Of a DNA stretch of 64,000 nt, positions 1-64,000 are shown piece after piece. Location of the stretch: assembly GCA_012728235.1 (NCBI GenBank), contig JAAYFL010000055.1:62001-126000 (forward strand), read 5' to 3'. The stretch is from Synergistaceae bacterium. Lineage in GTDB: Bacteria; Synergistota; Synergistia; Synergistales; Synergistaceae. Position numbers and translations under genes: made by a program. Each line of letters opens with the position of its first letter. The stretch's first letter is position 1. A model generated the notes under the pieces. It made no database searches and was not told where the DNA came from. It saw only the letters and a program-made list of their open reading frames with translations.

Positions 1-537
1 GAATCCCTCTTCTTGCAAAGTCTTGATAAGCTGAGTTAAATTGCCTACTTTTATTATCGGCAAACGCAATGCAGCCCCAGAACTTGTCTTAACAACTGTC
101 CCTGATGGCAAGCATGAACCATGTTTAGGAATCATAACTGCAGATGCGCCGGCAGCTTCAGCACTTCTAATGATTGCCCCTAGGTTATGGGGGTCTTGTA
201 CATGATCACAGAGTAACATCATTACATGAGCCGGTCTTTCAGGTATCGTTTTCAAAAAATCATCAACCGACCAAAGTTTCATTGGCGTTATATGTGCCAC
301 CAATCCCTGATGATTGGCTTTATCTGTTATTCTATTTAATACAAGTGAGTCAACTGCTTGATACACGACATTACTCTTGCGACAAAGAGCGTGTATTTTT
401 GATCTTACGTGATTCTGAATGTTAGTAGATATTAGTATTTTTGCACACTTTTCAGGAGACTCCTCTAGCAAAGAAAAGACAGGATTCCTTCCCCAGCAAA
501 TATCTTCATTCATCCCCTTAAAATTTCCCTCAGTCAT
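1..537 (-). CDS. rlmB: 23S rRNA/tRNA 2'-O-ribose methyltransferase, SpoU (TrmH/RlmB) family, 3' end outside window
   Basis: The visible 179 codons encode the N-terminal part of a SpoU-family SAM-dependent ribose methyltransferase. Residues 8-80 look like the small substrate-binding domain (it opens with WGRNPVFSLLEE). From about residue 95 the knotted SPOUT domain begins, with the family motif 1 HVQDPHNLGAIIRSAEAAGA. This matches RlmB/TrmH proteins that methylate a guanosine in 23S rRNA, but the exact target cannot be told from this fragment. The start ATG has an AAAGGA Shine-Dalgarno 7 nt upstream and overlaps the uvrA stop by 8 nt (ATGACTGA), so the gene is translationally coupled as the last visible gene of the uvrBA unit. 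The reading frame runs off the left edge, so SPOUT motifs 2 and 3 are not visible. Confidence 0.85.
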   Translation of the reverse strand, partial: MTEGNFKGMNEDICWGRNPVFSLLEESPEKCAKILISTNIQNHVRSKIHALCRKSNVVYQAVDSLVLNRITDKANHQGLVAHITPMKLWSVDDFLKTIPERPAHVMMLLCDHVQDPHNLGAIIRSAEAAGASAVMIPKHGSCLPSGTVVKTSSGAALRLPIIKVGNLTQLIKTLQEEGF

Positions 538-3358
538 TTGTATGTCCTTTCTTTATATCTTTAAGAAATGCTTTCAAATGCAACCCTGTGAAAGTTTTTT
601 TCAAGGCAACCTCTTCTGGTGTACCTCTTGCTACAACTCTGCCGCCCTCTGTTCCTCCATCAGGGCCTAGGTCTATTATATAATCAGAGGATGCCAGCAC
701 ATCAAGATTATGTTCTATAACAAGTATTGAATTTCCCTGCTCTATTAATTTGTTAAGTAATTTTAAAAGTTTTTTGACATCTGAAAAATGTAATCCGGTC
801 GTAGGCTCATCAAGTAAATACAAGGTGTTCCCTCTAAATTTTTTACTTAGATGTGTTGCCAACTTAACTCGCTGTGCCTCTCCCCCACTTAATGTAGTAG
901 AAGACTGCCCTAATTTTATATAACCCAATCCTGCCTCTTGTATAGTCTTAAGCTTATTAAGAATACGTGGGATATTTCTGAAATGCTCTGCTGCCTGATC
1001 GATAGTTAGGTTAAGCACATCTGAAATGGTTAGTCCCTTATGTCTAACTTCTAACGTCTCACTATTATATCTTTTGCCTTTACACACATCGCATTCAACA
1101 TAAACATCTTGTAGAAACAGCATCGATATCTTTAGTACGCCGTCTCCCTTACAGGCTTCACACCTTCCTCCTTTGATATTAAAACTAAAGCGACCCGGTG
1201 TATATCCTCTAAGTTTTGATTCTGGTAATTGTGAATAAAATTCTCGTATCGAAGTAAATACCCCTGTATATGTTGCGGGGTTTGACCTTGGCGTTCTCCC
1301 AATAGGACTTTGGTCAATAAGAACAATATTTTTTAACTTTTGATAACCTTTTATTTCTTTATCTTTTACCAAGCGAGACCTAGACTCTTTGTCAAATTTG
1401 CTACACAACCCTTTATACAATATTTCATAAAGAAGAGTACTTTTACCTGAACCAGAAACTCCACTTAATGTAGCGAATACTCCTAAGGGAATATCAACAT
1501 TTATATTTTTTAAGTTATTTTCGGAGCAGCCTATTAGAGAGATTGAAGCCGTAGGGATTCTTCTTTTTTTATGTGGTATATAAGCTCCATTTACTTCTCC
1601 TCTTAAATAAACAGCGGTAGAAGAATTTCCCGCTATAATTTCTTCCATGCTGCCACTTGCAATCAATTCTCCTCCTTGCTCGCCGGCTCCTGGCCCCAAC
1701 TCTAATATATAATTAGCAGCTTTCATTGTATCCCTGTCGTGCTCCACTACAATTACACTGTTGCCTAAGTCTTTTATAGAACAAAGGGTCTTTAATAGTC
1801 TTTCAGTGTCTCTAGGATGCAATCCTATTGTAGGTTCATCAAGGACATAAAGAACGCCTGTGAGCTGAGAACCTATTTGTGTTGCTAAGCGAATGCGCTG
1901 GCTTTCTCCTCCGCTCAGTGTATCTGCTCTTCTAGATAAACTTAGATAACCCGCACCAACATCATTTAAAAAAGATAACCTTTTCTTAACTTCAGAAATA
2001 GCCTGTTTTACTATTTCTTGCTCTCTCTCCGCAAGTTTTAGTTCATCTAGCACAACTATTAAGTCTTTTATCGGCAATTCTGTAAGTTGAGCAATATTAT
2101 AACCACCAAGTAAGACTGATAATGCTTCGGGTCTCAAGCGAGATCCGTGACACACGCTACACTCATCCTCTATTTGAAAACGGAGAAGTTCATCTTTATA
2201 TGTTTCAGACTCAGTCTCATTAAATCTTTTTTCAAGCCACGGTATTAATCCTATGTACCTCCCGTTGTACTCGTGCTCACCTTTGTAAGATGTAAAGGTC
2301 AAAGGAATCGACTCGTTAGAACCATTTATCAAAATGTCTTGTGCATTTTGAGGAAGCTCTTTAAATGGCTTAGAAATATCCCAACCGTTTTGTTTTGCAA
2401 TTAATTCCGCTCTCTCAACCATATATTTAACTGTCTTCCAAGGGATAAAACCTCCATGGGCTAAAGGTAAATCAGGGTTTACTGCTAATTCTTCAGAAAA
2501 ATAGACATGATTGCCGAGGCCAGAGCATTCAGGACATGCAGAAAAAGGATTGTTAAAAGAAAATAATCGGGGTTCAATGTCGGGCAAACTTATTTCGCAG
2601 TCTGGACAGATATATTTTTCTGTAAGAAGTAAGTCCGGCATATTTCCTGAGACCAGTAACACTAACCCACCAGACAGTTTCATTGATATTTCTACTGATT
2701 CTGCTAGACGCGGACGATTTTCTTCTTTGACTCTGAGTCTATCTATTACACATTCGATTGAATGTCGTTTATTTTTATCAAGTTCAATCTCTTCCTCTAG
2801 CCATAACAGAGTTCCGTCAATACGGGCTCTTAAATATCCTTGTTGCTGAAGTTTTAGCAATAAATTTTTGTATTCACCCTTTTGTCCTCGTATAATTGGG
2901 GATAGAACTTCTATTGGTTTTCCGTCATATTCTCGAAAAATTCTATCTGTTATTTCATCAATGCTGTAACGATGAACAATTTTGCCGCATTGATGGCAAT
3001 GTGGGATTCCAGCTCTTCCGAAAAGCAATCTTAAATAATCATAGATTTCAGTTACGGTTCCTACCGTTGACCTAGGATTATGGCTTGTTCCTCTCTGTTC
3101 AATAGAAATGGCCGGAGATAATCCTCTTATATCATCTACATCTGGTTTTTCTGATACACCTAAAAATTGCCTCGCATAAGAAGAAAGCGACTCAACATAA
3201 CGTCTCTGTCCTTCAGCATAAATTGTATCAAATGCTAAAGAAGATTTGCCCGAGCCAGAAGGTCCAGTTATCACAACAAGCTCGTTTTTAGGTATTTCTA
3301 CGTCGATGTTTTTTAAATTGTTTTGGCGAGCGCCTGTAATTTTTAATACCTGTTTCAC
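530..3358 (-). CDS. uvrA: UvrABC excinuclease subunit A
   Basis: UvrA is the ATPase that scans DNA for bulky damage and loads UvrB in nucleotide excision repair. The protein has two ABC ATPase modules. The first has Walker [10 protein letters not shown] near the N-terminus and signature [12 protein letters not shown]; the second has [10 protein letters not shown] and [12 protein letters not shown]. Cysteine pairs for zinc binding are visible (CPDC...CPEC, and CEAC...CDVC in the second half). I chose the GTG at 3358 (942 aa) because a perfect AAAGGTGA Shine-Dalgarno sits 8 nt upstream. A GTG four codons earlier (3370) has no usable spacing. The gene overlaps the uvrB 3' end by about 71 nt and is followed by rlmB with an 8-nt overlap, so uvrB-uvrA-rlmB look co-transcribed. 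Confidence 0.95.
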
Positions 3359-5324
3359 TTTCAGATTCACCTTTCAAATGCACAATTAAATCTCTGATTT
3401 CAGCTGCTTTTTCAAAATCAAGTTCTTCAACTGATGACCACATTTTTTTCTCTAATTCACGAATACTGTAGCTTTTAGTTTTGGAAGAAGCCTCCGCTAC
3501 TCTACCTTCGAGAGTCTCGTCTTCAATAAGTTCTGTTGGAAGCAAGTCTTTTATTTCTTTGGTTATTGTACTTGGAATAATGCCATGCAGTTCATTATAT
3601 TTTATCTGTTTTATACGTCTTCTTTCTGTTTCTTTTATTGCAGAATTCATACTGCCGGTAATTTTATCTCCATACAAAATTACTTTGCCAGCCTCATTCC
3701 TTGCGGCTCTGCCAATCATTTGTATTAACGAGCGGTGCGAGCGCAAGAACCCTTCCTTATCCGCATCAAGTATTGCTACTAAAGAAACTTCAGGGAGGTC
3801 TATTCCTTCTCTTAATAAGTTAACACCAACTAATACTGCGTAATCTCCTCTCCTTAAATCACGCAGAAGCTCCGCCCTCTCAAAAGTATCTAGTTCTGAG
3901 TGTATATAGCGGACTTTTATTCCTAATTCGGCCAAATATTCAGCTAAATCTTCCGAGGAACGCTTCGTTAGAGTCGTAACAAGTACTCTTTCTCCTTTTT
4001 TAATTATTGGTCTAATTTCTTCGATTAAATCATCTATCTGTCCAGTTGCATTGTGAACCTCAACAATAGGATCAACAACTCCAGTGGGACGAATTATTTG
4101 TTCAACAACTTGCTGTGAGTTCTCATACTCATAGTCTCCAGGTGTTGCAGAAACAAAAAGAGCACTTTTAAGAAAGGGAACATATTCATCCCATTTTAAT
4201 GGTCTGTTGTCAAGGCAAGAAGGCAATCTGAACCCGTGTTCAACAAGAGTTTCCTTACGAGATCTATCTCCGTTATACATACCCCTTACTTGAGGTAATG
4301 TTATATGTGATTCGTCAACAAAAACAAGAAAATCATTAGGGAAAAAATCCATAAGAGTTCCCGGTGTATCACCTGGCTGTCTTCCATCCAAATATCTTGA
4401 ATAATTTTCAATACCGGAACAGTACCCGACTTCTAAAAGCATCTCTAAATCGTATTTTGTCCTTAATTTTATTCTTTCAGCTTCAAGAGGTCTATTTGCT
4501 GCATTAAAATTACTTATGGACTGTTTTAGCTCTTCTTCTATAAGTTCAGATGCTTTTTCAATTGCATCTGAAGATGTCACATAGTGTTGTGCTGGGAATA
4601 TTCCAGCTTGCTGTTTCGAATTCTGTATTTTTCCAGTAATCGCATCTATTTCTTCTATTTTCTCAATTTCGTCATCAAAGAATAGAACCCTAATAATACT
4701 ATCGCTATAGGCTGGATATATTTCAATAATCTCACCCCTACTAGAAAAAACTCCCGGCTCGCGAACCATATCATTACGTTGATAATAGTTTTGTAACAGT
4801 CGACTCATAAAAGCTCTTCGATTCCACTGTTCTCCAACAGCAAATCTAAAAATTGCATCCTCATAATTTTTTTTCTTTCCCAAACCGTAGATACAGGAAA
4901 CACTTGCCACAACAATTACATCCCGCCTTTCTAACAATGCCTTTGTTGTTGCTAGTCGCAGTTTTTCTATTCTTTCATTAATAGAAGCATCTTTTTCAAT
5001 ATAAATATCCTGTGCGGGCATGTAGGCTTCAGGCTGATAGTAATCATAGTAACTCACAAAAAAATTAACGGAATTGTCTGGGAAAAACTCTTTGAACTCG
5101 CTATATAGCTGCGCTGCTAACGTTTTGTTATGAGCCATAACTAGTGTTGGGCGTTGTAGCTGCTGTATAACGTTTGCCATAGTAAACGTTTTTCCGCTAC
5201 CAGTGACGCCCAAAAGAGTTTGCTTTGTATTGGGAAGATTAAATCCTTTTACAAGTTTTTCAACCGCTTTAGCCTGATCTTTAGACATTGGCCAAGGACT
5301 TTTTAAATTAAACAAATATTCCAT
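3288..5324 (-). CDS. uvrB: UvrABC excinuclease subunit B
   Basis: UvrB is the damage-verifying helicase-like subunit of nucleotide excision repair. It receives DNA from UvrA and recruits UvrC. Visible hallmarks are Walker A GVTGSGKT (residues 39-46), the beta-hairpin segment [10 protein letters not shown] (about 92-101), the DESH box, helicase motif QMIGRAARN and a C-terminal UVR domain ([20 protein letters not shown]). The length of 678 aa is normal, but the last ~20 residues are an extra basic tail read from DNA that also encodes the start of UvrA. The start ATG has an AGGATGA ribosome site. A hairpin and a TATAAT-like box lie in the leader between ftsH and this gene. Confidence 0.95.
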
Positions 5325-5349
5325 TGTCTCATCCTAACTAAAAATTTAA

Positions 5350-5373
5350 GACGCCCGGGAAATCCCGAGCGTC
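5350..5373 (-). terminator. Hairpin in ftsH-uvrB spacer: terminator or 5'-UTR stem-loop
   Basis: Read on the minus strand, a 10-bp stem (GACGCTCGGG / CCCGGGCGTC, one G-T pair) closes a 4-nt loop and is followed by TTAAATTTTTAG. It can end transcription from ftsH. It also lies just downstream of a TATAAT-like box, so it would form the 5' end of a transcript starting there and reading uvrB. The U-tract is interrupted, so termination may be partial. Confidence 0.6.
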
Positions 5374-5382
5374 CCTTATGAT

Positions 5383-5388
5383 ATTATA
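5383..5388 (-). promoter_or_regulatory. Possible -10 box upstream of uvrB
   Basis: TATAAT on the minus strand, about 60 nt upstream of the uvrB start. No convincing -35 hexamer is seen 16-18 nt upstream (CAATTT is the best there). A start about 7 nt downstream would place the hairpin at the very 5' end of the uvrB message. Confidence 0.35.
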
Positions 5389-5472
5389 TCAAAAAGAATT
5401 AGCTTAAATTGCATGTTATACCTGTTTTTATACACACATTATGACTCTATTCTATTGAAGAAAAATAAAACA

Positions 5473-7353
5473 TTAAGCCTCTTCTGAAAGCTCACTTTTC
5501 TGAGATTCAGAATTATTCTTGCTTTCCAACTCTTGTTTTTCTTTTTGCGGATATTCAAGCAAATCTACAAGCAAATCTCCATCCAACACTTCTTTTTCAA
5601 GTAAGAGGGCGGTTATGTTTTCAAGCCTATCATTATTTTCTTCAAGTATCTTTTTTGCTCTGTTAAAAGCTTCATCAATTATAGAGCGCACTTCTTGATC
5701 TATCGCATAAGCCACTTCTTCACTATAATTTCTGTCTTCCACAAGTTCTCTTCCAAGAAAAACTTCGTGCTCTTTTTTGCCCAGAGTAACTAGTCCCAGC
5801 CTATCACTCATGCCAAATTGAGTAACCATTTCTCTGGCTATCTGTGTTGATCTTTTGAGATCATTAGAAGCACCGGTGGTTACGTCTCCAAAACGCAGGG
5901 ACTCTGCAGTACGACCTGCTAATAAGATTGTTATTTTATCAAAAAGTTCTTGTCTCGAAATTAAGAACCGATCTTCTTCCGGCAATTGCAAGGTATAACC
6001 CAGTGCCATATGCCCTCTTGGAATAATTGATATTTTATGTACAGGATCTGATCCCTCGATCTTACTTGCTACCAATGCGTGTCCGACCTCATGGTAAGCA
6101 ATTATCTCGCGCTCTTTTTTGCTTATAATTCTACTTCTACGTTCAGGCCCAGCTATAACACGGTCTATTGCTTCTTCAAATTCGGGCATTTCTAGTCTCT
6201 TTTTACCTCTTCTTGCCGATAGAAGAGCAGCTTCATTAACTAAATTTGTTATATCTGCTCCCACAAAACCCGGTGTTCTACGTGCCAAAACATCTAAGTC
6301 TACGTCTTTAGAGACCTTTTTATTTTTAAGATGAACTTTAAGAATTTCGCTTCTTCCTTTTAAGTCTGGGGCATCAACCACTACTTGCCTATCAAAGCGG
6401 CCGGGGCGCAACAGTGCTGGGTCAAGAATATCAGGTCTATTTGTTGCAGCTATAAGGATTACGCCTGTTCCTTCTTCAAAACCATCCATTTCAACTAGAA
6501 GTTGATTTAGAGTCTGCTCTCTTTCGTCATGGCCTCCTCCTAGTCCCGCCCCTCTGTGTCTGCCCACCGCGTCAATTTCATCAATAAATATTATAGATGG
6601 TTGAAATTTTCTGGCCTGTTCAAAAAGATCTCTAACCCTTGCGGCTCCTACTCCAACAAACATCTCCACAAAATCCGAACCACTTATGCTAAAAAATGGA
6701 ACGTTTGCTTCTCCGGCAACCGCTCTTGAAAGGAGGGTTTTACCAGTACCAGGTGCTCCTAATAAAAGTACTCCTCTGGGGACTCTTGCTCCGAGTTTTG
6801 TGAACTTGTCCGGAGATTTTAAGAATTCTACAACTTCTTCTAATTCTTCTTTAGCCTCATCACATCCGGCGACATCATCAAACGTGACCTTCGGTTTATT
6901 GTCCAGAAACATTTTCGCTTTGCTTTTGGCAAAGCCCATGACCTTGCTTCCTCCACCCTGCATGTTGTACATAAAATAAATCCAAACTGAAATTAAAAGT
7001 AGTGGAGGCAACAATGCGGTCAAAAGCGTGGCCAACCAAGAAGTTTTTTTAGGAGGAATGACCTCAACATCCACACCGTTCTCACTGAAATACATAGCTA
7101 ATCTAGCTGAATCAGATAGGTCAACTGTGTGAGTTATAAACTTTTCTCCATTATTAAACGTACCTTTAATCTTTTCTTGTTCAATTTTTACACTTGCAAC
7201 ATTTCCGGATTTTATTTCTTTAAGAAGCTGTGAATAAGTTACTTCTGATTCTTGTATATTTTTTATTTCAGGATTTAGAAAGTTACTTACTAAAGCTACT
7301 GCAAGTACAATCAATAATATATACATACCTATATTTCTGGAAGTTTTCTTCAA
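5473..7353 (-). CDS. ftsH: ATP-dependent zinc metalloprotease FtsH
   Basis: FtsH is a membrane-anchored AAA+ protease that degrades misassembled membrane proteins and some short-lived regulators. Two transmembrane segments flank a periplasmic domain (about residues 8-26 and 105-129). The AAA module has Walker A GAPGTGKT (199-206), Walker B IIFIDEID (254-261) and a second-region-of-homology run ending RPGRFDRQ. The zinc site HEVGH is at 421-425, with the downstream acidic ligand in the TTGASNDL segment. The length of 626 aa is typical. The start is a TTG preceded by an AGAGG ribosome site. It follows tilS and hpt, the same order as in many Gram-positive genomes, and is probably the last gene of that unit. 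Confidence 0.96.
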
Positions 7354-7388
7354 ACCGTGATTCCTCTCTTTCGACCAATAACTATTTT

Positions 7389-7925
7389 CTATAAAATCGG
7401 CTCAACTATATGTAAAGAAGACAGATGGCGGAATTTTCCCGCATAATCTAATCCGTAACCCACTACAAATTTATTGGGGATGATAAAACCTGAATATTTT
7501 ATTTGAACAGGCGTCGTTCTGCACTCTTTCTTATCAAGCAACACACACATTTCAAAACTTTTGGGAGATCTTGTGTTAAAAAGTTTTTTTAAATATGCAA
7601 GAGATACCCCCGTATCTATGATATCTTCTATTATAAGAACGTTTTTGTTAGATATATCAGTGCTTATATCTTGCTGTATCTGTACAACTCCACTGCTTTT
7701 TGTAGATAGTCCATATGATGAAATCGTAAGAAATTCCATTCTTATATCGACCTCAGGACCGATTGCTCTAAGAAGATCTGTGAAAAAGACCGAGGCCCCT
7801 TTTAATACACAAATACAAACTAATTCCTCTCCAGAGTAATCCTTGCGAATTCTAGCTGCAATTTCTTTGATTTTATACTGTATTTCTTTTGCTGAAATCA
7901 GTATTTCTCCCACTTTATAGTCCAC
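7389..7925 (-). CDS. hpt: Hypoxanthine(-guanine) phosphoribosyltransferase
   Basis: Purine-salvage enzyme that joins hypoxanthine or guanine to PRPP to give IMP or GMP in the cytoplasm. The PRPP-binding motif VLIIEDIIDTG is clear, and the N-terminal LISAKEIQYKIKEIA and central VCVLKGASVFFTDLLR-type segments match the family. I chose the GTG at 7925 (178 aa) because AAGGAG lies 8-9 nt upstream. A longer in-frame reading to 7967 adds 14 residues without a ribosome site and beyond the family's usual N-terminus. It lies between tilS and ftsH, 65 nt from the former and 35 nt from the latter, in the conserved tilS-hpt-ftsH order. Confidence 0.93.
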   Translation of the reverse strand: MDYKVGEILISAKEIQYKIKEIAARIRKDYSGEELVCICVLKGASVFFTDLLRAIGPEVDIRMEFLTISSYGLSTKSSGVVQIQQDISTDISNKNVLIIEDIIDTGVSLAYLKKLFNTRSPKSFEMCVLLDKKECRTTPVQIKYSGFIIPNKFVVGYGLDYAGKFRHLSSLHIVEPIL

Positions 7926-7990
7926 TATTAAAAACTCCTTCGCTAAAACTCTTATTTTACAAAACATTAATTATAGTAACATATACTGTG

Positions 7991-9043
7991 CTATCTAGCC
8001 CACCACGGAAGCATTTCATTTTTTGTTATTTTATTATTTTTATTTAATGATTCTTCTACATCTTTTCTATGTAACCAGCCAATACCTCTTTCTGAATAGC
8101 AAACTTCTATATCTCTTGCCCATTGAAAGCGCCAAAACCCGCCTTTCTTAAGTAAAAGCACGAGTTCCTCTGTTCTTTTCCTCGATAAAGTCGGAAGTTG
8201 CAATCTATTTCCTTGCATACGTAAAATATCGGCTAATTCTTCTTTTGAAATTTTCTTTATTTTATTACTGTGCCATGAAACTAGTGAAGGAGGCAGCAAA
8301 AACGATACTTTATCAAGAAGATTTGCAGTACGTTTGGAGCGTTCGGATAATTCGACCTCAATTTGTTTTGCCAACCCTAACATGACACTTTCAAAATTTT
8401 TATTTACGTTGTCGTGTATCCATGGGATAAGTTCATTCCTTATTTTATTTCTTAGATAACTGGAATCCTCATTGCTTGAATCTTCTCTCCAGGAGATATT
8501 ATTCTGTTTCAAGACTTTTCTTAGTTCGCTTCTTCTAAAATTTATTATAGGCCGAACTATATTTCTGTTGACTGGAGGAATTCCACGTAATCCAGGAAGA
8601 CCAGTGCCTCTAAATAGATTCATCAGCTGAGTCTCTACGACATCATCTGCAGAATGCCCCACTGCAATAAAAAATAACTTTTCTTTTTCTACAACTTCGT
8701 TAAAAAATGTATACCTTTCACGCCTAGCAGCCATTTCAAAAGATTCACCCGCTAATCTTTCTTCATATACTTTTAGTCGTTTCACGTAACATTTTATTCC
8801 CCACCTCTCACAAAGATTGAAAACAAAACTAGCATCTTCGTGTGATTGTCCATTCCTTGTCGTGTGATCTAAGTGTGCTGCCACTAATCTCCCTTTATAG
8901 AAGTTTTTAAGTAACCAAAGCATACAGACAGAATCAGCACCGCCGGAAATAGCCATTACTAACCCTTCGGAGTTCCACCAACCCTGCCTCACACCGGTAC
9001 TTTGTATTTTTTCTCCAGATAAAAGGTTAATATCTTTAATCAC
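7991..9043 (-). CDS. tilS: tRNA(Ile)-lysidine synthetase
   Basis: TilS attaches lysine to C34 of the CAU-anticodon tRNA-Ile, changing both its codon and amino-acid identity. It is essential in most bacteria. The PP-loop ATP motif SGGADS is at residues 33-38. The HLDHTTRNGQS, GHSADDVVETQLMNLFRGTG and RPIINFRR segments are typical. At 350 aa it is a shorter form; the C-terminal domains found in E. coli TilS are reduced. The start is GTG with GGTGA upstream. It is the first gene of the tilS-hpt-ftsH block. An AT-rich spacer separates it from tRNA-Gly, in which I could not define a clean promoter. Confidence 0.93.
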   Translation of the reverse strand: MIKDINLLSGEKIQSTGVRQGWWNSEGLVMAISGGADSVCMLWLLKNFYKGRLVAAHLDHTTRNGQSHEDASFVFNLCERWGIKCYVKRLKVYEERLAGESFEMAARRERYTFFNEVVEKEKLFFIAVGHSADDVVETQLMNLFRGTGLPGLRGIPPVNRNIVRPIINFRRSELRKVLKQNNISWREDSSNEDSSYLRNKIRNELIPWIHDNVNKNFESVMLGLAKQIEVELSERSKRTANLLDKVSFLLPPSLVSWHSNKIKKISKEELADILRMQGNRLQLPTLSRKRTEELVLLLKKGGFWRFQWARDIEVCYSERGIGWLHRKDVEESLNKNNKITKNEMLPWWAR

Positions 9044-9205
9044 ATACTGTCACCACACGTATAAAAACTATTTTAAGAATACTTTTATATTAAATCCTAT
9101 TCCTTTACTATATAACGCTAATTAATGGAATCTATTTCAACTTAATTATAATAGACGTTATACAATTTTTGTTAACATAAGCCGAATAACATTTTAATAA
9201 TAAAA

Positions 9206-9233
9206 AAACCCGCGAGACATGTCTCGTGGGTTT
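9206..9233 (-). terminator. Rho-independent terminator of tRNA-Gly(TCC)
   Basis: On the minus strand a 13-bp stem (AAACCCACGAGAC / GTCTCGCGGGTTT, one G-U) with a tiny loop is followed by TTTTATTATT. It lies 9 nt past the CCA end of the tRNA, so it terminates that monocistronic transcript and also separates it from tilS. Confidence 0.85.
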
Positions 9234-9241
9234 GTTCACTA

Positions 9242-9317
9242 TGGAGCGGAAGACGGGACTCGAACCCGCGACCTACGGCTTGGAAGGCCATCGCTCTACC
9301 AACTGAGCTACTTCCGC
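9242..9317 (-). tRNA. tRNA-Gly (anticodon TCC)
   Basis: 76-nt cloverleaf with encoded CCA. The acceptor is GCGGAAG/CTTCCGC, the anticodon loop CTTCCAA gives TCC, and the T-arm is GCGGG-TTCGAGT-CCCGT. It has its own promoter and terminator. Its acceptor and T-arm are nearly the same as those of tRNA-Gly(GCC) near 57.0 kb. Confidence 0.97.
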
Positions 9318-9332
9318 AAAATAACAAAATGG

Positions 9333-9361
9333 ATAATACAATCTGCGGCTTAAACTGTCAA
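9333..9361 (-). promoter_or_regulatory. Sigma-70-type promoter of tRNA-Gly(TCC)
   Basis: Minus-strand TTGACA, 17-nt spacer, TATTAT, ending 15 nt before the mature tRNA 5' end. The match to the consensus is 6/6 and 5/6 with ideal spacing. Confidence 0.85.
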
Positions 9362-9475
9362 GTCTTGATTTAAAAAGAAAGAAATAATCTGGGCAGTTAT
9401 AATCTATAATAAGGATATTGTTTTTTTATTTTTCATTATATACTTAACAAAAATATTTACTGGAGGCCATCCCGA

Positions 9476-11656
9476 ATGTGGAATTTAGATGATAACTGTG
9501 TTATTCATAAAAAACATCATGTAAAATCATTTAATTTATCAAGCTATATTGCCACTCTTTCATCTTATATAAATAAAATCTCCGAAGATGAAACTTGGAT
9601 TCGTTCTGGAAATTTTATTAAAGAGCAATTTAAGGATAAAATTTCTTCCTGTCAACTAATAGGCAAGGTAGTTTTACCGGAAGGAACTACAAGTATAGAA
9701 ATATTGCTCATAAAAACACAAGTTGGGGTATCTTTATCTGATTCAAGCGAAGATGTCTGCGAATTTATCCGAGACTATCTCTTTAATTATTCCGTTACTT
9801 CCGCTTTTACAGCGATACTCCCCTCTTCTGGAGAAGAATACATAGAATATTTTATTGCTTCTCCAACATTCTTTAAAGTAAAAATACCTAAAGATATACT
9901 TTATTTTATGTGTACACAAACCCTAAAAAATTACATTAGAAACTGTTGCTCAATTACAACAAACGACTTTCAGTTTGAAGAATTATACACAACCGGCTCT
10001 CCTTTGGCTTCTAAAGCGAATGAAGTAGAAAAAGTACTAGAGAATATGGAATTTTGTGATATTTCATCTGGTTCTGGTGAAATTATTATAACTATGTCAT
10101 ATATCATTTCAAAAATTAGATTAGCTTTAAACTCTTTCTTATCGAAGAATACAGAGAGAAAAGAAATAGATTATCTCTGCGATTTTTTTTCTAATTCCTT
10201 ATATACAACTAATTTTGATCTTAGTGCGTTAGAAACTCTTAGAATTGCATTGCTTTTAAATTATCCAGCTACTTCTATAAAAAGGAGTAATATGGTTTGG
10301 GGAAACATTTTAATTGAAGATTTGTTCCATGGTAAAAAGTTTGACATTATTATTACTAATCCTACTCATATGCGACAAGAGCTTTTTTCCGTGATAAAAG
10401 ACAAACTTGTTTCTTATTATTCTCATTCGACAAGCTCAGACTTATATTGTTTCTTTGCAGAAAGAGCTTTTGACATGATAAAAGACGTGGGATGTCTAGG
10501 ACTGATAATGTCTAATAAGTGGATGCTTTCAGAATATGGACAACCTCTTAGGAAGTTCTTTCTCTCTAAAAATATAATAACATTGGTTAATTATGACCAT
10601 ATAAGGCCACTAGCCGGCTTATCTACGCCATTATCGCTACTTATAGCAGACAATAGCACTCCTTCTGAACAACTAAGCATTACAAATGTCTTTGATAGCG
10701 ACTGCAACAATATATCTAATTATGTGCAAGATTATGCTCAGGTTATAGACAAATCATTTTTATCTAAAGAGAGCTGGAATTTTACATCTACAAAGATAAG
10801 TAACTTAATAAATAAGCTAGAACATTCTGACGTTATTCCTTTATCAGAATACTCTGATAAGAAAATTTTTAGAGGTATTTTGACGGGGTTAAATAAAGCT
10901 TTCATAGTAAGCAATAAAATTGCAGATGATTTCAAGTACAACGAAGCTTGTGCTGCAAAAATATTACGTCCTATATTATCAGGTAGAGATATAAAAAGAT
11001 ATGAGGAAGCATCCCCAAATAAGCATGTCATATTTATGCCTAAAGGCTACACAAACAAATCAAGAGGCACAAAAGACCCTATTGATTGGTTAATAGAAAC
11101 CCATCCTTCAGTAGCTACACATCTTGCAAATTTTGAAGAAAAAGCTAGAAGACGTAGTGATAAGGGAGATTATTGGTGGGAACTGAGATCCTGTAAATAT
11201 TGTCATCTTTTTGACGAGATCAAGATTATCTGCCCTACAATTGTAAAAAAGCTCTCAGCAACTATAGACAATAACAAATACCTTTCTAATGATAAAACTA
11301 TAATTATCGCTTGCAATGATTATTATTTGCTAGGCCTATTAAACTCTAAACTTCTAGATTTTTACTTCAGGAATACTGCAAATAAGCTATTAAACGATCA
11401 TTTTGAGCTTAAGTTGTCCCTGCTTTTAAAATTACCAATAAGAAAAATAAGCAGAACTAATTCTTTTTCTGTAAAGCAAAAAATACTTATTGAACGATGT
11501 GCGAGAGAACTTAGTAGTATGTATTCAATATCTAGAGATAATCAAAGAAAAATTTCGATTGATAAAATCCGATCAACTGAAAAAGAATTAAATAATGTAA
11601 TATACAAACTATATAAATTGACACCCTCTGAAATAGATATTATTGAGAATTATTGA
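9476..11656 (+). CDS. Divergent TaqI/Eco57I-type N6-adenine methyltransferase-like protein, possibly inactive
   Basis: A lone plus-strand gene of 726 aa. Residues 190-400 resemble the SAM-dependent catalytic core of type II/IIG gamma-class adenine methylases. Motif I appears as DISSGSGE (195-202). A motif-II-like YTTNFDLSALETLRIALLL follows. The motif IV position reads DIIITNPTH (290-298) instead of NPPY. A well-conserved block follows (SDLYCFFAERAFDMIKDVGC, then IMSNKWM and a GQPLRKFFL-type end). Residues ~465-660 look like a TaqI-type target-recognition domain (FRGILTGLNKAFIV; ILRPILSGRDIKRY). The N-terminal ~190 residues show no nuclease motif that I recognise. Start ATG has GGAGG 9 nt upstream; a TATAAT box at 9398-9403 lacks a good -35. 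No partner endonuclease lies nearby. It may be a decayed restriction-modification protein or a repurposed DNA-binding protein. The family call is fairly secure; activity is doubtful. Confidence 0.65.
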   Translation: MWNLDDNCVIHKKHHVKSFNLSSYIATLSSYINKISEDETWIRSGNFIKEQFKDKISSCQLIGKVVLPEGTTSIEILLIKTQVGVSLSDSSEDVCEFIRDYLFNYSVTSAFTAILPSSGEEYIEYFIASPTFFKVKIPKDILYFMCTQTLKNYIRNCCSITTNDFQFEELYTTGSPLASKANEVEKVLENMEFCDISSGSGEIIITMSYIISKIRLALNSFLSKNTERKEIDYLCDFFSNSLYTTNFDLSALETLRIALLLNYPATSIKRSNMVWGNILIEDLFHGKKFDIIITNPTHMRQELFSVIKDKLVSYYSHSTSSDLYCFFAERAFDMIKDVGCLGLIMSNKWMLSEYGQPLRKFFLSKNIITLVNYDHIRPLAGLSTPLSLLIADNSTPSEQLSITNVFDSDCNNISNYVQDYAQVIDKSFLSKESWNFTSTKISNLINKLEHSDVIPLSEYSDKKIFRGILTGLNKAFIVSNKIADDFKYNEACAAKILRPILSGRDIKRYEEASPNKHVIFMPKGYTNKSRGTKDPIDWLIETHPSVATHLANFEEKARRRSDKGDYWWELRSCKYCHLFDEIKIICPTIVKKLSATIDNNKYLSNDKTIIIACNDYYLLGLLNSKLLDFYFRNTANKLLNDHFELKLSLLLKLPIRKISRTNSFSVKQKILIERCARELSSMYSISRDNQRKISIDKIRSTEKELNNVIYKLYKLTPSEIDIIENY

Positions 11657-11705
11657 TTTTCACATACTGTTATTTTTTTAAATTAGTGTTATAATCTTTC
11701 AGTCT

Positions 11706-11783
11706 CGGGATGTAGCGCAGTCTGGTTAGCGCACCTGCTTTGGGAGCAGGGGGTCGGAGGTTCGAATCCTCTCATCCCGACCA
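11706..11783 (+). tRNA. tRNA-Pro (anticodon TGG)
   Basis: 78-nt cloverleaf with encoded CCA. The acceptor is CGGGATG/CATCCCG, the anticodon loop TTTGGGA gives TGG, and the T-loop is TTCGAAT. It follows the methyltransferase-like gene by 49 nt on the same strand. No separate strong promoter is evident in that gap, so it may be co-transcribed. Confidence 0.97.
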
Positions 11784-11834
11784 AATAAATGAATATCAAT
11801 AAAAGTGCTATTTTACGCTTCACATAAAGGACAT

Positions 11835-11875
11835 AAAAGTAGCGACAGATTAAAAAATAATCTGTCGCTACTTTT
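11835..11875. terminator. Bidirectional terminator between tRNA-Pro and the V-ATPase operon
   Basis: A perfect 18-bp inverted repeat (AAAAGTAGCGACAGATTA and its complement) around a 5-A loop. T-rich sequence follows on both strands. It sits between the converging tRNA-Pro (plus) and atpD (minus) transcripts and fits termination of both. Confidence 0.88.
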
Positions 11876-11898
11876 TATATTATTTCTTTTGTTAAAAC

Positions 11899-12525
11899 TT
11901 AGTGAGCTCTGACAATATCTTTTATGACCATAAGTCTTGATAATGTTGATCGCTCTGCTTCGTCCAATTTCATTGCTATTGAACGAATCGTTTCTGTAGT
12001 GTTTGGTATCATTACATGTTCAAGTGCATTTACACGACGCCTTGTTTTTTCAATTTCAAGTGCCATAGAATTAACCGCTTTTTCTTCTGCTGCAAGTTCT
12101 ACCAGCTTTGGCATAAGAGACAAGAATTGTTCAAGAGCAACGTCAAGACTTCCGGGAGAAGCGCCCAAACCGTAATTCAGTTCAATTTCTTGTTTGGGTA
12201 AGCTAAACTTTGGAACACGTACACTCATTACGTTGGCGAAACTAACATCTACCCTCATATCACCACTGGTTGACATCAAAGTCTGCTCAAGCATTTGAGG
12301 CAAAGTCTGTGCTCTAGCTAATAAAAATCCTGCATAACATAAGGCTAATTCCTCTTCTATTTTCTGCCGCAACTGGTAAACAGCTCTAGCTCTTACTAAG
12401 AATTCCTTAACCAGGGCATCTTGTTTATCCTTTAATAATTTATGCCCTCTTTTTGCTACGACAAGACTCTTTTTGAGCTTGGATAACTCCATCCTATTAG
12501 GGTTTACATTAAGTACTTTTGCCAT
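11899..12525 (-). CDS. atpD: V-type ATPase subunit D (central stalk)
   Basis: Subunit D is the long coiled-coil rotor shaft that turns inside the A3B3 head and carries torque to the membrane ring. The sequence begins VNPNRMELSKLKKSLVVAKR, the standard V-type D opening (N-P-(T/N)-R-x-x-L-x-x-L/K). It is helical at both ends with a central segment, and 208 aa is the usual length. The ATG has AAGGAGGGG upstream and lies 14 nt after atpB. It is the last gene of the operon, ahead of the bidirectional terminator. No NtpH- or NtpJ-like gene follows, unlike in Enterococcus hirae. Confidence 0.95.
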   Translation of the reverse strand: MAKVLNVNPNRMELSKLKKSLVVAKRGHKLLKDKQDALVKEFLVRARAVYQLRQKIEEELALCYAGFLLARAQTLPQMLEQTLMSTSGDMRVDVSFANVMSVRVPKFSLPKQEIELNYGLGASPGSLDVALEQFLSLMPKLVELAAEEKAVNSMALEIEKTRRRVNALEHVMIPNTTETIRSIAMKLDEAERSTLSRLMVIKDIVRAH

Positions 12526-12539
12526 ATATCAACCCCTCC

Positions 12540-13961
12540 TTACTCATTTACAGTAGATTGAGTCTTTTCCCCTTCTAAATTTAATAAAGGTTGTAAATAT
12601 TTTTCGACATATTCGTCTCTGACTCTTTTAAGCTCCTTTGTTGGGACTATTGTCAGCAGTTCCCAACCAAGTTGAAGGGTTTCCTCTATGCTTCTATTCT
12701 CGTATTCTCCTTGGCGGATATATTCGTTTTCAAATCTATCAGCAAATTTTGCGAATGCTTTATCTTCCTCAGACAAAGCACTATCTCCAAGGATAACAGC
12801 CAGTTCTTTTGCTTCTTTTCCTCGCGAATAAGCTGCAAAAAGCTGATTAGTGAGATCTGCATGATCTTCTCTAGTCTTATCCTTACCTATTCCCTTATCT
12901 TTTAATCGAGACAACGACGGCATGACATCAATAGGGGGGTATATCCCTTTACGATGGAGACCACGTGCAAGAATAATTTGTCCCTCTGTAATATATCCTG
13001 TAAGGTCAGGTATCGGGTGCGTCTTGTCGTCTTCGGGCATAGTCAGTATAGGCAACTGTGTTATTGAACCTTCTTTTCCACGGAGTCTTCCTGCTCTTTC
13101 ATACATTGTAGCTAAGTCAGTGTATAAATAGCCAGGATAGCCTCTACGACCAGGCACTTCTTTACGAGCAGCTGATATTTCACGAAGTGCTTCACAATAG
13201 TTTGTAAGGTCAGTCAAAATGACAAGTACGTGCATTCCCTTCTCAAAAGCAAGGTATTCTGCCGCAGTCAATGCAAGTCGTGGAGTAGAAATACGTTCAA
13301 TAGCAGGGTCATCAGCAAGGTTCACATACATGACTGTGCGCTCTACAGCTCCAGTTTTTCTAAAATCTTCCATAAAGAATGATGCTTCTTCAAATGTAAT
13401 CCCCATTGCGGCAAAAACTACTGCAAAGTTAGCATGTCCACTTATAACATTGGCCTGCCTAGCTATCTGCGCCGCCATCTGACTGTGAGGCATACCACTT
13501 CCGGAAAATATCGGTAGTTTTTGACCTCTTACAAGCGGATTCATTCCGTCAATAGCGGAAATACCAGTTTGGATAAACTCAGAAGGGTAATCACGTGAAA
13601 AAGGGTTAATTGGGTTCCCATTAACATCTAACAAATCTAGAGGTATTATGGGTGCACCTCCATCAATTGGATCCCCTCGTCCGTTAAAGACGCGTCCCAA
13701 CATATCATCTGAAACAGGAAGCTTTAATACGTCTCCAAGAAAACGTATTTGAGAGCTTTCTACATCTATTCCTGTGCTGCCTTCATAGACTTGTACTAAA
13801 GCTCTGTCTTCTGTAATTTCAAGTACTCTACCTGTTCTTTTTTCTCCTGTAGCAAGACGTATTTCTGCAAGTTCATCATATGACACGTTTTCAACCTTTT
13901 CAACCAACATAAGGGGTCCGGCCAGGTCGCATATAGTTCTATATTCTTTAGGCAACATCAT
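12540..13961 (-). CDS. atpB: V-type ATPase subunit B (non-catalytic head subunit)
   Basis: Subunit B alternates with A in the cytoplasmic head and forms the non-catalytic nucleotide interface. In place of a Walker A it has the B-type [17 protein letters not shown] segment. The [20 protein letters not shown] and [20 protein letters not shown] blocks are typical. I chose the ATG at 13961 (473 aa), 5 nt after a strong GGAGG; a second ATG follows directly. The longer reading to 13991 would add 10 residues inside the atpA coding end. The start overlaps the atpA stop by 14 nt, consistent with coupled synthesis of the A and B subunits. Confidence 0.96.
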
Positions 13962-15744
13962 GATCACCTCCGGGTACTCCAAGTTTACCAAGCTCTGTTT
14001 TAATCGTTTTCTCTAAATCGGAAATTTTATCAAGCTCTTCTTCCGAAATATATCTCATTCTTGCAATCTCTTCACGAATAGGGTGGTTTATCACTGATTT
14101 TAAATTTCCTCCGCGAGACAATACTTGCATGGCCATGTCGTGGAAAGTTAAAATTATGCGAAGCATTCTAAACTGCTTATCCATAGATGCATACGTGTCT
14201 ATCTCGTGAAATGAGTTTTGATGTAAAAAGTCTTCTCTTATTGACTTTGAGGTTTCCAGAACCATTCTCTCTTCTCTAGAAAGAGAGTCAATTCCAACAA
14301 GCCTGACGATTTCTTTAAGCTGGTCCTCTTCCTCTAGAAAAGTCATCGCATCGATGCGTAACTTACTCCATTCCCCATCATATTTATTATCCCAATACTC
14401 ACCCAGAAGCTTTGCATACAGTGAATAGCTTGATAACCAATTTATTGCGGGGAAATGTCGCTGATAAGCGAGTTGCGAATCCAGCCCCCAAAATACTTTT
14501 GTAACTCTAAGAGTATTTTGAGTTACTGGTTCAGAAAGGTCGCCTCCTGGAGGAGATACGGCACCTATAACCGTTACAGCGCCTTCTCTACTATCTTGTC
14601 CACAACAAATTGCACGCCCCGCTCTTTCATAGAAAGTCGCCAGTCTGGTACCTAAATAAGCAGGGAAGCCCTCTTCTCCTGGCATTTCTTCAAGCCTACC
14701 AGACATTTCACGAAGCGCTTCTGCCCAACGTGATGTTGAATCCGCCATCAAAGCAACAGAATATCCCATATCTCTAAAATATTCAGCAATTGTTATCCCC
14801 GTGTAAATAGATGCTTCTCTAGCAGCAACAGGCATATTTGATGTGTTCGCTATAAGTAAAGTTCTCTTCATTAATGGCTGTCCTGATCTGGGGTCCTCTA
14901 GCTCAGGGAACTCAAGCAAAACGTCCGTCATTTCATTGCCTCGTTCTCCACAGCCTATATAAACAATTATTTGTGCATCTGCCCATTTGGCCAACTGATG
15001 CTGTATAACTGTTTTACCTGAACCAAAAGGACCAGGCACACAAGCTGTTCCACCTCTGGCAATAGGAAACAAAGTATCAATGACACGCTGTCCTGTCGTA
15101 AGTGGGACCTCAGGAGCTAGCCTTTTGATTACTGGTCTCGGCTGACGTACTGGCCATCTCTGCAAGAGTTTAATATCGTAATCTTTACCCTTTGAATCAG
15201 TTACAACAGCAATGACTTCTTCAACGGTAAAATCTCCCTGCTTGATGTTTTTTATTTTTCCAACGATTCCGTGTGGAATCATAATTTTGTGATCCACCAA
15301 TTCTGTTTCAGCAACAGAACCAATAATATCACCTGCAACAACTTCAGTCCCTACTTCTACTGATGGAACAAAGCCCCATTTTTTTGTCCTATTTACTGCA
15401 GGAACATTAATACCACGCAATATATAAGGACTTTTTGCTTCATTCTGGATAGCTTCCAGTGGACGTTGTATCCCATCAAAAAACTCTTCAATAAGTCCAG
15501 GTGCGAGCTCTACGCTAAGTGGCTCTCCTGTGCTTACAACCGGTTCTCCAGGGGTAAGGCCTGAAGTTTCTTCATAAACCTGCACGGATGCAGTATCATC
15601 TTTTAGTTCAATTATTTCACCGACAAGTCCTGCATTACCAACTCTTACAACGTCAAACATGCAGGCTCCGGCCATGTCTTTAGCGATAACAAGAGGTCCG
15701 GAAATTTTTGCGATGAAACCTGTAACGGCGTTTGGTATAGCCAA
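13948..15744 (-). CDS. atpA: V-type ATPase catalytic subunit A
   Basis: Catalytic ATP-hydrolysing or -synthesising subunit of the V-ATPase head. The P-loop GPFGSGKT is at 238-245, with [13 protein letters not shown] after it, which contains the catalytic Glu region. The ~90-residue insertion before the P-loop distinguishes V-type A from F-type beta subunits and is present at about 115-200. The length of 598 aa is usual. The start is TTG, 8 nt after GGAGG, and gives the expected N-terminus [18 protein letters not shown]. Part of the operon atpH-I-K-E-C-F-A-B-D. Confidence 0.97.
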
Positions 15745-15764
15745 TTACATCGCCTCCATCTTTT

Positions 15765-16103
15765 TCATTTAACTCCAAAGATATCCATGCCTACAGCACG
15801 TTCAACATTTTGTCTTATTGAAGCGAGCCCTATGCCTATGGATCCTCTTTGGTTGGGAACGGGTATTATTGAAATATCATTAAATTCGCTTATCTCTTTT
15901 ATTGCTTCATGGTTATCTTTATATATTGATTCTTCTACGAAGAGTACCGCAAAGTTCTGTCGTGCTATTTTATCAATTAGCATAACTATTGCATCACGGC
16001 TCTCCTCATTGATAGTAGTATCATCAAGACCAATAGATTTAAAGGGTAGCATGCTGTCATAACTTCCAAGGGCAGCCATAGACATTTTATTCACTTTAGA
16101 CAT
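15765..16103 (-). CDS. atpF: V-type ATPase subunit F (NtpG)
   Basis: Small central-stalk subunit that binds D and regulates rotation. It has 112 aa and an alternating beta/alpha pattern, including IARQNFAVLFVEESIY and ISIIPVPNQRGSIGIGLASI, which matches the family's switch-like fold and the P-x-x-x-G segment. The ATG has GGAGG 10 nt upstream and overlaps atpC by 8 nt. Its place between C and A equals ntpG in Enterococcus hirae. Confidence 0.92.
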   Translation of the reverse strand: MSKVNKMSMAALGSYDSMLPFKSIGLDDTTINEESRDAIVMLIDKIARQNFAVLFVEESIYKDNHEAIKEISEFNDISIIPVPNQRGSIGIGLASIRQNVERAVGMDIFGVK

Positions 16104-17106
16104 TACGCAGCAACCTCCTCAATTGTTCTTTATTTCCACCACTGGTCTTTGCAACCAAAATCATACGTACATTTTTTACTTCCATTTCCTTGTCCCAAAG
16201 ATACGCCAATATATTCTCAGGGGCATTATATGAATAGCGACTTGCGGCAAGCTTGTGCGTATAATAGTCATCCAAAACCTTTTCAAGAGACAGTATTAAA
16301 TCGGAGAATGTGCCGCCAGCATCGATGCTATTGATTGTTAGACCATATTCCGTATACTCAAAGAACCTCTTCCAACTTTCAAAAGGCTCATTTATGAGTG
16401 CAACAAGTGAATTAACGTCAATCTTCCCACCTAAATGCATAAACAATAGAGCGTTTGATGCATCATAATTAAAACGCTTTAACCTTAGAAGAGCTCTTAT
16501 GTTTTCTCCGTCTATTCTGCTTCGTATCCAGCTTAAGGTTTCTGGCATATCAAGCTCTTTAGCCGTCTCTAACATAACTTGATACATCCTATCATCCAAC
16601 AAACGCTCGACATCTAAGATATTGTTAGTTTGCTCCCAAATAGCTATACATTTTGGCAATAAATTATTGAGGTCAAATGGAAGAAATTTGTATTCTTCCA
16701 GTTCAATATCATTGATTAAGCTCTCTACTGAGAAAGAACCAAGCGAAGTGAGAAAGTCCCACCTCTTCTGACCACCTTTTTCAACATTAAAAGCACTTTT
16801 AATCAATACTTTTACATTATGAAAATCATATTGATAACGAAGCAAATCTATGAGTCTCTTCTCCGGTATAAACGATTCTATTTCGCTATACTTCGACTTA
16901 AGTTCAGATTCTAATAATTTATCAAAATCATAAACTCCACTATTTAACGTTAACGTAGTCGAATAGGATGTCTCACCCAATATTTTGAATGCCGTCTCCA
17001 GATCTTCTGCGTCAATCATTCTCTGTAATACGCTGGAATCGAGAAGTTGATGTTCCATCGCCCGAATTCGTGCAACAGCATAGCCGTACGCATCGTGTTG
17101 AGACAT
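16096..17106 (-). CDS. atpC: V-type ATPase subunit C/d (rotor-stalk adaptor)
   Basis: This subunit (bacterial C, eukaryotic d) is a funnel-shaped adaptor that couples the D/F shaft to the membrane ring. It is 336 aa, almost wholly helical. It has the N-terminal GYAVARIRAMEHQLLDSSVL and the repeated YDFHNVKVLIKSAF and IDGENIRALLRLKRF segments that mark the three pseudo-repeats. The ATG has AAGGAGGTG upstream and lies 12 nt after atpE. Assignment rests on these repeats and on operon position. Confidence 0.92.
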   Translation of the reverse strand: MSQHDAYGYAVARIRAMEHQLLDSSVLQRMIDAEDLETAFKILGETSYSTTLTLNSGVYDFDKLLESELKSKYSEIESFIPEKRLIDLLRYQYDFHNVKVLIKSAFNVEKGGQKRWDFLTSLGSFSVESLINDIELEEYKFLPFDLNNLLPKCIAIWEQTNNILDVERLLDDRMYQVMLETAKELDMPETLSWIRSRIDGENIRALLRLKRFNYDASNALLFMHLGGKIDVNSLVALINEPFESWKRFFEYTEYGLTINSIDAGGTFSDLILSLEKVLDDYYTHKLAASRYSYNAPENILAYLWDKEMEVKNVRMILVAKTSGGNKEQLRRLLRNV

Positions 17107-17118
17107 CAGAACACCTCC

Positions 17119-17706
17119 TTACTCTTTTGGTGGAAATAAACGTTTAACAACTTCAGATTCTTTTTTCTCCTGAGCAACTTGTATAAGCATATCCCAAGAG
17201 CAATTAGTTCTAATCTTATCCCTCTTCAAAATAAATCCGCCTGAGATATTGGCTATTTCTTTTGATAAAATAAGGTTTGTGTTGTTTTTTTTGTTGTATG
17301 CGTTAATCCATGCCTCATCAACAAATTTTTCGTTTTCTCCAATTAACACTTCTTCATCACCTGTGACAACAGACTTCTTAAGAAGTGAATTGCAAAGTTC
17401 TAGATAGTCCTCTTTATTAAAAGCCTTCATTTTATTAAGAGCCTCATCGAACACATCTTGTATTAATGTACGTTTTGAAAGTAGCTTTCTCTTTTTAACG
17501 TCGATATTTGCTACTATTTCGCGTCTTTTGAAGATTTTAGGCATTTCTTCTTCAAAACGCTTCTCAAAAGATTCCTTTACTGCAGCGTTCTCTTTATTGG
17601 CATGCTCAATTATTTCGGAGGCTTTAGACCTTGCTTTAGCTAGAACTTCTTCTGCTTCCCGATATGCATCGTTTTTTATTTTTTCTGTGAGCTGTGCTAA
17701 AGACAT
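17119..17706 (-). CDS. atpE: V-type ATPase subunit E (peripheral stalk)
   Basis: Subunit E pairs with the G/H-type coiled-coil subunit to form the peripheral stalks that hold the head against the membrane a-subunit. Its 195 residues begin with a long charged helix (about residues 3-95; KIKNDAYREAEEVLAKARSK). A compact C-terminal domain follows, with the ISGGFILKRDKIRTNCSWD segment typical of E subunits (G-G-x-x-L.....I..N.T). It lies between atpK and atpC, as in other bacterial V-ATPase operons. Confidence 0.92.
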   Translation of the reverse strand: MSLAQLTEKIKNDAYREAEEVLAKARSKASEIIEHANKENAAVKESFEKRFEEEMPKIFKRREIVANIDVKKRKLLSKRTLIQDVFDEALNKMKAFNKEDYLELCNSLLKKSVVTGDEEVLIGENEKFVDEAWINAYNKKNNTNLILSKEIANISGGFILKRDKIRTNCSWDMLIQVAQEKKESEVVKRLFPPKE

Positions 17707-17725
17707 AGTTTCCCTACTTTTCCAA

Positions 17726-18226
17726 TTAAAAACTTATGCCGTTGAGCATCAAAATACTTACAAGAAGCCCAAAAACAGCATATGTTTCACACATAGCGGG
17801 CAGAATAACTGCCTTTCCTATCTGTTCGGGACGTTTTGATATCATAAGGATAGTGGCAGCTGAGGACTTACCCTGCCATATTGCCGAATAATATCCAACT
17901 ATTGTTATTGGAAGACACGCAAAAAGAACTCCTAGGCCTTGCCAAAGAGTTATAGCAACGGCAGCACCACCAAGCAATCCTGCTTTTTGAAGAGCTAAAA
18001 CCGCGACAAGAAGGCCATAAATACCCTGTGTTCCAGGAAGAGCCAGAAGGACTAAGCAATATCCGAACTTGTCAGGATCTTCTGTCATAACACCTGCTGC
18101 TGCTTCGTTTGCTATCGCGATTCCCATTGCAGATCCAGTGCCTGCAATTCCAACTGCCAGAGCTGCACCGAGTATTACCAGCATTGGACCAAGTTGCGTG
18201 GCCATTGTTTCAAGAATTGTTTCCAT
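17726..18226 (-). CDS. atpK: V-type ATPase membrane rotor subunit K (c-ring), Na+-type binding site
   Basis: This is the proteolipid that forms the ion-carrying rotor ring. It has 166 aa with four membrane helices arranged as two hairpins. In the Enterococcus hirae Na+-ATPase the ion ligands are L61, T64, Q65, Q110 and E139. The matching positions here are L63, T66, Q67 (LPGTQG), Q118 (IWQGKSS) and E147 (MCETYA). Only the second hairpin carries the acidic residue, as in other V-type K subunits. The full ligand set suggests Na+ rather than H+ coupling; this is inference by analogy. A GGGAGG ribosome site is 11 nt before the ATG. Confidence 0.95.
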   Translation of the reverse strand: METILETMATQLGPMLVILGAALAVGIAGTGSAMGIAIANEAAAGVMTEDPDKFGYCLVLLALPGTQGIYGLLVAVLALQKAGLLGGAAVAITLWQGLGVLFACLPITIVGYYSAIWQGKSSAATILMISKRPEQIGKAVILPAMCETYAVFGLLVSILMLNGISF

Positions 18227-18291
18227 AATTAATAAAACCTCCCTAATAATATGTGTTAATTTTTTATCTAATTAATATTTACATAATATAG

Positions 18292-20310
18292 CTAGATCGT
18301 TACATCAACTTCGCTTGTAAGACGCGAATATTTTGGGACATAAGTTAAAGGAACGAAGTCCTTTCCCTTTGCGTCAAAGAACTTTCCAAAAAACTCTACA
18401 TACTGTAACCTCAATGAATGCACAAATGCTCCCAACAAATTAACAAGGATGCTAAAAGTGTGTCCTACTATAAATATTAGTGCTGCCAAGAATATTCCCA
18501 CATAGGGGGTACTTGCTACAAGAGTCCCGAGTAGATTTATAACCATACCGACAGCTGCTGAACCTAAGCCTAAAGCAAGTAGTCTACTGTAGCTAAGTAC
18601 GTCTCCAAGATAACCGGTTACATTATATAAACTTAAGACTCCTGATAATAATCTTGAAAAAATATTCTTTTTTTCTCGTCCTTGTGTTGCTATAAGCAGT
18701 ATTACCGAAATTATAGATAATATTTTAGATGGCGCAAGAAAAGCTTCATTTATAACTCCACCCATAGCCATGCCCATTACGACTAAAGAAACAAGAAAAA
18801 CAATCCAGCCGGCATGGACAAAAATAGCAGCGACTTTATCTCCCTCTTTCCAGCTTGCATACATAGCTATTATTAGTCCAAAGATGATATGTACAAAACC
18901 AAGTGATAAAGAAATTATAAGAAAAGTCATTGGGTCATTCATAGGGTCTAAAAATTGTAGTGCATCTTTAATGGGTATTAGAGGGTGTAAAAAGGAAAAC
19001 GCAGTTATACTATCACCAAACCAAGACCCTGTGACTGCACCAACAAAAATTGTTAGAGTCATAGCTATGGTCAGAATAACAAAAAACTTCCTCAGTATGG
19101 GCGTTAGGCGATGCTTAACAAGGATATAGCCGAAAAGAGCCGTAAGAATTAACCCGTATCCCGCATCTCCAAAACACATGGCCATAAACAAAAAGAAAAA
19201 GGGAGCCATAGGTGTTGAAGGATCCACCTTTCCATATGTTGGGGTACCATACATAAGAGTTAAGGGTTCTACGCAAGACGCCCACTTAGAATTCTTGAGT
19301 AGCGTAGGCGGCATCTCGTTTTCTTTGGGTTCGACAAGGGCAAATTCAGTCATGTTTTCATATTCTTTAACTTTTGCTTCAACAAGGCTAAGCTTAGCTG
19401 TTGGAAGCCAAAGCGACCAAATTAAAACCTCTTCTGTGGGTAATGCTGAAAGCATTGAAACCAATCTATCTCTGACTATATTCCAATAATCTGTATAATC
19501 ACGAATCATTTCTAAGCCTTCATTTGCTTTAGCAGCAATTAAGGCCTTCTCGTTTTGCTCTCTTTCCTTACATTCATCAATTTCTTTTGTAAGCTTTATT
19601 TTTTCCTCTGGAGCAGTTTTATTAAATTCTCTTGGAACATCGACTCTGTTAGCTGAAAAATCGGTAGCTATACTTTGAACTAAGTCGCCTTTTTCTCTCC
19701 TATAAAGCAAAGCAAAAGTTATCTCGGAATCTTTTTGTTTATGGGACAGCTCCTGTAACTCAAAGAAGTCTCCTAGTTCCCTTGTAAGTTTATTCTTAAA
19801 ATTATCAGATAACTCACTAGAGACAGTAAAAATCTCTCCCAACACAGTTGCTGTGCCCTTTGTAAAAAGTTCTAAGGGCCATTTCACCTGTTCCAATTGT
19901 TTTAATTGCGAGAATAATCCTCTCAATCGAGTTTCGTTTGAATGATACAAAGTAAGAGCGTCGTCTTTTCCCTTCACATAGTTGTAAAGATCTAAAAATT
20001 TTTGCTCATCTACCTTTGCCTCTAGAGTAGACAACGATATTTGCCGGATATCACCTAACATTATCGATAAAGAGCTTCCTTTATCTGTTTCATATGGCTC
20101 AAGTAAGCGCATTAAGTATTTTGCATCAGATAATAATTCGTCTATATGCGCAAGCTTTGATTGTAGCTGAGAAACTGACCCTGCATCGAGATTACCTTCA
20201 GTTTGTGGAACGAATTCACAACAACCCAAAGCTTGTATTTTCTCTGCAAGTTTAGTAGCTACAGATTTATGCACTGCTATTTGAGCCTTACTCATCTGCG
20301 TGAGAGCCAT
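18292..20310 (-). CDS. atpI: V-type ATPase membrane subunit I (a-subunit)
   Basis: Subunit I/a forms the ion half-channels beside the rotor and anchors the peripheral stalks. The N-terminal ~350 residues are soluble and helical. The C-terminal half has 7-8 membrane helices and includes PFFFLFMAMCFGDAGYG, the key-arginine helix (LGDVLSYSRLLALGLG), and the terminal FVHSLRLQYVEFFGKFF. The length of 672 aa is typical. The start ATG has GAGGTGGTGG upstream and overlaps the atpH end by 23 nt. In the operon it lies directly before the K subunit. Confidence 0.95.
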   Translation of the reverse strand: MALTQMSKAQIAVHKSVATKLAEKIQALGCCEFVPQTEGNLDAGSVSQLQSKLAHIDELLSDAKYLMRLLEPYETDKGSSLSIMLGDIRQISLSTLEAKVDEQKFLDLYNYVKGKDDALTLYHSNETRLRGLFSQLKQLEQVKWPLELFTKGTATVLGEIFTVSSELSDNFKNKLTRELGDFFELQELSHKQKDSEITFALLYRREKGDLVQSIATDFSANRVDVPREFNKTAPEEKIKLTKEIDECKEREQNEKALIAAKANEGLEMIRDYTDYWNIVRDRLVSMLSALPTEEVLIWSLWLPTAKLSLVEAKVKEYENMTEFALVEPKENEMPPTLLKNSKWASCVEPLTLMYGTPTYGKVDPSTPMAPFFFLFMAMCFGDAGYGLILTALFGYILVKHRLTPILRKFFVILTIAMTLTIFVGAVTGSWFGDSITAFSFLHPLIPIKDALQFLDPMNDPMTFLIISLSLGFVHIIFGLIIAMYASWKEGDKVAAIFVHAGWIVFLVSLVVMGMAMGGVINEAFLAPSKILSIISVILLIATQGREKKNIFSRLLSGVLSLYNVTGYLGDVLSYSRLLALGLGSAAVGMVINLLGTLVASTPYVGIFLAALIFIVGHTFSILVNLLGAFVHSLRLQYVEFFGKFFDAKGKDFVPLTYVPKYSRLTSEVDVTI

Positions 20311-20623
20311 AAGACGCCACCACCTCTTTTACCAACCATTTTGCCACAGCTTCTACGCTGCCTTTTTTTTCATCATAATATAATTTCGCTTCTTCTTCTC
20401 CCTCAGCAAAAATTTTTTTTGCCTCGGCATCTGCGTTTTTTTCCGTTTCTGTTACTTTCTCACGCCACTGTCTATGACACTGCTGCTTATTTGCTTTTAT
20501 GAGCTGTTCTGCGTCTGACTGGGCAGTAGCCAATATATTAGCAGACTCAACATTGGCTTCAGCTACTATTTTTTTTGCCATAGTTTCTTGTTCTCTTATA
20601 CCTTCAGCTAAATTTTCTGCCAA
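20288..20623 (-). CDS. atpH: V-type ATPase peripheral-stalk coiled-coil subunit (G/H, NtpF-like)
   Basis: A 111-aa, almost entirely charged helical protein (LAEGIREQETMAKKIVAEAN; EKNADAEAKKIFAEGEEEAK). It fits the coiled-coil partner of subunit E in the peripheral stalk. It is the first gene of the operon, the place of ntpF in Enterococcus hirae. I chose the TTG at 20623, exactly 8 nt after GGAGG. A GTG at 20632 is too close to the ribosome site (3 nt). Family identity rests on coiled-coil character and position, because these subunits diverge strongly. Confidence 0.82.
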   Translation of the reverse strand: MAENLAEGIREQETMAKKIVAEANVESANILATAQSDAEQLIKANKQQCHRQWREKVTETEKNADAEAKKIFAEGEEEAKLYYDEKKGSVEAVAKWLVKEVVASYGSHADE

Positions 20624-20680
20624 TAAGTCCACCTCCCTCCATACACTATTTCTTATATTCTATAAAAAAATAACCTAACA

Positions 20681-20709
20681 ATTTTACACATAGAATCGGC
20701 TATAGTCAA
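20681..20709 (-). promoter_or_regulatory. Promoter of the V-ATPase operon
   Basis: Minus-strand TTGACT, 17-nt spacer, TAAAAT, located about 58 nt upstream of the atpH start. It lies in the spacer after addA, so the ATPase operon can be transcribed independently of addBA. Confidence 0.75.
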
Positions 20710-20777
20710 TTTATTCTTATCTACAAGAGCCTTTTAAAATACGCCGCGCAAGTAAACACAGCATCTTATTTATTTTT

Positions 20778-23700
20778 TTACATTTCACATTCTTCGCTCC
20801 AAGGACAGACGGAGCATCTAGTCAACGCTCTGTCATATCTATGAGAAAGAGCCAGTTTTGATAGAAGATGTACATTTTCACCTATCGCATGCAACTTATC
20901 TTCATCAAGTACCCTAACTCTTACATTATCATTAGTTAAATAGTTTATCCCTACAACAATATCATTGTTTTTAAACATATTTTTCTCTATACGATACTTC
21001 CAAATAGCAAAAGCGTAAAAATCTAGCTGTGCGTCATAATATTCAGTGGGTGCAATGTTTTCTTTGGTAGTCTTCCAGTCCCGTATATGGATACTGTTAT
21101 CTCTTTCCCAAAATATATCAATTGAGCCTACCATCACAAGTTCTTTGTCGTACACCCTAAAAGGGGTCTCGCGTTTAAGTCCGTCTTTACTATTATTAAG
21201 AATTTTGAGATTTTCCCCTTCATCGCTTTCTGCAAATTTAAATAACAATTCTCGAATCTTTTTTCTTGAACTGCTTAATTTGAATTCTGGCTGTAGATCT
21301 AAGGGTATTTTTTTAAGCGTATTATTAAAAACGGACTCGTCTTCATCCGGGACAAGAACATTTATAGAATTTTTATCAAAGTCCCATCTGCTTAAAAACC
21401 AGTGAGTTAAACTTCCAAAATCAGCTCCTCCAACACCATCCTCGCTCTTATTAACCCATAGCATCTCTTTCCCTTGTCGATATGCCAAACGATAGGCAGT
21501 AGGACACCAACTAAGCATTGCATAAGCAGATGCCGAAAAACGAGCAAGTGTGGCCGTATCTTCTTCTCTTAATTCTAATGCTTTTGCTTTTATTTGTTTC
21601 TCTACTCGTCTTGCTGTCAATCTTTTTGTACTGTTATCTATTGTGAGCCATGAAACATTACAGAAATCTAATTTAGAGTGGGCTAAATCAAGTGTTTTAT
21701 TTTCATCTGTCTCTCTTTGTGGTATTTCTATTTTAGCCACTTTAAACAAATGACTTAAAAAACTGTTGTCTTTGGGCTCGGATATTTTGTTATCACTACT
21801 TTCGCACGTTAACGTACCACAAAGTATAAGCTTCTCTCTTGCCCTTGTTGTAGCTACGTACCATAGTCTTTCTTGCTCTTCAGACTCCATTTTATTTTCA
21901 ATTTCTGAATGCCAAATGCCAGAAACAGTATTTTTATTCCCAAAGTTTTCATCTTCATAAAAAAGAAAGTCTGGTATTACTGGAGACAGAATGCCATATT
22001 TCAAGGATAAACTGATTCCGGAAACTTTTTTAACATCATTTTCAATTCCGACTAAAGCCACAATAGGAAACTCTAGTCCTTTTGATGCATGAATTGTCAT
22101 TATTTGTACTGCATCATGCTCTTCGTCTAAAACAGTAGGTTCTTCTTTTTGCCCTGCGTTCACTGATGCATATTGCAAATAATCTGACAATCCAACCAGA
22201 GAGCGCCCCTGTACTGATTCATATTCATTTGCCAAATCTGCAAGAGCAACAATGTTCGCTGTTACCCGATTTCTCATTCTAGGCTCAAAGGCTTTCAGAT
22301 AATGTGGAACTTTTATTATCTCATGTATTAGATCTACTACCCCTTCAAGATCTGCAATAGCCTTTAGTCTCATCAGCTCTTTCCATACTTCTGGCAACTT
22401 TTCTTTTACTACATCACTCAGCCTTATTGGCTCTCTTTTTACTTTTAATCGATAAGCTGCAAACAGTGTATCTTCTGCTACTTTAGGCTCTACTCCACTA
22501 AATGGAGAGGCCAACCACCCTGCCAAAAGATATGGGTCTTCAGGCTGAGTTAGCAGTGAAATTAAATTTATTATGTCTGCTACTTCTCCTCTGGCAAAAT
22601 AATCTTTTGATGTGCAAATTCTGTATGGTACCTCTATTTCATCGAATGCACACTCTATTTCTGAATATACTGTTCTGGAAGGAACAAGAACGGCAAAGTC
22701 CTTCCACGTGACATCTCTGAACTTATTATCTTCTTTTATTTCTTTATCCCAAATCTGTGTTTTTGAATTAATCATTTCCTTTATTCGTACAGCTAACTCC
22801 TTAAAACATCTTGTTCTCATTTCTTTTATATTTTCATTTTTCCCCCATTTTTCTTCGCCTTTTTTATTAAAATAAGGCTCCCTTGCTTCAATACCTAATA
22901 ATATTTCAAGAGTCGGGTTTATGGGGTTTTGGTTTCGCCTCTCCCACCAAATAGCATCGCCTTCTGCTCCCACTAGCGGTTCATATTCGAAAGGACAAGT
23001 AACATCTTTTTTTGCTGGCCATAAGGACTCAAATATGCTATTGATTTTATTAAGAAGAAGATCGTGTGTTCTAAAACTTTTATCGAGAGTTACATAGAGG
23101 CTATTAGGAGCATTACCACATTTTGCTTCACGAATATATTTTTGAAATATTGATAAATCCGCGTGACGAAAACGATAAATTGATTGCTTTATATCTCCAA
23201 CTATGAAAAGTGTGCTGCCCATATCTTTCCAAAGAGCTTGCAACATATCCTCCTGCAGTCTATCAGTATCTTGAAACTCATCGACTAAAATATGCTTGAA
23301 TTTCTCCCCATATTTTTTATTTTTATTTAAAACATCTGACGCATAGCGAATTAGGTCGTTATGGGTGAGTATGCCTTCTTTCTTTCGCAATGATTCCCAA
23401 CACTGCCACCCTATCGCTGCAGTTTTATTCAAAAGCGACAACAACGCAATTTCACTATTAGAGGGCATAGAAGCCATCAACACCTTGACTTTGGCCTCAT
23501 CTCTCCAAGTTTTTAAATTTTTATTTTCTATAGAGGATATTATCCTTCCAATTGCATCCTTCAATTTTGAGTTTCCAGGTAATTTTGCTAATCCTGAGTA
23601 TAATATTTGCTTTGCGAAAGTTTCTAGGCACACGCTAGAAAACTCTGCTTCAGAATAATCTAACATAATATTTTTTAAATTTTCAAAACTTAAGGGATTA

Positions 23701-24482
23701 TTAATTAGCTCTTCCCTTACAAAGACATCTGAAAAGACTTCTTCTTGCCACAAGTTCCATATTTCCACAAATATTTTCTTTTGGCTATTTACATCTTCAA
23801 TTAGAGCGCAATTGTCTTGATTCCATATTTCATCTGGAGTTTTTCCATAACTCCCGAATTTCTCTGATGCATCTTTTGCCATTTTTGTTAGTTTTTTGGG
23901 TGTATAAAAGGAAACAAATTCACTGAAAAATTCATTGTTAAAGAGCTCTTCACAGCGCTCCTGCCATTCCTTATCGTTCAATATTTGCAATAGTTTTTCA
24001 TTGGACAATGCTGCGAGAGATTCTGAAAAAGTTTTCCACCATAAATCTTCACTCGGTGCAGTTGTAATAGATGCCCCAGGATCTATGTCAAGTAGTAGGC
24101 CTGACTCTCTAATTACCTTCATTGCAAAAGAATGAATTGTTGAAATATGAGCATCATCTATATACTGTATTCTTTGCTTAAAATGCGGAAGATTACTGCT
24201 AGATTTTTCGTGCCAAGACAATAAAGTCTTCTTTATCCGCTCCTGCATCTCTCTTGCCGCTTTTTCTGTATATGTCAGCACAAGAATTTCATCTACCTTG
24301 CAGTCGGGATCCTGGGCCAGCAGCCAAGCAAATCTTTGTGACAAAGTTTGTGTCTTACCTGTTCCTGCTCCAGCACTTACAACTGTCAATTTTTTCTCAC
24401 TTCTTATTGCTTCTATTTGAGAGCTGGTTCCATTAATATTGTCCTTCTCCCACTCGTTACGAAAAAAGACAGTATTATTCAT
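20778..24482 (-). CDS. addA: AddA-like helicase-nuclease subunit (RecB family)
   Basis: A UvrD-type superfamily 1 helicase fused to a RecB-family nuclease, which with AddB processes double-strand breaks for recombination. Walker A SAGAGTGKT is near residue 40. LVDEFQDTD (Walker B), SFRT and IMTIHASKGLEFPIV are later helicase motifs. The C-terminal nuclease has GSIDIFW...IRDWKTTK...QLDFYAFA. Cysteines WCPTAYRL and CSVCPWSEEC flank the nuclease and could bind an Fe-S cluster. I chose the ATG at 24482 (1234 aa), 8 nt after GGAGG, overlapping the addB stop by 8 nt. A longer reading adds only eight residues. The order addB-addA is normal for this complex. Confidence 0.88.
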   Translation of the reverse strand: MNNTVFFRNEWEKDNINGTSSQIEAIRSEKKLTVVSAGAGTGKTQTLSQRFAWLLAQDPDCKVDEILVLTYTEKAAREMQERIKKTLLSWHEKSSSNLPHFKQRIQYIDDAHISTIHSFAMKVIRESGLLLDIDPGASITTAPSEDLWWKTFSESLAALSNEKLLQILNDKEWQERCEELFNNEFFSEFVSFYTPKKLTKMAKDASEKFGSYGKTPDEIWNQDNCALIEDVNSQKKIFVEIWNLWQEEVFSDVFVREELINNPLSFENLKNIMLDYSEAEFSSVCLETFAKQILYSGLAKLPGNSKLKDAIGRIISSIENKNLKTWRDEAKVKVLMASMPSNSEIALLSLLNKTAAIGWQCWESLRKKEGILTHNDLIRYASDVLNKNKKYGEKFKHILVDEFQDTDRLQEDMLQALWKDMGSTLFIVGDIKQSIYRFRHADLSIFQKYIREAKCGNAPNSLYVTLDKSFRTHDLLLNKINSIFESLWPAKKDVTCPFEYEPLVGAEGDAIWWERRNQNPINPTLEILLGIEAREPYFNKKGEEKWGKNENIKEMRTRCFKELAVRIKEMINSKTQIWDKEIKEDNKFRDVTWKDFAVLVPSRTVYSEIECAFDEIEVPYRICTSKDYFARGEVADIINLISLLTQPEDPYLLAGWLASPFSGVEPKVAEDTLFAAYRLKVKREPIRLSDVVKEKLPEVWKELMRLKAIADLEGVVDLIHEIIKVPHYLKAFEPRMRNRVTANIVALADLANEYESVQGRSLVGLSDYLQYASVNAGQKEEPTVLDEEHDAVQIMTIHASKGLEFPIVALVGIENDVKKVSGISLSLKYGILSPVIPDFLFYEDENFGNKNTVSGIWHSEIENKMESEEQERLWYVATTRAREKLILCGTLTCESSDNKISEPKDNSFLSHLFKVAKIEIPQRETDENKTLDLAHSKLDFCNVSWLTIDNSTKRLTARRVEKQIKAKALELREEDTATLARFSASAYAMLSWCPTAYRLAYRQGKEMLWVNKSEDGVGGADFGSLTHWFLSRWDFDKNSINVLVPDEDESVFNNTLKKIPLDLQPEFKLSSSRKKIRELLFKFAESDEGENLKILNNSKDGLKRETPFRVYDKELVMVGSIDIFWERDNSIHIRDWKTTKENIAPTEYYDAQLDFYAFAIWKYRIEKNMFKNNDIVVGINYLTNDNVRVRVLDEDKLHAIGENVHLLSKLALSHRYDRALTRCSVCPWSEECEM

Positions 24483-27366
24483 TGCAACCACCTCCAAAAT
24501 TATCATCCTCGCCTTCTTCTAAATCATAAGAAACAGCTTCTTTTTTTCTGCAAATTGTATAAAACTCACAATACCTACTACAGGCGAGAGAGTTATAATC
24601 CGCCTCATATATCCCTTTTTTAATAGATTCCGCCATATCATGTATATGCTCTTTTGTTTCTTTTAACAAATCATCTAATTCTTTATTAGTGTTTTTTGCT
24701 TCATAAACTTCTTTTATTTCATTATCGATAAAATACCCACACAAAGTACCACTCTTATGCCCTACCCAAGCGTAACCTATAGGCCGGTATCCTTTCCCTT
24801 GTTTTATTATTGAATATGCAGCAAGTTGCCAATCATCTTTGTGTTTATTTGCATCTCCAAGCTTATAGTCAAGAATTACCATGCGTTTCACATCTTCAGA
24901 TTCAAATATATCAGCTCTATCCAATCTCCCTCTAAATTTTACTCCGCCAACATCTAATTCCGGCAACCAAGACTCTATTTCCACATTTGTTCTTCCTGAC
25001 ATGTTTTTTTCAATTTTATCAAGCAACAAAGCTACTGACTCTACTTGTTTCTTAAGTCTATCTGCTTGTCTTTTTAATCTTCCATCTTTTATTAGGTTAG
25101 GGTATTCTTCAGCTGCTTTATCCCAATATTTCTTGCTTAAAATTACAAAACTTTGTTTATTATTTTTCTGATATTCCAACCAAGAAAGCTCCCATAGCTT
25201 ATGTACAAAACTACCGGCAGACAGAGGATCAAAAAGATCTGTCCTTGTCTTTTCTAGCCCAAGCACTGACTTACACCAATAGCGATAAGGACATTTTATC
25301 CACTCATCTAATGAGCTAAGAGAAACTGTCTTTTCTAAAAAATCTTCTCCCCATTCTACTTTTCTTGGCATTCTGTCCCTGTCAATCTTTTTTTCTCCTT
25401 CACTTACTTCGGCTCCAGAAAACCATGTCTCGTTTTTATCAGGTGTCAAACTTAACAAAGGATATAATATTTCCCCTTTAGCGGGATAATTAGTTTTTAT
25501 CGACTCTAGAAATTGTGCTTTGCCTACGGGCCTGGCATTTGAATCGTTTAAAGAGCGTGTAAAAATTATTCCATCTACACCTGTCGCTATCAATCTTCTA
25601 AAAAGAGATTCTCTTTGCTCTCTTTTGTCATGTAAGTTAGGAAGATATAGTACAAATGCGTCACTTTCTTTTTCAACATCACTAACTGTTATATTGTTGA
25701 TTTTTTCTTTATTCTCATCACTTAAAAGGGGAGACTCCTTAAACTTCCCCGGCCATGTGTCATAGTCCACATCAGTCATAATCCAGTACCTATGTTCAGC
25801 TAATACAGGAGGGGAGCCTACATATACAGTAACCGAGCCATTTTGCTGGAGCGGCATAGGAAGTTTGGCATTTTCATTCCAATCCAATATGTAATTAATC
25901 GCATCCGAACCCGACAAAAACACATTAAGAAGTTCCTTAATATTTTTATCAGAACTTTCAACTGTTTTTATTTTTCTCTCTAGCTCTCTAATGCTATACG
26001 CAAAATTCTTTATCTCTGAATCTAATTCTACTTGGGTAGAAACTAAAGGCCCTATTTTATTTGTAATATCAAGATCTAAAATAAAATCTCTCCATGTGCT
26101 CAATACTGTTACTGGAGAACCTCCCGTCCTAATCTCCGAACAAAAACCTATTATTCTCTTAAATACTTTTAACATCTTTTCCTGGTTTTTAAGATTTAAT
26201 TCCCATTTTTTTTGACCTTGCGGATGATATTTTAGGCAGTTTTTAAAATTAAAATCTTCAGTATGAATGAGGGGTGAAGACAAAAGTAAAAGTGTTTCGT
26301 GTGTATCCCAGTTACTTGAATATGCGCTCCATATTAACTTGGGCAATTCACCCAATAAGGTTTCACCAACATTTTCCCGAACTTGCAGGTTATAGGGGAT
26401 TTTATAGCGTGACAAAGCGCTCTTAAGTATTTTTAGTCGTTTCTCTTGTACTTGTATTCCTATATCCCCAAAACTTGTAAAGCCGCCAATTTTACTTAAA
26501 TCACTCTTGTCATGTAGCCATAATGCCAATTCTCTAGCTATAGCATTAAATTGTAAAAACGCATTACTAGCATTTAATTCCATATAATTTATTTCTATTG
26601 CTGTTTTTTCTTTATATCCTTTATAGTCTGATATCTGTTTTATTGAGTCATGTCTATATTCTAAGCCGGAATTTGGTAATATAAATATTTTTTCTACCTC
26701 TTTGTCAAAGCTATGTTTTACTAAATTTAGCTGACCTCCGGTAAATGTAAGAAATCCTATAAAAACAAATTTATGCTCTTTCGAGTAGCTACGCACTTTG
26801 GTATTGTTTAACAACTTACTCGTTTCTGTTGCAATCTGAGCACTGTCTAGGAGGTTATTTTTTTCTAAATATGACAAATAATCTGAATAAAGACGATATA
26901 AAATTGCCTCCGGAGAAGTTTTGTTTCCTTCCGTTTCGCTAATCTTCTCTGTTAATGTTTCCGGCAACACTCCTTCTAAGAGCAAATCGCGAATATTTTC
27001 CCCAAGTATTTTTACAAAACCGTGTCGTTCTACCCCAGGCGGCAAGTCCAACCCAGCATTTTTTGTTTCTTTAACAAATAAGTTTAATAGATGTTTTAGA
27101 ATAAAAAGGTGATCAGTCGGATCTAGTACATGTCGTGGAGAAACCTCTGCGACAATATTTAACTCATTATAAAGATCGCTCCAAACCCAAATTTTCGGAC
27201 GCTCTTCGAGAAACGAACCATTATCAGAAATTAAATCTAATAAATACTCTCTGTCCATACCTGAAGGCACAATAAAAATAGCCTTCTCTTTGTTTTTTTC
27301 ATAAATTTCTGCCAAGCGCTTTTGTTTTTCTGATATATGGTAATAACTCTCAACGCTTACACTCAT
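24475..27366 (-). CDS. addB: AddB-like helicase-nuclease subunit with C-terminal PD-(D/E)XK domain
   Basis: Partner of AddA in break resection. The 963-aa protein has a C-terminal RecB-type nuclease (FRGRLDRADIF...ILDYKLG...WQLAAYSIIKQ). It also has cysteines laid out as CPYRYWC and CSRYCEFYTIC, the usual arrangement for an Fe-S cluster around such nucleases. The N-terminus starts its first strand as AIFIVPSGMD, with no GxxGxGKT motif, so I infer it does not hydrolyse ATP. I chose the ATG at 27366, with CGGGAGAG upstream, over an ATG 24 nt earlier that has no ribosome site. It starts a divergent spacer of about 500 nt. The central part diverges strongly, so the symbol is given by architecture and pairing. 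Confidence 0.82.
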   Translation of the reverse strand: MSVSVESYYHISEKQKRLAEIYEKNKEKAIFIVPSGMDREYLLDLISDNGSFLEERPKIWVWSDLYNELNIVAEVSPRHVLDPTDHLFILKHLLNLFVKETKNAGLDLPPGVERHGFVKILGENIRDLLLEGVLPETLTEKISETEGNKTSPEAILYRLYSDYLSYLEKNNLLDSAQIATETSKLLNNTKVRSYSKEHKFVFIGFLTFTGGQLNLVKHSFDKEVEKIFILPNSGLEYRHDSIKQISDYKGYKEKTAIEINYMELNASNAFLQFNAIARELALWLHDKSDLSKIGGFTSFGDIGIQVQEKRLKILKSALSRYKIPYNLQVRENVGETLLGELPKLIWSAYSSNWDTHETLLLLSSPLIHTEDFNFKNCLKYHPQGQKKWELNLKNQEKMLKVFKRIIGFCSEIRTGGSPVTVLSTWRDFILDLDITNKIGPLVSTQVELDSEIKNFAYSIRELERKIKTVESSDKNIKELLNVFLSGSDAINYILDWNENAKLPMPLQQNGSVTVYVGSPPVLAEHRYWIMTDVDYDTWPGKFKESPLLSDENKEKINNITVSDVEKESDAFVLYLPNLHDKREQRESLFRRLIATGVDGIIFTRSLNDSNARPVGKAQFLESIKTNYPAKGEILYPLLSLTPDKNETWFSGAEVSEGEKKIDRDRMPRKVEWGEDFLEKTVSLSSLDEWIKCPYRYWCKSVLGLEKTRTDLFDPLSAGSFVHKLWELSWLEYQKNNKQSFVILSKKYWDKAAEEYPNLIKDGRLKRQADRLKKQVESVALLLDKIEKNMSGRTNVEIESWLPELDVGGVKFRGRLDRADIFESEDVKRMVILDYKLGDANKHKDDWQLAAYSIIKQGKGYRPIGYAWVGHKSGTLCGYFIDNEIKEVYEAKNTNKELDDLLKETKEHIHDMAESIKKGIYEADYNSLACSRYCEFYTICRKKEAVSYDLEEGEDDNFGGGCNE

Positions 27367-27663
27367 GTTAACTCTCTCCCGAATAATCATTCTAAAAACA
27401 TAGTCTTATGCATGAATTGTTTTTTATTTTATATTTAAAGTGTGACATTACAATTACTACGTTTATCTCATGTCTTTTCCTTCATAAAATATTAGTGTTT
27501 CCCTATCTTATTACTTTTATAGTTTTTAAATTTCTATTTCGTTTGTTTGTAGTTTAAGGGTAAGTGCTGTACAACCTATTGACAAGTTATTCTTGAAAGG
27601 TATCACAGTATTTAATTTTAACACTATAATGAGCTAATTGCTTTTAATACAGCGTAATTTATG

Positions 27664-27687
27664 TTGCTAAAATTTTAATTTTAGCAA
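27664..27687. repeat. Perfect palindrome TTGCTAAAATT-tt-AATTTTAGCAA
   Basis: Two 11-nt arms around 2 nt, in the AT-rich spacer. It has no T-tract placed like a terminator on either side. It could be an operator or a cruciform-prone site; its function is unknown. Confidence 0.6.
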
Positions 27688-27728
27688 TATATAACACAAT
27701 TCGTTTCCAATTCACTATATGTTTTGCT

Positions 27729-27753
27729 AAGCTAATAATTAAAATATTAGCTT
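27729..27753. repeat. Inverted repeat AAGCTAATA / TATTAGCTT
   Basis: Nine-nt arms around 7 nt, 41 nt downstream of the previous palindrome and sharing its GCTAA core. A further GCTAA stands just before it (27725-27729 region), so the motif is enriched here. Confidence 0.5.
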
Positions 27754-27894
27754 TATAATGCGATTAAAATTTAAATATAAATTACATTGTTTAGCTCTTA
27801 TGTATATAATATTGGGAAGAAATAAAATCAAATTTTTTTCATTGTGTATAGATACGATAAAACGAGTGAAAGATATACAAAGGAGGGGATGTAT

Positions 27895-28041
27895 ATGCTT
27901 TGCTGTACAATCTGTGGCAGGGTGCTTAAGGAGTGTTGTGATCTTTTTCATGAGGCAATAACAGAAGATGGAGAAACTGTCGTCGTTTGTAATGATTGTG
28001 CGATAGAAAATGATTTAGACTTTGAGCCTGAAACGGAATAA
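27895..28041 (+). CDS. Small zinc-ribbon-type protein, unknown function
   Basis: A 48-aa protein with cysteine pairs MLCCTICG and VVCNDCA separated by about 25 residues, plus extra cysteines (ECC) and an acidic C-terminus (ENDLDFEPETE). This suggests a single C4 zinc ribbon. The ATG at 27895 sits 8 nt behind a near-perfect AAAGGAGGGG ribosome site, which is the main evidence that it is translated. An ATG two codons earlier is too close to that site. It is followed 120 nt later by a second small plus-strand gene. I do not recognise a named family. Confidence 0.65.
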   Translation: MLCCTICGRVLKECCDLFHEAITEDGETVVVCNDCAIENDLDFEPETE

Positions 28042-28161
28042 ATATAAAACATAAATTTAAGGACATTTTAATTTCTGCCGATTCCTCTTTAATATAACAA
28101 AAAATAAACAAGGCTATCTATGTTTTTACAATTAAATCAATACAAAAAAGGAGATGGAAAG

Positions 28162-28419
28162 ATGAACTGTTTACAAATCATGGCAATAAGAGTTGAGCAA
28201 AGAGAATCAACTGCCATTGAGGTACAAAAAACTTTAACGGAATACGGATGTGCTATTTCTGTCAGATTGGGATTACACAATAATGTACTTGACAAGTGTT
28301 CTCCTAAAGGACTATTAATACTTCAATTGTGTTCTGAATTAAAAGTATCAAAAGAATTAGAACACAAGTTAAATCTAATTGATGGAGTAAAAGCAAAGCT
28401 AGTGGATCTCTCTGAGTAA
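28162..28419 (+). CDS. Small ferredoxin-fold protein resembling the TM1266 / iron-only hydrogenase system regulator family
   Basis: 85 aa. The pattern IMAIRVEQRESTAIEVQKTL-x-EYG-x-ISVRLGL and the closing GVKAKLVDLSE resemble the TM1266-like family. Those are ACT/NikR-like ferredoxin-fold proteins, often next to FeFe-hydrogenase maturation genes, and they have no DNA-binding domain of their own. No hydrogenase gene is in the window, so the role stays open. The ATG at 28162 has AAAGGAGA 7-8 nt upstream; a reading from 28120 would add 14 unlikely residues. The assignment rests on remembered family pattern, not a search. Confidence 0.6.
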   Translation: MNCLQIMAIRVEQRESTAIEVQKTLTEYGCAISVRLGLHNNVLDKCSPKGLLILQLCSELKVSKELEHKLNLIDGVKAKLVDLSE

Positions 28420-28443
28420 ATAAGCTAGAATGACTTTTTAAAG

Positions 28444-28471
28444 TTGACAAGCGAATAGTAAGTGATAAACT
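28444..28471 (+). promoter_or_regulatory. Promoter of tRNA-Ala(CGC)
   Basis: TTGACA, 16 nt, TAAACT, ending 17 nt before the mature tRNA 5' end. The -35 is a perfect match. Confidence 0.7.
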
Positions 28472-28488
28472 ACCACAGTAGTTTTAAT

Positions 28489-28563
28489 GGGGATGTAGCT
28501 CAGCGGGAGAGCACTTCCCTCGCACGGAAGGGGTCGTCGGTTCAAATCCGATCATCTCCACCA
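28489..28563 (+). tRNA. tRNA-Ala (anticodon CGC)
   Basis: 75-nt cloverleaf with encoded CCA. The acceptor is GGGGATG/CATCTCC, the anticodon loop CTCGCAC gives CGC, and the T-loop is TTCAAAT. It reads only GCG codons, a rare need in a low-GC genome. Confidence 0.95.
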
Positions 28564-28586
28564 TTTTTACTTACCAATAGAATCGA

Positions 28587-28634
28587 ACACAAGGGGCAAC
28601 AACGGAAAATTGATCTCGTTGTTGCCCCTTGTGT
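28587..28634. terminator. Bidirectional terminator after tRNA-Ala
   Basis: Perfect 18-bp inverted repeat (ACACAAGGGGCAACAACG and complement) with a 12-nt loop, followed on the plus strand by GTTATTATTTT. It lies between the converging tRNA-Ala transcript and the end of the long minus-strand mra/Moco run, so it can stop both. Confidence 0.82.
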
Positions 28635-28644
28635 CGTTATTATT

Positions 28645-28995
28645 TTAACCTACAAGGCTAATAGCTTTTAATATGTTTTCGTAATCTGCTTTTAAAGATA
28701 ATAGTGCTTCGGTTGTATTGACGGGCTCACATGGACGCAAAAGATCTGTAATTGTCCGCAAGTTATTATAAAAACTGTAGAAATGTAGTGTCCCAACTAT
28801 TCTTTTTAGTATTTTTGCATGTTCATATGCACTTTTATAATCATTATTGTTAATATATATTTGCATCTTTTCAAAGTTTTTATCTTCTGGAAATTCTTTG
28901 ATACTTTTAATATAAAAATCTATATCGTTTTTAAATTTACGCTCAACCTCTTCGACATCTATACCATATTTTTTTAGGTTATTTAAATCTACCAT
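28645..28995 (-). CDS. HPt-like four-helix protein lacking the phospho-accepting histidine
   Basis: 116 aa. The layout YGIDVEEVERKFKNDIDFYI, then NDYKSAYEHAKILKRIVGTL, then LRTITDLLR follows histidine-phosphotransfer (HPt) domains: GID...RF.GD...Y, D...A...AHxLKGxxGxL. At the AHxLKG position the sequence reads AKILKR (residues 60-65), so the histidine is Lys61 and the glycine is Arg65; His59 stands two residues earlier. It is probably a pseudo-HPt or a structural relative. I chose the ATG at 28995, with AAGGA upstream, rather than a TTG seven codons earlier. It is the last gene of the long minus-strand run, after the mogA-type gene. Confidence 0.55.
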   Translation of the reverse strand: MVDLNNLKKYGIDVEEVERKFKNDIDFYIKSIKEFPEDKNFEKMQIYINNNDYKSAYEHAKILKRIVGTLHFYSFYNNLRTITDLLRPCEPVNTTEALLSLKADYENILKAISLVG

Positions 28996-29035
28996 CCTTA
29001 TCCTTCCTTCTTTCAAATTGCTTTAAATTAATTAA

Positions 29036-29848
29036 TTAGTCCCTATTTGAACAGTTCACAACTAGGCCAGCTAAAATCTCTACAGAATGTCTTATTCCGC
29101 TAGAAATTGCATTAAAACACTCAGTTGCACCTTTTTCGCTTCCGGGCAAAGCTATTATTAGAGTTTTATCTCTTACGACAGCCAAACCGCGTGTCAAGAA
29201 AGAGTGCTTTGAATAACGTGATGTTTTCATACGCATCATTTCTCCAAAACCAGGAACTGTTTTATCAGCGAGTTGTATTAGTGCTTCAGGTGTATTATCT
29301 CTCGCGGATATGCCAGTACCTCCGGTTGTGAGTATTAGATTATACCCCTTGTCACACCAACGCTTTACTCTTTCAACAATATCTTCTATGTCATCAGGCA
29401 CTAAATCTCGCTCCATGACGATTCCTCCCTGTGACAAAACAAGTTCTTCGAGTTTTGGTGCAGAAGTATCTATCCTTTCTCCTCGATACCCCTTATCACT
29501 TATTGTTAATAAAGCCACACATAATGGTAGCCATACCGTGAATTTAGTTGACACACTCAAAAAACCAGGTATTTTCACTTTTAATAGTTCGCTTTTTTTG
29601 TCCCATCTAAGAAGCGTGCCATATTCTTTGAAAATAAGAAAATCTCCGTCTTTGAGTTCTGTTTCACGTGAGACAATTATAATTAATGAATCCTTCTTAT
29701 CTTTATCCTTTAATTTTTCTCCTGCATAAACTAATTTTATTTTTAGAGGCGTTCCATTAACGAAACTCTCTCCATTTATATTCTTATGTACATAACATAA
29801 TGTATGATCTCCAATAAGTGAAGGTGCATAAAGCCTTAATATTCTCAT
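29036..29848 (-). CDS. MogA/MoaB-type molybdopterin adenylyltransferase with extra N-terminal domain
   Basis: The C-terminal ~160 residues are a MogA/MoaB domain (VALLTISDKGYRGERIDTSA; LILTTGGTGISARDNTPEAL; ALPGSEKGATECF), which activates molybdopterin by adenylylation before metal insertion. The N-terminal ~108 residues are an added domain rich in beta strands (NGTPLKIKLVYAGEKLKDK; LKDGDFLIFKEYGTLLRWD). It reads like a small beta-barrel of MOSC-like size, but lacks a cysteine that would support a MOSC call. The ATG has GAGGGATATT upstream. It lies 2 nt after moaC in the Moco gene set moeA-moeA/PBP-moaA-moaC-mog. Confidence 0.85.
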   Translation of the reverse strand: MRILRLYAPSLIGDHTLCYVHKNINGESFVNGTPLKIKLVYAGEKLKDKDKKDSLIIIVSRETELKDGDFLIFKEYGTLLRWDKKSELLKVKIPGFLSVSTKFTVWLPLCVALLTISDKGYRGERIDTSAPKLEELVLSQGGIVMERDLVPDDIEDIVERVKRWCDKGYNLILTTGGTGISARDNTPEALIQLADKTVPGFGEMMRMKTSRYSKHSFLTRGLAVVRDKTLIIALPGSEKGATECFNAISSGIRHSVEILAGLVVNCSNRD

Positions 29849-29850
29849 AT

Positions 29851-30333
29851 CTAATATCCCTCAGCAGTCCATTCTCCGCTTCTTCCACCGCTTTTTTGAG
29901 TTAGACGGATGTCTTTTATTATCATTCCCTTGTCATGAGCCTTACATATATCATAAAAACAGAGAGCTGCAGTTGATACTCCGGTCAGAGCTTCCATTTC
30001 TACTCCAGTACTTTCATTGGCTTTAACTTCACATACAATGTGCAATGCTTTTTTCTCTGCATTTAAACTGCACTTAACATTTATTTTATCAAGCTTAATT
30101 GCATGGCAAAGCGGTATAATAGACGGTGTATTTTTAGCACCTATTATCCCAGCAATTTCTGAGATTGAAAAAGGATCTCCTTTCTTTACAGAACCGGAAA
30201 ATACTGCAGTATAAACTGAATCTGGTAAAATAATCCATCCTTCAGCAGTAGCACTGCGTAATGTTTTTACTTTGCCACTTATATCCACTAACGTTGGGTG
30301 TCCCTGTTTATCGAAGTGAGTGTATTCAGACAT
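29851..30333 (-). CDS. moaC: Cyclic pyranopterin monophosphate synthase MoaC
   Basis: MoaC converts the MoaA product into cyclic pyranopterin monophosphate, the first stable Moco intermediate. Family hallmarks are KNTPSIIPLCHAIKLDKI, GVEMEALTGVSTAALCFYDI and KAHDKGMIIKDIRL with the conserved K-S-G-G-R-S-G end. At 160 aa it is full length. The ATG has AGGAGGTTAGAAA upstream. It lies 3 nt after moaA, so both are co-translated. Confidence 0.97.
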   Translation of the reverse strand: MSEYTHFDKQGHPTLVDISGKVKTLRSATAEGWIILPDSVYTAVFSGSVKKGDPFSISEIAGIIGAKNTPSIIPLCHAIKLDKINVKCSLNAEKKALHIVCEVKANESTGVEMEALTGVSTAALCFYDICKAHDKGMIIKDIRLTQKSGGRSGEWTAEGY

Positions 30334-30336
30334 TTT

Positions 30337-31311
30337 CTAACCTCCTATAGCGGACATATTACTGTCCCCTTTTTTTATATCTTTCCAGCATTTAGGCTTA
30401 GATTCCATATGATTTAATATTGCGATTTTTAATGCATCGCGGTCATTATTAGCAATGAGCTCTCTTAACGGCAAATCTTGGTCCGAAAAAAGACATTTTT
30501 TTAAGTAACCAGCAGACGTAACTCTCAATCTATTGCAACTGTTGCAAAAATGATCTGACACAGCAGCGATTATACCCACTTTTTGTCCTGTATCTGTATT
30601 TTTGTAATACTTGGCAGGACCATCAAATAGTGAGATTCCTTCAATTCTTTCCCATTCTCCATGCTTTTTTAATATAGAAAATATTTCTTTCGCTGATATG
30701 AATCCTTGTTTAGTCCAAAGTTTGTCATTAAGGGGCATCAACTCGATAAATCTTAGTAAAACACCCTCTTTTTTTGAGAAGTTTATTAGATCTAATACTT
30801 CGTTATCGTTGAAACCCTTTATCAATACAGTATTTAATTTTATATTTTCGATCCCTTGCCTTAAACTCTCTCTTATTCCGTCTAATACAAGGTTTAGACC
30901 ATCTACTTTAGTTAAACTAATAAACTTTTGAGAGTCTAGAGTATCAAGGCTAATGTTTAAAGAATTTATCCTAGACTTTATTAATTGCTCCAAGTATTTT
31001 GTTAAAAGAAGGCCATTGGTTGTAAGAGCCATCTCCATGTCTGGAAATAGCTGTCTGGTCTGCATTAAAAACAAACCCATCCCTTTTCTTACCAAAGGTT
31101 CGCCCCCGGTAAAGCGAATTTTTTTTACTCCAAGCTCTTTAAACACATTACACAATTGTAATATTTCTTCATATCTTAGAATATCTTCGTGAGCAGATAA
31201 TTTTACTCCTTCCGGAGGCATACAATAAGTACAACGTAAATTACATCTATCTGTTACTGATATGCGAGCATATGTTATATAACGCCCATAACTATCTATT
31301 GTTCCGGCCAT
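30337..31311 (-). CDS. moaA: GTP 3',8-cyclase MoaA (radical SAM)
   Basis: Radical-SAM enzyme that rearranges GTP at the start of Moco synthesis. The N-terminal cluster motif is CNLRCTYC. The C-terminal second cluster is CNSCNRLRVTSAGYLKKC. The protein ends in a Gly-Gly tail (NMSAIGG), which is functionally needed in MoaA. The FTGGEPLVRKG and NISLDTLD segments are typical. It is 324 aa; the start overlaps the preceding moeA/PBP gene by 16 nt and has GGTGG upstream. Confidence 0.97.
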   Translation of the reverse strand: MAGTIDSYGRYITYARISVTDRCNLRCTYCMPPEGVKLSAHEDILRYEEILQLCNVFKELGVKKIRFTGGEPLVRKGMGLFLMQTRQLFPDMEMALTTNGLLLTKYLEQLIKSRINSLNISLDTLDSQKFISLTKVDGLNLVLDGIRESLRQGIENIKLNTVLIKGFNDNEVLDLINFSKKEGVLLRFIELMPLNDKLWTKQGFISAKEIFSILKKHGEWERIEGISLFDGPAKYYKNTDTGQKVGIIAAVSDHFCNSCNRLRVTSAGYLKKCLFSDQDLPLRELIANNDRDALKIAILNHMESKPKCWKDIKKGDSNMSAIGG

Positions 31312-33215
31312 CTATAACCACCCATTTTTTCTACTTTTTTGCGCCATTCTTTATCCTCTAAACTTTTAAGAAGTGCAATTATACCAATGTGATTGAGGTA
31401 CTTCTCAGGGATAACAAGCTCATACGGTTCTTCTGCCAACGGTATAAAATCGAGTTTTAATGCATCTGCCACAGCTTTGATTCCCAAGGTAGCATCTGCT
31501 AATCCGGAAAAGACCCTATTTGCTGCTTCCATATGTGTTGTACAGTGTTGGTCATATCCTTTTACCTCTGAAGGGTTTTTATGATGTTTTTTTAAATAAT
31601 GGTCAAATAAAACTCTTGTTCCCGCTCCTGGTTGTCTATTTGAAAATACGAGGTCCTTATTAAAAAGATCTTCTATAGTCAAGATGTTCTTAGGATTCCC
31701 CGCTTGAACTATAATCCCCTGTGTTCTATAAAATACAAGTATTCTCTTCCACTTTTTGCCATTTGAAAAACGCCTTATAAAAATATCATTGTATGTACCG
31801 TCCGCCTCATTTAATAAATGAGCCGCAGCTAAGTGACATTCATCGCGACCAAGTGAGGCCAAGCCCCCCATACTTCCAACAGCTCTTGAAACAAATTCTC
31901 CGCCTCTTTCGTTTATAGGCGTTGCAAGAAGCTGGATTGCAGGATCGTCTGATCCTTGAAAGAGTATCCTTTTTTCTAAATCTACACTTCTAGTTAACCA
32001 AACTGAAATATCTGAACCTTTTTCATATTCCAATGCAGAGGAAGGAAGCAAGGCAATCCCGTCAGCATCTGCTAAAGAAGATAAAACACTGGCTCCTGAC
32101 GTCAATACCCAGGCATAAACAATATTTTCCACAACTGCGAGTTTTACTCTCAACCATTCTTCTATTCCCGATTGAGATGAATAAGGAACAAGGAGTTTCG
32201 CATCTAGCGTTTCGTTTGAGCCTATTGCAATTTTGAATAACTGTTGCAAGTCAACACCTTGTGAGTAAAAATTGTTAAGTAGAGGAAAGACCAGCGACCA
32301 AAGAACCACTGCCGTTGACATTGGGAATCCCGGTAAACATATTACGGGTTTGTTTGATATTTTTGCTGCAATAGCAGGTCGTCCTGGTTTCATTCTGAGC
32401 CAGCGGAATAAGATTTCTCCCAAATTATCAAAAACTTCAAATGTATAATCTTTATTGCCCTTTGCAGAACCAGCACCTATTAATATAAGATCATAATCAT
32501 TAACTAAGTCCATTATTTTATTTTGAAGAGTTTCTATGTCATCAGGTATTATCGAAGACACATCTATTTCATGTCCCCACTTTTTAAATGTTGCCTTTAC
32601 AAATAATGAGTTACTTTCAACGACTGTTCCTAATCTAGGGGTTTTACTGCTTAGCCAATCTTTCGTTGAAACGATTTCGTTGCCTGTCGGAACAAAAATG
32701 ATTTTTGGTTTTTTATATATAGTAATTTCTTCTATCCCCGCACATATGAAGAGAGATATAAGTGCGGGCGTAACAACATCATTTTTTCTAGCTATAATTT
32801 GACCAGCAATAACATCTTCGCCAAGAGGGCGCACGTTGGTTGAAGGTGTAAGTGCTTTGTAGACGAGTAAATCTTCTACTACTAAAGAGGAATCCTCAAC
32901 CATTAGAACGGAATCTGCCCACAAAGGGATATTAGATCCTGTGTTAACCCAAAAATATTGATTTTTTTGCAGTTTTATAGGGGTTGCCCGGGTGGCACCT
33001 GTTGTTGACGATGAAATTAATGCATATCCGTCCATAGCTGAAGCAGGATAGTGAGGTACATTTCTTTTAGCCAGAACATCAGATGCAAGGGTTTGTCCTA
33101 AGGACATCTCAATTTCAACTTCACAAATTTCTGACTTGCCTAGTTTTTTGAAGTTTTCTTTTAATATTAAGTAGGCTTCTCTAATCGAAACATGTTCAGG
33201 ATATTTTTTTACCAT
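31296..33215 (-). CDS. MoeA domain fused to a C-terminal periplasmic-binding-protein-like (PBP) domain
   Basis: Residues ~1-400 are a MoeA-type molybdopterin molybdenumtransferase module (YPASAMDGYALIS; FVPTGNEIVS; GAGSAKGNKDYTFEV; KPGRPAIAAKI; CLPGFPMSTAVV). Residues ~400-639 are a PBP/LysR-substrate-like module (VGSMGGLASLGRDECHLAAA; NRQPGAGTRVLFDHYLKKH; DATLGIKAVADALKLDFIPL) of the kind that binds oxyanions or small ligands. This fusion is known from anaerobes and archaea; the PBP part may sense or deliver molybdate or tungstate, which is inference. I chose the second ATG (33215), 7 nt after GAGG. It lies after a separate stand-alone moeA. Confidence 0.88.
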   Translation of the reverse strand: MVKKYPEHVSIREAYLILKENFKKLGKSEICEVEIEMSLGQTLASDVLAKRNVPHYPASAMDGYALISSSTTGATRATPIKLQKNQYFWVNTGSNIPLWADSVLMVEDSSLVVEDLLVYKALTPSTNVRPLGEDVIAGQIIARKNDVVTPALISLFICAGIEEITIYKKPKIIFVPTGNEIVSTKDWLSSKTPRLGTVVESNSLFVKATFKKWGHEIDVSSIIPDDIETLQNKIMDLVNDYDLILIGAGSAKGNKDYTFEVFDNLGEILFRWLRMKPGRPAIAAKISNKPVICLPGFPMSTAVVLWSLVFPLLNNFYSQGVDLQQLFKIAIGSNETLDAKLLVPYSSQSGIEEWLRVKLAVVENIVYAWVLTSGASVLSSLADADGIALLPSSALEYEKGSDISVWLTRSVDLEKRILFQGSDDPAIQLLATPINERGGEFVSRAVGSMGGLASLGRDECHLAAAHLLNEADGTYNDIFIRRFSNGKKWKRILVFYRTQGIIVQAGNPKNILTIEDLFNKDLVFSNRQPGAGTRVLFDHYLKKHHKNPSEVKGYDQHCTTHMEAANRVFSGLADATLGIKAVADALKLDFIPLAEEPYELVIPEKYLNHIGIIALLKSLEDKEWRKKVEKMGGYRWPEQ

Positions 33216-34444
33216 AACCATACCTCAACATAATCCCCCATACGGAGCGTTTCTCTATTTTCCGGTATTCTTATAAAACCATTTGAATCTGCAAGAATTG
33301 AAATATACCCCGATTTTCCGAGAAGAGGGATAACTTTCCCCATTTCATCAATTTTACAAGGTATGAATTCCTCCACACCACTTGTAGCAACAAGATCTTT
33401 AGAAAGCTGGAGATTTAACCTGTGTCCATATGTCTCTTTCTCTGCTCCAATCAACTTAAGCAATAGAGGCAAAACAACAACATATGCCACTGTTATACAG
33501 GAAAGAGGATGACCTGGCAAACTAATTACTAGTTTTTTATTTTTTAAAGAACCTCCTATTAGAGTGGGCTTACCAGGGGCAATATTGATTCCCCTAGTAA
33601 TGAGCCCAGGATAGTCTAGAGAATTTAACACTTCAAAGGAATAATCTCTAATTCCGACAGATGAACCACCACTTAAAATTAATATATCGCAATTACTTAA
33701 CTCTTCTTTTACCCTTCTATGTAGCTCTTCAAGTTTGTCAGATACTATCCCTTTATATTTAGCATCAAAACCATGCTGCTTTAAGATAGACACAATAGAA
33801 TAGCTGTTCACATCTCTTATTTTCCCTTCTGGGAGGGGGCACGTCTTAACAGGAACCACTTCATCACCTGTACTCAATACAGTTATTGATAAGTTAAAAA
33901 CTGAAATACTATTTATTCCGAGAGTTGCCATAATACCTATAGTAGAAGAGTTTATCAATTCTCCTCTTCCAAGCACTTTTTCACCTGAAGTAATATCCTC
34001 TCCTGCAACTATTATGTTATCTCCTGATTGAACACCTTTTCTTATCTCAACATATCCACTAATTTCTGACGTATTTTCTAACATAACGACCGTATCAGAA
34101 CCTGCAGGCAATATACCACCGGTTGGGATAGGCGCTGCTTCCCCCATTCCGACCTCAAAAGATGGTGAATTTCCCATCTCAACTTCTTCTATTTTCTTCA
34201 AAAAGGATGGGGTGGCAGAAGTAGCAGAAAGCACATCTCTGCTTTGGACGGCAAAACCATCTCGTAAACTTCTGCTTTTAGATGGATATGAAGAGTCAGA
34301 ATAAATAGAATTTGCTATTCGTTCCCCGGTTGAATCATTCAATTCCAGCGTTTTTATGTTGTCAAGCCACGGAAATTTAAGAGCTTCTGAAACGCGAAGT
34401 ATGGTTTCTAGACGAGGAATAACTTTTTTTACAAAACCTGACAT
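33209..34444 (-). CDS. moeA: Molybdopterin molybdenumtransferase MoeA
   Basis: MoeA inserts molybdate (or tungstate) into adenylylated molybdopterin. Motifs are YPSKSRSLRDGFAV (usually P..SAMDGYA), AAPIPTGGILPAGSDTVVML, VLSTGDEVV, LILSGGSSVGIRDYSFEVL, APGKPTLIGG and ISLPGHPLSC. The length of 411 aa is standard. The usual SAMDG is replaced by SRSLRDG, a small deviation. The ATG has AAAGG 9 nt upstream, and the 3' end overlaps the moeA/PBP fusion gene. Two MoeA modules suggest separate handling of Mo and W, which is only inference. Confidence 0.93.
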   Translation of the reverse strand: MSGFVKKVIPRLETILRVSEALKFPWLDNIKTLELNDSTGERIANSIYSDSSYPSKSRSLRDGFAVQSRDVLSATSATPSFLKKIEEVEMGNSPSFEVGMGEAAPIPTGGILPAGSDTVVMLENTSEISGYVEIRKGVQSGDNIIVAGEDITSGEKVLGRGELINSSTIGIMATLGINSISVFNLSITVLSTGDEVVPVKTCPLPEGKIRDVNSYSIVSILKQHGFDAKYKGIVSDKLEELHRRVKEELSNCDILILSGGSSVGIRDYSFEVLNSLDYPGLITRGINIAPGKPTLIGGSLKNKKLVISLPGHPLSCITVAYVVVLPLLLKLIGAEKETYGHRLNLQLSKDLVATSGVEEFIPCKIDEMGKVIPLLGKSGYISILADSNGFIRIPENRETLRMGDYVEVWLW

Positions 34445-34475
34445 CTGTAATAACCTTTCAGCGATTGTTTCTCAT

Positions 34476-35141
34476 TTATTTTATTGAAACGAGATATGTT
34501 GGATATCCCACGGCTTGTAATTTTGCTGCCAATTTTGAAGCGTTCTCTTTAGTCTCATGACCCATAACCCTTACTCTATAAAATGGTTGGCCGTCTTTTA
34601 CAGAATCAACTATATAAACAGTATGTCCCTCTGTTTTAGCTTTATTATGAAGGGCTAAAGCACTTGCTTTAACTTTAAAACCACCTATTTGTACATCCCA
34701 TCGCGGTTTTGTTTGACTGGTCACCTGACCAGTTCGCACCGGTGCTTTTATTTCCTGTTTTGGAGAGATTTTAGGTTGCGGCTTGGCTTTAGATTTAACA
34801 GGCGTTTTTTGAGGTTGCTCGATTTTTTTTATCTCTACCTGTTGCTCTGGCACCAAAGGAACATCCTCTCTAATAGAATCTTTATCTTCAATGTACTCGT
34901 TTTCTGTTCCTGTATCTACTGAAATTAAAGGATCGTCTGTATTTTTTTGTTCAATCGGTTCAAAAATTTGATTTTGAGTTGACTTCCCACTCAAATAAAC
35001 GTCATTAGGATCCATAAAAAACAATTTCACACTAATAAAGAAAAGCGCAAATAACATAACTACTGCAAGCGGCAATATCAATTGGCCGAATGTTCTAATT
35101 GATTTTATTTCTTTGTGTTTTCTCGTTTTTCTTGAAACCAT
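34476..35141 (-). CDS. Membrane-anchored SPOR-domain protein
   Basis: 221 aa: a short basic cytoplasmic start, one membrane helix (about residues 21-44; FGQLILPLAVVMLFALFFIS), a Lys/Pro-rich linker, and a C-terminal SPOR domain (WDVQIGGFKVKASALALHNK to VGYPTYLVSIK). SPOR domains bind denuded septal peptidoglycan, so this is probably a division-site protein like FtsN or DedD. The ATG has AAGGAG. It sits 32 nt upstream of moeA and 24 nt after a radical-SAM gene, at the junction of division and Moco genes. Confidence 0.88.
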   Translation of the reverse strand: MVSRKTRKHKEIKSIRTFGQLILPLAVVMLFALFFISVKLFFMDPNDVYLSGKSTQNQIFEPIEQKNTDDPLISVDTGTENEYIEDKDSIREDVPLVPEQQVEIKKIEQPQKTPVKSKAKPQPKISPKQEIKAPVRTGQVTSQTKPRWDVQIGGFKVKASALALHNKAKTEGHTVYIVDSVKDGQPFYRVRVMGHETKENASKLAAKLQAVGYPTYLVSIK

Positions 35142-35164
35142 TTATATCTACTCCTTAAAAATGT

Positions 35165-36604
35165 CTACCAAAGAAGCGAAAGCTCTTCCATTGTATATTC
35201 TCTTGAAGATTTTTTTTCAAAAGGAACATTTTTCTCTATGGAATTAGACAGATTAACACTGTCTTTATAGCTAAACCAAGTTAAATTATATTCTTCAACT
35301 GCTTCTTTTGGACTTGTTAATCTCAGTTGAGGTGTTTTTTTGGTAATTTTTCTTAATTCACCAGATATCATTTTATATTTTTTTCTTATAGCGGAAGTTT
35401 CTATAAAAGGGTCATTCTCCCATAGAGTGCCTGGCTTCGGGACAAAAGGACCAACAGAAACAATTAATTTTTGACCGGTTTGCTCTATTATACTACGGCA
35501 AAGATCCGCAATAGCGGTAATATCTTCGTCAGACTCTCCGGGCAAGCCAATCATAAAATATAGTTTAACCTGAGTAATCCCGTTAGATGCGGCCATGCTT
35601 AACTTCTCAATGATAGAGTTATTAGTAAATTTTTTACCGCATGAAAAACGCAATAAATCTCGTCCTGTTTCTGGGGCAATGGTTATGCTGTGCCTATTGC
35701 CTTGTGCCAATGCCAGAACCATTTTCTCCGTAAGCCCGTCAATTCGTAGAGAGGCAAAGGAAATCCCTTTTTCTTTATACAGTAAATAATCCAACAGTTT
35801 GTTTAAATCAGGATAATCACTTGCTTCTGGGGTGACAAGCCCAATTTGATCGACATCTATTTTTGAAAGGACTTCGTCAAGCTGTTTTTTTATAACTTCA
35901 AAACTTCTAAATCGCATCTTTCCAAATGACCCTGGAAGGGTGCAATACTTACAACTTCGGGCACATCCTCTTTGCAACTCTACTAACAATGTCTTTCCAA
36001 ATACGCTTTTTGGCGTAGTCCAAGTACTGCACATTGGATAATCCTCATTAACGGGCAATACTTTATTTAGGACTCTTTTTTTTATAACCTTGCCATTTTG
36101 AATATGAATAGGCGGTACAAGCAGAGAATCACACTCACCAAGTTCTTCCCATAACTGTTCTCGATCAAAGTGAGAAATATAACGCCTAAAACAAGCTGTC
36201 AAAAAATCAAGAATATCCAACCCATCTCCCAAAACTATAAAATCGCAAACTCCAGATAAAAGAAGTGGGTTTATATATGTAATTGCTCCTCCAGCCCCTA
36301 TTACTGGGAAGCTTCTATTTTTCCTGTCTTGGCAAGAGAGAGGGATCCCCGCCGTTTTTAACCAATTAAAATACGAAACTACACCCAGCTCATATGAAAC
36401 TCCAGCAGTTATAATAGGAAATCTCTCAAGCAAAGTATCGCTGTCAACAGAGCGAAATGGTGTTGGATATTCAAAAAATCTTTCTACTGCTACCCCTTTT
36501 TCACGAAGCATTCGAAAAACAAAATGCATACCCAAATTAGAAGATCCTATTGAATAATCAGCGGGATAAAACAATGCCCAAGGGAGATCTCCGCCTTTGG
36601 GCAA
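35165..36604 (-). CDS. Radical SAM protein, B12-binding-type N-terminus, unknown substrate
   Basis: A 479-aa radical-SAM protein. The N-terminal ~170 residues resemble a cobalamin-binding-like domain without the DxHxxG motif (LFYPADYSIGSSNLGMHFVF; VIGAGGAITYINPLLLSG). The core has CARSCKYC, then VTPEASDYPDL and TIAPETGRDLLRF. This arrangement resembles the YgiQ/TIGR03960-like families; the substrate cannot be told. The first usable start is a TTG with no ribosome site. The same frame stays open for about 35 more codons upstream and gives plausible protein (WQSWEEYRREEIFTTELPKG) but no ATG/GTG/TTG, so the true start may be non-standard. It follows ftsZ in the run. Confidence 0.8.
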   Translation of the reverse strand: MPKGGDLPWALFYPADYSIGSSNLGMHFVFRMLREKGVAVERFFEYPTPFRSVDSDTLLERFPIITAGVSYELGVVSYFNWLKTAGIPLSCQDRKNRSFPVIGAGGAITYINPLLLSGVCDFIVLGDGLDILDFLTACFRRYISHFDREQLWEELGECDSLLVPPIHIQNGKVIKKRVLNKVLPVNEDYPMCSTWTTPKSVFGKTLLVELQRGCARSCKYCTLPGSFGKMRFRSFEVIKKQLDEVLSKIDVDQIGLVTPEASDYPDLNKLLDYLLYKEKGISFASLRIDGLTEKMVLALAQGNRHSITIAPETGRDLLRFSCGKKFTNNSIIEKLSMAASNGITQVKLYFMIGLPGESDEDITAIADLCRSIIEQTGQKLIVSVGPFVPKPGTLWENDPFIETSAIRKKYKMISGELRKITKKTPQLRLTSPKEAVEEYNLTWFSYKDSVNLSNSIEKNVPFEKKSSREYTMEELSLLW

Positions 36605-36692
36605 TTCTGTTGTAAATATTTCTTCTCTTCTATATTCTTCCCAGCTTTGCCAGGCAGTTACCTTTTTATTTTTTTGGTGGTCTCCAAAAAAT

Positions 36693-38066
36693 TTACTCAG
36701 AGTGATTCTTCTTTCTTAAGAGGGAAGGTGCATCGAAAGAATTCTCTAGCGTTCCGCTGAGATTAAACAAGTCATCTTCTGCTGAAGCCTGAATAGGCTG
36801 TGGTTTTGTTATTTCTTTCCCCTTTATTTCGCTCTCTTCCTCAGGAACCTCAAGCTTTACATTTTGATTAGTAACATCTTGATACAACCCCAATTGCTTG
36901 TTATTAGAACCTACTCTTGCAGTTTGTTGTGCATCATGAGCCTTTGTAACATCTATGCCCGTATTTATTTTACTTGCTGAATATAAATTCAAATTCTTCA
37001 CAGCTGATACGTCTAGGTTCTTTCTTGCTTCAGAAATAACGGAATGAGCAGGGCTTCTTTTCGTACTTTGAACATTTGAAGAAATCTGCTGTGTTTCGTC
37101 AAAACCTGCAGCGATAACTGTTATTTGTATTGAATCATCCATATCAGGATCAAAAACATGCCCCCAAATAATAAAAGCTTCTTCGTCTGCTGCTTCAGTT
37201 ATTATCCTTGTTGCTACATCTATTTCATGTATTCCAACATTAGCTCCACCAGTTATATTAAACAAGATTCCTTTTGCCCCTGATATTTTCGTGTCCATTA
37301 GAGGATTATTTATTGCATTGTATGCTGCCGTCGCAGCTCGCTTTTCTCCATATCCCTCTCCTATGCCCATTATTGCAGATCCGGCATTAGACATAATTGT
37401 CTTTACATCTGCGAAGTCAACGTTAACCAGCCCAGGGCGTAATATTAAATCAGTTACACCTTGCACAGCTTGGTGTAAAACTCCATCAGCAAGCTTAAAG
37501 GCATCATTTATTGTCGTTTTGTTATCTGTTCTTGAAAGTAATTTGTCATTAGGAATAACTATGAGTGCATCTACATTGCCTTTTAATTCTTTTACCCCGT
37601 TACTGGCCTGCAAAACACGGCGTTTCCCCTCAAAGGTAAAAGGCAACGTAACTACAGCGACTACAAGAGCTCCAGATTCTTTGGCTATAGATGCTATTAC
37701 TGGAGCGGCTCCGGTTCCTGTTCCTCCACCCATCCCTGCGGCAATAAACACCATATCTGCACCTTCAACCGAAGCGCGAATCTCTTCCCGTGACTCTAAA
37801 GCTGATTTACAACCAATTTCAGGATCCGAACCTGCGCCCAGCCCCTTTGTTAGCTCTTTCCCTAGTATCATCTGAGTTGAAGCTTCAGAAAGCTCTAAAT
37901 GAGCCATATCTGTGTTGGCTGCGATGAACTCAACCCCTAGCACACCACCTCTTATGATGTGATTTAAGGCGTTATTGCCTGCTCCTCCAACCCCTATTAC
38001 TTTTATAACTTCTCTTGTTAGTGTGCTTGATTTATCTAGCTGAAATATTTCGGATACTTCATTCAT
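36693..38066 (-). CDS. ftsZ: Cell division protein FtsZ
   Basis: Tubulin-like GTPase that forms the Z ring. The GTP-binding GMGGGTGTG, the N-terminal [15 protein letters not shown], and the T7 synergy loop NVDFADV are intact. After the globular core (about residue 325) comes a long, variable linker. The C-terminal peptide [10 protein letters not shown] is the usual site for binding FtsA. The length of 457 aa is long because of the linker. The ATG has AAGGGGAAAA upstream, 29 nt after ftsA. Confidence 0.98.
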
Positions 38067-38095
38067 TAAATTTTCCCCTTCCTAAAAATCAGAAA

Positions 38096-39466
38096 TTAAA
38101 ATAGCTCACTAAACATCTTTTTAATTCCTTGAATTAGATCGAATAAATCTCCTTCTCTTTTATCCCCCAAAGGTTTTTTATTGTTCCTAATTTTAATTAA
38201 TGGTTCGGGGACCAAGGTTCTTCCGTCCATATTTTCAGGTATATTTTTTATTGAAAGTGAATTATCCAAATATTTAAATGGATCTCTTTCCCTTTCCAGA
38301 ATGTATCTTATTATTCCGGCAGCTGAAGAGTACTCTTGAGTGTTGCGTCCAGGTGGCATGCGAGTTTCATCAACGGGAAGAGAAACTCTTGTAGGCAAGT
38401 CCATTAAATCTAATAAAAACCCATCTATACCCTCTGTTTTAGAAACACCCCCTGTTAAAATAATTCCAGCAGGGAGCATCGCTACATCGGCACATTTTAT
38501 CTCTGGTCTCACTAAAATATCAAATAACTCTTCCAATCTACATTTTATAATTTCGTATAAATCAATTTTAGCAACAGAATAATCTCTATCGTTAGAAACG
38601 AAATCTACAGTCTCTTCATTATCTTCTGGAGGGGCTAATATGGATATCTCTTTTTTTATTTCTTCAGCTTTGTTCAATGGTAGCTTCAAAACACTTCCAA
38701 CATCATTAGAAATATGATCCCCACCAATGGAAACAACCCCAAGATGTTTCGGACGGCCGTTTGAATACACAGCCACAGAAGTGGTTCCACCACCTATATC
38801 TATGACAACGGCACCAGCTAAAGACTCCTCCGGAGATAGTACTCCCAAGGCTGATGAAAGTGGCTTTAACACTAAACCAATTACATCAAGTCCTGCTTTA
38901 TAAACACAATTCATTATATTTTGTATCGTTGAAGAGGGGACTATTACAGATTGAAGCTGTATATCAAGCCGCATCGCAGTCATCCCTAAAGGATCATCTA
39001 TCCCTGCATTGCCATCAAGCGAATATTCAACAGGAATAGTGTGGAGTATACTTTGATTGGCAGGCACAGCTACATCTGCTTGCGCCGCTTCAATTACTCT
39101 TTCTATGTCTAGGCTCATAACCGGCCTTGCAACTCTCCCTAGAGAAACCATTCCTTTTGAACGGATATTTGTTACTTCACCGCCACCAAAAGAAACAGTC
39201 ACCTCTTTTATTTCTTGACCGACCATATTTTGTGCATCACTTACTGCTTGTTTTACAGAACGAACAGCTTGATCTAGGTTTACAATCATGCCTTTTCTAA
39301 TTCCGCTTGAAGGAGCTTGTCCAACCCCTATTATCTGAGCTCCATCGCCATTTATATCTCTTTCTGCGACAACTACTGTTATCTTACTTGTACCTAAATC
39401 AAGTCCAACAATAAGCTCGGGCTCAGTCTCTCCGATATAGCGCGAGGCTTTTCTGAACATGCACAT
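38096..39466 (-). CDS. ftsA: Cell division protein FtsA
   Basis: Actin-like ATPase that tethers FtsZ to the membrane. The phosphate-1 segment LIVGLDLGTSKI, the GAVVIDIGGGTTSVAVY phosphate-2 segment and ILTGGVSKTEGIDGFL are clear. The C-terminus DLIQGIKKMFSELF is an amphipathic helix for membrane targeting. It is 456 aa. The start ATG follows GAGGGGGCT. Its place directly before ftsZ is the conserved dcw order. Confidence 0.97.
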   Translation of the reverse strand: MCMFRKASRYIGETEPELIVGLDLGTSKITVVVAERDINGDGAQIIGVGQAPSSGIRKGMIVNLDQAVRSVKQAVSDAQNMVGQEIKEVTVSFGGGEVTNIRSKGMVSLGRVARPVMSLDIERVIEAAQADVAVPANQSILHTIPVEYSLDGNAGIDDPLGMTAMRLDIQLQSVIVPSSTIQNIMNCVYKAGLDVIGLVLKPLSSALGVLSPEESLAGAVVIDIGGGTTSVAVYSNGRPKHLGVVSIGGDHISNDVGSVLKLPLNKAEEIKKEISILAPPEDNEETVDFVSNDRDYSVAKIDLYEIIKCRLEELFDILVRPEIKCADVAMLPAGIILTGGVSKTEGIDGFLLDLMDLPTRVSLPVDETRMPPGRNTQEYSSAAGIIRYILERERDPFKYLDNSLSIKNIPENMDGRTLVPEPLIKIRNNKKPLGDKREGDLFDLIQGIKKMFSELF

Positions 39467-39498
39467 AGCCCCCTCTTTCTATATTATATTTATTCTAT

Positions 39499-40320
39499 TT
39501 ATTGTACCTTATTTTGTATTAAAATTTTACCTTTGTAAGTTGTATCTATAAAAATATTATTAGGTATTTCATTCATGTTTGGGTATATTTTTTTAATTGC
39601 CAGAAGCGGCTCATTCCAATCCTTAGGGTCATCTAAAAATAATATACTCAATCCCTTTGATTTTTGCTCATTAAAAAACAATTCAACAACTTGAGTATCG
39701 CCTTTGACTTTAGCTTGTATGAAATTTACAGAATCCAACAAACCGTGTTCCCTAATGTTGCTATACCACTCTTCTATCCTATCTATAGGTAAGTTTGTAT
39801 CCATAACATTACCCTTTTTATTGGACAAATCAACCGGCAACTTTCTGTCACTGCTCCAAGATAATATTGGGAGATCGTTTATATCACTCTTAATAATTTT
39901 TTTATTTTCTTCTAGTGTTGTTAGCCAAACTCTACTGTCTTCAGAAACATACCAATACTTCCCACCCCAATACATTCTAAATAGGGGTTTTAATGGAGAA
40001 CACTTAGCTCTGAATTTCCCCCATCCTTCCAGAAAAATATTCAGTTTTATTGGGAAATAATTACATATATGTTCTTGGTGTTTATGACTCCTCATCCAAT
40101 ATAAAGGCCATATTTTCTCTTCCAGAGAACTTAAGCTCCCCCACACAACACCTTCTGACAAAAGGCCTTGTGGCTCTATCGTTATATTATATACTCTAAA
40201 TATAGCATAACGAGACTCTGCGGCCGCTAACGCACCGGAGAAGAGTGCAAAACATATCAAAAATATTTTTATTCTCTTAATAGATCTTCTTCTGAAAGTC
40301 GCCAAAGAATTGGATTTCAT
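39499..40320 (-). CDS. FtsQ/DivIB-position membrane protein, divergent
   Basis: A 273-aa protein with a basic N-terminus and one membrane helix (about residues 18-36; IKIFLICFALFSGALAAA), then an extracytoplasmic domain with FRVYNITIEPQGLLSEGVVW, like a short POTRA, and beta-rich C-terminal part. It lies between murB and ftsA, exactly where ftsQ (divIB) stands in dcw clusters. Topology and place support a divisome linker role. Sequence alone is too divergent for certainty, so no symbol is given. I chose the ATG at 40320. An ATG at 40338 lies deeper inside murB and has no ribosome site. Confidence 0.68.
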   Translation of the reverse strand: MKSNSLATFRRRSIKRIKIFLICFALFSGALAAAESRYAIFRVYNITIEPQGLLSEGVVWGSLSSLEEKIWPLYWMRSHKHQEHICNYFPIKLNIFLEGWGKFRAKCSPLKPLFRMYWGGKYWYVSEDSRVWLTTLEENKKIIKSDINDLPILSWSSDRKLPVDLSNKKGNVMDTNLPIDRIEEWYSNIREHGLLDSVNFIQAKVKGDTQVVELFFNEQKSKGLSILFLDDPKDWNEPLLAIKKIYPNMNEIPNNIFIDTTYKGKILIQNKVQ

Positions 40321-41170
40321 ATTCCAGATTAACTCCATACTTCGCGTATACTCTGCTTCTGCATAATTCGCTCAAATTAAATATGTCTGAAGAAGAGGCT
40401 CTTCCAGTATTCTCTATAAAATTGGCATGAGAAGAAGACACTATTGCATCTCCACAACGCAAACCCTTGCAACCTGAATTTTCAAGCAAGCTTCCTGCAA
40501 AATGTCCTTCCGGATTTTTAAAAACACATCCCGCAGTTTTTTTACCTAGAGGTTGTCCTTTTTTGGAATATGAATACTCTTTTATTTTTTTAAATATTGT
40601 ATCTTTAGATACCTCTTTTAATAGAAAAGAACACTTTGTTATCATAAACGTACTGTTGTTAAACGGGTTTTTTCTATATTGCCAATTAAGGTCTTCAGCA
40701 CTCCAAACACGAATACTCCCATCTTTTTCTATAGTTTCTATTTCTGATACCACGTTTTTTAATCCTTCATTTCCAGCGCCTGCATTACCCCACAAGGCTC
40801 CTCCTACCGTTCCTGGAATACCAGTAAAAAACTCTAACCCTGTCAAGTTTTTATTAATAGCAAAAGTTAGTAGGTCTTTTGTAGTGAAACCACTTTCTAC
40901 ACTCACTCTAATTTTTTTTTCAAAATTATCGTCATTTACTGCTATATTACTAAGCGAAGATGTATGAAATACTGTCGCATCAAGAAGACCTTCAACAATA
41001 AGAACATTTGAGCCTCCTCCAAGCACATATATATCTTTTTTGTCATTTTTTGCACAGAGATATTCTTTAGCAGCTTCTTTAATTGTGCTAGGAACAAGCA
41101 ATTTTGCACAAAATCCACCTACTTGCCAAGTATTAAGACTTCTTAAATTAAAATTATTTGAGAGCGTCAT
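40277..41170 (-). CDS. murB: UDP-N-acetylenolpyruvoylglucosamine reductase MurB
   Basis: FAD enzyme that reduces the enolpyruvyl group to give UDP-MurNAc. Visible family features are LNTWQVGGFC, YVLGGGSNVLI, LEFFTGIPGTVGGALWGNAG, YRKNPFNN, the catalytic-Ser segment KTAGCVFKNPEG, SGCKG and a C-terminal SSHANFIENTG. At 297 aa it is type II-like in length. I chose the ATG at 41170, overlapping the murC end by 17 nt. A GTG at 41185 is also possible. The 3' end overlaps the ftsQ-position gene by 44 nt. Confidence 0.95.
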   Translation of the reverse strand: MTLSNNFNLRSLNTWQVGGFCAKLLVPSTIKEAAKEYLCAKNDKKDIYVLGGGSNVLIVEGLLDATVFHTSSLSNIAVNDDNFEKKIRVSVESGFTTKDLLTFAINKNLTGLEFFTGIPGTVGGALWGNAGAGNEGLKNVVSEIETIEKDGSIRVWSAEDLNWQYRKNPFNNSTFMITKCSFLLKEVSKDTIFKKIKEYSYSKKGQPLGKKTAGCVFKNPEGHFAGSLLENSGCKGLRCGDAIVSSSHANFIENTGRASSSDIFNLSELCRSRVYAKYGVNLEYEIQFFGDFQKKIY

Positions 41171-42590
41171 TTTTACCTGTTGCACTAAGTAAGTTTTTAT
41201 ATATATATTTCCCTAGGCTCCCTACACTTCCGGCCCCTATAGTTAAAATAAGGTCTCCTTGGCGTGCGTCCTTACATACAGACTGTACAAGCTCATCAAA
41301 GTTCCCTGATAATTCATAATGTGCTTTATTATCATCTGTTGCCGCATCAAATATTAACTTAGAGGTAATTCCTTTTATAGGAAGTTCATCTGAAGAGTAA
41401 ACTGGCAATATAAAAGCTTTATCAGCTAAAGAAAGGACATCTGCAAATTCTTTATATAGTGCAGCCGTGCGACTAAATCTATGCGGCTGAAATATGGCAA
41501 CTAATCTACGATCTGGATAAATTTCACGCACTGTATGTAGTGTCGCACGAATTTCACTTGGATGGTGTCCATAATCATCATATATTAAAATATTTCCTAT
41601 TTCTCCTGTCTTTTGAAGCCTGCGTTTTGCACCGCTAAAATTGACAAGAGCGGATTTAACATCTTCTATTGCTATTCCCATCTCGTGAGAGGCCGCACAT
41701 GCAGCCAATGAATTAAGGACATTATGCTCACCTGATACTGCTAAAGACAAACGCTCTATTTTTTTGCCTTTATAATTCAAGGTATATGATACTCCTCCAC
41801 CTAATCTATGCTGTACTTCAGTTGCACCCCAATCCCCCCCGGTGCCCCAACCATATGTAATGATATCCTTTTTATCAAATTTATATTCTGATAACAAATT
41901 AGCTATTCCTGAATCTTCCATACACAAAATCATTTTTCCATTTTCTTTTCTATTCAAAAGGAACTCATAGAATGCATCTGTTACTGATTTAAAGGTGATA
42001 TAATAATCTCTGTGGTCCCAATCAATATTTGTTACCACAGCAATCTCTGGATGAAAATAAGTAAAGGAACGATCACTTTCATCAAGCTCTGCCACCATAT
42101 AGTCGCTCTTTCCAAGTTTCGCATTGGTGCCTATGTCTGCGAGTTCCCCCCCGATTGCAATTGTGGAGTCAACTCCTGCACTCTCAGCTATCATAGAAAT
42201 CATAGAAGATGTAGTTGTCTTCCCATGTGTGCCACCTATTCCGACTCCTTTGCGCGCATTAAAAATTAAACTTAGAACTTCGGCCCTGCACGCCACAGTA
42301 ATTTCCTGTTGCCAAGCTTTAAGGATTTCAGGGTGATCTATAGGAATTGCACTAGAATAAACCAATATATCAGGTTGGTATTCGTCTATATGATTTAAAT
42401 TGTGTTCCATTGAAATTGATATTTTTCTATCTATAAGTCGTTTCATATAGCTTGTTTGGATAATATCACAACCTGAAACTATGGCTCCTATTTGATCCAA
42501 TAGGATGGCCAGCCCACTCATTCCAGCCCCACCAATTCCCATTAAATGTATTCTTTTTGATTTAAGATTTATGTTCCTGTCCAGAACCAA
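41154..42590 (-). CDS. murC: UDP-N-acetylmuramate-L-alanine ligase MurC
   Basis: Adds L-Ala to UDP-MurNAc. It has the N-terminal Rossmann IHLMGIGGAGMSGLAILLDQ, the ATP loop GIGGTHGKTTTSSM, and the C-terminal DDYGHHPSEIRATL and FQPHRFSRTA. I chose the TTG at 42590 (478 aa), 8 nt after AAAGGAG. Reading to 42656 would add 22 residues inside murG and beyond the family's N-terminus. It overlaps murG by 29 nt. Confidence 0.96.
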   Translation of the reverse strand: MVLDRNINLKSKRIHLMGIGGAGMSGLAILLDQIGAIVSGCDIIQTSYMKRLIDRKISISMEHNLNHIDEYQPDILVYSSAIPIDHPEILKAWQQEITVACRAEVLSLIFNARKGVGIGGTHGKTTTSSMISMIAESAGVDSTIAIGGELADIGTNAKLGKSDYMVAELDESDRSFTYFHPEIAVVTNIDWDHRDYYITFKSVTDAFYEFLLNRKENGKMILCMEDSGIANLLSEYKFDKKDIITYGWGTGGDWGATEVQHRLGGGVSYTLNYKGKKIERLSLAVSGEHNVLNSLAACAASHEMGIAIEDVKSALVNFSGAKRRLQKTGEIGNILIYDDYGHHPSEIRATLHTVREIYPDRRLVAIFQPHRFSRTAALYKEFADVLSLADKAFILPVYSSDELPIKGITSKLIFDAATDDNKAHYELSGNFDELVQSVCKDARQGDLILTIGAGSVGSLGKYIYKNLLSATGKNDALK

Positions 42591-43677
42591 AGAAAGCACT
42601 CCTTTCAATCTTAAGAGAAAGTGCAAGCCAAAAACTTTCACAAGTCCTATTTGCACTATTATATAACCTTATATTATTCTTTACTGACGGGTCTTGATAT
42701 ATTTTATAAACTTTAGCAAGCTTGTTTTCAAAATCTGTTAGATTCCTTTTTTCATCCCAAATGACAGCGGCATTCTCAGCTGTAAAAATACTTGCATTAC
42801 TGAACTGGTGATCATCTGATGCTTCTCTCCAAGGTACAACAACAGACGGTATCCCTAATGAACCTAACTCTGCAAGAGTTGAAGCTCCTCCACGTGCCAC
42901 TGCTATATCAGCAAGTGAATACAATAATGACGCATCCCAAACGTGAGGAAGTAAAAAAACATTGTTTTGTATTTTTTCCGGCTTATCAGACACTCCGGGT
43001 AAGACAAAAATCCATTTTTTGTATTTTTCTTTTTTTGCCATCTTTGAAATTTTGTCTTTTATAGATACACTGCCTAAGGAACCAGTTAACCCAACAACTA
43101 TAATCCCTTTTGGCAATCTTTCAAGAAAACCTAATTTCTTCCAAGCATCTTTCCTGTCATACTTCTTGAAGGTTCTAACAGGGACTCCTATCGGTGTAAA
43201 AGTCCCGTTTTTTAAAGGATTGCATTCCTCCCAACCAGTAAATATATCAATTTTCATAATTCTCGCAACCCTTGTGCTCTTACCTGCATAAGCATTTTGT
43301 TCATGTATAACAATAGGAATTTTATTGAATTTACAAAGCAACATAAATGGAACAGAAATATAGCCTGCAAAAAGTATACAGATAACCGGATCCAATTCCC
43401 GTAAAATTCGCTGCGCTCTAAAAAAACTTATAAAAAACGTTAAAAAACGATGGATTTTTTGTGATATATTTGCACCCGAGAAGGGAGAGCCCTCTATCGG
43501 CAAAACTCGTGGCTCAATATTGACAGATTTATATATCTCATGCTCTATCAGTCTCGCACCACAAACATAATTTACATTAAATTCCTTTTTATTAGTCTCT
43601 ATCCAGCTCCCAAAAGATATGGCAGGCCATATATGTCCTCCGGTGCCTCCAGCCACAAGCAAAATATTCTTTTTCAT
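42562..43677 (-). CDS. murG: Undecaprenyl-PP-MurNAc-pentapeptide GlcNAc transferase MurG
   Basis: Peripheral inner-membrane glycosyltransferase (GT28) that converts lipid I to lipid II. The N-terminal VAGGTGGHIWPAI, VIHEQNAYAGKSTRV and the donor-site ARGGASTLAELGSLGIPSVVV are typical. It is 371 aa. The ATG has GGAGG well upstream and overlaps the ftsW stop by 4 nt. Confidence 0.96.
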   Translation of the reverse strand: MKKNILLVAGGTGGHIWPAISFGSWIETNKKEFNVNYVCGARLIEHEIYKSVNIEPRVLPIEGSPFSGANISQKIHRFLTFFISFFRAQRILRELDPVICILFAGYISVPFMLLCKFNKIPIVIHEQNAYAGKSTRVARIMKIDIFTGWEECNPLKNGTFTPIGVPVRTFKKYDRKDAWKKLGFLERLPKGIIVVGLTGSLGSVSIKDKISKMAKKEKYKKWIFVLPGVSDKPEKIQNNVFLLPHVWDASLLYSLADIAVARGGASTLAELGSLGIPSVVVPWREASDDHQFSNASIFTAENAAVIWDEKRNLTDFENKLAKVYKIYQDPSVKNNIRLYNSANRTCESFWLALSLKIERSAFFGSGQEHKS

Positions 43678-44807
43678 AGAGGGGCAACCTCCAAACTACT
43701 CTCTCTCTCAAGTCTCATTAAAATACCCACTCTTGCCCACATGGTTAATAATGATGTTCCACCATAGCTAACAAAGGGAAGGGGCATACCTGTCATTGGT
43801 GAAAATTTTGTTACACCTGCAATATTTATAAAAAGAGGTAATATAACTGTAAGGGCTATCCCCCACGTTAACGATGCATTAAATTCTGAGTGCACCTTGT
43901 AATATATTCTTCGTACTCGAGAAATCCAAAAGGCAAATAATCCTAAAACACCTAAAGTGCCAATAAGACCAAGTTCTTCTCCTATTGCCGCGTAAATAAA
44001 ATCAGTATACGCAGCAGGTAAGTAGTTTAACTTTTGATATCCATGTCCTAAGCCCGAACCCCAGAATCCACCATTTGCAAAAGCTATTAGCCCTTGAATC
44101 GCTTGAAATCCTGTTTTTAATGGATCAGCCCATGGATCAATAAAAGCTAACACCCGGCGCATTCTATATACCTTACCGAAAACAAGACTAGGGACTGCTA
44201 CACCCGCAATCACACCCCCAGCAAAAATGGGGTATTTCCAACCCACTCTTTCTACATACATGCCCATACAAATCAAAAATAAAAGCATAGCACTCCCAAA
44301 ATCAGGTTGAAAGAGAAGTGGTAAAACGGCAAAAAACATTAATATACAGGTTGAGATGAAAGCCTTTAATGGGTCTTTGCTTGTTCGAGTTTGTATTTTA
44401 GCTAAATGTAAAGCCATTGCGAGACATAATAACTCACCGGGCTGAAAAGAAATCCCCATACCCGGAATTTGTATCCACCTACGTGCTCCACCCACAGCTG
44501 TAGCTGTACCAAAAAAAAGAGGCACCCATGACATTATCCATGTCGTTATTAAAATAAATCCACTAGTCTTATACCAAAATTTTAGAGGAAACAAATATAC
44601 TATCAACATGGATATAACTGCTAAAAAAAACCACTGTAATTGTTTCATTCCCATTTGAAAAGGAGTGCCTGTAGAAGCAAAAGATGTGGTACTAGTTGTA
44701 GAAGTAATCATAAGAATTCCAATCCCTGTCAAAATAAAAGGAATGACCCATAAAAAAGGAGTTACTCTGAAATTATCCGATATGTTTTGGGATCTCACAT
44801 CTTCCAC
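43674..44807 (-). CDS. ftsW: SEDS-family lipid II polymerase FtsW
   Basis: Septal glycan polymerase that works with FtsI. About ten membrane helices are seen. Family blocks are RWIQIPGMGISFQPGELLCL, LLFQPDFGSAMLLFLICMGM, LPAAYTDFIYAAIGEELGLI and MPLPFVSYGGTSLL. It is 377 aa. The start is GTG, one nucleotide after the murD stop, without a strong ribosome site, so it is probably coupled to murD. Confidence 0.96.
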   Translation of the reverse strand: MEDVRSQNISDNFRVTPFLWVIPFILTGIGILMITSTTSTTSFASTGTPFQMGMKQLQWFFLAVISMLIVYLFPLKFWYKTSGFILITTWIMSWVPLFFGTATAVGGARRWIQIPGMGISFQPGELLCLAMALHLAKIQTRTSKDPLKAFISTCILMFFAVLPLLFQPDFGSAMLLFLICMGMYVERVGWKYPIFAGGVIAGVAVPSLVFGKVYRMRRVLAFIDPWADPLKTGFQAIQGLIAFANGGFWGSGLGHGYQKLNYLPAAYTDFIYAAIGEELGLIGTLGVLGLFAFWISRVRRIYYKVHSEFNASLTWGIALTVILPLFINIAGVTKFSPMTGMPLPFVSYGGTSLLTMWARVGILMRLERESSLEVAPL

Positions 44808-44808
44808 T

Positions 44809-46182
44809 TTAACTTTCTTCTCTTTCTATAATTTTTTTAACTTGTTCACAAAAATCTTTTCCCCTAGCTTTATAATCCGCATACATATCCCAACTTGTAC
44901 AAGCCGGAGAAAGAAGAACAATATCACCAGATGTGGCTTTTGAGTATGCAACTTCTACTGCTTCTTGCATTGTGTTTACTACAGAATATGCTTTAAATCC
45001 AACTCCATCCAAAGCTCCAGCAATATTTTCTTTCTCCGAGCCAATCAAAACAGCATATTTTGTATAGCTCGTAACAGCTTCTGCCAGTGGAATGTAGGAT
45101 TCACCCTTTCCCTGTCCTCCTAATATGACGACTTTAGTCCCGTTTAATGCAGTTAACGCTGTGATAGTTGCGGCAACATTAGTTCCTTTGGAATCATCTA
45201 CAAAAGTAATTGAATTTACTTCTCCGACATAAGAACAACGATGTTGTGGTGGAGTATAAAGCGAGATAACCTTTTCGGGAACTGCTATGTTATATAACTC
45301 AAGCAAAGACAGGGCCATAGCTAAGTTCGTCAAATTATGTGCGCCAAGCAATTTTATATTTCCAAATTCAAATAATCTTCTTAACCTATTCCTTTTTAAG
45401 TCGCACAACCAAGCAGCACGTTCCTCATTGTCTAAAAAGATACCAGTAATATTTTTTTCTTTAACATCCCATGAGAGAGGAATACAATCCAACCCATCTT
45501 TTATATTCAATATCTTCATATCATCACTTTGGCAAATAAGAACACCTGATTTATCTATATAATTTATTAATTTAGCTTTCGATGCGATATAATTCTCATA
45601 TGATCCGTGCCAATCTATATGATCGGGAGCTATATTGGTAATAATAGCGGAATCACAATGAAATTTTTTTGACCAATGCAACTGAAAACTGCTGAGTTCT
45701 ATTACAATAAAGCTATATTCATTCTCAGCAATCTCAGCAATAGGCTTGCCGATATTGCCGCATGTAGCTACATTGTGCCCCATTTTTTCTAAAAAATAAC
45801 CTAACATAGAAACCACTGTTGTTTTGCCATTACTTCCTGTTACAGCTAGAATCTTCCCCGACAAAAATGGGTAAACAAAATCGATCTCTCCTGTAATTAT
45901 TATTCCTAGACGACTTGCTATTTTGAGCATTTCATTCTGCGGCGAAATTCCGGAACTAACCACTATCTCACTATAACTTAACAACTTATCTGTGTTTCCA
46001 TTTTCTTCCCAAGTAATTCCCTGTGAAATAAATAACTCTTTTTGCTCCATTTTTATCTCACTTGAATCAGAAACGAATACTTTTGCCCCACATTTTTTTG
46101 CCAGGACAGCCAATGCAGCACCACTTACACCGGCTCCAATTATTGCTATGTTTTTATCCTTTAAACAATCCTTTTTAATCAT
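44809..46182 (-). CDS. murD: UDP-MurNAc-L-Ala-D-glutamate ligase MurD
   Basis: Adds D-Glu to UDP-MurNAc-L-Ala. It shows IAIIGAGVSGAALAVLAKK, the ATP loop VTGSNGKTTVVSM, IAPDHIDWHGSYENYIASK, AHNLTNLAMAL and VDDSKGTNVAATITAL. It is 457 aa. It lies between mraY and ftsW. The ATG has AGGTTA upstream. Confidence 0.97.
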   Translation of the reverse strand: MIKKDCLKDKNIAIIGAGVSGAALAVLAKKCGAKVFVSDSSEIKMEQKELFISQGITWEENGNTDKLLSYSEIVVSSGISPQNEMLKIASRLGIIITGEIDFVYPFLSGKILAVTGSNGKTTVVSMLGYFLEKMGHNVATCGNIGKPIAEIAENEYSFIVIELSSFQLHWSKKFHCDSAIITNIAPDHIDWHGSYENYIASKAKLINYIDKSGVLICQSDDMKILNIKDGLDCIPLSWDVKEKNITGIFLDNEERAAWLCDLKRNRLRRLFEFGNIKLLGAHNLTNLAMALSLLELYNIAVPEKVISLYTPPQHRCSYVGEVNSITFVDDSKGTNVAATITALTALNGTKVVILGGQGKGESYIPLAEAVTSYTKYAVLIGSEKENIAGALDGVGFKAYSVVNTMQEAVEVAYSKATSGDIVLLSPACTSWDMYADYKARGKDFCEQVKKIIEREES

Positions 46183-46203
46183 TAACCTATACCTCTATGC
46201 CGT

Positions 46204-47166
46204 CTAAAGTAAGGATATTAGATAATCTAGAGCAAAGAAACAAGCTAACATCCCTATTATATGTATTATCCAAAACCGTATGACAATCTGCGTTTCCTTC
46301 CACCCCAGCAATTCAAAATGATGATGAATTGGGCTCATTAAAAATATTTTTTTATTGAAACATCTGATGGATATTATTTGAATCGCAACAGACAATATTT
46401 CTGTTCCAAACAGGAAACCGAAAGGAATTATAACTATAAAAACTCCAGAACAAAGCGATAGAGAAAAAAGGAGGCCTGCTAAAAAATGTGAGCCAACATC
46501 CCCCATAAAAACCTCTGCCGGATTAAAGTTTTGCCAAAGGAATCCCAACAAAATTCCAAAAGTTGTGATTAGAATCCACAATAATACGGGGTCATTACCA
46601 AAAAAACCTATTGCACCGGCCAAAGAAAGCAACATACATCCCGTAGCTAATCCGTCAAGTCCATCTGTAACATTAACCGCATTTTGAAACCCTACTCCAA
46701 CAAATGTCACAAGCAATACTGAAGGTATAGTTGGTAAAACGCGACCAGGCAACAATTCAAGCCCATCAGGCAACACCCATATGACCCAAGGAAGGGTAAC
46801 TGTTATTTGTAATATTAGTTTTTGTATACTTCTTAACCCATCACTTGAGTGTTTAACGTATTTTATCCAATCATCAATAAACCCAACTGAAGCGGACAAA
46901 ACAGTATAAATCGCTATTTTATAAGTTATATTGTTCGGCTCTATAGCTTTAATAAAATACAAACATGCAATTGATATTAAGAATATAGGTATAAACACTA
47001 AGCCACCCATAGTGGGTGTTCCCAGCTTAGTCTTTTCGTGCCAAGAGGGTCCATATAATTTAACTTGCTGTTTTATTTTGAGGTGATTCATCTTTGATAT
47101 CCATATTTTTTGAAAAATAATCTCCGCCAAGAAACAGGAAAGAAATAATAATAAAAACATCAACAT
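46204..47166 (-). CDS. mraY: Phospho-MurNAc-pentapeptide transferase MraY
   Basis: Membrane enzyme that makes lipid I by transferring phospho-MurNAc-pentapeptide to undecaprenyl phosphate. About ten helices are seen. Signature blocks are HEKTKLGTPTMGGLVFI, IDDWIK, NVTDGLDGLATG, FMGDVGSHFLAGLL and MSPIHHHFELLGWKE. The usual FMGDTGSLALG box is changed to FMGDVGSHFLAG, while the key Asp stays. I chose the ATG at 47166 (320 aa), 8 nt after GAGGGG. A GTG at 47175 overlaps the murF stop. Confidence 0.96.
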   Translation of the reverse strand: MLMFLLLFLSCFLAEIIFQKIWISKMNHLKIKQQVKLYGPSWHEKTKLGTPTMGGLVFIPIFLISIACLYFIKAIEPNNITYKIAIYTVLSASVGFIDDWIKYVKHSSDGLRSIQKLILQITVTLPWVIWVLPDGLELLPGRVLPTIPSVLLVTFVGVGFQNAVNVTDGLDGLATGCMLLSLAGAIGFFGNDPVLLWILITTFGILLGFLWQNFNPAEVFMGDVGSHFLAGLLFSLSLCSGVFIVIIPFGFLFGTEILSVAIQIISIRCFNKKIFLMSPIHHHFELLGWKETQIVIRFWIIHIIGMLACFFALDYLISLL

Positions 47167-47171
47167 ACCTA

Positions 47172-48560
47172 TCACCCCTCTAGCTCTTTAACTATTTTTG
47201 CTAATCCATAAGAATTTGAACCTTTTACCAAAATAAGACCTTGAGATATGTTTAAAAGCTTTACCTGTTCTAACATCTTTTCATATGTTTCAAAACATAG
47301 AACATTAGGATTTAAAGTGACATCAATTGCACCCCACTCTTTCCCCAACAAAAAAACTTTGTCAAAAGCATCTAATTTTTTTATTATATTATTATGATAC
47401 TGAACAGATTCTTTACCAAGCTCTTTCATTCCAGCAAGAACTGCATATGATTTAAACTCGTAATTTTCTCTAAGATTAGCGATATTATCTAGCGCAGCCT
47501 CCATTGAACATGGGTTGGCATTGTACGATTCATCTATCAGCCAAGTTTCGTCGTTAATTTTATGCAAAACCCCTCTACCTTCAATAGCACGTGATTTCTT
47601 TAGTGAATTTCTTAGTTGTTCCTCACTGACATCATATAGACTCCCCACTGATACTGCATAGCCTATATTATAAGCATGCTGTAAACCGAAAAGGGACGAA
47701 ACAAAAGCAAGACTTTTTTCTCCTTCTAGAAACTCTACATATAATGAGGATAAGCTGTCTTTAAGAACCATTTTAGCTTTCACTATTTTTAGTGATGCAT
47801 CAGCTGCATATCCCACAGAAATAACATTGCCTTCATAACAACTACGTATGTTTTTTTTGAGAAGCTGATTATCTCCATTTATTATTACATTTTTAATATT
47901 AGTTGAAGAGCATATTTCGAGTTTTGCTTTTAGTACTCCCTCTATACTCTCAAGCTCTTCCAAATGTGCGGCCGCAACTGAAGTGATTATCGCCGTATCT
48001 GGTGAGAAAAAATCAGCCATTTCTGATATTTCCCCCGGTCTATTTGTACCAAATTCAAGTACTAAGATCTCTGTATCAGGAAGCATTGAAAGCACTGTCA
48101 GACTAGAACCAATAATTGTATTGAAACTCTTTATTGCTCCATGAACCCTATATTTCTCTCGTAGTACGGATACAACCAACTCCCTCGTTGTTGTTTTACC
48201 GACACTTCCTGTAATGGCAATAACTTGAGGAGTCGTTTTTTTAAGATAGGCTTGTGCCAGTGTAGCCAAAGCTTTGTTTGTATCTTCTACAACTATAAAT
48301 GTAATCTCATTAAAAAATGGCTGATTTATATCTAGTTTCTCTATTTCTCTTGCATCTATCAGCAACAACTTTGCACCCCTGCTTACAACATCTCTTATAA
48401 ACATATGGCCATCTACGCAGGATCCCTTTATAGCAACAAATGCATCATTAGGTTTTATTTCTCGGCTGTCACTTTTCCAAATTCTATTTATTTTAATATC
48501 AGGACCGAAAAACACTCCTCCACAAATTAACGCTGCTTCGGAAGCTTTTATATAACTCAT
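47172..48560 (-). CDS. murF: UDP-MurNAc-tripeptide-D-Ala-D-Ala ligase MurF
   Basis: Adds D-Ala-D-Ala to complete the pentapeptide. It has the N-terminal WKSDSREIKPNDAFVAIKG, the ATP loop AITGSVGKTTTRELV, LEFGTNRPGEI and WLIDESYNANPCSMEAAL. I chose the ATG at 48560 (462 aa), preceded by AGAGGTG and overlapping the murE stop by 4 nt (ATGA). The longer reading adds ten residues within murE. Confidence 0.96.
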   Translation of the reverse strand: MSYIKASEAALICGGVFFGPDIKINRIWKSDSREIKPNDAFVAIKGSCVDGHMFIRDVVSRGAKLLLIDAREIEKLDINQPFFNEITFIVVEDTNKALATLAQAYLKKTTPQVIAITGSVGKTTTRELVVSVLREKYRVHGAIKSFNTIIGSSLTVLSMLPDTEILVLEFGTNRPGEISEMADFFSPDTAIITSVAAAHLEELESIEGVLKAKLEICSSTNIKNVIINGDNQLLKKNIRSCYEGNVISVGYAADASLKIVKAKMVLKDSLSSLYVEFLEGEKSLAFVSSLFGLQHAYNIGYAVSVGSLYDVSEEQLRNSLKKSRAIEGRGVLHKINDETWLIDESYNANPCSMEAALDNIANLRENYEFKSYAVLAGMKELGKESVQYHNNIIKKLDAFDKVFLLGKEWGAIDVTLNPNVLCFETYEKMLEQVKLLNISQGLILVKGSNSYGLAKIVKELEG

Positions 48561-50062
48561 AAGTGCACCTCTACCTTGTTTTTCAAACACCAGTTAAATA
48601 GAACGTCCTTGTCTAATAGTGGAACCGGCCCTTCCTTACGGATTTGATAACGCTCGGGACCTCTGCCGGCAAGCAATAAAATATCATTTTCCGTCAATCT
48701 CTTTAAACCACTTTCTATTGCCTCTTTTCTGTCAACAGACAAATCATAATTACTGTTATATTTTTTTACTCCCTTTTCAATTTCAGAAATGATACATTCA
48801 GGATCTTCACTTCTCGGGTTATCCGAAGTAATGATAAGTTTATCTGCTAATTTCCCGGCAACTTCTCCCATTATAGGTCTTTTATCCCTATCTCTATCTC
48901 CTCCTGCACCAAATACTATATGCAGTTCTCCTTTGCATACTAATCTTAGAGTTGATAAAACCTTCTCTAAACTATCCGGACTATGAGCAAAGTCAATCAC
49001 GCAGGCACCCTTATTCTTCAACTTATACCTTTCCAATCTACCCGGAATCTGTTCGATTTTTGAAAGCCCCTCAAGTGCAGAGACAAGTCTCACATTTAAT
49101 GTCGAGGCAATCGCCAAAGCTTCAAGAGCATTGTGCACGTTATAATCTCCTAAAATTGGAAGTTTAAGTGAAAGATTTTTTTTGCTGCCTTTGACTTTAA
49201 TTTTAACCTTCATCCCATCAATAGACATTTCTTCGATAAAAGCGTAAAAATCAACATTCTTTTCTTTTGTGCCAAAAGTAACAACATGGGTTCCATATTC
49301 ATTAATTAATCTTTTGCCATATTGGTCATCGATGTTAATTATGGATTTCCAATCTTTTTTTACATAGCAATCAAAGAGTTTTTTCTTAGCTAAAAAATAC
49401 TGCTCCATATTTTTATGGTAATCCAGGTGATCTTCTGTTAAATTACTAAATCCTATCCTATCGAAGTACGTTCCCTCAATTCTTCCCTGTTCTATGGCAT
49501 GTGAAGAAGCCTCCATAATGCAAACATCACAATTATTTTCTGCCATTCTTGACAGCCAATATTGCAAATCAGAACCTTCAGGCGTAGTATGGATGGCTTC
49601 CACTGTATTCTCACCATCATCATAATATACCGTTCCAAGCGATCCTGTTTTTATTCCGTTATTTTCTAGAATGGATTTAAGCATGAAGGCTGTGGTTGTT
49701 TTGCCATTGGTGCCAGTTAATCCAACCATTGTTAATTTTCTTGTGGGATGTCCATACAACAAGGATGCGACTCTCCCCATATTCCTTCTTATATCTTCAC
49801 AAATTATCTGAGGAACATCTAAGTCTAGACGTTTTTCACAAAGAAAAGCTTTAGCACCGGAGATCATTGCTGTACGAGCAAAATCATGACCATCAAAATT
49901 TTCGCCTTTTACGCAAGCGAACATATCTCCTTCTTGTACATTCCTACTGTCAGAGACGATTCTTTTTATCTCAACATCTTCACAATGAGCATAACTGGGT
50001 GGGTATAAGTTTATACTTAATGAATTTTCATCGATTAAGCATAGGAGCTCTTTTAAATTCAT
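48557..50062 (-). CDS. murE: UDP-MurNAc-L-Ala-D-Glu:meso-diaminopimelate ligase MurE
   Basis: Adds the third stem-peptide residue. The ATP loop is GLTGTNGKTTTAFML. EASSHAIEQGR and SNLTEDHLDYHKNMEQYF are conserved. The specificity loop reads SDNPRSEDP; DNPR is the hallmark of meso-diaminopimelate-adding MurE, while L-Lys enzymes differ there. This indicates a DAP-type wall. It is 501 aa. The ATG follows AAGGGGGGAG. Confidence 0.97.
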   Translation of the reverse strand: MNLKELLCLIDENSLSINLYPPSYAHCEDVEIKRIVSDSRNVQEGDMFACVKGENFDGHDFARTAMISGAKAFLCEKRLDLDVPQIICEDIRRNMGRVASLLYGHPTRKLTMVGLTGTNGKTTTAFMLKSILENNGIKTGSLGTVYYDDGENTVEAIHTTPEGSDLQYWLSRMAENNCDVCIMEASSHAIEQGRIEGTYFDRIGFSNLTEDHLDYHKNMEQYFLAKKKLFDCYVKKDWKSIINIDDQYGKRLINEYGTHVVTFGTKEKNVDFYAFIEEMSIDGMKVKIKVKGSKKNLSLKLPILGDYNVHNALEALAIASTLNVRLVSALEGLSKIEQIPGRLERYKLKNKGACVIDFAHSPDSLEKVLSTLRLVCKGELHIVFGAGGDRDRDKRPIMGEVAGKLADKLIITSDNPRSEDPECIISEIEKGVKKYNSNYDLSVDRKEAIESGLKRLTENDILLLAGRGPERYQIRKEGPVPLLDKDVLFNWCLKNKVEVHL

Positions 50063-50086
50063 TTTATACTCCCCCCTTGTTATTAT

Positions 50087-51775
50087 TTATAGTGAAGGCA
50101 TTAGTTGTATAACATCTTCTGCTATTGATTTAAAGACAGGAGCAGCTATCTGTCCTCCGTAAAACTTACTACCTTTAGGTTCGCCCAATGTGATTAACAT
50201 TACATATTTAGGTTTGTCAGCAGGCCAAAAACCAACAAAAGAGGCAACTCGAAGTCCTTTGACATACTCTCCTGAAGAAGCGACTTGCGCTGTTCCTGTC
50301 TTACCAGCTATGGATACAAGATCAGACTTAGCCAATAATCCTCCGCCTTCATCTACAACTTTTTTCATTGCGGCACATAAAAAATCAGCTGTTTTCTTCG
50401 ACACAGATTGATAGCGAGTTTTCCTGGCACCTTTATGTATAACCACTCCGTGGCTATCTTTTACCTCTGAGATAATATAAGGTTTTAAAAGATATCCGCC
50501 ATTCACTATGCTTGCAACAGCCATAACTTCCTGTAATGGCGTCACTGCTATCCCTTGACCTATAAATACATTTGCGGCCGAACTGCCAAGCCACTCTTCT
50601 GGCTGTCTGATAAGTCCATTTTCTTCTCCGCTCATCTCAATTCCTGTTTTTTCTCCAAAACCAAACTGTTTAAGCATTCCATATGCTTTATGTCTTGGGA
50701 CACTTCCAGACATTATTGACATGGCGATATTACACGAATTCATTAAAACTTGAGTGAGATTTTGAACACCATGCGCTTTCCTATTTACATCGTTAATAAC
50801 TGTATCTGCTATGACAATACTTCCGTTACAACGATATCTGCTACTTTGGTCAGCAGTACCACAATCCATTGCTATAGACATAGTTATAGGCTTGAAAATT
50901 GAACCAGGTTCATAAACTCTCCCGATTACATTGTTTCTGGTAGCCTCTTTGTTGTCTAATAATAAACCTCTATTATTTGCATCAAGAGTTGGGTAACTAG
51001 CTAGTGCTATAACCTCGCCCGACCAAGGATCAACACAGACTGCTGCACCCCAAGAAGCCTTAACTCCCTTAGCCGCTTCATCAAGTCGCCATTCTACAAT
51101 TTGTTGTATCTTTGAATCTATAGTAAGTTTTATTGACCCACAAGTATCTTTTGTCTCTTGATTCTCCCCCACTACACCCTTCAGGCCTCCCTGAGAACCT
51201 CTGGTTAAGAATCGTGTCCTTGGCGGAGAGAATAGAATGTGATTCCAAGCTAATTCTACTCCCGCTTGTCCATAATCATCTATGTCACAAAATCCTAATA
51301 TGTGGAATGCTAAAGGGCCGTGGGGATACACTCTTTTTTTCTCAGTAAGAGTGTAAAGACCCGGAATTTTCTTGTTAGCCAACTCACTCTTCTCTGACAG
51401 CAACACATTTCTTGCTACCCAATGAAATCTCCCGTTTAATGGTTTAGAGAATTTTTTTGAAACTTCCTTACCAAAAGAAGATTCTAAAACATCTGCACTC
51501 TTGGGATTCCAAAACTTTGGATCTATAAAAAAACTCGTGGCCGGTATTGAGACCGCAAGAGGAACATTATTTCTGTCTGTAATTTCACCTCTTGAGGCAC
51601 TCACCGCCACGTTAGCCCAATACTGTTTTTGGGACTGATTGACAATTCTTTTATCTGGTTTAAGTTGAATCCAAGCTGTCGCCACAGCAAGCAATGCTAT
51701 TACAAAGTAAACCAAAAACCATACAAGCTTCGAACGCTTACACTGTTCAGGCTGATCAACTCTAGTTTTTGGCAT
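50087..51775 (-). CDS. ftsI: Septal peptidoglycan transpeptidase FtsI (PBP3-type)
   Basis: Class B penicillin-binding protein that crosslinks septal wall. It has one N-terminal membrane helix (about residues 17-38), the dimerisation region ASRGEITDRNNVPLA, and the active-site motifs SIFK (in EPGSIFKPIT), SCN (MNSCNIAMS) and KTGTAQV. It is 562 aa. I chose the ATG at 51775; a GTG two codons earlier is possible. It overlaps the ftsL end by 14 nt. Confidence 0.95.
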   Translation of the reverse strand: MPKTRVDQPEQCKRSKLVWFLVYFVIALLAVATAWIQLKPDKRIVNQSQKQYWANVAVSASRGEITDRNNVPLAVSIPATSFFIDPKFWNPKSADVLESSFGKEVSKKFSKPLNGRFHWVARNVLLSEKSELANKKIPGLYTLTEKKRVYPHGPLAFHILGFCDIDDYGQAGVELAWNHILFSPPRTRFLTRGSQGGLKGVVGENQETKDTCGSIKLTIDSKIQQIVEWRLDEAAKGVKASWGAAVCVDPWSGEVIALASYPTLDANNRGLLLDNKEATRNNVIGRVYEPGSIFKPITMSIAMDCGTADQSSRYRCNGSIVIADTVINDVNRKAHGVQNLTQVLMNSCNIAMSIMSGSVPRHKAYGMLKQFGFGEKTGIEMSGEENGLIRQPEEWLGSSAANVFIGQGIAVTPLQEVMAVASIVNGGYLLKPYIISEVKDSHGVVIHKGARKTRYQSVSKKTADFLCAAMKKVVDEGGGLLAKSDLVSIAGKTGTAQVASSGEYVKGLRVASFVGFWPADKPKYVMLITLGEPKGSKFYGGQIAAPVFKSIAEDVIQLMPSL

Positions 51776-52160
51776 GCGCACTCTTTACGAAGGGATTTAG
51801 CCTTTCTATTAATCCTTCTTCTCTTACTACATTTGTTTTCGCACTAGCTACGGCTACCACATTCATGTCTATTTGTACTATTTGAGGATTCTCTCCATTT
51901 ACCATGCCCAATTTTTCTCTGGCATAGCTATAAATCCTTGCCGGTGCTAATAGTTCGGCGTGCACTTGAGATAATTTTTGGTTTTTCTCCTGACATCTCT
52001 CAATGCTTGCAACAGTTTCTGAGATTCTATGATCAATATACAATCCATAGAGTCTGAGAGAGCCCAAGCAAATAGCAGAAACAAACACAAAGAAAAGACT
52101 TAAAAACAACAACTTAGAATGGGCTTCTTCATTAGTCTGTCGGTATTCTCTGTAGTACAT
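51762..52160 (-). CDS. ftsL: FtsL-type division protein
   Basis: A 132-aa bitopic protein: short cytoplasmic start, membrane helix (about residues 17-40; KLLFLSLFFVFVSAICLGSL), then an extracytoplasmic coiled coil (ETVASIERCQEKNQKLSQVH) followed by AREKLGMV, the usual FtsL/DivIC pattern. It lies between rsmH and ftsI, the standard ftsL place. I chose the ATG at 52160, with GGTGGAG upstream; a longer reading lies wholly in rsmH. It overlaps rsmH by 29 nt. Confidence 0.85.
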   Translation of the reverse strand: MYYREYRQTNEEAHSKLLFLSLFFVFVSAICLGSLRLYGLYIDHRISETVASIERCQEKNQKLSQVHAELLAPARIYSYAREKLGMVNGENPQIVQIDMNVVAVASAKTNVVREEGLIERLNPFVKSAHAKN

Positions 52161-53085
52161 TGTGAGCTCCACCTTTCTCCGCAAATTTTTTAAATATGCG
52201 TAATTTTGCACTCCTAGACTTATAATTTTGTTCAATCTCACTTTCAGTAGGCTTTATAACTTTTCTTGGCTCCTGCTTGCCTATACAGTCCTCTTCCCAC
52301 TTCTTGAATCTGTGCTTAACCATTCTGTCTTCCAATGAATGATAAGAAATTACTAATATTTTCCCTTCCGGTGCTAATATTTTTAGTACTCCGTCTAAAG
52401 CTTCGTCCAAAGCTTTTATCTCGTCATTGACTACGATACGTAGTGCTTGAAAAATCTTTCTAGCAGGATGCCCTCCCATTTTTCTTTGTACTGGTGCTGG
52501 CAAAATTTCACGTATTAATTCAACAAGATCCCCTGTTGTTTCAAGTACTCCTCCACTTTCTCTGTGTCTTACTATCCCTCTTGCGATATGATATGCATTC
52601 GGGTCTTCCCCGTATAATCTGAAAATTTTGGTTAACTCGCCTATTGACCACTCATTTAATATTTTCCCCGCACTTGGAGAAGCTTCGCTCTTGTTTTCAC
52701 TGTTCATTTTCATACTTAGCGGTCCATCATTTTGAAAAGAAAAACCTCTCTCTGCATTTGTTAACTGAATGTTTGAAACACCTAAATCAAAAAGCACTGC
52801 GTTCGCGCCATTCCAACCTTTTCTTTCAGCTAACTTTTCAATATTGCGGAAGTTGTCTGCTATTATTTCAAAACGACCTGTAAAGGGTAACAATCTTTCT
52901 GCTGCAATCTCTCTTGCATACGAATCTTGATCAAATCCAATAATTGTTGCTTTTTTACATTTCTTCAAAATTTCTATTGAATGTCCTGCTAATCCCAGTG
53001 TTGCATCTACAAAAACTCCTACCGAATCAGACGGCTCTAAAGCAGACAGAACTTCGTTAAGCATTACAGGAACATGTTCGTTCAT
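52132..53085 (-). CDS. rsmH: 16S rRNA (cytosine(1402)-N4)-methyltransferase RsmH
   Basis: SAM-dependent enzyme that methylates C1402 in 16S rRNA. It has the N-terminal HVPVMLNEVLSAL, motif I VDATLGLAGHS, AVLFDLGVSNIQL, ERGFSFQNDGPLSMKMN, and C-terminal ISYHSLEDRMVKHRFKKW. At 317 aa it is full length. Two usually fixed positions in the GPLDMRMD box are changed (D to S and D to N). It lies directly after mraZ, as in most dcw clusters. Confidence 0.95.
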   Translation of the reverse strand: MNEHVPVMLNEVLSALEPSDSVGVFVDATLGLAGHSIEILKKCKKATIIGFDQDSYAREIAAERLLPFTGRFEIIADNFRNIEKLAERKGWNGANAVLFDLGVSNIQLTNAERGFSFQNDGPLSMKMNSENKSEASPSAGKILNEWSIGELTKIFRLYGEDPNAYHIARGIVRHRESGGVLETTGDLVELIREILPAPVQRKMGGHPARKIFQALRIVVNDEIKALDEALDGVLKILAPEGKILVISYHSLEDRMVKHRFKKWEEDCIGKQEPRKVIKPTESEIEQNYKSRSAKLRIFKKFAEKGGAHNVLQRIPTD

Positions 53086-53087
53086 AA

Positions 53088-53507
53088 TTATTCCAGCTCT
53101 TCGGCCATGTCACTAAAATCAAATAAAACTTCTTTTCTATGCTCTTCCCATTTCTTTGTATCCCAAATTTCTATGTGGTCTTCTGCGCCTATAAACGTTA
53201 TCTCTTGATCTGCATTAGCATATTCACGTAAAAGTAGGGGCAATAATATCCTTCCCGAAGCATCAATTTCCTGTTCTGTTGCCATTGATAAGAGCACTCT
53301 ACGGAAATCACGCGTTTTTTTCTTAAAAGAGGACAAATCTTTTAATTTAAATAGCAACTCTTCCCAACGAGACAAAGGGTATAAAGCTATACAACGATCG
53401 ATGCCTATAGTTGCAACGACAGAATTACCCAGCTCTCCTCTGAAACGTGCTGGAAGAACCGTTCTGCCCTTACTATCAACTTTGTGGTTATAGCTTCCCA
53501 CTAGCAT
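53088..53507 (-). CDS. mraZ: Transcriptional regulator MraZ
   Basis: DNA-binding regulator of the dcw cluster, with two AbrB-like modules. Each has a D-x-K/x-G-R motif: NHKVDSKGRTVLPARFR near the start and QEIDASGRILLPLLLREYA in the middle. I chose the ATG at 53507 (139 aa), giving the standard MLVGSYNH start. A GTG at 53522 lies inside the operator repeats. It is the first gene of the long minus-strand run. Four phased GTGG(G/T) boxes just upstream indicate autoregulation. Confidence 0.93.
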   Translation of the reverse strand: MLVGSYNHKVDSKGRTVLPARFRGELGNSVVATIGIDRCIALYPLSRWEELLFKLKDLSSFKKKTRDFRRVLLSMATEQEIDASGRILLPLLLREYANADQEITFIGAEDHIEIWDTKKWEEHRKEVLFDFSDMAEELE

Positions 53508-53512
53508 CACAT

Positions 53513-53552
53513 TTTCGCCCACTTTCTACCACTTAGTCCCACTTTGCACCAC
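53513..53552 (-). promoter_or_regulatory. MraZ box: four phased 10-bp direct repeats
   Basis: On the minus strand four consecutive decamers read GTGGTGCAAA, GTGGGACTAA, GTGGTAGAAA and GTGGGCGAAA, with no gaps. Known MraZ operators consist of several (G)TGGG/TGGT-type repeats spaced one helical turn apart, which this matches closely. The array starts right after the -10 box and ends 6 nt before the mraZ ATG, so bound MraZ would block transcription start. Confidence 0.88.
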
Positions 53553-53579
53553 AGTATATCCTTGATGCAAACAAATCAA
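53553..53579 (-). promoter_or_regulatory. Promoter of the dcw (mra) run
   Basis: Minus-strand TTGATT, 15 nt, TATACT. The -10 abuts the first MraZ repeat. The spacing is short for sigma-70; TGTTGA with 17 nt is an alternative -35. This is the only promoter-like sequence I see for the ~25-kb run. Confidence 0.6.
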
Positions 53580-53741
53580 CACCTTACTTTTTATTGCTTT
53601 GAAATTTAATAGGACTTTATGCTCATTATGATGAAGAAGTCGGCTATAAGTAACTTTTTTATAACTTTAATTGCTATTGATAACTATTTGTATGTATACA
53701 AAATAAACATAGATTCCTTATTTTTTAAAGTTTATTTACAA

Positions 53742-53779
53742 AAAACAAGTGTGGTGACATTTGTCACCACACTTGTTTT
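53742..53779 (-). terminator. Rho-independent terminator of rnpB
   Basis: Perfect 18-bp inverted repeat (AAAACAAGTGTGGTGACA and complement) with a 2-nt loop, followed on the minus strand by a T-rich tract. It starts 1-2 nt beyond the RNase P RNA 3' end. Confidence 0.88.
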
Positions 53780-53780
53780 A

Positions 53781-54119
53781 GGAGCGGTCAATAAGCCGGG
53801 TTCTGTAGGTTATACCTTCCAGCCATTTATCTAATCTTATTTTTACAAATAAGAATGAGCGGTTGTACCCGGAAGTCAGCGGGCCGCTTCAGCCTTCCCT
53901 ATTCAACCTTGCTCCGGATGGGGTTTACCAAGCACGAATGTTACCACTCGTCTGGTGAGCTCTTACCTCACCTTTTCACCCTTGCCTTATTCAGGCGGTT
54001 TTCTTTTCTGTGGCACTTTCCCGAAGTTCACACTCGCCGGAATTTCTCCGGCATCCTGCCCTTTGGAGCCCGGACTTTCCTCCCGTGTAAAAACACCAGC
54101 GGCTGGATCTCGCACTCCC
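53781..54119 (-). ncRNA. rnpB: RNase P RNA (bacterial type A)
   Basis: Catalytic RNA that trims tRNA 5' leaders. The 5' region has GAGGAAAGTCCGGGCT, the conserved P4/CRI signature, and the 3' region has ACAGAACCCGGCTTAT, the other P4 strand. The ends pair as a P1 helix (GGAGTG with CGCTCC). The length of ~339 nt fits type A. It has its own -10 and terminator. Confidence 0.95.
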
Positions 54120-54125
54120 GATAAA

Positions 54126-54131
54126 ATTATA
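54126..54131 (-). promoter_or_regulatory. -10 box of rnpB
   Basis: TATAAT on the minus strand, 6 nt before the predicted RNase P RNA 5' G. No clear -35 hexamer is found at the right distance. Confidence 0.6.
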
Positions 54132-54237
54132 ACACAGCAGATGAAATGAGATCGTACAATCCTTTGCTTTGCGACTCCAGTTCCAGAATAGATTTATTTG
54201 TACTTATCTCTATTTAATTAATAACTCTTATAATAAA

Positions 54238-54278
54238 AACAAAAAAAGCAAGTTCGTAGAAAACTCTTCAAACTCGCT
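54238..54278 (-). terminator. Rho-independent terminator downstream of the tRNA-Gly-like fragment and ilvA
   Basis: Minus-strand stem AGCGAGTT / AACTTGCT (8 bp, one G-T) followed by TTTTTTTG. It lies 15 nt past the CCA of the tRNA-like fragment, the distance expected for a tRNA terminator. It would also end the ilvA transcript. Confidence 0.75.
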
Positions 54279-54292
54279 ATATTTATATTCCC

Positions 54293-54341
54293 TGGAGAGG
54301 GGAACGGAATTCGAACCCGCGATCCCAACCTTGGTATGGTT
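54293..54341 (-). pseudogene. Degenerate 3' portion of a tRNA-Gly gene
   Basis: From the anticodon arm to the CCA this 49-nt stretch matches tRNA-Gly(GCC) at 56956-57004 in 41 positions, in the same orientation. The T-arm (GCGGG-TTCGAAT-TCCGT) and CCA remain, while the acceptor strand is changed and no D-arm or 5' acceptor precedes it. Such 3' tRNA fragments are typically left at the far end of elements that integrated into a tRNA gene. A decayed tandem tRNA copy is the alternative. Confidence 0.7.
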
Positions 54342-54543
54342 TCATTGCTGTAAATGTTTTTCTCAGAACGAAAAACGGACAAGTTTGCAGCCGCTTTGGG
54401 CACCTGTAGCACTCACTCCACCTTGCTCCATTTTTGTAAAACCTGCAGGTCTGACCTAGGCTACTCTTCTTCGGCGCTTGCTCGCATTCGTCATCCCCGG
54501 GCGCGGGAAAAATCCGAAAATTGTGTCGTGACTTGGGGGCGCT
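54342..54543. other. GC-rich spacer between ilvA and the tRNA-like fragment
   Basis: About 200 nt, clearly richer in G+C (over 50% by eye) than the surroundings, lying in the 3' leader-out region of ilvA. Short reading frames cross it on both strands but none has a ribosome site or recognisable product. A GTAGC...GCTAC pairing and GGTCAG/GGAGCA segments hint at RNA structure (faintly like an SRP RNA), but the conserved GGAA-loop motif is not there. Confidence 0.45.
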
Positions 54544-55785
54544 TTAATACACTTTGATTATTTCATATCCATGTCTTTTTAATTCTGCCTGTATCTGACA
54601 GACGTGGTCGGCCCCGTTTGTTTCCACTGTGATCTCAAGCTGGACAAGTTTAAATCTGTCCATGACCTTTGACTGGTTGTGCTCCAACTTGATGACGTTT
54701 GCCTTTAGGTCTGCCAAAATTTTTGCGACATACAACAATTCCCCGGGTTTATCGGGAAGATTTACAGTGAAACAGAATTGTCTTCCCCGTAAAACAAGTG
54801 CTCTGTTGATAATTGCAGAGATTGTCGAAATGTCTATATTGCCACCGCTTATCACGCAGACCACATTTTTGCCTTCCGGGGCAAGTTTTTTCAACCCGGC
54901 AACTGAGAGAGCCCCGGCTCCTTCTGTTACCATCTTGTGCCTCTCCATAAGCAGCAATATTGCCTCTATAATGTCAAAATCTGAGACAGTGATTACTTCG
55001 TCTACAAACTCTTTTATCGCTTCAAAAGTCAGGTCTCCCGGCCTTTTTACCGCAACACCTTCCGCCATAGTATCGACTCTTTTGAGCTCTATGACCCGCT
55101 TTTCTTCCATGGATCTGGCTATACAACAACCTCCCTCAGGCTCAACCCCGATTATTTTTATAGACGGCTTTAGCATCTTTGCAACCATTCCTATACCGCT
55201 GATTAATCCGCCCCCTCCAATCGGGACAAGGATCTTGTCGACATCTTCTAGATCCGTTAGCACCTCAAGGGCCATCGTACCCTGCCCAAGCATTACATCA
55301 AAATCATCGAAAGGATGAACGAAAACATACCTGTGTTTCGCTTCTAGCTCACGCGCTTTGCGGCATGCGTCATCATAAGTGTCTCCGTGCAGAACTACCT
55401 GAACACCAAATTTTTTTGTAGCTTCGACCTTTATTATCGGTGTTGTCTCCGGCATAACGATCGTAGCTTTCACACCAAGTTTTTGGGCCGCGTAGCCAAC
55501 ACCCTGCGCATGGTTGCCCGCAGAGGCAGCTATTACACCTCTGCTTTTCTCTTCCTCACTGAGTTTGCTTATTTTGTAATAAGCCCCGCGAATTTTGAAC
55601 GAGCCCGTCTCCTGAAAGTTCTCCGGTTTCAGAAAGACTCTGTTACCACATTCCTGGCTAAAAAATTCACTTTCGATCAACTCTGTCTTACGCAGTATTG
55701 GCTCAAGTGTTTTTTGTGCAATATAAATATCGTCACTAGACACTCCAGTGTTATTCAACTGAAATGTATTGTCCTGTTTTTGCAT
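54544..55785 (-). CDS. ilvA: Threonine ammonia-lyase (threonine dehydratase) with ACT domain
   Basis: PLP enzyme that deaminates L-threonine to 2-oxobutanoate, for isoleucine synthesis or threonine catabolism. The PLP lysine is in GSFKIRGAYYKIS, the phosphate-binding loop is PIGGGGLISGIG, and SAGNHAQGVGYAAQ is typical. Residues ~330-413 form a single ACT-like domain (FTVNLPDKPGELLYVAKILA), as in the ~400-aa TIGR01127-type enzymes rather than the longer two-ACT IlvA. The ATG has AAGGTGG 7 nt upstream. Codon use looks GC-richer than the neighbouring genes, and no other ilv gene is nearby, which fits the island idea. An AAAAATGG palindrome lies 54 nt upstream. Confidence 0.93.
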   Translation of the reverse strand: MQKQDNTFQLNNTGVSSDDIYIAQKTLEPILRKTELIESEFFSQECGNRVFLKPENFQETGSFKIRGAYYKISKLSEEEKSRGVIAASAGNHAQGVGYAAQKLGVKATIVMPETTPIIKVEATKKFGVQVVLHGDTYDDACRKARELEAKHRYVFVHPFDDFDVMLGQGTMALEVLTDLEDVDKILVPIGGGGLISGIGMVAKMLKPSIKIIGVEPEGGCCIARSMEEKRVIELKRVDTMAEGVAVKRPGDLTFEAIKEFVDEVITVSDFDIIEAILLLMERHKMVTEGAGALSVAGLKKLAPEGKNVVCVISGGNIDISTISAIINRALVLRGRQFCFTVNLPDKPGELLYVAKILADLKANVIKLEHNQSKVMDRFKLVQLEITVETNGADHVCQIQAELKRHGYEIIKVY

Positions 55786-55838
55786 GTATTTTCCACCTTT
55801 CTAGGCCTGATAAGATCTCAGCTCTTCAATTTAATATT

Positions 55839-55855
55839 AAAAATGGTCCATTTTT
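55839..55855. promoter_or_regulatory. Palindrome AAAAATGG-t-CCATTTTT upstream of ilvA, possible operator
   Basis: Eight-nt arms around one base, 54-70 nt before the ilvA start. The half-site GTCCATTTTT recurs exactly at 55871-55880, a 25-nt shift. No repressor gene is adjacent. Confidence 0.4.
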
Positions 55856-55887
55856 ATTGATTCTATTCCTGTCCATTTTTCGGTCAC

Positions 55888-56037
55888 CTATATTTGTCCC
55901 ATAAATGTCACTGTGGCGATCCCTATAGCAGTTACAGAAAGCCAGGTGATATTATTTACCTTACCAACTGCGTTTACCGAGGCTATTGCTGCCGTACCAA
56001 GTTCGTTTGTCTTAGTATTCATTATCAGATGAGCCAT
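55888..56037 (-). pseudogene. Fragment of a MATE-family efflux transporter
   Basis: A 49-codon open frame ending in a stop encodes MAHLIMNTKTNELGTAAIAS, then NAVGKVNNITWLSV and IGIATVTFMGQ. This follows the segment near the first membrane helices of MATE (Na+/drug) antiporters, where LGTxAIAAV...N....P..AI..A...F.GQN.GA is conserved. An intact gene would continue for about 380 residues; here a stop follows FMGQI directly. It sits about 100 nt upstream of ilvA on the same strand, so it is a truncated relic. Confidence 0.55.
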
Positions 56038-56904
56038 CGGTACTATGTGTCTTTTGTGTTATAAAAAAGTCGGACATAGGTCTTTTTGTGTAAGTCTCAT
56101 CATCAATAATATGTTTGATGATTATATTATCATTAAAATTAAAAATTATTAGTTTCTAAAAAATAGAAATTAAAGCAATAATCTCGTATTTTTTATATTT
56201 TCTTCTTTCAAGATTCGCTGAACATTAAAGGACGAAGAACGGAAGCTATCACATACATATTTATACATTTGCTTTGCCGCAGCCGAACAATTGTCAACAC
56301 CAACGGGAATGAAATAAATTCCAGGCTTCTTATCTATTCTGTTCAATACTAATCTCACCCTCGACTGGGCATATAAGTCCAAACATATTATTTTGTTTGA
56401 TAATATTTACTCTTTCATTTTATAAAATGTCATATGCGTTATTATAACTGTCTCCTAGGCACTCATTGTAAGTTAGATATCATAAATAATCATAAACATA
56501 CTATGTAATTCACTGCCAAAGACGTTATGTTGATATTTTAACGCTACAATATCGTTAATTATGTTTTCGTTTCCTTTTATGCAATTGTATTTTTTAGAGT
56601 TACCACCTTATGCACCAAACTATGTTTCAGTTCAATTAAAGCTACCGCATATTTGACATTTTTCTGTTTTTCTACACGCTTTAAGAGAGATGTTCCGCTG
56701 TCTTTTTTCGGTTCACCTTTGCTTCCTTTAATTCGTCTCCGAGAACCATTCAGTTCTTTACAATATTCAGTGTACAAAAAACGAATATCGCTAAACAACC
56801 CAAAAACACAACTCCCACATATAATACGTGTTTTTTAGTGAGGCTGTTTGCATGGAATTGTGATTTTAAAAATGAGATAAATAGAGAAGGTGAGTAAAAT
56901 ACAA
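56038..56904. other. Gene-poor spacer between the MATE relic and the tRNA cluster
   Basis: About 870 nt of AT-rich DNA. Two minus-strand open frames of 70 and 73 codons exist but lack ribosome sites and recognisable domains. A small inverted repeat (ATCATCAA / TTGATGAT, 56099-56122) is the only clear structure. It is probably decayed sequence. Confidence 0.5.
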
Positions 56905-56947
56905 ATAAAATAAAAAAACGGTTTGCAAGTAAATCCTGCGAACCGTT
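56905..56947 (-). terminator. Rho-independent terminator of the tRNA cluster
   Basis: Minus-strand stem AACGGTT / AACCGTT, extended by partial GC pairs, followed by TTTTTTTATTTTATT. It lies about 9 nt after the CCA of tRNA-Gly(GCC). Confidence 0.85.
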
Positions 56948-56955
56948 GCTATCAA

Positions 56956-57030
56956 TGGAGCGGAAGACGGGATTCGAACCCGCGACCCCAACCTTGGCAA
57001 GGTTGTGCTCTACCACTGAGCTACTTCCGC
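56956..57030 (-). tRNA. tRNA-Gly (anticodon GCC)
   Basis: 75-nt cloverleaf with encoded CCA. The acceptor is GCGGAAG/CTTCCGC, the anticodon loop is TTGCCAA, and the T-arm is GCGGG-TTCGAAT-CCCGT. It is last in the cluster Val-Asp-Phe-Gly. Its 3' part is repeated, in degraded form, 2.66 kb downstream at 54293. Confidence 0.97.
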
Positions 57031-57050
57031 AGTTATTTTTTTAAAATAAC

Positions 57051-57126
<76 letters not shown>

Positions 57127-57141
57127 ATCACAGATCTTAAA

Positions 57142-57218
<77 letters not shown>

Positions 57219-57235
57219 GCTTTAATCTGTGTCGT

Positions 57236-57310
57236 TGGTGGGCGGAATAGGTTTCGAACCTACGACCCCCTGCGTGTAAGGCAGGTGCTCTCCCGCTGAG
57301 CTATCCGCCC
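57236..57310 (-). tRNA. tRNA-Val (anticodon TAC)
   Basis: 75-nt cloverleaf with encoded CCA. The acceptor is GGGCGGA/TCCGCCC, the anticodon loop is CTTACAC, and the T-loop is TTCGAAA. First gene of the cluster. Confidence 0.97.
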
Positions 57311-57348
57311 GCTTCGCAATCCGTACTCCAACAGCGACAACGATAGTC

Positions 57349-57376
57349 ATTATAACGATTTTAAAAAACATGTCAA
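57349..57376 (-). promoter_or_regulatory. Strong promoter of the Val-Asp-Phe-Gly tRNA cluster
   Basis: Minus-strand TTGACA, 16 nt, TATAAT: a perfect match at both hexamers, about 38 nt before tRNA-Val. The cluster terminator lies after tRNA-Gly, so all four tRNAs form one transcript. Confidence 0.88.
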
Positions 57377-57412
57377 CCATTTTATATCGCTATTTCTTCT
57401 AAAAGGATTAAT

Positions 57413-58408
57413 TTAATCAGCATTAAGCTGTTTATCATACATTATTTCAGCCATTTCAGATATTGTTACAAGTTTTATCGGTAAATCTTCTTTTTTTTGA
57501 CTAAGCTTTTCAAGAAATCCTACAGTTGCGGGCCTAAAATGACAAATAACAACAGCATTTCCATTTTTAAGAGTAATATTCACAATCTCATCAAATCTGT
57601 CTTTAATGACCTTTTCATCAGCAACACCATCAAGGAAACCTCTGTTGATAAACGTCCTTATTTTTGCTTCCTTTGCCAAATCAAATGCAATACTTTTTGA
57701 AGATGTCCTACTGTCGATAAACATTTTATTTCTAGATTTTATTTCCTTGATTATAGGCATCATAAGTCGTTTATTAGAAGTAGTCAGAGACCCCCTATGG
57801 TTATTTAATCCAATAGCATCCGGCATCACTTCAAACACTTTAGAGATACGCTCTCTAATCTCTCCCTCTCCCATACCTTCTCCAATACTTCCCGGAGGAG
57901 GAGTTTTATCAGATATTGCCTGCATAGGATAATGCACAAGAAAAGGGATATTGTTGTTATTTGCAATTTTTACAAAATCCTCAGAATTTCTCTCGTAAGG
58001 AATTATGGCCCATGTTAAGGGTATATTTAGTACTGCTAATCTCCTTGCAAAATCAACGTTGTATCCACCATCATCAACTATAATCGCAAGTATGTTTTTT
58101 TCTTCTATTTTATCTTTTTCTATAAATTTAGTCTCAGATTCTAACGTTTCTTCAGCTTCAAACTTTGCTTTCTCTTTATTAGTATTAATTTCCTCAACAT
58201 ATCTACTCAGATCTTCTCTTTTTTGCTGAGTTTTTATTACGCTAATTGCATCATTCATAATAAAATAAAAAACTTGAGGCTTGAATTTGTATAGTGCCAG
58301 AGAAACCATAAACATCGCCAACACAAACAGTGCTACAATTTTTAATAAAAAAAAGGATATTTGTTTTTTATTATTACGTCTATTGTGAATTTCCCTGCGA
58401 CTTACCAT
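57413..58408 (-). CDS. Divergent polysaccharide deacetylase family protein (YibQ-like)
   Basis: 331 aa: an N-terminal membrane helix (about residues 19-42), a charged coiled region, and a C-terminal divergent polysaccharide-deacetylase (NodB-like) barrel. Family signs are ILAIIVDDGGYNVDFARRLA, PLTWAIIPYERNS, PFLVHYPMQA and IGLNNHRGSLTTSN. YibQ-like proteins often sit beside EnvC-type murein hydrolase activators and S41 proteases, exactly as here, so a cell-envelope role is likely; the substrate is unknown. The ATG follows the ctp stop by 1 nt. Confidence 0.88.
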   Translation of the reverse strand: MVSRREIHNRRNNKKQISFFLLKIVALFVLAMFMVSLALYKFKPQVFYFIMNDAISVIKTQQKREDLSRYVEEINTNKEKAKFEAEETLESETKFIEKDKIEEKNILAIIVDDGGYNVDFARRLAVLNIPLTWAIIPYERNSEDFVKIANNNNIPFLVHYPMQAISDKTPPPGSIGEGMGEGEIRERISKVFEVMPDAIGLNNHRGSLTTSNKRLMMPIIKEIKSRNKMFIDSRTSSKSIAFDLAKEAKIRTFINRGFLDGVADEKVIKDRFDEIVNITLKNGNAVVICHFRPATVGFLEKLSQKKEDLPIKLVTISEMAEIMYDKQLNAD

Positions 58409-58409
58409 T

Positions 58410-59609
58410 TTACTTGCCGTTTACTTTAGTTTTTAATACAGATAGAGCTTTTTGCAATTGTACATCTTCCTTCTTATTTTTCTTTGGCTCACCTGCTATT
58501 TTAATGTCAGGTTCTAACCCTTTTTGGTCAATTACAAAACCAGATGGCGTGTGATAACGGGCAATAGTTATATAAACTCCAGATTTATCAGGCAAATTAA
58601 AAAGTGTTTGAACTGATCCTTTACCAAAAGTTTTTGTTCCAACAATCGTTCCTCTCTTGTTGTCTTTTATTGTGCCGGCCAATATTTCAGATGCACTAGC
58701 ACTTCCTTCGTTAACAAGCACCACAAGAGGAAGTGTTGTAGATTTACCTTTGTCTGCATAGATTGTTTCATTCGCCTTTTCAAAACGCCCTCTCATTCCA
58801 ACAACGGGGCCTCCGTTCTGAAATTGTGATGCCACGTTAATACAAGTATCAAGTAGACCACCAGGATTATTGCGTAAGTCAAGCAATATGCCCTTCGCTT
58901 TTTTTGAATTTGCAAGTTTTATTGCTTCTTCCATCTCTTTGTCAGTCTTCATATTAAACTGATTGAGTTTTATATAAGCAATATCTTCTATCATTTCCGT
59001 ACGTACAGATTTTATTTTTATTATTTCTCTGGTTATTGTAAAAGGAATTAAAGCATCTTTCCCCTTTCTCCTTACCCAGATTTTCACCTCTGTGTTGGCT
59101 GGACCTCTTAAAAGCTTAACTACTTCATCACTTGGCAAACCATAAACGTTTTTTTCATCCACTTTAATAATTTCATCAAGAGGTTTGACCCCTGCCTTGT
59201 CCGCAGGTGTATTTTCGATAGGTGCGATTACAGTAGTATGCCCATCTTTTGTTGTTATATATATGCCGAGACCACCATATTCACCCTCTATTTCAACCTG
59301 TTCATCTGCAAGTGCTTTTGGATCAACAAAACGAGTGAATGGGTCTCCCACCGAGGCTACCAATCCTTTTACTGCCCCATAGTACATTTTGTCATTATCA
59401 ATTTTTCCAGCTTTATCGCCATCAATTTGATATGTTTCAAGAGCTATCTTTACTTTTTTAATAATTGCTAGCTGTTGAGAGGTAAATGGCAACCCCATCC
59501 CCCAATCAGAACTAACAGCTTGTGGAATAATATATAAAGAAACCGATATTAAAATACCAATAAATATTCCTATTAATATATCTCTTATTCTTTTACTCAT
59601 TTTCTTCAC
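58410..59609 (-). CDS. Carboxy-terminal processing serine protease, S41 family (CtpA)
   Basis: 399 aa exported protease: an N-terminal membrane helix, a PDZ domain (about residues 95-175; YGGLGIYITTKDGHTTVIAP), and an S41 catalytic domain. NEGSASASEILAG has the nucleophilic Ser, and TKTFGKGSVQTLFNLP has the Lys. Such proteases control peptidoglycan hydrolases or process secreted proteins. The start is GTG at 59609; the next ATG three codons on is an alternative. It lies after the EnvC-like gene, in an ftsE-ftsX-envC-ctp-yibQ unit. Confidence 0.93.
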   Translation of the reverse strand: MKKMSKRIRDILIGIFIGILISVSLYIIPQAVSSDWGMGLPFTSQQLAIIKKVKIALETYQIDGDKAGKIDNDKMYYGAVKGLVASVGDPFTRFVDPKALADEQVEIEGEYGGLGIYITTKDGHTTVIAPIENTPADKAGVKPLDEIIKVDEKNVYGLPSDEVVKLLRGPANTEVKIWVRRKGKDALIPFTITREIIKIKSVRTEMIEDIAYIKLNQFNMKTDKEMEEAIKLANSKKAKGILLDLRNNPGGLLDTCINVASQFQNGGPVVGMRGRFEKANETIYADKGKSTTLPLVVLVNEGSASASEILAGTIKDNKRGTIVGTKTFGKGSVQTLFNLPDKSGVYITIARYHTPSGFVIDQKGLEPDIKIAGEPKKNKKEDVQLQKALSVLKTKVNGK

Positions 59610-59627
59610 AAACCTTCCATTTTCTTT

Positions 59628-60836
59628 TTACTGGAGATAACGCATTGGGTTCACTGCATTTCCGTTTACTCTAACTTCAAAATGAAGATGATTGCCTGTT
59701 GTGACCCCAGTAGAGCCTACTCTTCCTATTAGTGATCCCCTTGTAACCTTTGCATTCTCTTCGCATTCTATAGATGAAAGGTGAGCGTATACGGTAGTTA
59801 GGTTAGCACCGTGATCAATAATAATGACTTGTCCATAACCCCTCATCCAACCGGTATATAATATTTCTCCACTATCAGCAGCTACAACAGCTGTTCCATG
59901 TGGAGCTGCAATATCAAGCCCCGTATGGGTAATTTTGGTTTTAAAAACCGGATGAACTCGTGTGCCAAAAGTACTTGTTATTGTTCCTTGGGTTGGCATA
60001 GCCAAACGACCACCTCTGTAATATACAACTTCCTTCTTTTCCGGAAATCTTTTTTTATTTAAAGCTATTTTTTCTGCCAACAGCCTTTTTATTGTACTTT
60101 GTAACTCCGCTGAGGCTTTCATCAATTCCTTCTGCTCAGCCATAAATAGAGATTTATTTTTACGAACTTTCGCCAAAAGAGCATTTCTATCATTTGCAGC
60201 TCCATCAAGTTCTTTCTTTTTTGTGGCTAAAGACAGTCTTTCCTGTTCTCTTTTTTTATGTTCTGCCTCCAACTTCTCCTTTGCATCCGAGAGACGTTTT
60301 TTTTCTTCTTGTAGTTCATTTATTAGCTCTTTATCTTGATCTGCTATTTTTCCCAATAAATAACTTGTGTTAAGAGCTTCTTCCGCTCCCTGTGAAGATA
60401 AAAGCAAGTTAAATTCAGTAATACCTCCATATTTATAAATACTAACGAGTCGTTCTGACAGTAAAAACTGTGTACGCTTTATCTTATTGTCAGTTTCTAC
60501 TATGTCATTTGTAAGTTGTGTTATATTATTACTTATTTTTTTTATATTAAGGCTTACTATATTAACTTTTTGTTGTGTAAGAGTTATTTTCTGACTAAGA
60601 TCTTGTATCTGCCTAGAAACGCTCTTTTCTTGTGCTTGAGCTTGAGAAAGCTTTTTTTTAGTATCTGTAATTTGTTTCTGTATTTTTTGATATTCTAATT
60701 CTTGTTTTTTAATTTTTTCATCCAGATTACTTGTATCTGATGCATGTGTGACAGATACAACACAAAAAATTACAGATACAATTATCATTAAATATATTTG
60801 CTGTTTTAATCCTAACTCAACCTTGTTTTTTATCAT
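59628..60836 (-). CDS. EnvC-like murein hydrolase activator (coiled coil + M23 LytM domain)
   Basis: 402 aa: a signal-anchor helix, a ~220-residue coiled coil (LDEKIKKQELEYQKIQKQIT; ELQEEKKRLSDAKEKLEAEH), then a C-terminal LytM/M23 domain (THTGLDIAAPHGTAVVAADS; TGNHLHFEVRVNG). The zinc ligands H-x3-D and H-x-H are present, so it may be an active endopeptidase. EnvC-type proteins are recruited by FtsEX to activate septal wall splitting, and ftsE-ftsX lie directly upstream. The ATG has GAGGG. Confidence 0.92.
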   Translation of the reverse strand: MIKNKVELGLKQQIYLMIIVSVIFCVVSVTHASDTSNLDEKIKKQELEYQKIQKQITDTKKKLSQAQAQEKSVSRQIQDLSQKITLTQQKVNIVSLNIKKISNNITQLTNDIVETDNKIKRTQFLLSERLVSIYKYGGITEFNLLLSSQGAEEALNTSYLLGKIADQDKELINELQEEKKRLSDAKEKLEAEHKKREQERLSLATKKKELDGAANDRNALLAKVRKNKSLFMAEQKELMKASAELQSTIKRLLAEKIALNKKRFPEKKEVVYYRGGRLAMPTQGTITSTFGTRVHPVFKTKITHTGLDIAAPHGTAVVAADSGEILYTGWMRGYGQVIIIDHGANLTTVYAHLSSIECEENAKVTRGSLIGRVGSTGVTTGNHLHFEVRVNGNAVNPMRYLQ

Positions 60837-60852
60837 TTTTCCCTCATCGTTC

Positions 60853-61737
60853 TTATAAAGGTTTTGAAGCCCTGCTCACAAAACTTTGTGCTGCAAACAT
60901 ACCAGATAAAAAACTTATAAGGCTGCCGCACGTTATGAGCATAAATGCGAGCTTAAAGATTAAAGTTTTAGACTCTATAAAAGGTAAAAAAGGCATCATG
61001 TCTTTTAAACCTGAAATAGCTGAATAATATGTCGCGCCAATCAATAAAGTTGATATTGCTGCTCCTGTAAATCCAAGTACAACAGCTTGAATTATAAATG
61101 GCATCATGACATAGGTTGGAGTTGCTCCTACTCTAAGCATAACGCTTATTTCGTTTTCTCTAGAATAGACAGATATTCTAATTGTATTAAACAACACTAC
61201 ACCGCTTGCAGCTATCGCCATAAACAATAAAATCCACGAAAATCTTTCAACAAAATTTGAAACTCTTGTTAGCTTCTCAGCTACCCGCCCGGCAAATACA
61301 ACATCTTCTATCTCAGAAATTGCCACGAGCATTTTTGCCGTATCAGAAACTTGTGCAGCTTTACCCACTTTTATCTCAATACTGGCTGGAAGGGGATTCT
61401 CTCCCAGAAGGCTTACCGCTTTTGCTTGATCGCCTACTCTTGCACGCAATTTTTCCAGAGCCATTTCTTTTGTTATTATTTTAACCTCTTTTACTTCAGG
61501 CATTTTCTTTATTAGCTTTGCTATTTCTTCTATATCTGCCTTTGGAACAACATAAGCTGTTATAGTAAGCTGGTTCTCCATCATTACCACAATATTTTTA
61601 ACGTTTAGAACAAAAAGTGTACTTATACCAACTACAAAAAAAACAGCCATAGCTGTAAAAATCGTCAAAAAGCTCATGCCTAAATGTCGGATTACAAGAC
61701 GAAAACCATCCCTCAAAACATACTTAAAGAGCGACAT
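60853..61737 (-). CDS. ftsX: Cell division ABC transporter-like permease FtsX
   Basis: Membrane partner of FtsE. It has an N-terminal helix (LTIFTAMAVFFVVGISTLFV), an extracytoplasmic loop (MENQLTITAYVVPKADIEEI; EDVVFAGRVAEKLTRV) and three further helices in a FtsX-type core (ISVYSRENEISVMLRVGATP). I chose the ATG at 61737 (294 aa), 11 nt after GGAGG. Other ATGs at 61746 and 61764 are less well placed. It overlaps ftsE by 14 nt. It passes the ATPase signal to the EnvC-like protein encoded next. Confidence 0.92.
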   Translation of the reverse strand: MSLFKYVLRDGFRLVIRHLGMSFLTIFTAMAVFFVVGISTLFVLNVKNIVVMMENQLTITAYVVPKADIEEIAKLIKKMPEVKEVKIITKEMALEKLRARVGDQAKAVSLLGENPLPASIEIKVGKAAQVSDTAKMLVAISEIEDVVFAGRVAEKLTRVSNFVERFSWILLFMAIAASGVVLFNTIRISVYSRENEISVMLRVGATPTYVMMPFIIQAVVLGFTGAAISTLLIGATYYSAISGLKDMMPFLPFIESKTLIFKLAFMLITCGSLISFLSGMFAAQSFVSRASKPL

Positions 61738-62419
61738 TTGCTTCATAGCCTCCCTGTTTTTCATCACGTACAATTCTTCCCTTGTGAATCTCTACTACTC
61801 TATTTCTGTATGTATTAACCAAATAGTCATTGTGCGTAGCCATTAAGACGGTTGTTCCAGCAGCATTAATGCTAAGCAATAGTTGCATTATTTCATCAGC
61901 AGTGCAGTTATCTAGATTCCCTGTCGGTTCGTCTGCAAGCAAAAGAGAAGGAACATTTACAATCGCACGTGCAATTACTAAGCGTTGCTGCTCTCCACCT
62001 GAAAGCTGTGGTGGATAGAGATTACGTCTACGCCAAATTCCAACAGTTTTTAAAACGTCTGCTACTCTAGTCGCTATTTCTTTGGGCTTACACCCTATCA
62101 CTTCTAAGACAAAAGCTACGTTCTCAAATACAGTTAGATTGGGTAAAAGCATAAAGTCTTGGAACACCACGCCTATATCTCTTCTAAATAGAGATAGTTG
62201 ATGGTTACTAATCTTACGCAAGACATTGCCATTTACGCTAATGTGCCCACGAGAAGGCACAACTCCTCTCATAATACATCTCATCAGGGTGGTTTTACCT
62301 GACCCTGTTTCACCGACTAAATAGACAAATTCTCCTCTATCAACCTGAAGGTATATATCTTCAAGTGCCACGATATCCGGCTCATAAATTTTTGTTACTC
62401 CGGAAAAATGTATATCCAT
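61724..62419 (-). CDS. ftsE: Cell division ATP-binding protein FtsE
   Basis: ABC ATPase of the FtsEX complex. It has Walker [12 protein letters not shown]-loop [16 protein letters not shown], signature [14 protein letters not shown], Walker [13 protein letters not shown] and the H-loop ATHNDYLV. The length of 231 aa is normal. AGGAGG lies 12 nt before the ATG. It is first of the ftsE-ftsX-envC-ctp-yibQ set. Confidence 0.95.
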
Positions 62420-62428
62420 TACAATAAA

Positions 62429-63376
62429 TTACCTCCTGCGAAGTGCCCAAACTTGAGATGCTGCATTTACTATTTCCTTCCAAGTCAAACCATAATATTC
62501 TCTTAACTCTTCCGGATGTCCGCTGTTCACATATTGATCATCTACAGCAACAAAACGAACCGGGATAGGATATGTTCTACAAAGACATTCTGAAACAGCA
62601 CTACATAACCCACCCACTAAATTGTGTTCCTCAGCAACGACGCAACATCCTGTTTTTCTGACAGAAGACAGAAGTTGCTGTTCTGGGAAGGGCTTTATGC
62701 TGTAACAATCAATAATCTCAATGCTAATTCCCTGTTTTTCGAGTGTATCTACTGCCTCTAAGGCCTCAGACACCATAGTCCCGCATGTGAAAATTGTAAC
62801 ATCAGTTCCGTGTTTAATTATACGGGCCCCGCTCGAATTAGATGGCTCAATAAGAGTGTCCTCTAAAATAGTATATTTCTCGTTGCTGAGACGTAAAAAA
62901 GATGGGAATGGAGATGATATGCACGACTCAACAACACTTACAAGAGTATCTTTATCAGATGGCACGAATACGTTCATATTTGACAACAGTCTCATAAGAG
63001 CCACATCTTGTAAAATATTATGTGAAACTCCTTCATCTCCTCCTGACAACCCACCGTTGATTATTACAAGAGTGACAGGAAATGGAGCTATTGTCAAAGC
63101 ATCACGTATCTGCTTATAGGTCCATAAAAAAGAGGAAAATGTATCGGATATAATCCAAGGCCTTTTCCCCGCCAAGGCTAGGCCTGCAGCATTATTTACC
63201 AGATTAAACTCGCCTACAATTGGAGCAAAAACTTTATCTTTAGGCAGATTCTTCAAGAGAGCTGTCTTTTTTATACTTTCTGTTGGCAAGACAATAAAAT
63301 CATCTCGTTTCACTGCATATTTAGGCAAAATATCACAAAAAATCTCCCATGTGCTCTCTAATTTATTGTTTTTCAT
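62429..63376 (-). CDS. Transketolase C-terminal subunit (pyrimidine-binding and C domains)
   Basis: In many anaerobes transketolase is made as two proteins; this 315-aa one corresponds to the C-terminal half. VGEFNLVNNAAGLALAGKRP contains the catalytic-Glu segment (usual EQNM is EFNL here). INGGLSGGDEGVSHNILQDV has the GxDGxxHQ-like loop (Q changed to N). The C-terminal domain is VTIFTCGTMVSEALEAVDTL. The ATG follows GGAGGTGGAAA and overlaps the N-subunit gene by 14 nt. The catalytic Glu is kept, but its partner is unusual (see next). Confidence 0.85.
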   Translation of the reverse strand: MKNNKLESTWEIFCDILPKYAVKRDDFIVLPTESIKKTALLKNLPKDKVFAPIVGEFNLVNNAAGLALAGKRPWIISDTFSSFLWTYKQIRDALTIAPFPVTLVIINGGLSGGDEGVSHNILQDVALMRLLSNMNVFVPSDKDTLVSVVESCISSPFPSFLRLSNEKYTILEDTLIEPSNSSGARIIKHGTDVTIFTCGTMVSEALEAVDTLEKQGISIEIIDCYSIKPFPEQQLLSSVRKTGCCVVAEEHNLVGGLCSAVSECLCRTYPIPVRFVAVDDQYVNSGHPEELREYYGLTWKEIVNAASQVWALRRR

Positions 63377-64000
63377 TTTCCACCTCCAGCACCTGAAGTG
63401 CCTGAGCCACAGCCTCTAAACGTACCGCTCGTGACTTTGGATATTTAAGGTCTTCCACAAATGGGATTTTTTTCATTCCTTTAATATTAACAAAAATTGC
63501 TTTCGGATAACAATCCCCGTAGTTTAAAGAATCAAAAACTTCTTCCAATTCCGCAAAACTATTTCCATTTACGCTATGTACAGTCCATTTATTTTCTAAA
63601 TAAATCTTAGTTTCTTTTTCTTTCTCGCTATCATCAGTCTCTGCTATCTTTATCAATAGAAGTATGAGATTGCCGAGTTTTGCTTGCCCTGCTCTTGCAA
63701 TTTCATCAAAAAAATTCTCCCTAAGATTACTGCCCTTACAGATACAAATCACTCTTGGTTGAGGATAAATTCGGCTTAGCTCTTGTGCTACCGGAGATGC
63801 CATTGATAATATTTGATCACCACAAGCACAAGGGGAATCAACACCCGACACCCTATTTGGCTCAGGTAAAGCCTGTAAAATAGAGCCTAAACGTCTATAA
63901 TGCCACAACTCATCTCTGTTAAAGAAACCTCTGTTTGCCAAAACAGCATACAATGTAGGCACAGCTTCTTCCATCCCCCAAAAAACCCTATCCCTGTCAA
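63363..64000 (-). CDS. Transketolase N-terminal-subunit-like protein with lost TPP motifs, 5' end outside window
   Basis: About 212 codons are visible; the frame is open to the right edge. The alignment frame is clear: DRDRVFWGMEEAVPTLYAVL follows the family's DRDRFxLSKGHAAPALYA, and YRRLGSILQALPEPNRVSGV follows FRQLGSxLxGHPDPxxxPGV. Yet key residues are gone. The His of SKGHA is replaced (FWGMEEA), the GSLGQG loop is DSPCACGD, and the thiamine-diphosphate/Mg site GDGE...N reads ICKGSNLRENF...LLLIKI. Co-transcribed with the C-subunit. Probably an inactive or repurposed partner. The ATG at 63974 is internal to the frame. Confidence 0.7.
   Translation of the reverse strand, partial: DRDRVFWGMEEAVPTLYAVLANRGFFNRDELWHYRRLGSILQALPEPNRVSGVDSPCACGDQILSMASPVAQELSRIYPQPRVICICKGSNLRENFFDEIARAGQAKLGNLILLLIKIAETDDSEKEKETKIYLENKWTVHSVNGNSFAELEEVFDSLNYGDCYPKAIFVNIKGMKKIPFVEDLKYPKSRAVRLEAVAQALQVLEVENEKQ

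Follow-up and report, generated by a model that had tools for sequence, protein, structure and literature searches.

The question raised by this locus is whether the short direct repeats directly upstream of mraZ are the operator of the MraZ protein and, if so, what effect the bound protein would have on the dcw genes that follow. The analysis covered the whole 64,000-nucleotide stretch of DNA (the window), the 1,574,747-base assembly that contains it, and related genomes of the same order. With a probability of roughly 90%, our data point to the decamers being the MraZ operator of the dcw operon, at which bound MraZ would block the promoter and so bring about autorepression and control of the division genes. 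The identity of the repeats as MraZ boxes, which had been proposed in a preliminary description of the sequence, is strongly supported by their phase, their motif, their occurrence at a single site, their conservation, their absence where mraZ is absent and their match to published operators. Autorepression is the likeliest mode of action, as we infer from the position of the boxes and from the E. coli and M. genitalium systems.

On the minus strand, positions 53513-53558 (given as the reverse complement) read TATACT GTGGTGCAAA GTGGGACTAA GTGGTAGAAA GTGGGCGAAA, followed by ATGTG and then by the mraZ ATG at 53507. The four decamers have the form GTGG(T/G)NNNAA and run without gaps from 53552 to 53513 at a period of 10 bp, as the preliminary description had reported; five bases (ATGTG) were counted from the last box to the ATG, and not the 6 nt given there. 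Box 1 (GTGGTGCAAA, 53543..53552) was assigned from the sequence, and its opening two bases are also the end of the preferred −10 hexamer. Box 2 (GTGGGACTAA, 53533..53542), box 3 (GTGGTAGAAA, 53523..53532) and box 4 (GTGGGCGAAA, 53513..53522) were assigned from the sequence and from relatives; in most close relatives, box 4 reads GTGGGTG and there also lies at the position of the Shine-Dalgarno sequence. The region upstream of mraZ contains at least three direct GTGK repeats at 10-bp spacing, and the array and its uniqueness were observed directly. A scan of the window for in-phase GTGG triples found only two starts, each within the mraZ array, and a search of the whole assembly for GTGG-N6-GTGG-N6-GTGG likewise gave two starts, both in this array (reversed control, 0). 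The pattern AAAGTGK-N3-AAAGTGK with at most one mismatch was matched three times in the whole assembly, always in the mraZ array (reversed control, 1). At the GTGG frequency of the window, the chance expectation is 7e-5 four-fold arrays per genome, and when the 75-bp stretch before mraZ was shuffled (first-order), 0 of 2000 shuffles reached the array score (p = 0.0005).

These data suggest that MraZ in this genome may have a single target, the dcw run. A wider MraZ regulon in the assembly was considered and is not supported, as AAAGTGKNNNAAAGTGK with at most one mismatch and the strict GTGG triple were both found only at mraZ. A second MraZ target in one relative (G098), whose arrays lie on two contigs, was rejected as well, since each array precedes a copy of mraZ, one of them cut by the contig end. 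A candidate fifth box, the GTGGG at mraZ codons 3-4, begins 21 bp past box 4 and is out of phase. This GTGGG reflects the Val-Gly of the protein; for the Val at position 3, the codon GTG was counted in 30 of 53 and GTT in 2.

The gene directly downstream of the array (mraZ, 53088..53507, minus strand) has an ATG start and encodes a 139-aa protein matched by TIGR00242 and PF02381. The protein scored 133.9 bits against TIGR00242, where the cut-off is 98.35, and so belongs to the MraZ family; five narrower MraZ models were also matched, each below its own cut-off. PF02381 was matched in two stretches of the protein (two MraZ domains), and residues K13, R15, P19, R23, D82, G85 and R86 were invariant in the alignment, which comprised 32 of the 53 MraZ proteins. 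The AF2 model (mean pLDDT of 94.8) has the MraZ fold: it matched M. pneumoniae MraZ (1n0e) with a Z of 22.6 and an rmsd of 1.4 over 137 aligned residues, and the MraZ of 9sz7, which is deposited as a cryo-EM structure of M. genitalium MraZ with a four-box promoter, with a Z of 20.8 and an rmsd of 1.5 over 138. The best structure match other than to MraZ had a Z of 4.6. A protein of this kind would act as an oligomer of two-domain subunits that contacts the in-phase GTG cores from a single face of the DNA.

A comparison of the repeat array in relatives, as the preliminary description had proposed, was performed across the order. Sixty genomes (own genome counted) were searched with the window MraZ, with a match in 50; a profile search of 16 genomes (the 10 without a match and 6 new ones) gave three further mraZ genes, all in family f3, for a total of 53. 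The best four-box array of 10-bp period in the 75 bp upstream of mraZ was then scored, with a maximum of 16. Scores of at least 13 were obtained in 48 of the 53 mraZ-bearing genomes of the order (own genome counted) and lower scores in 5, counts that represent non-independent trials given the common ancestry of these genomes. When each sequence was compared with its own shuffles, p was below 0.05 (uncorrected) in 50 of 53, the exceptions being L019, L020 and L021. The mean best score was 14.1 at a spacing of 10, compared with 9.5-10.0 at spacings of 8, 9, 11 and 12, and base identity upstream of mraZ was 0.47 at lag 10, compared with 0.31 at lag 9 and 0.33 at lag 11. In 27 of the 48 arrays, the distance from the start of the array to the ATG is 45 nt.

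The strict GTGG triple was present in 43 of 100 genomes, which implies degenerate boxes in many relatives, and some of its matches lie away from mraZ. Of 57 strict-triple matches, 30 were inspected, and 23 of these were directly upstream of mraZ; both spacers ended in AA in 22 of the 23 mraZ-upstream matches and in 0 of the 7 located elsewhere. Among 14 named loci with MraZ relatives, 12 were from Synergistaceae/Synergistes assemblies or Candidatus Caccocola, with a best protein identity of 91%, and the remaining two were from Acetomicrobium (52%) and an Eisenbacteria assembly (33%). The alternation of GTGGT and GTGGG, which had been pointed out as a feature of the array, is real in the window, but the four-box form (GTGGT/GTGGG/GTGGT/GTGGG) was found elsewhere only in the genus mate L004 among the 17 closest genomes, and it was rejected as a signal. 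The G/T/G pattern of boxes 2-4 occurs in 8 of the 17 closest genomes, window counted, when the alignment rows are read by eye.

The base composition of the boxes bears on a different view of the array, namely that its G-tracts form a promoter G-quadruplex. A structure of this type is reported in a G-rich stretch located downstream of the S. aureus mraZ promoter, with conserved G-rich motifs in other bacteria (PMC11796246), and the window array does have four G runs. Two of these four runs are merely GG, however, the loops would be 7-8 nt long, and only 16 of the 48 arrays carry GG in every one of their four boxes. Of the 192 boxes in these arrays, 189 had the core T, 183 the TG and 191 a G or T as the fourth base; A occupied each of the three positions preceding the core in 133 to 143 boxes, giving the pooled consensus AAAGTGK. 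The retention of the core T, the TG and the A-rich spacer fits recognition by a protein better, and we consider a G-quadruplex very unlikely to account for the array.

Relatives that lack mraZ served as natural controls, as they also lack the array. In the six genomes examined from genus g23, family f3 (G037, G046, G054, G077, G084 and G093; 97-100% complete), rsmH was present and an MraZ profile match was found in none. The array was absent from the 300 bases upstream of rsmH in all six, with a best score of 8 or 9 of 16, and these scores were no higher than the off-period scores of the mraZ-bearing genomes. Three f3 genomes from other genera had an MraZ match and array scores of 13 or 14. 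A genome from a genus other than g23 (G011) had no MraZ match by profile, and the region upstream of its rsmH scored 9. By eye, this region (L071) resembles a degraded mraZ start that retains a single GTGG box. Six further mraZ-less genomes (G009, G019, G026, G029, G045 and G057), in which the search gave no rsmH or one truncated by a contig end, were left out of this comparison. The lack of an array in the mraZ-less genomes compared, together with the uniqueness and phase of the array in the window, argues against a chance origin. Box 4 stands at the Shine-Dalgarno position in close relatives, as it would if the array were a ribosome-binding feature without MraZ binding, but boxes 1-3 are too far upstream for this role. 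A chance array or a ribosome-binding feature of this kind is thus extremely improbable.

The E. coli mraZ operator was reportedly described by Eraso et al. in 2014. In the E. coli K-12 sequence, the mraZ ATG is preceded by three GTGG boxes (−44, −34 and −24) and, over the Shine-Dalgarno sequence, by a weaker GGGG box (−14), which is nearly the same placement as in the window (−45, −35, −25 and −15). E. coli K-12 differs in its apparent −10, TAAACT, the end of which is 7 nt upstream of box 1, and in the degeneracy of its fourth box. For B. cenocepacia, PMC7761207 reports by EMSA that MraZ binds a 250-bp fragment with four repeats downstream of the −10. This promoter, PmraBc, is similar to that of the window in having four repeats with 10-bp spacing (7 nt plus a 3-nt spacer) over the start site (PMC7761207); it differs from PmraBc as presented there in that two bases of the −10 hexamer appear to belong to box 1 as well in the window. 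For Mollicutes, PMC5282649 gives the MraZ site as (AAAGTGKN3)3, and PMC5138195 treats it as known and conserved. The pooled consensus of the order, AAAGTGK, is the core of this Mollicutes site, with the same period (PMC5282649). The window would extend the MraZ-dcw autoregulatory circuit, a well-known arrangement, to the little-studied Synergistota. No literature on MraZ in Synergistota was found among the matches listed, which is weak evidence of absence as the search term also matched "synergistic".

The same operator could also serve an MraZ that is mainly an activator, or a dual regulator, of the dcw run. MraZ is described as an activator in mycoplasmas in work cited in PMC7761207, so by that account the sign of MraZ regulation is not universal. 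In M. genitalium, on the other hand, loss of mraZ is reported to derepress the cluster, making MraZ a repressor, and the same source cites E. coli MraZ as a repressor (PMC8475190); the reported sign varies among mycoplasma species in these sources. The M. genitalium cluster differs from that of the window in having four genes. The position of the boxes also weighs against activation, as box 1 either overlaps the −10 or directly adjoins it and the others are downstream, where a bound protein normally blocks polymerase. Mainly activating or dual regulation is therefore unlikely, though we give it more weight than the G-quadruplex.

Repression by MraZ would depend on where the promoter lies relative to box 1. 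A −35 element, TTGATT, was located at 53574..53579 (minus strand), with TTG at the same position in 16 of the 17 closest genomes; in the same number (window counted), the distance from this TTG to box 1 is fixed and the spacer sequence is variable. The preliminary description had taken TATACT (53553..53558, minus strand) as the −10. TATACT is the closer match to consensus within the window itself, but its spacer is 15 nt, and the key T, A and T of this register are retained in only 5 of the 17 closest genomes. A spacer of 17 nt would place the −10 at TACTGT (53551..53556, minus strand), and in 16 of the 17 closest genomes this register gives TAnnGT, the final two bases of which are the start of box 1. 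The seventeenth genome, L019, fits the same register after a 1-nt shift, for 17 of 17. The MraZ box itself also constrains the final T of TAnnGT, which therefore does not count as independent evidence, and independent support for TACTGT is provided by the A at the second position (17 of 17) and by the 17-nt spacing. The TTG/TAnnGT register was found in just 7 of the 36 more distant genomes, outside the 17 closest. Relatives therefore favour a predicted −10 placed 2 nt downstream of TATACT, at TACTGT, where it overlaps box 1.

Both registers are readings from consensus, and under either of them box 1 touches or overlaps the putative −10, so that the repeats overlap or lie just downstream of a −10 placed by consensus and conservation. 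The mraZ promoter was not listed by a simple promoter scan with a spacer range of 16-18, TACTGT having fewer than four −10 consensus matches and TATACT a spacer of 15 nt. The predicted transcription start is near 53544, which would give a leader of some 37 nt. With box 1 overlapping both the −10 and this predicted start, bound MraZ would be expected to block RNA polymerase from opening the promoter. By blocking the promoter, MraZ would hold down the expression of its own gene and of the division genes transcribed with it. The locus adds to the known systems in that box 1 overlaps the predicted −10, box 4 overlaps the Shine-Dalgarno position, the array occupies one site in the genome and relatives without mraZ lack it.

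At the other end of the array, box 4 opens with GTGGG in all 17 of the closest genomes, followed by TG in 13. Pairing between the last 24 nt and the 16S tail was predicted at −8.9 to −13.2 kcal/mol in 15 of these 17 genomes. The two weakest values, each −7.0 kcal/mol, belong to the window and the genus mate L004, which share GTGGGCGA. At 53513-53522 (minus strand), GGGCGA is found in the window and L004 and GGGTG in most close relatives, with weak Shine-Dalgarno pairing in the former. Judging from the pairing, box 4 probably doubles as the Shine-Dalgarno sequence across most of the clade but does so less well in the genus of the window. The GTG at 53522, within box 4, is not the preferred mraZ start, as in L004 the ATG is kept but is out of frame with it. 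In the core Synergistaceae, the operator may be fused with the −10 at box 1 and with the Shine-Dalgarno sequence at box 4, so that the leader is mostly operator, that recognition, promoter and ribosome binding co-evolve, and that the genus of the window initiates mraZ weakly; to us this is about an even proposition.

The extent of control would depend on how far transcription from this promoter reaches. mraZ is the first dcw gene, and it is followed after 2 nt by rsmH (mraW; 52132..53085, minus strand; PF01795) and then by an ftsL/divIC-like ORF (51762..52241, minus strand) with an uncertain start codon, which matched PF04977 at 23.9 bits, below the cut-off of 28.9. The dcw run, assigned from domains and gene order, continues at 36693..51781 (minus strand) with genes for a penicillin-binding protein (ftsI), murE, murF, mraY, murD, ftsW, murG, murC, murB, an ORF at the ftsQ position that had no Pfam match, ftsA and ftsZ. 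A continuation at 28645..36604 (minus strand) consists of genes for a radical SAM protein and a SPOR protein, moeA, a moeA-PBP fusion, moaA, moaC, a moaB-like gene and a small ORF for which no match was found. By eye, a long hairpin lies past this continuation at about 28.6 kb. As gene order, the run of about 25 kb that the preliminary description had outlined, with FtsZ and the Moco genes included, holds: it extends on one strand from 53507 to 28645, or 24.9 kb, and when the longest ORFs are taken, no gap in it exceeds the 88 nt that separate ftsZ from the radical SAM gene.

This arrangement recurs in relatives. A strong MoeA match was found in 41 of the 50 mraZ-bearing genomes, and in 28 genomes (own counted) moeA is on the same contig and strand as mraZ, 16.9-20.5 kb downstream. 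In the other 13 of the 41, MoeA is on another contig, and in none is it elsewhere on the mraZ contig, so that linkage is 28 of 28 where the two share a contig. As 9 of the 50 genomes lack a strong MoeA match, the linkage is common and not universal. Scans of the run for terminators and promoters gave sites no more numerous than in shuffles, and these internal-site scans therefore neither support nor exclude a single transcript. A single transcript from mraZ through FtsZ to the Moco genes is possible. The RNase P RNA upstream of mraZ (53777-54118) is followed by a strong hairpin and U run at its end (53742..53779, minus strand; z −9.0), a probable terminator, and the run therefore probably starts at the mraZ promoter. 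Further upstream, at about 54280-54540 (minus strand), a tRNA-like T-arm and acceptor end was seen by eye, resembling the 3′ end of a tmRNA-type RNA; ARAGORN made no call in this region, and Rfam gave only a weak sub-threshold SAM-SAH match.

Two MoeA-type genes, at 33209-34444 and 31296-33221 (minus strand), lie downstream of ftsZ and of the SPOR-domain gene. The protein encoded at 33209-34444 scored 212.8 bits against the model of the divisome protein Glp (NF045515), well below the cut-off of 475. A possible link between Moco genes and division would merit attention.
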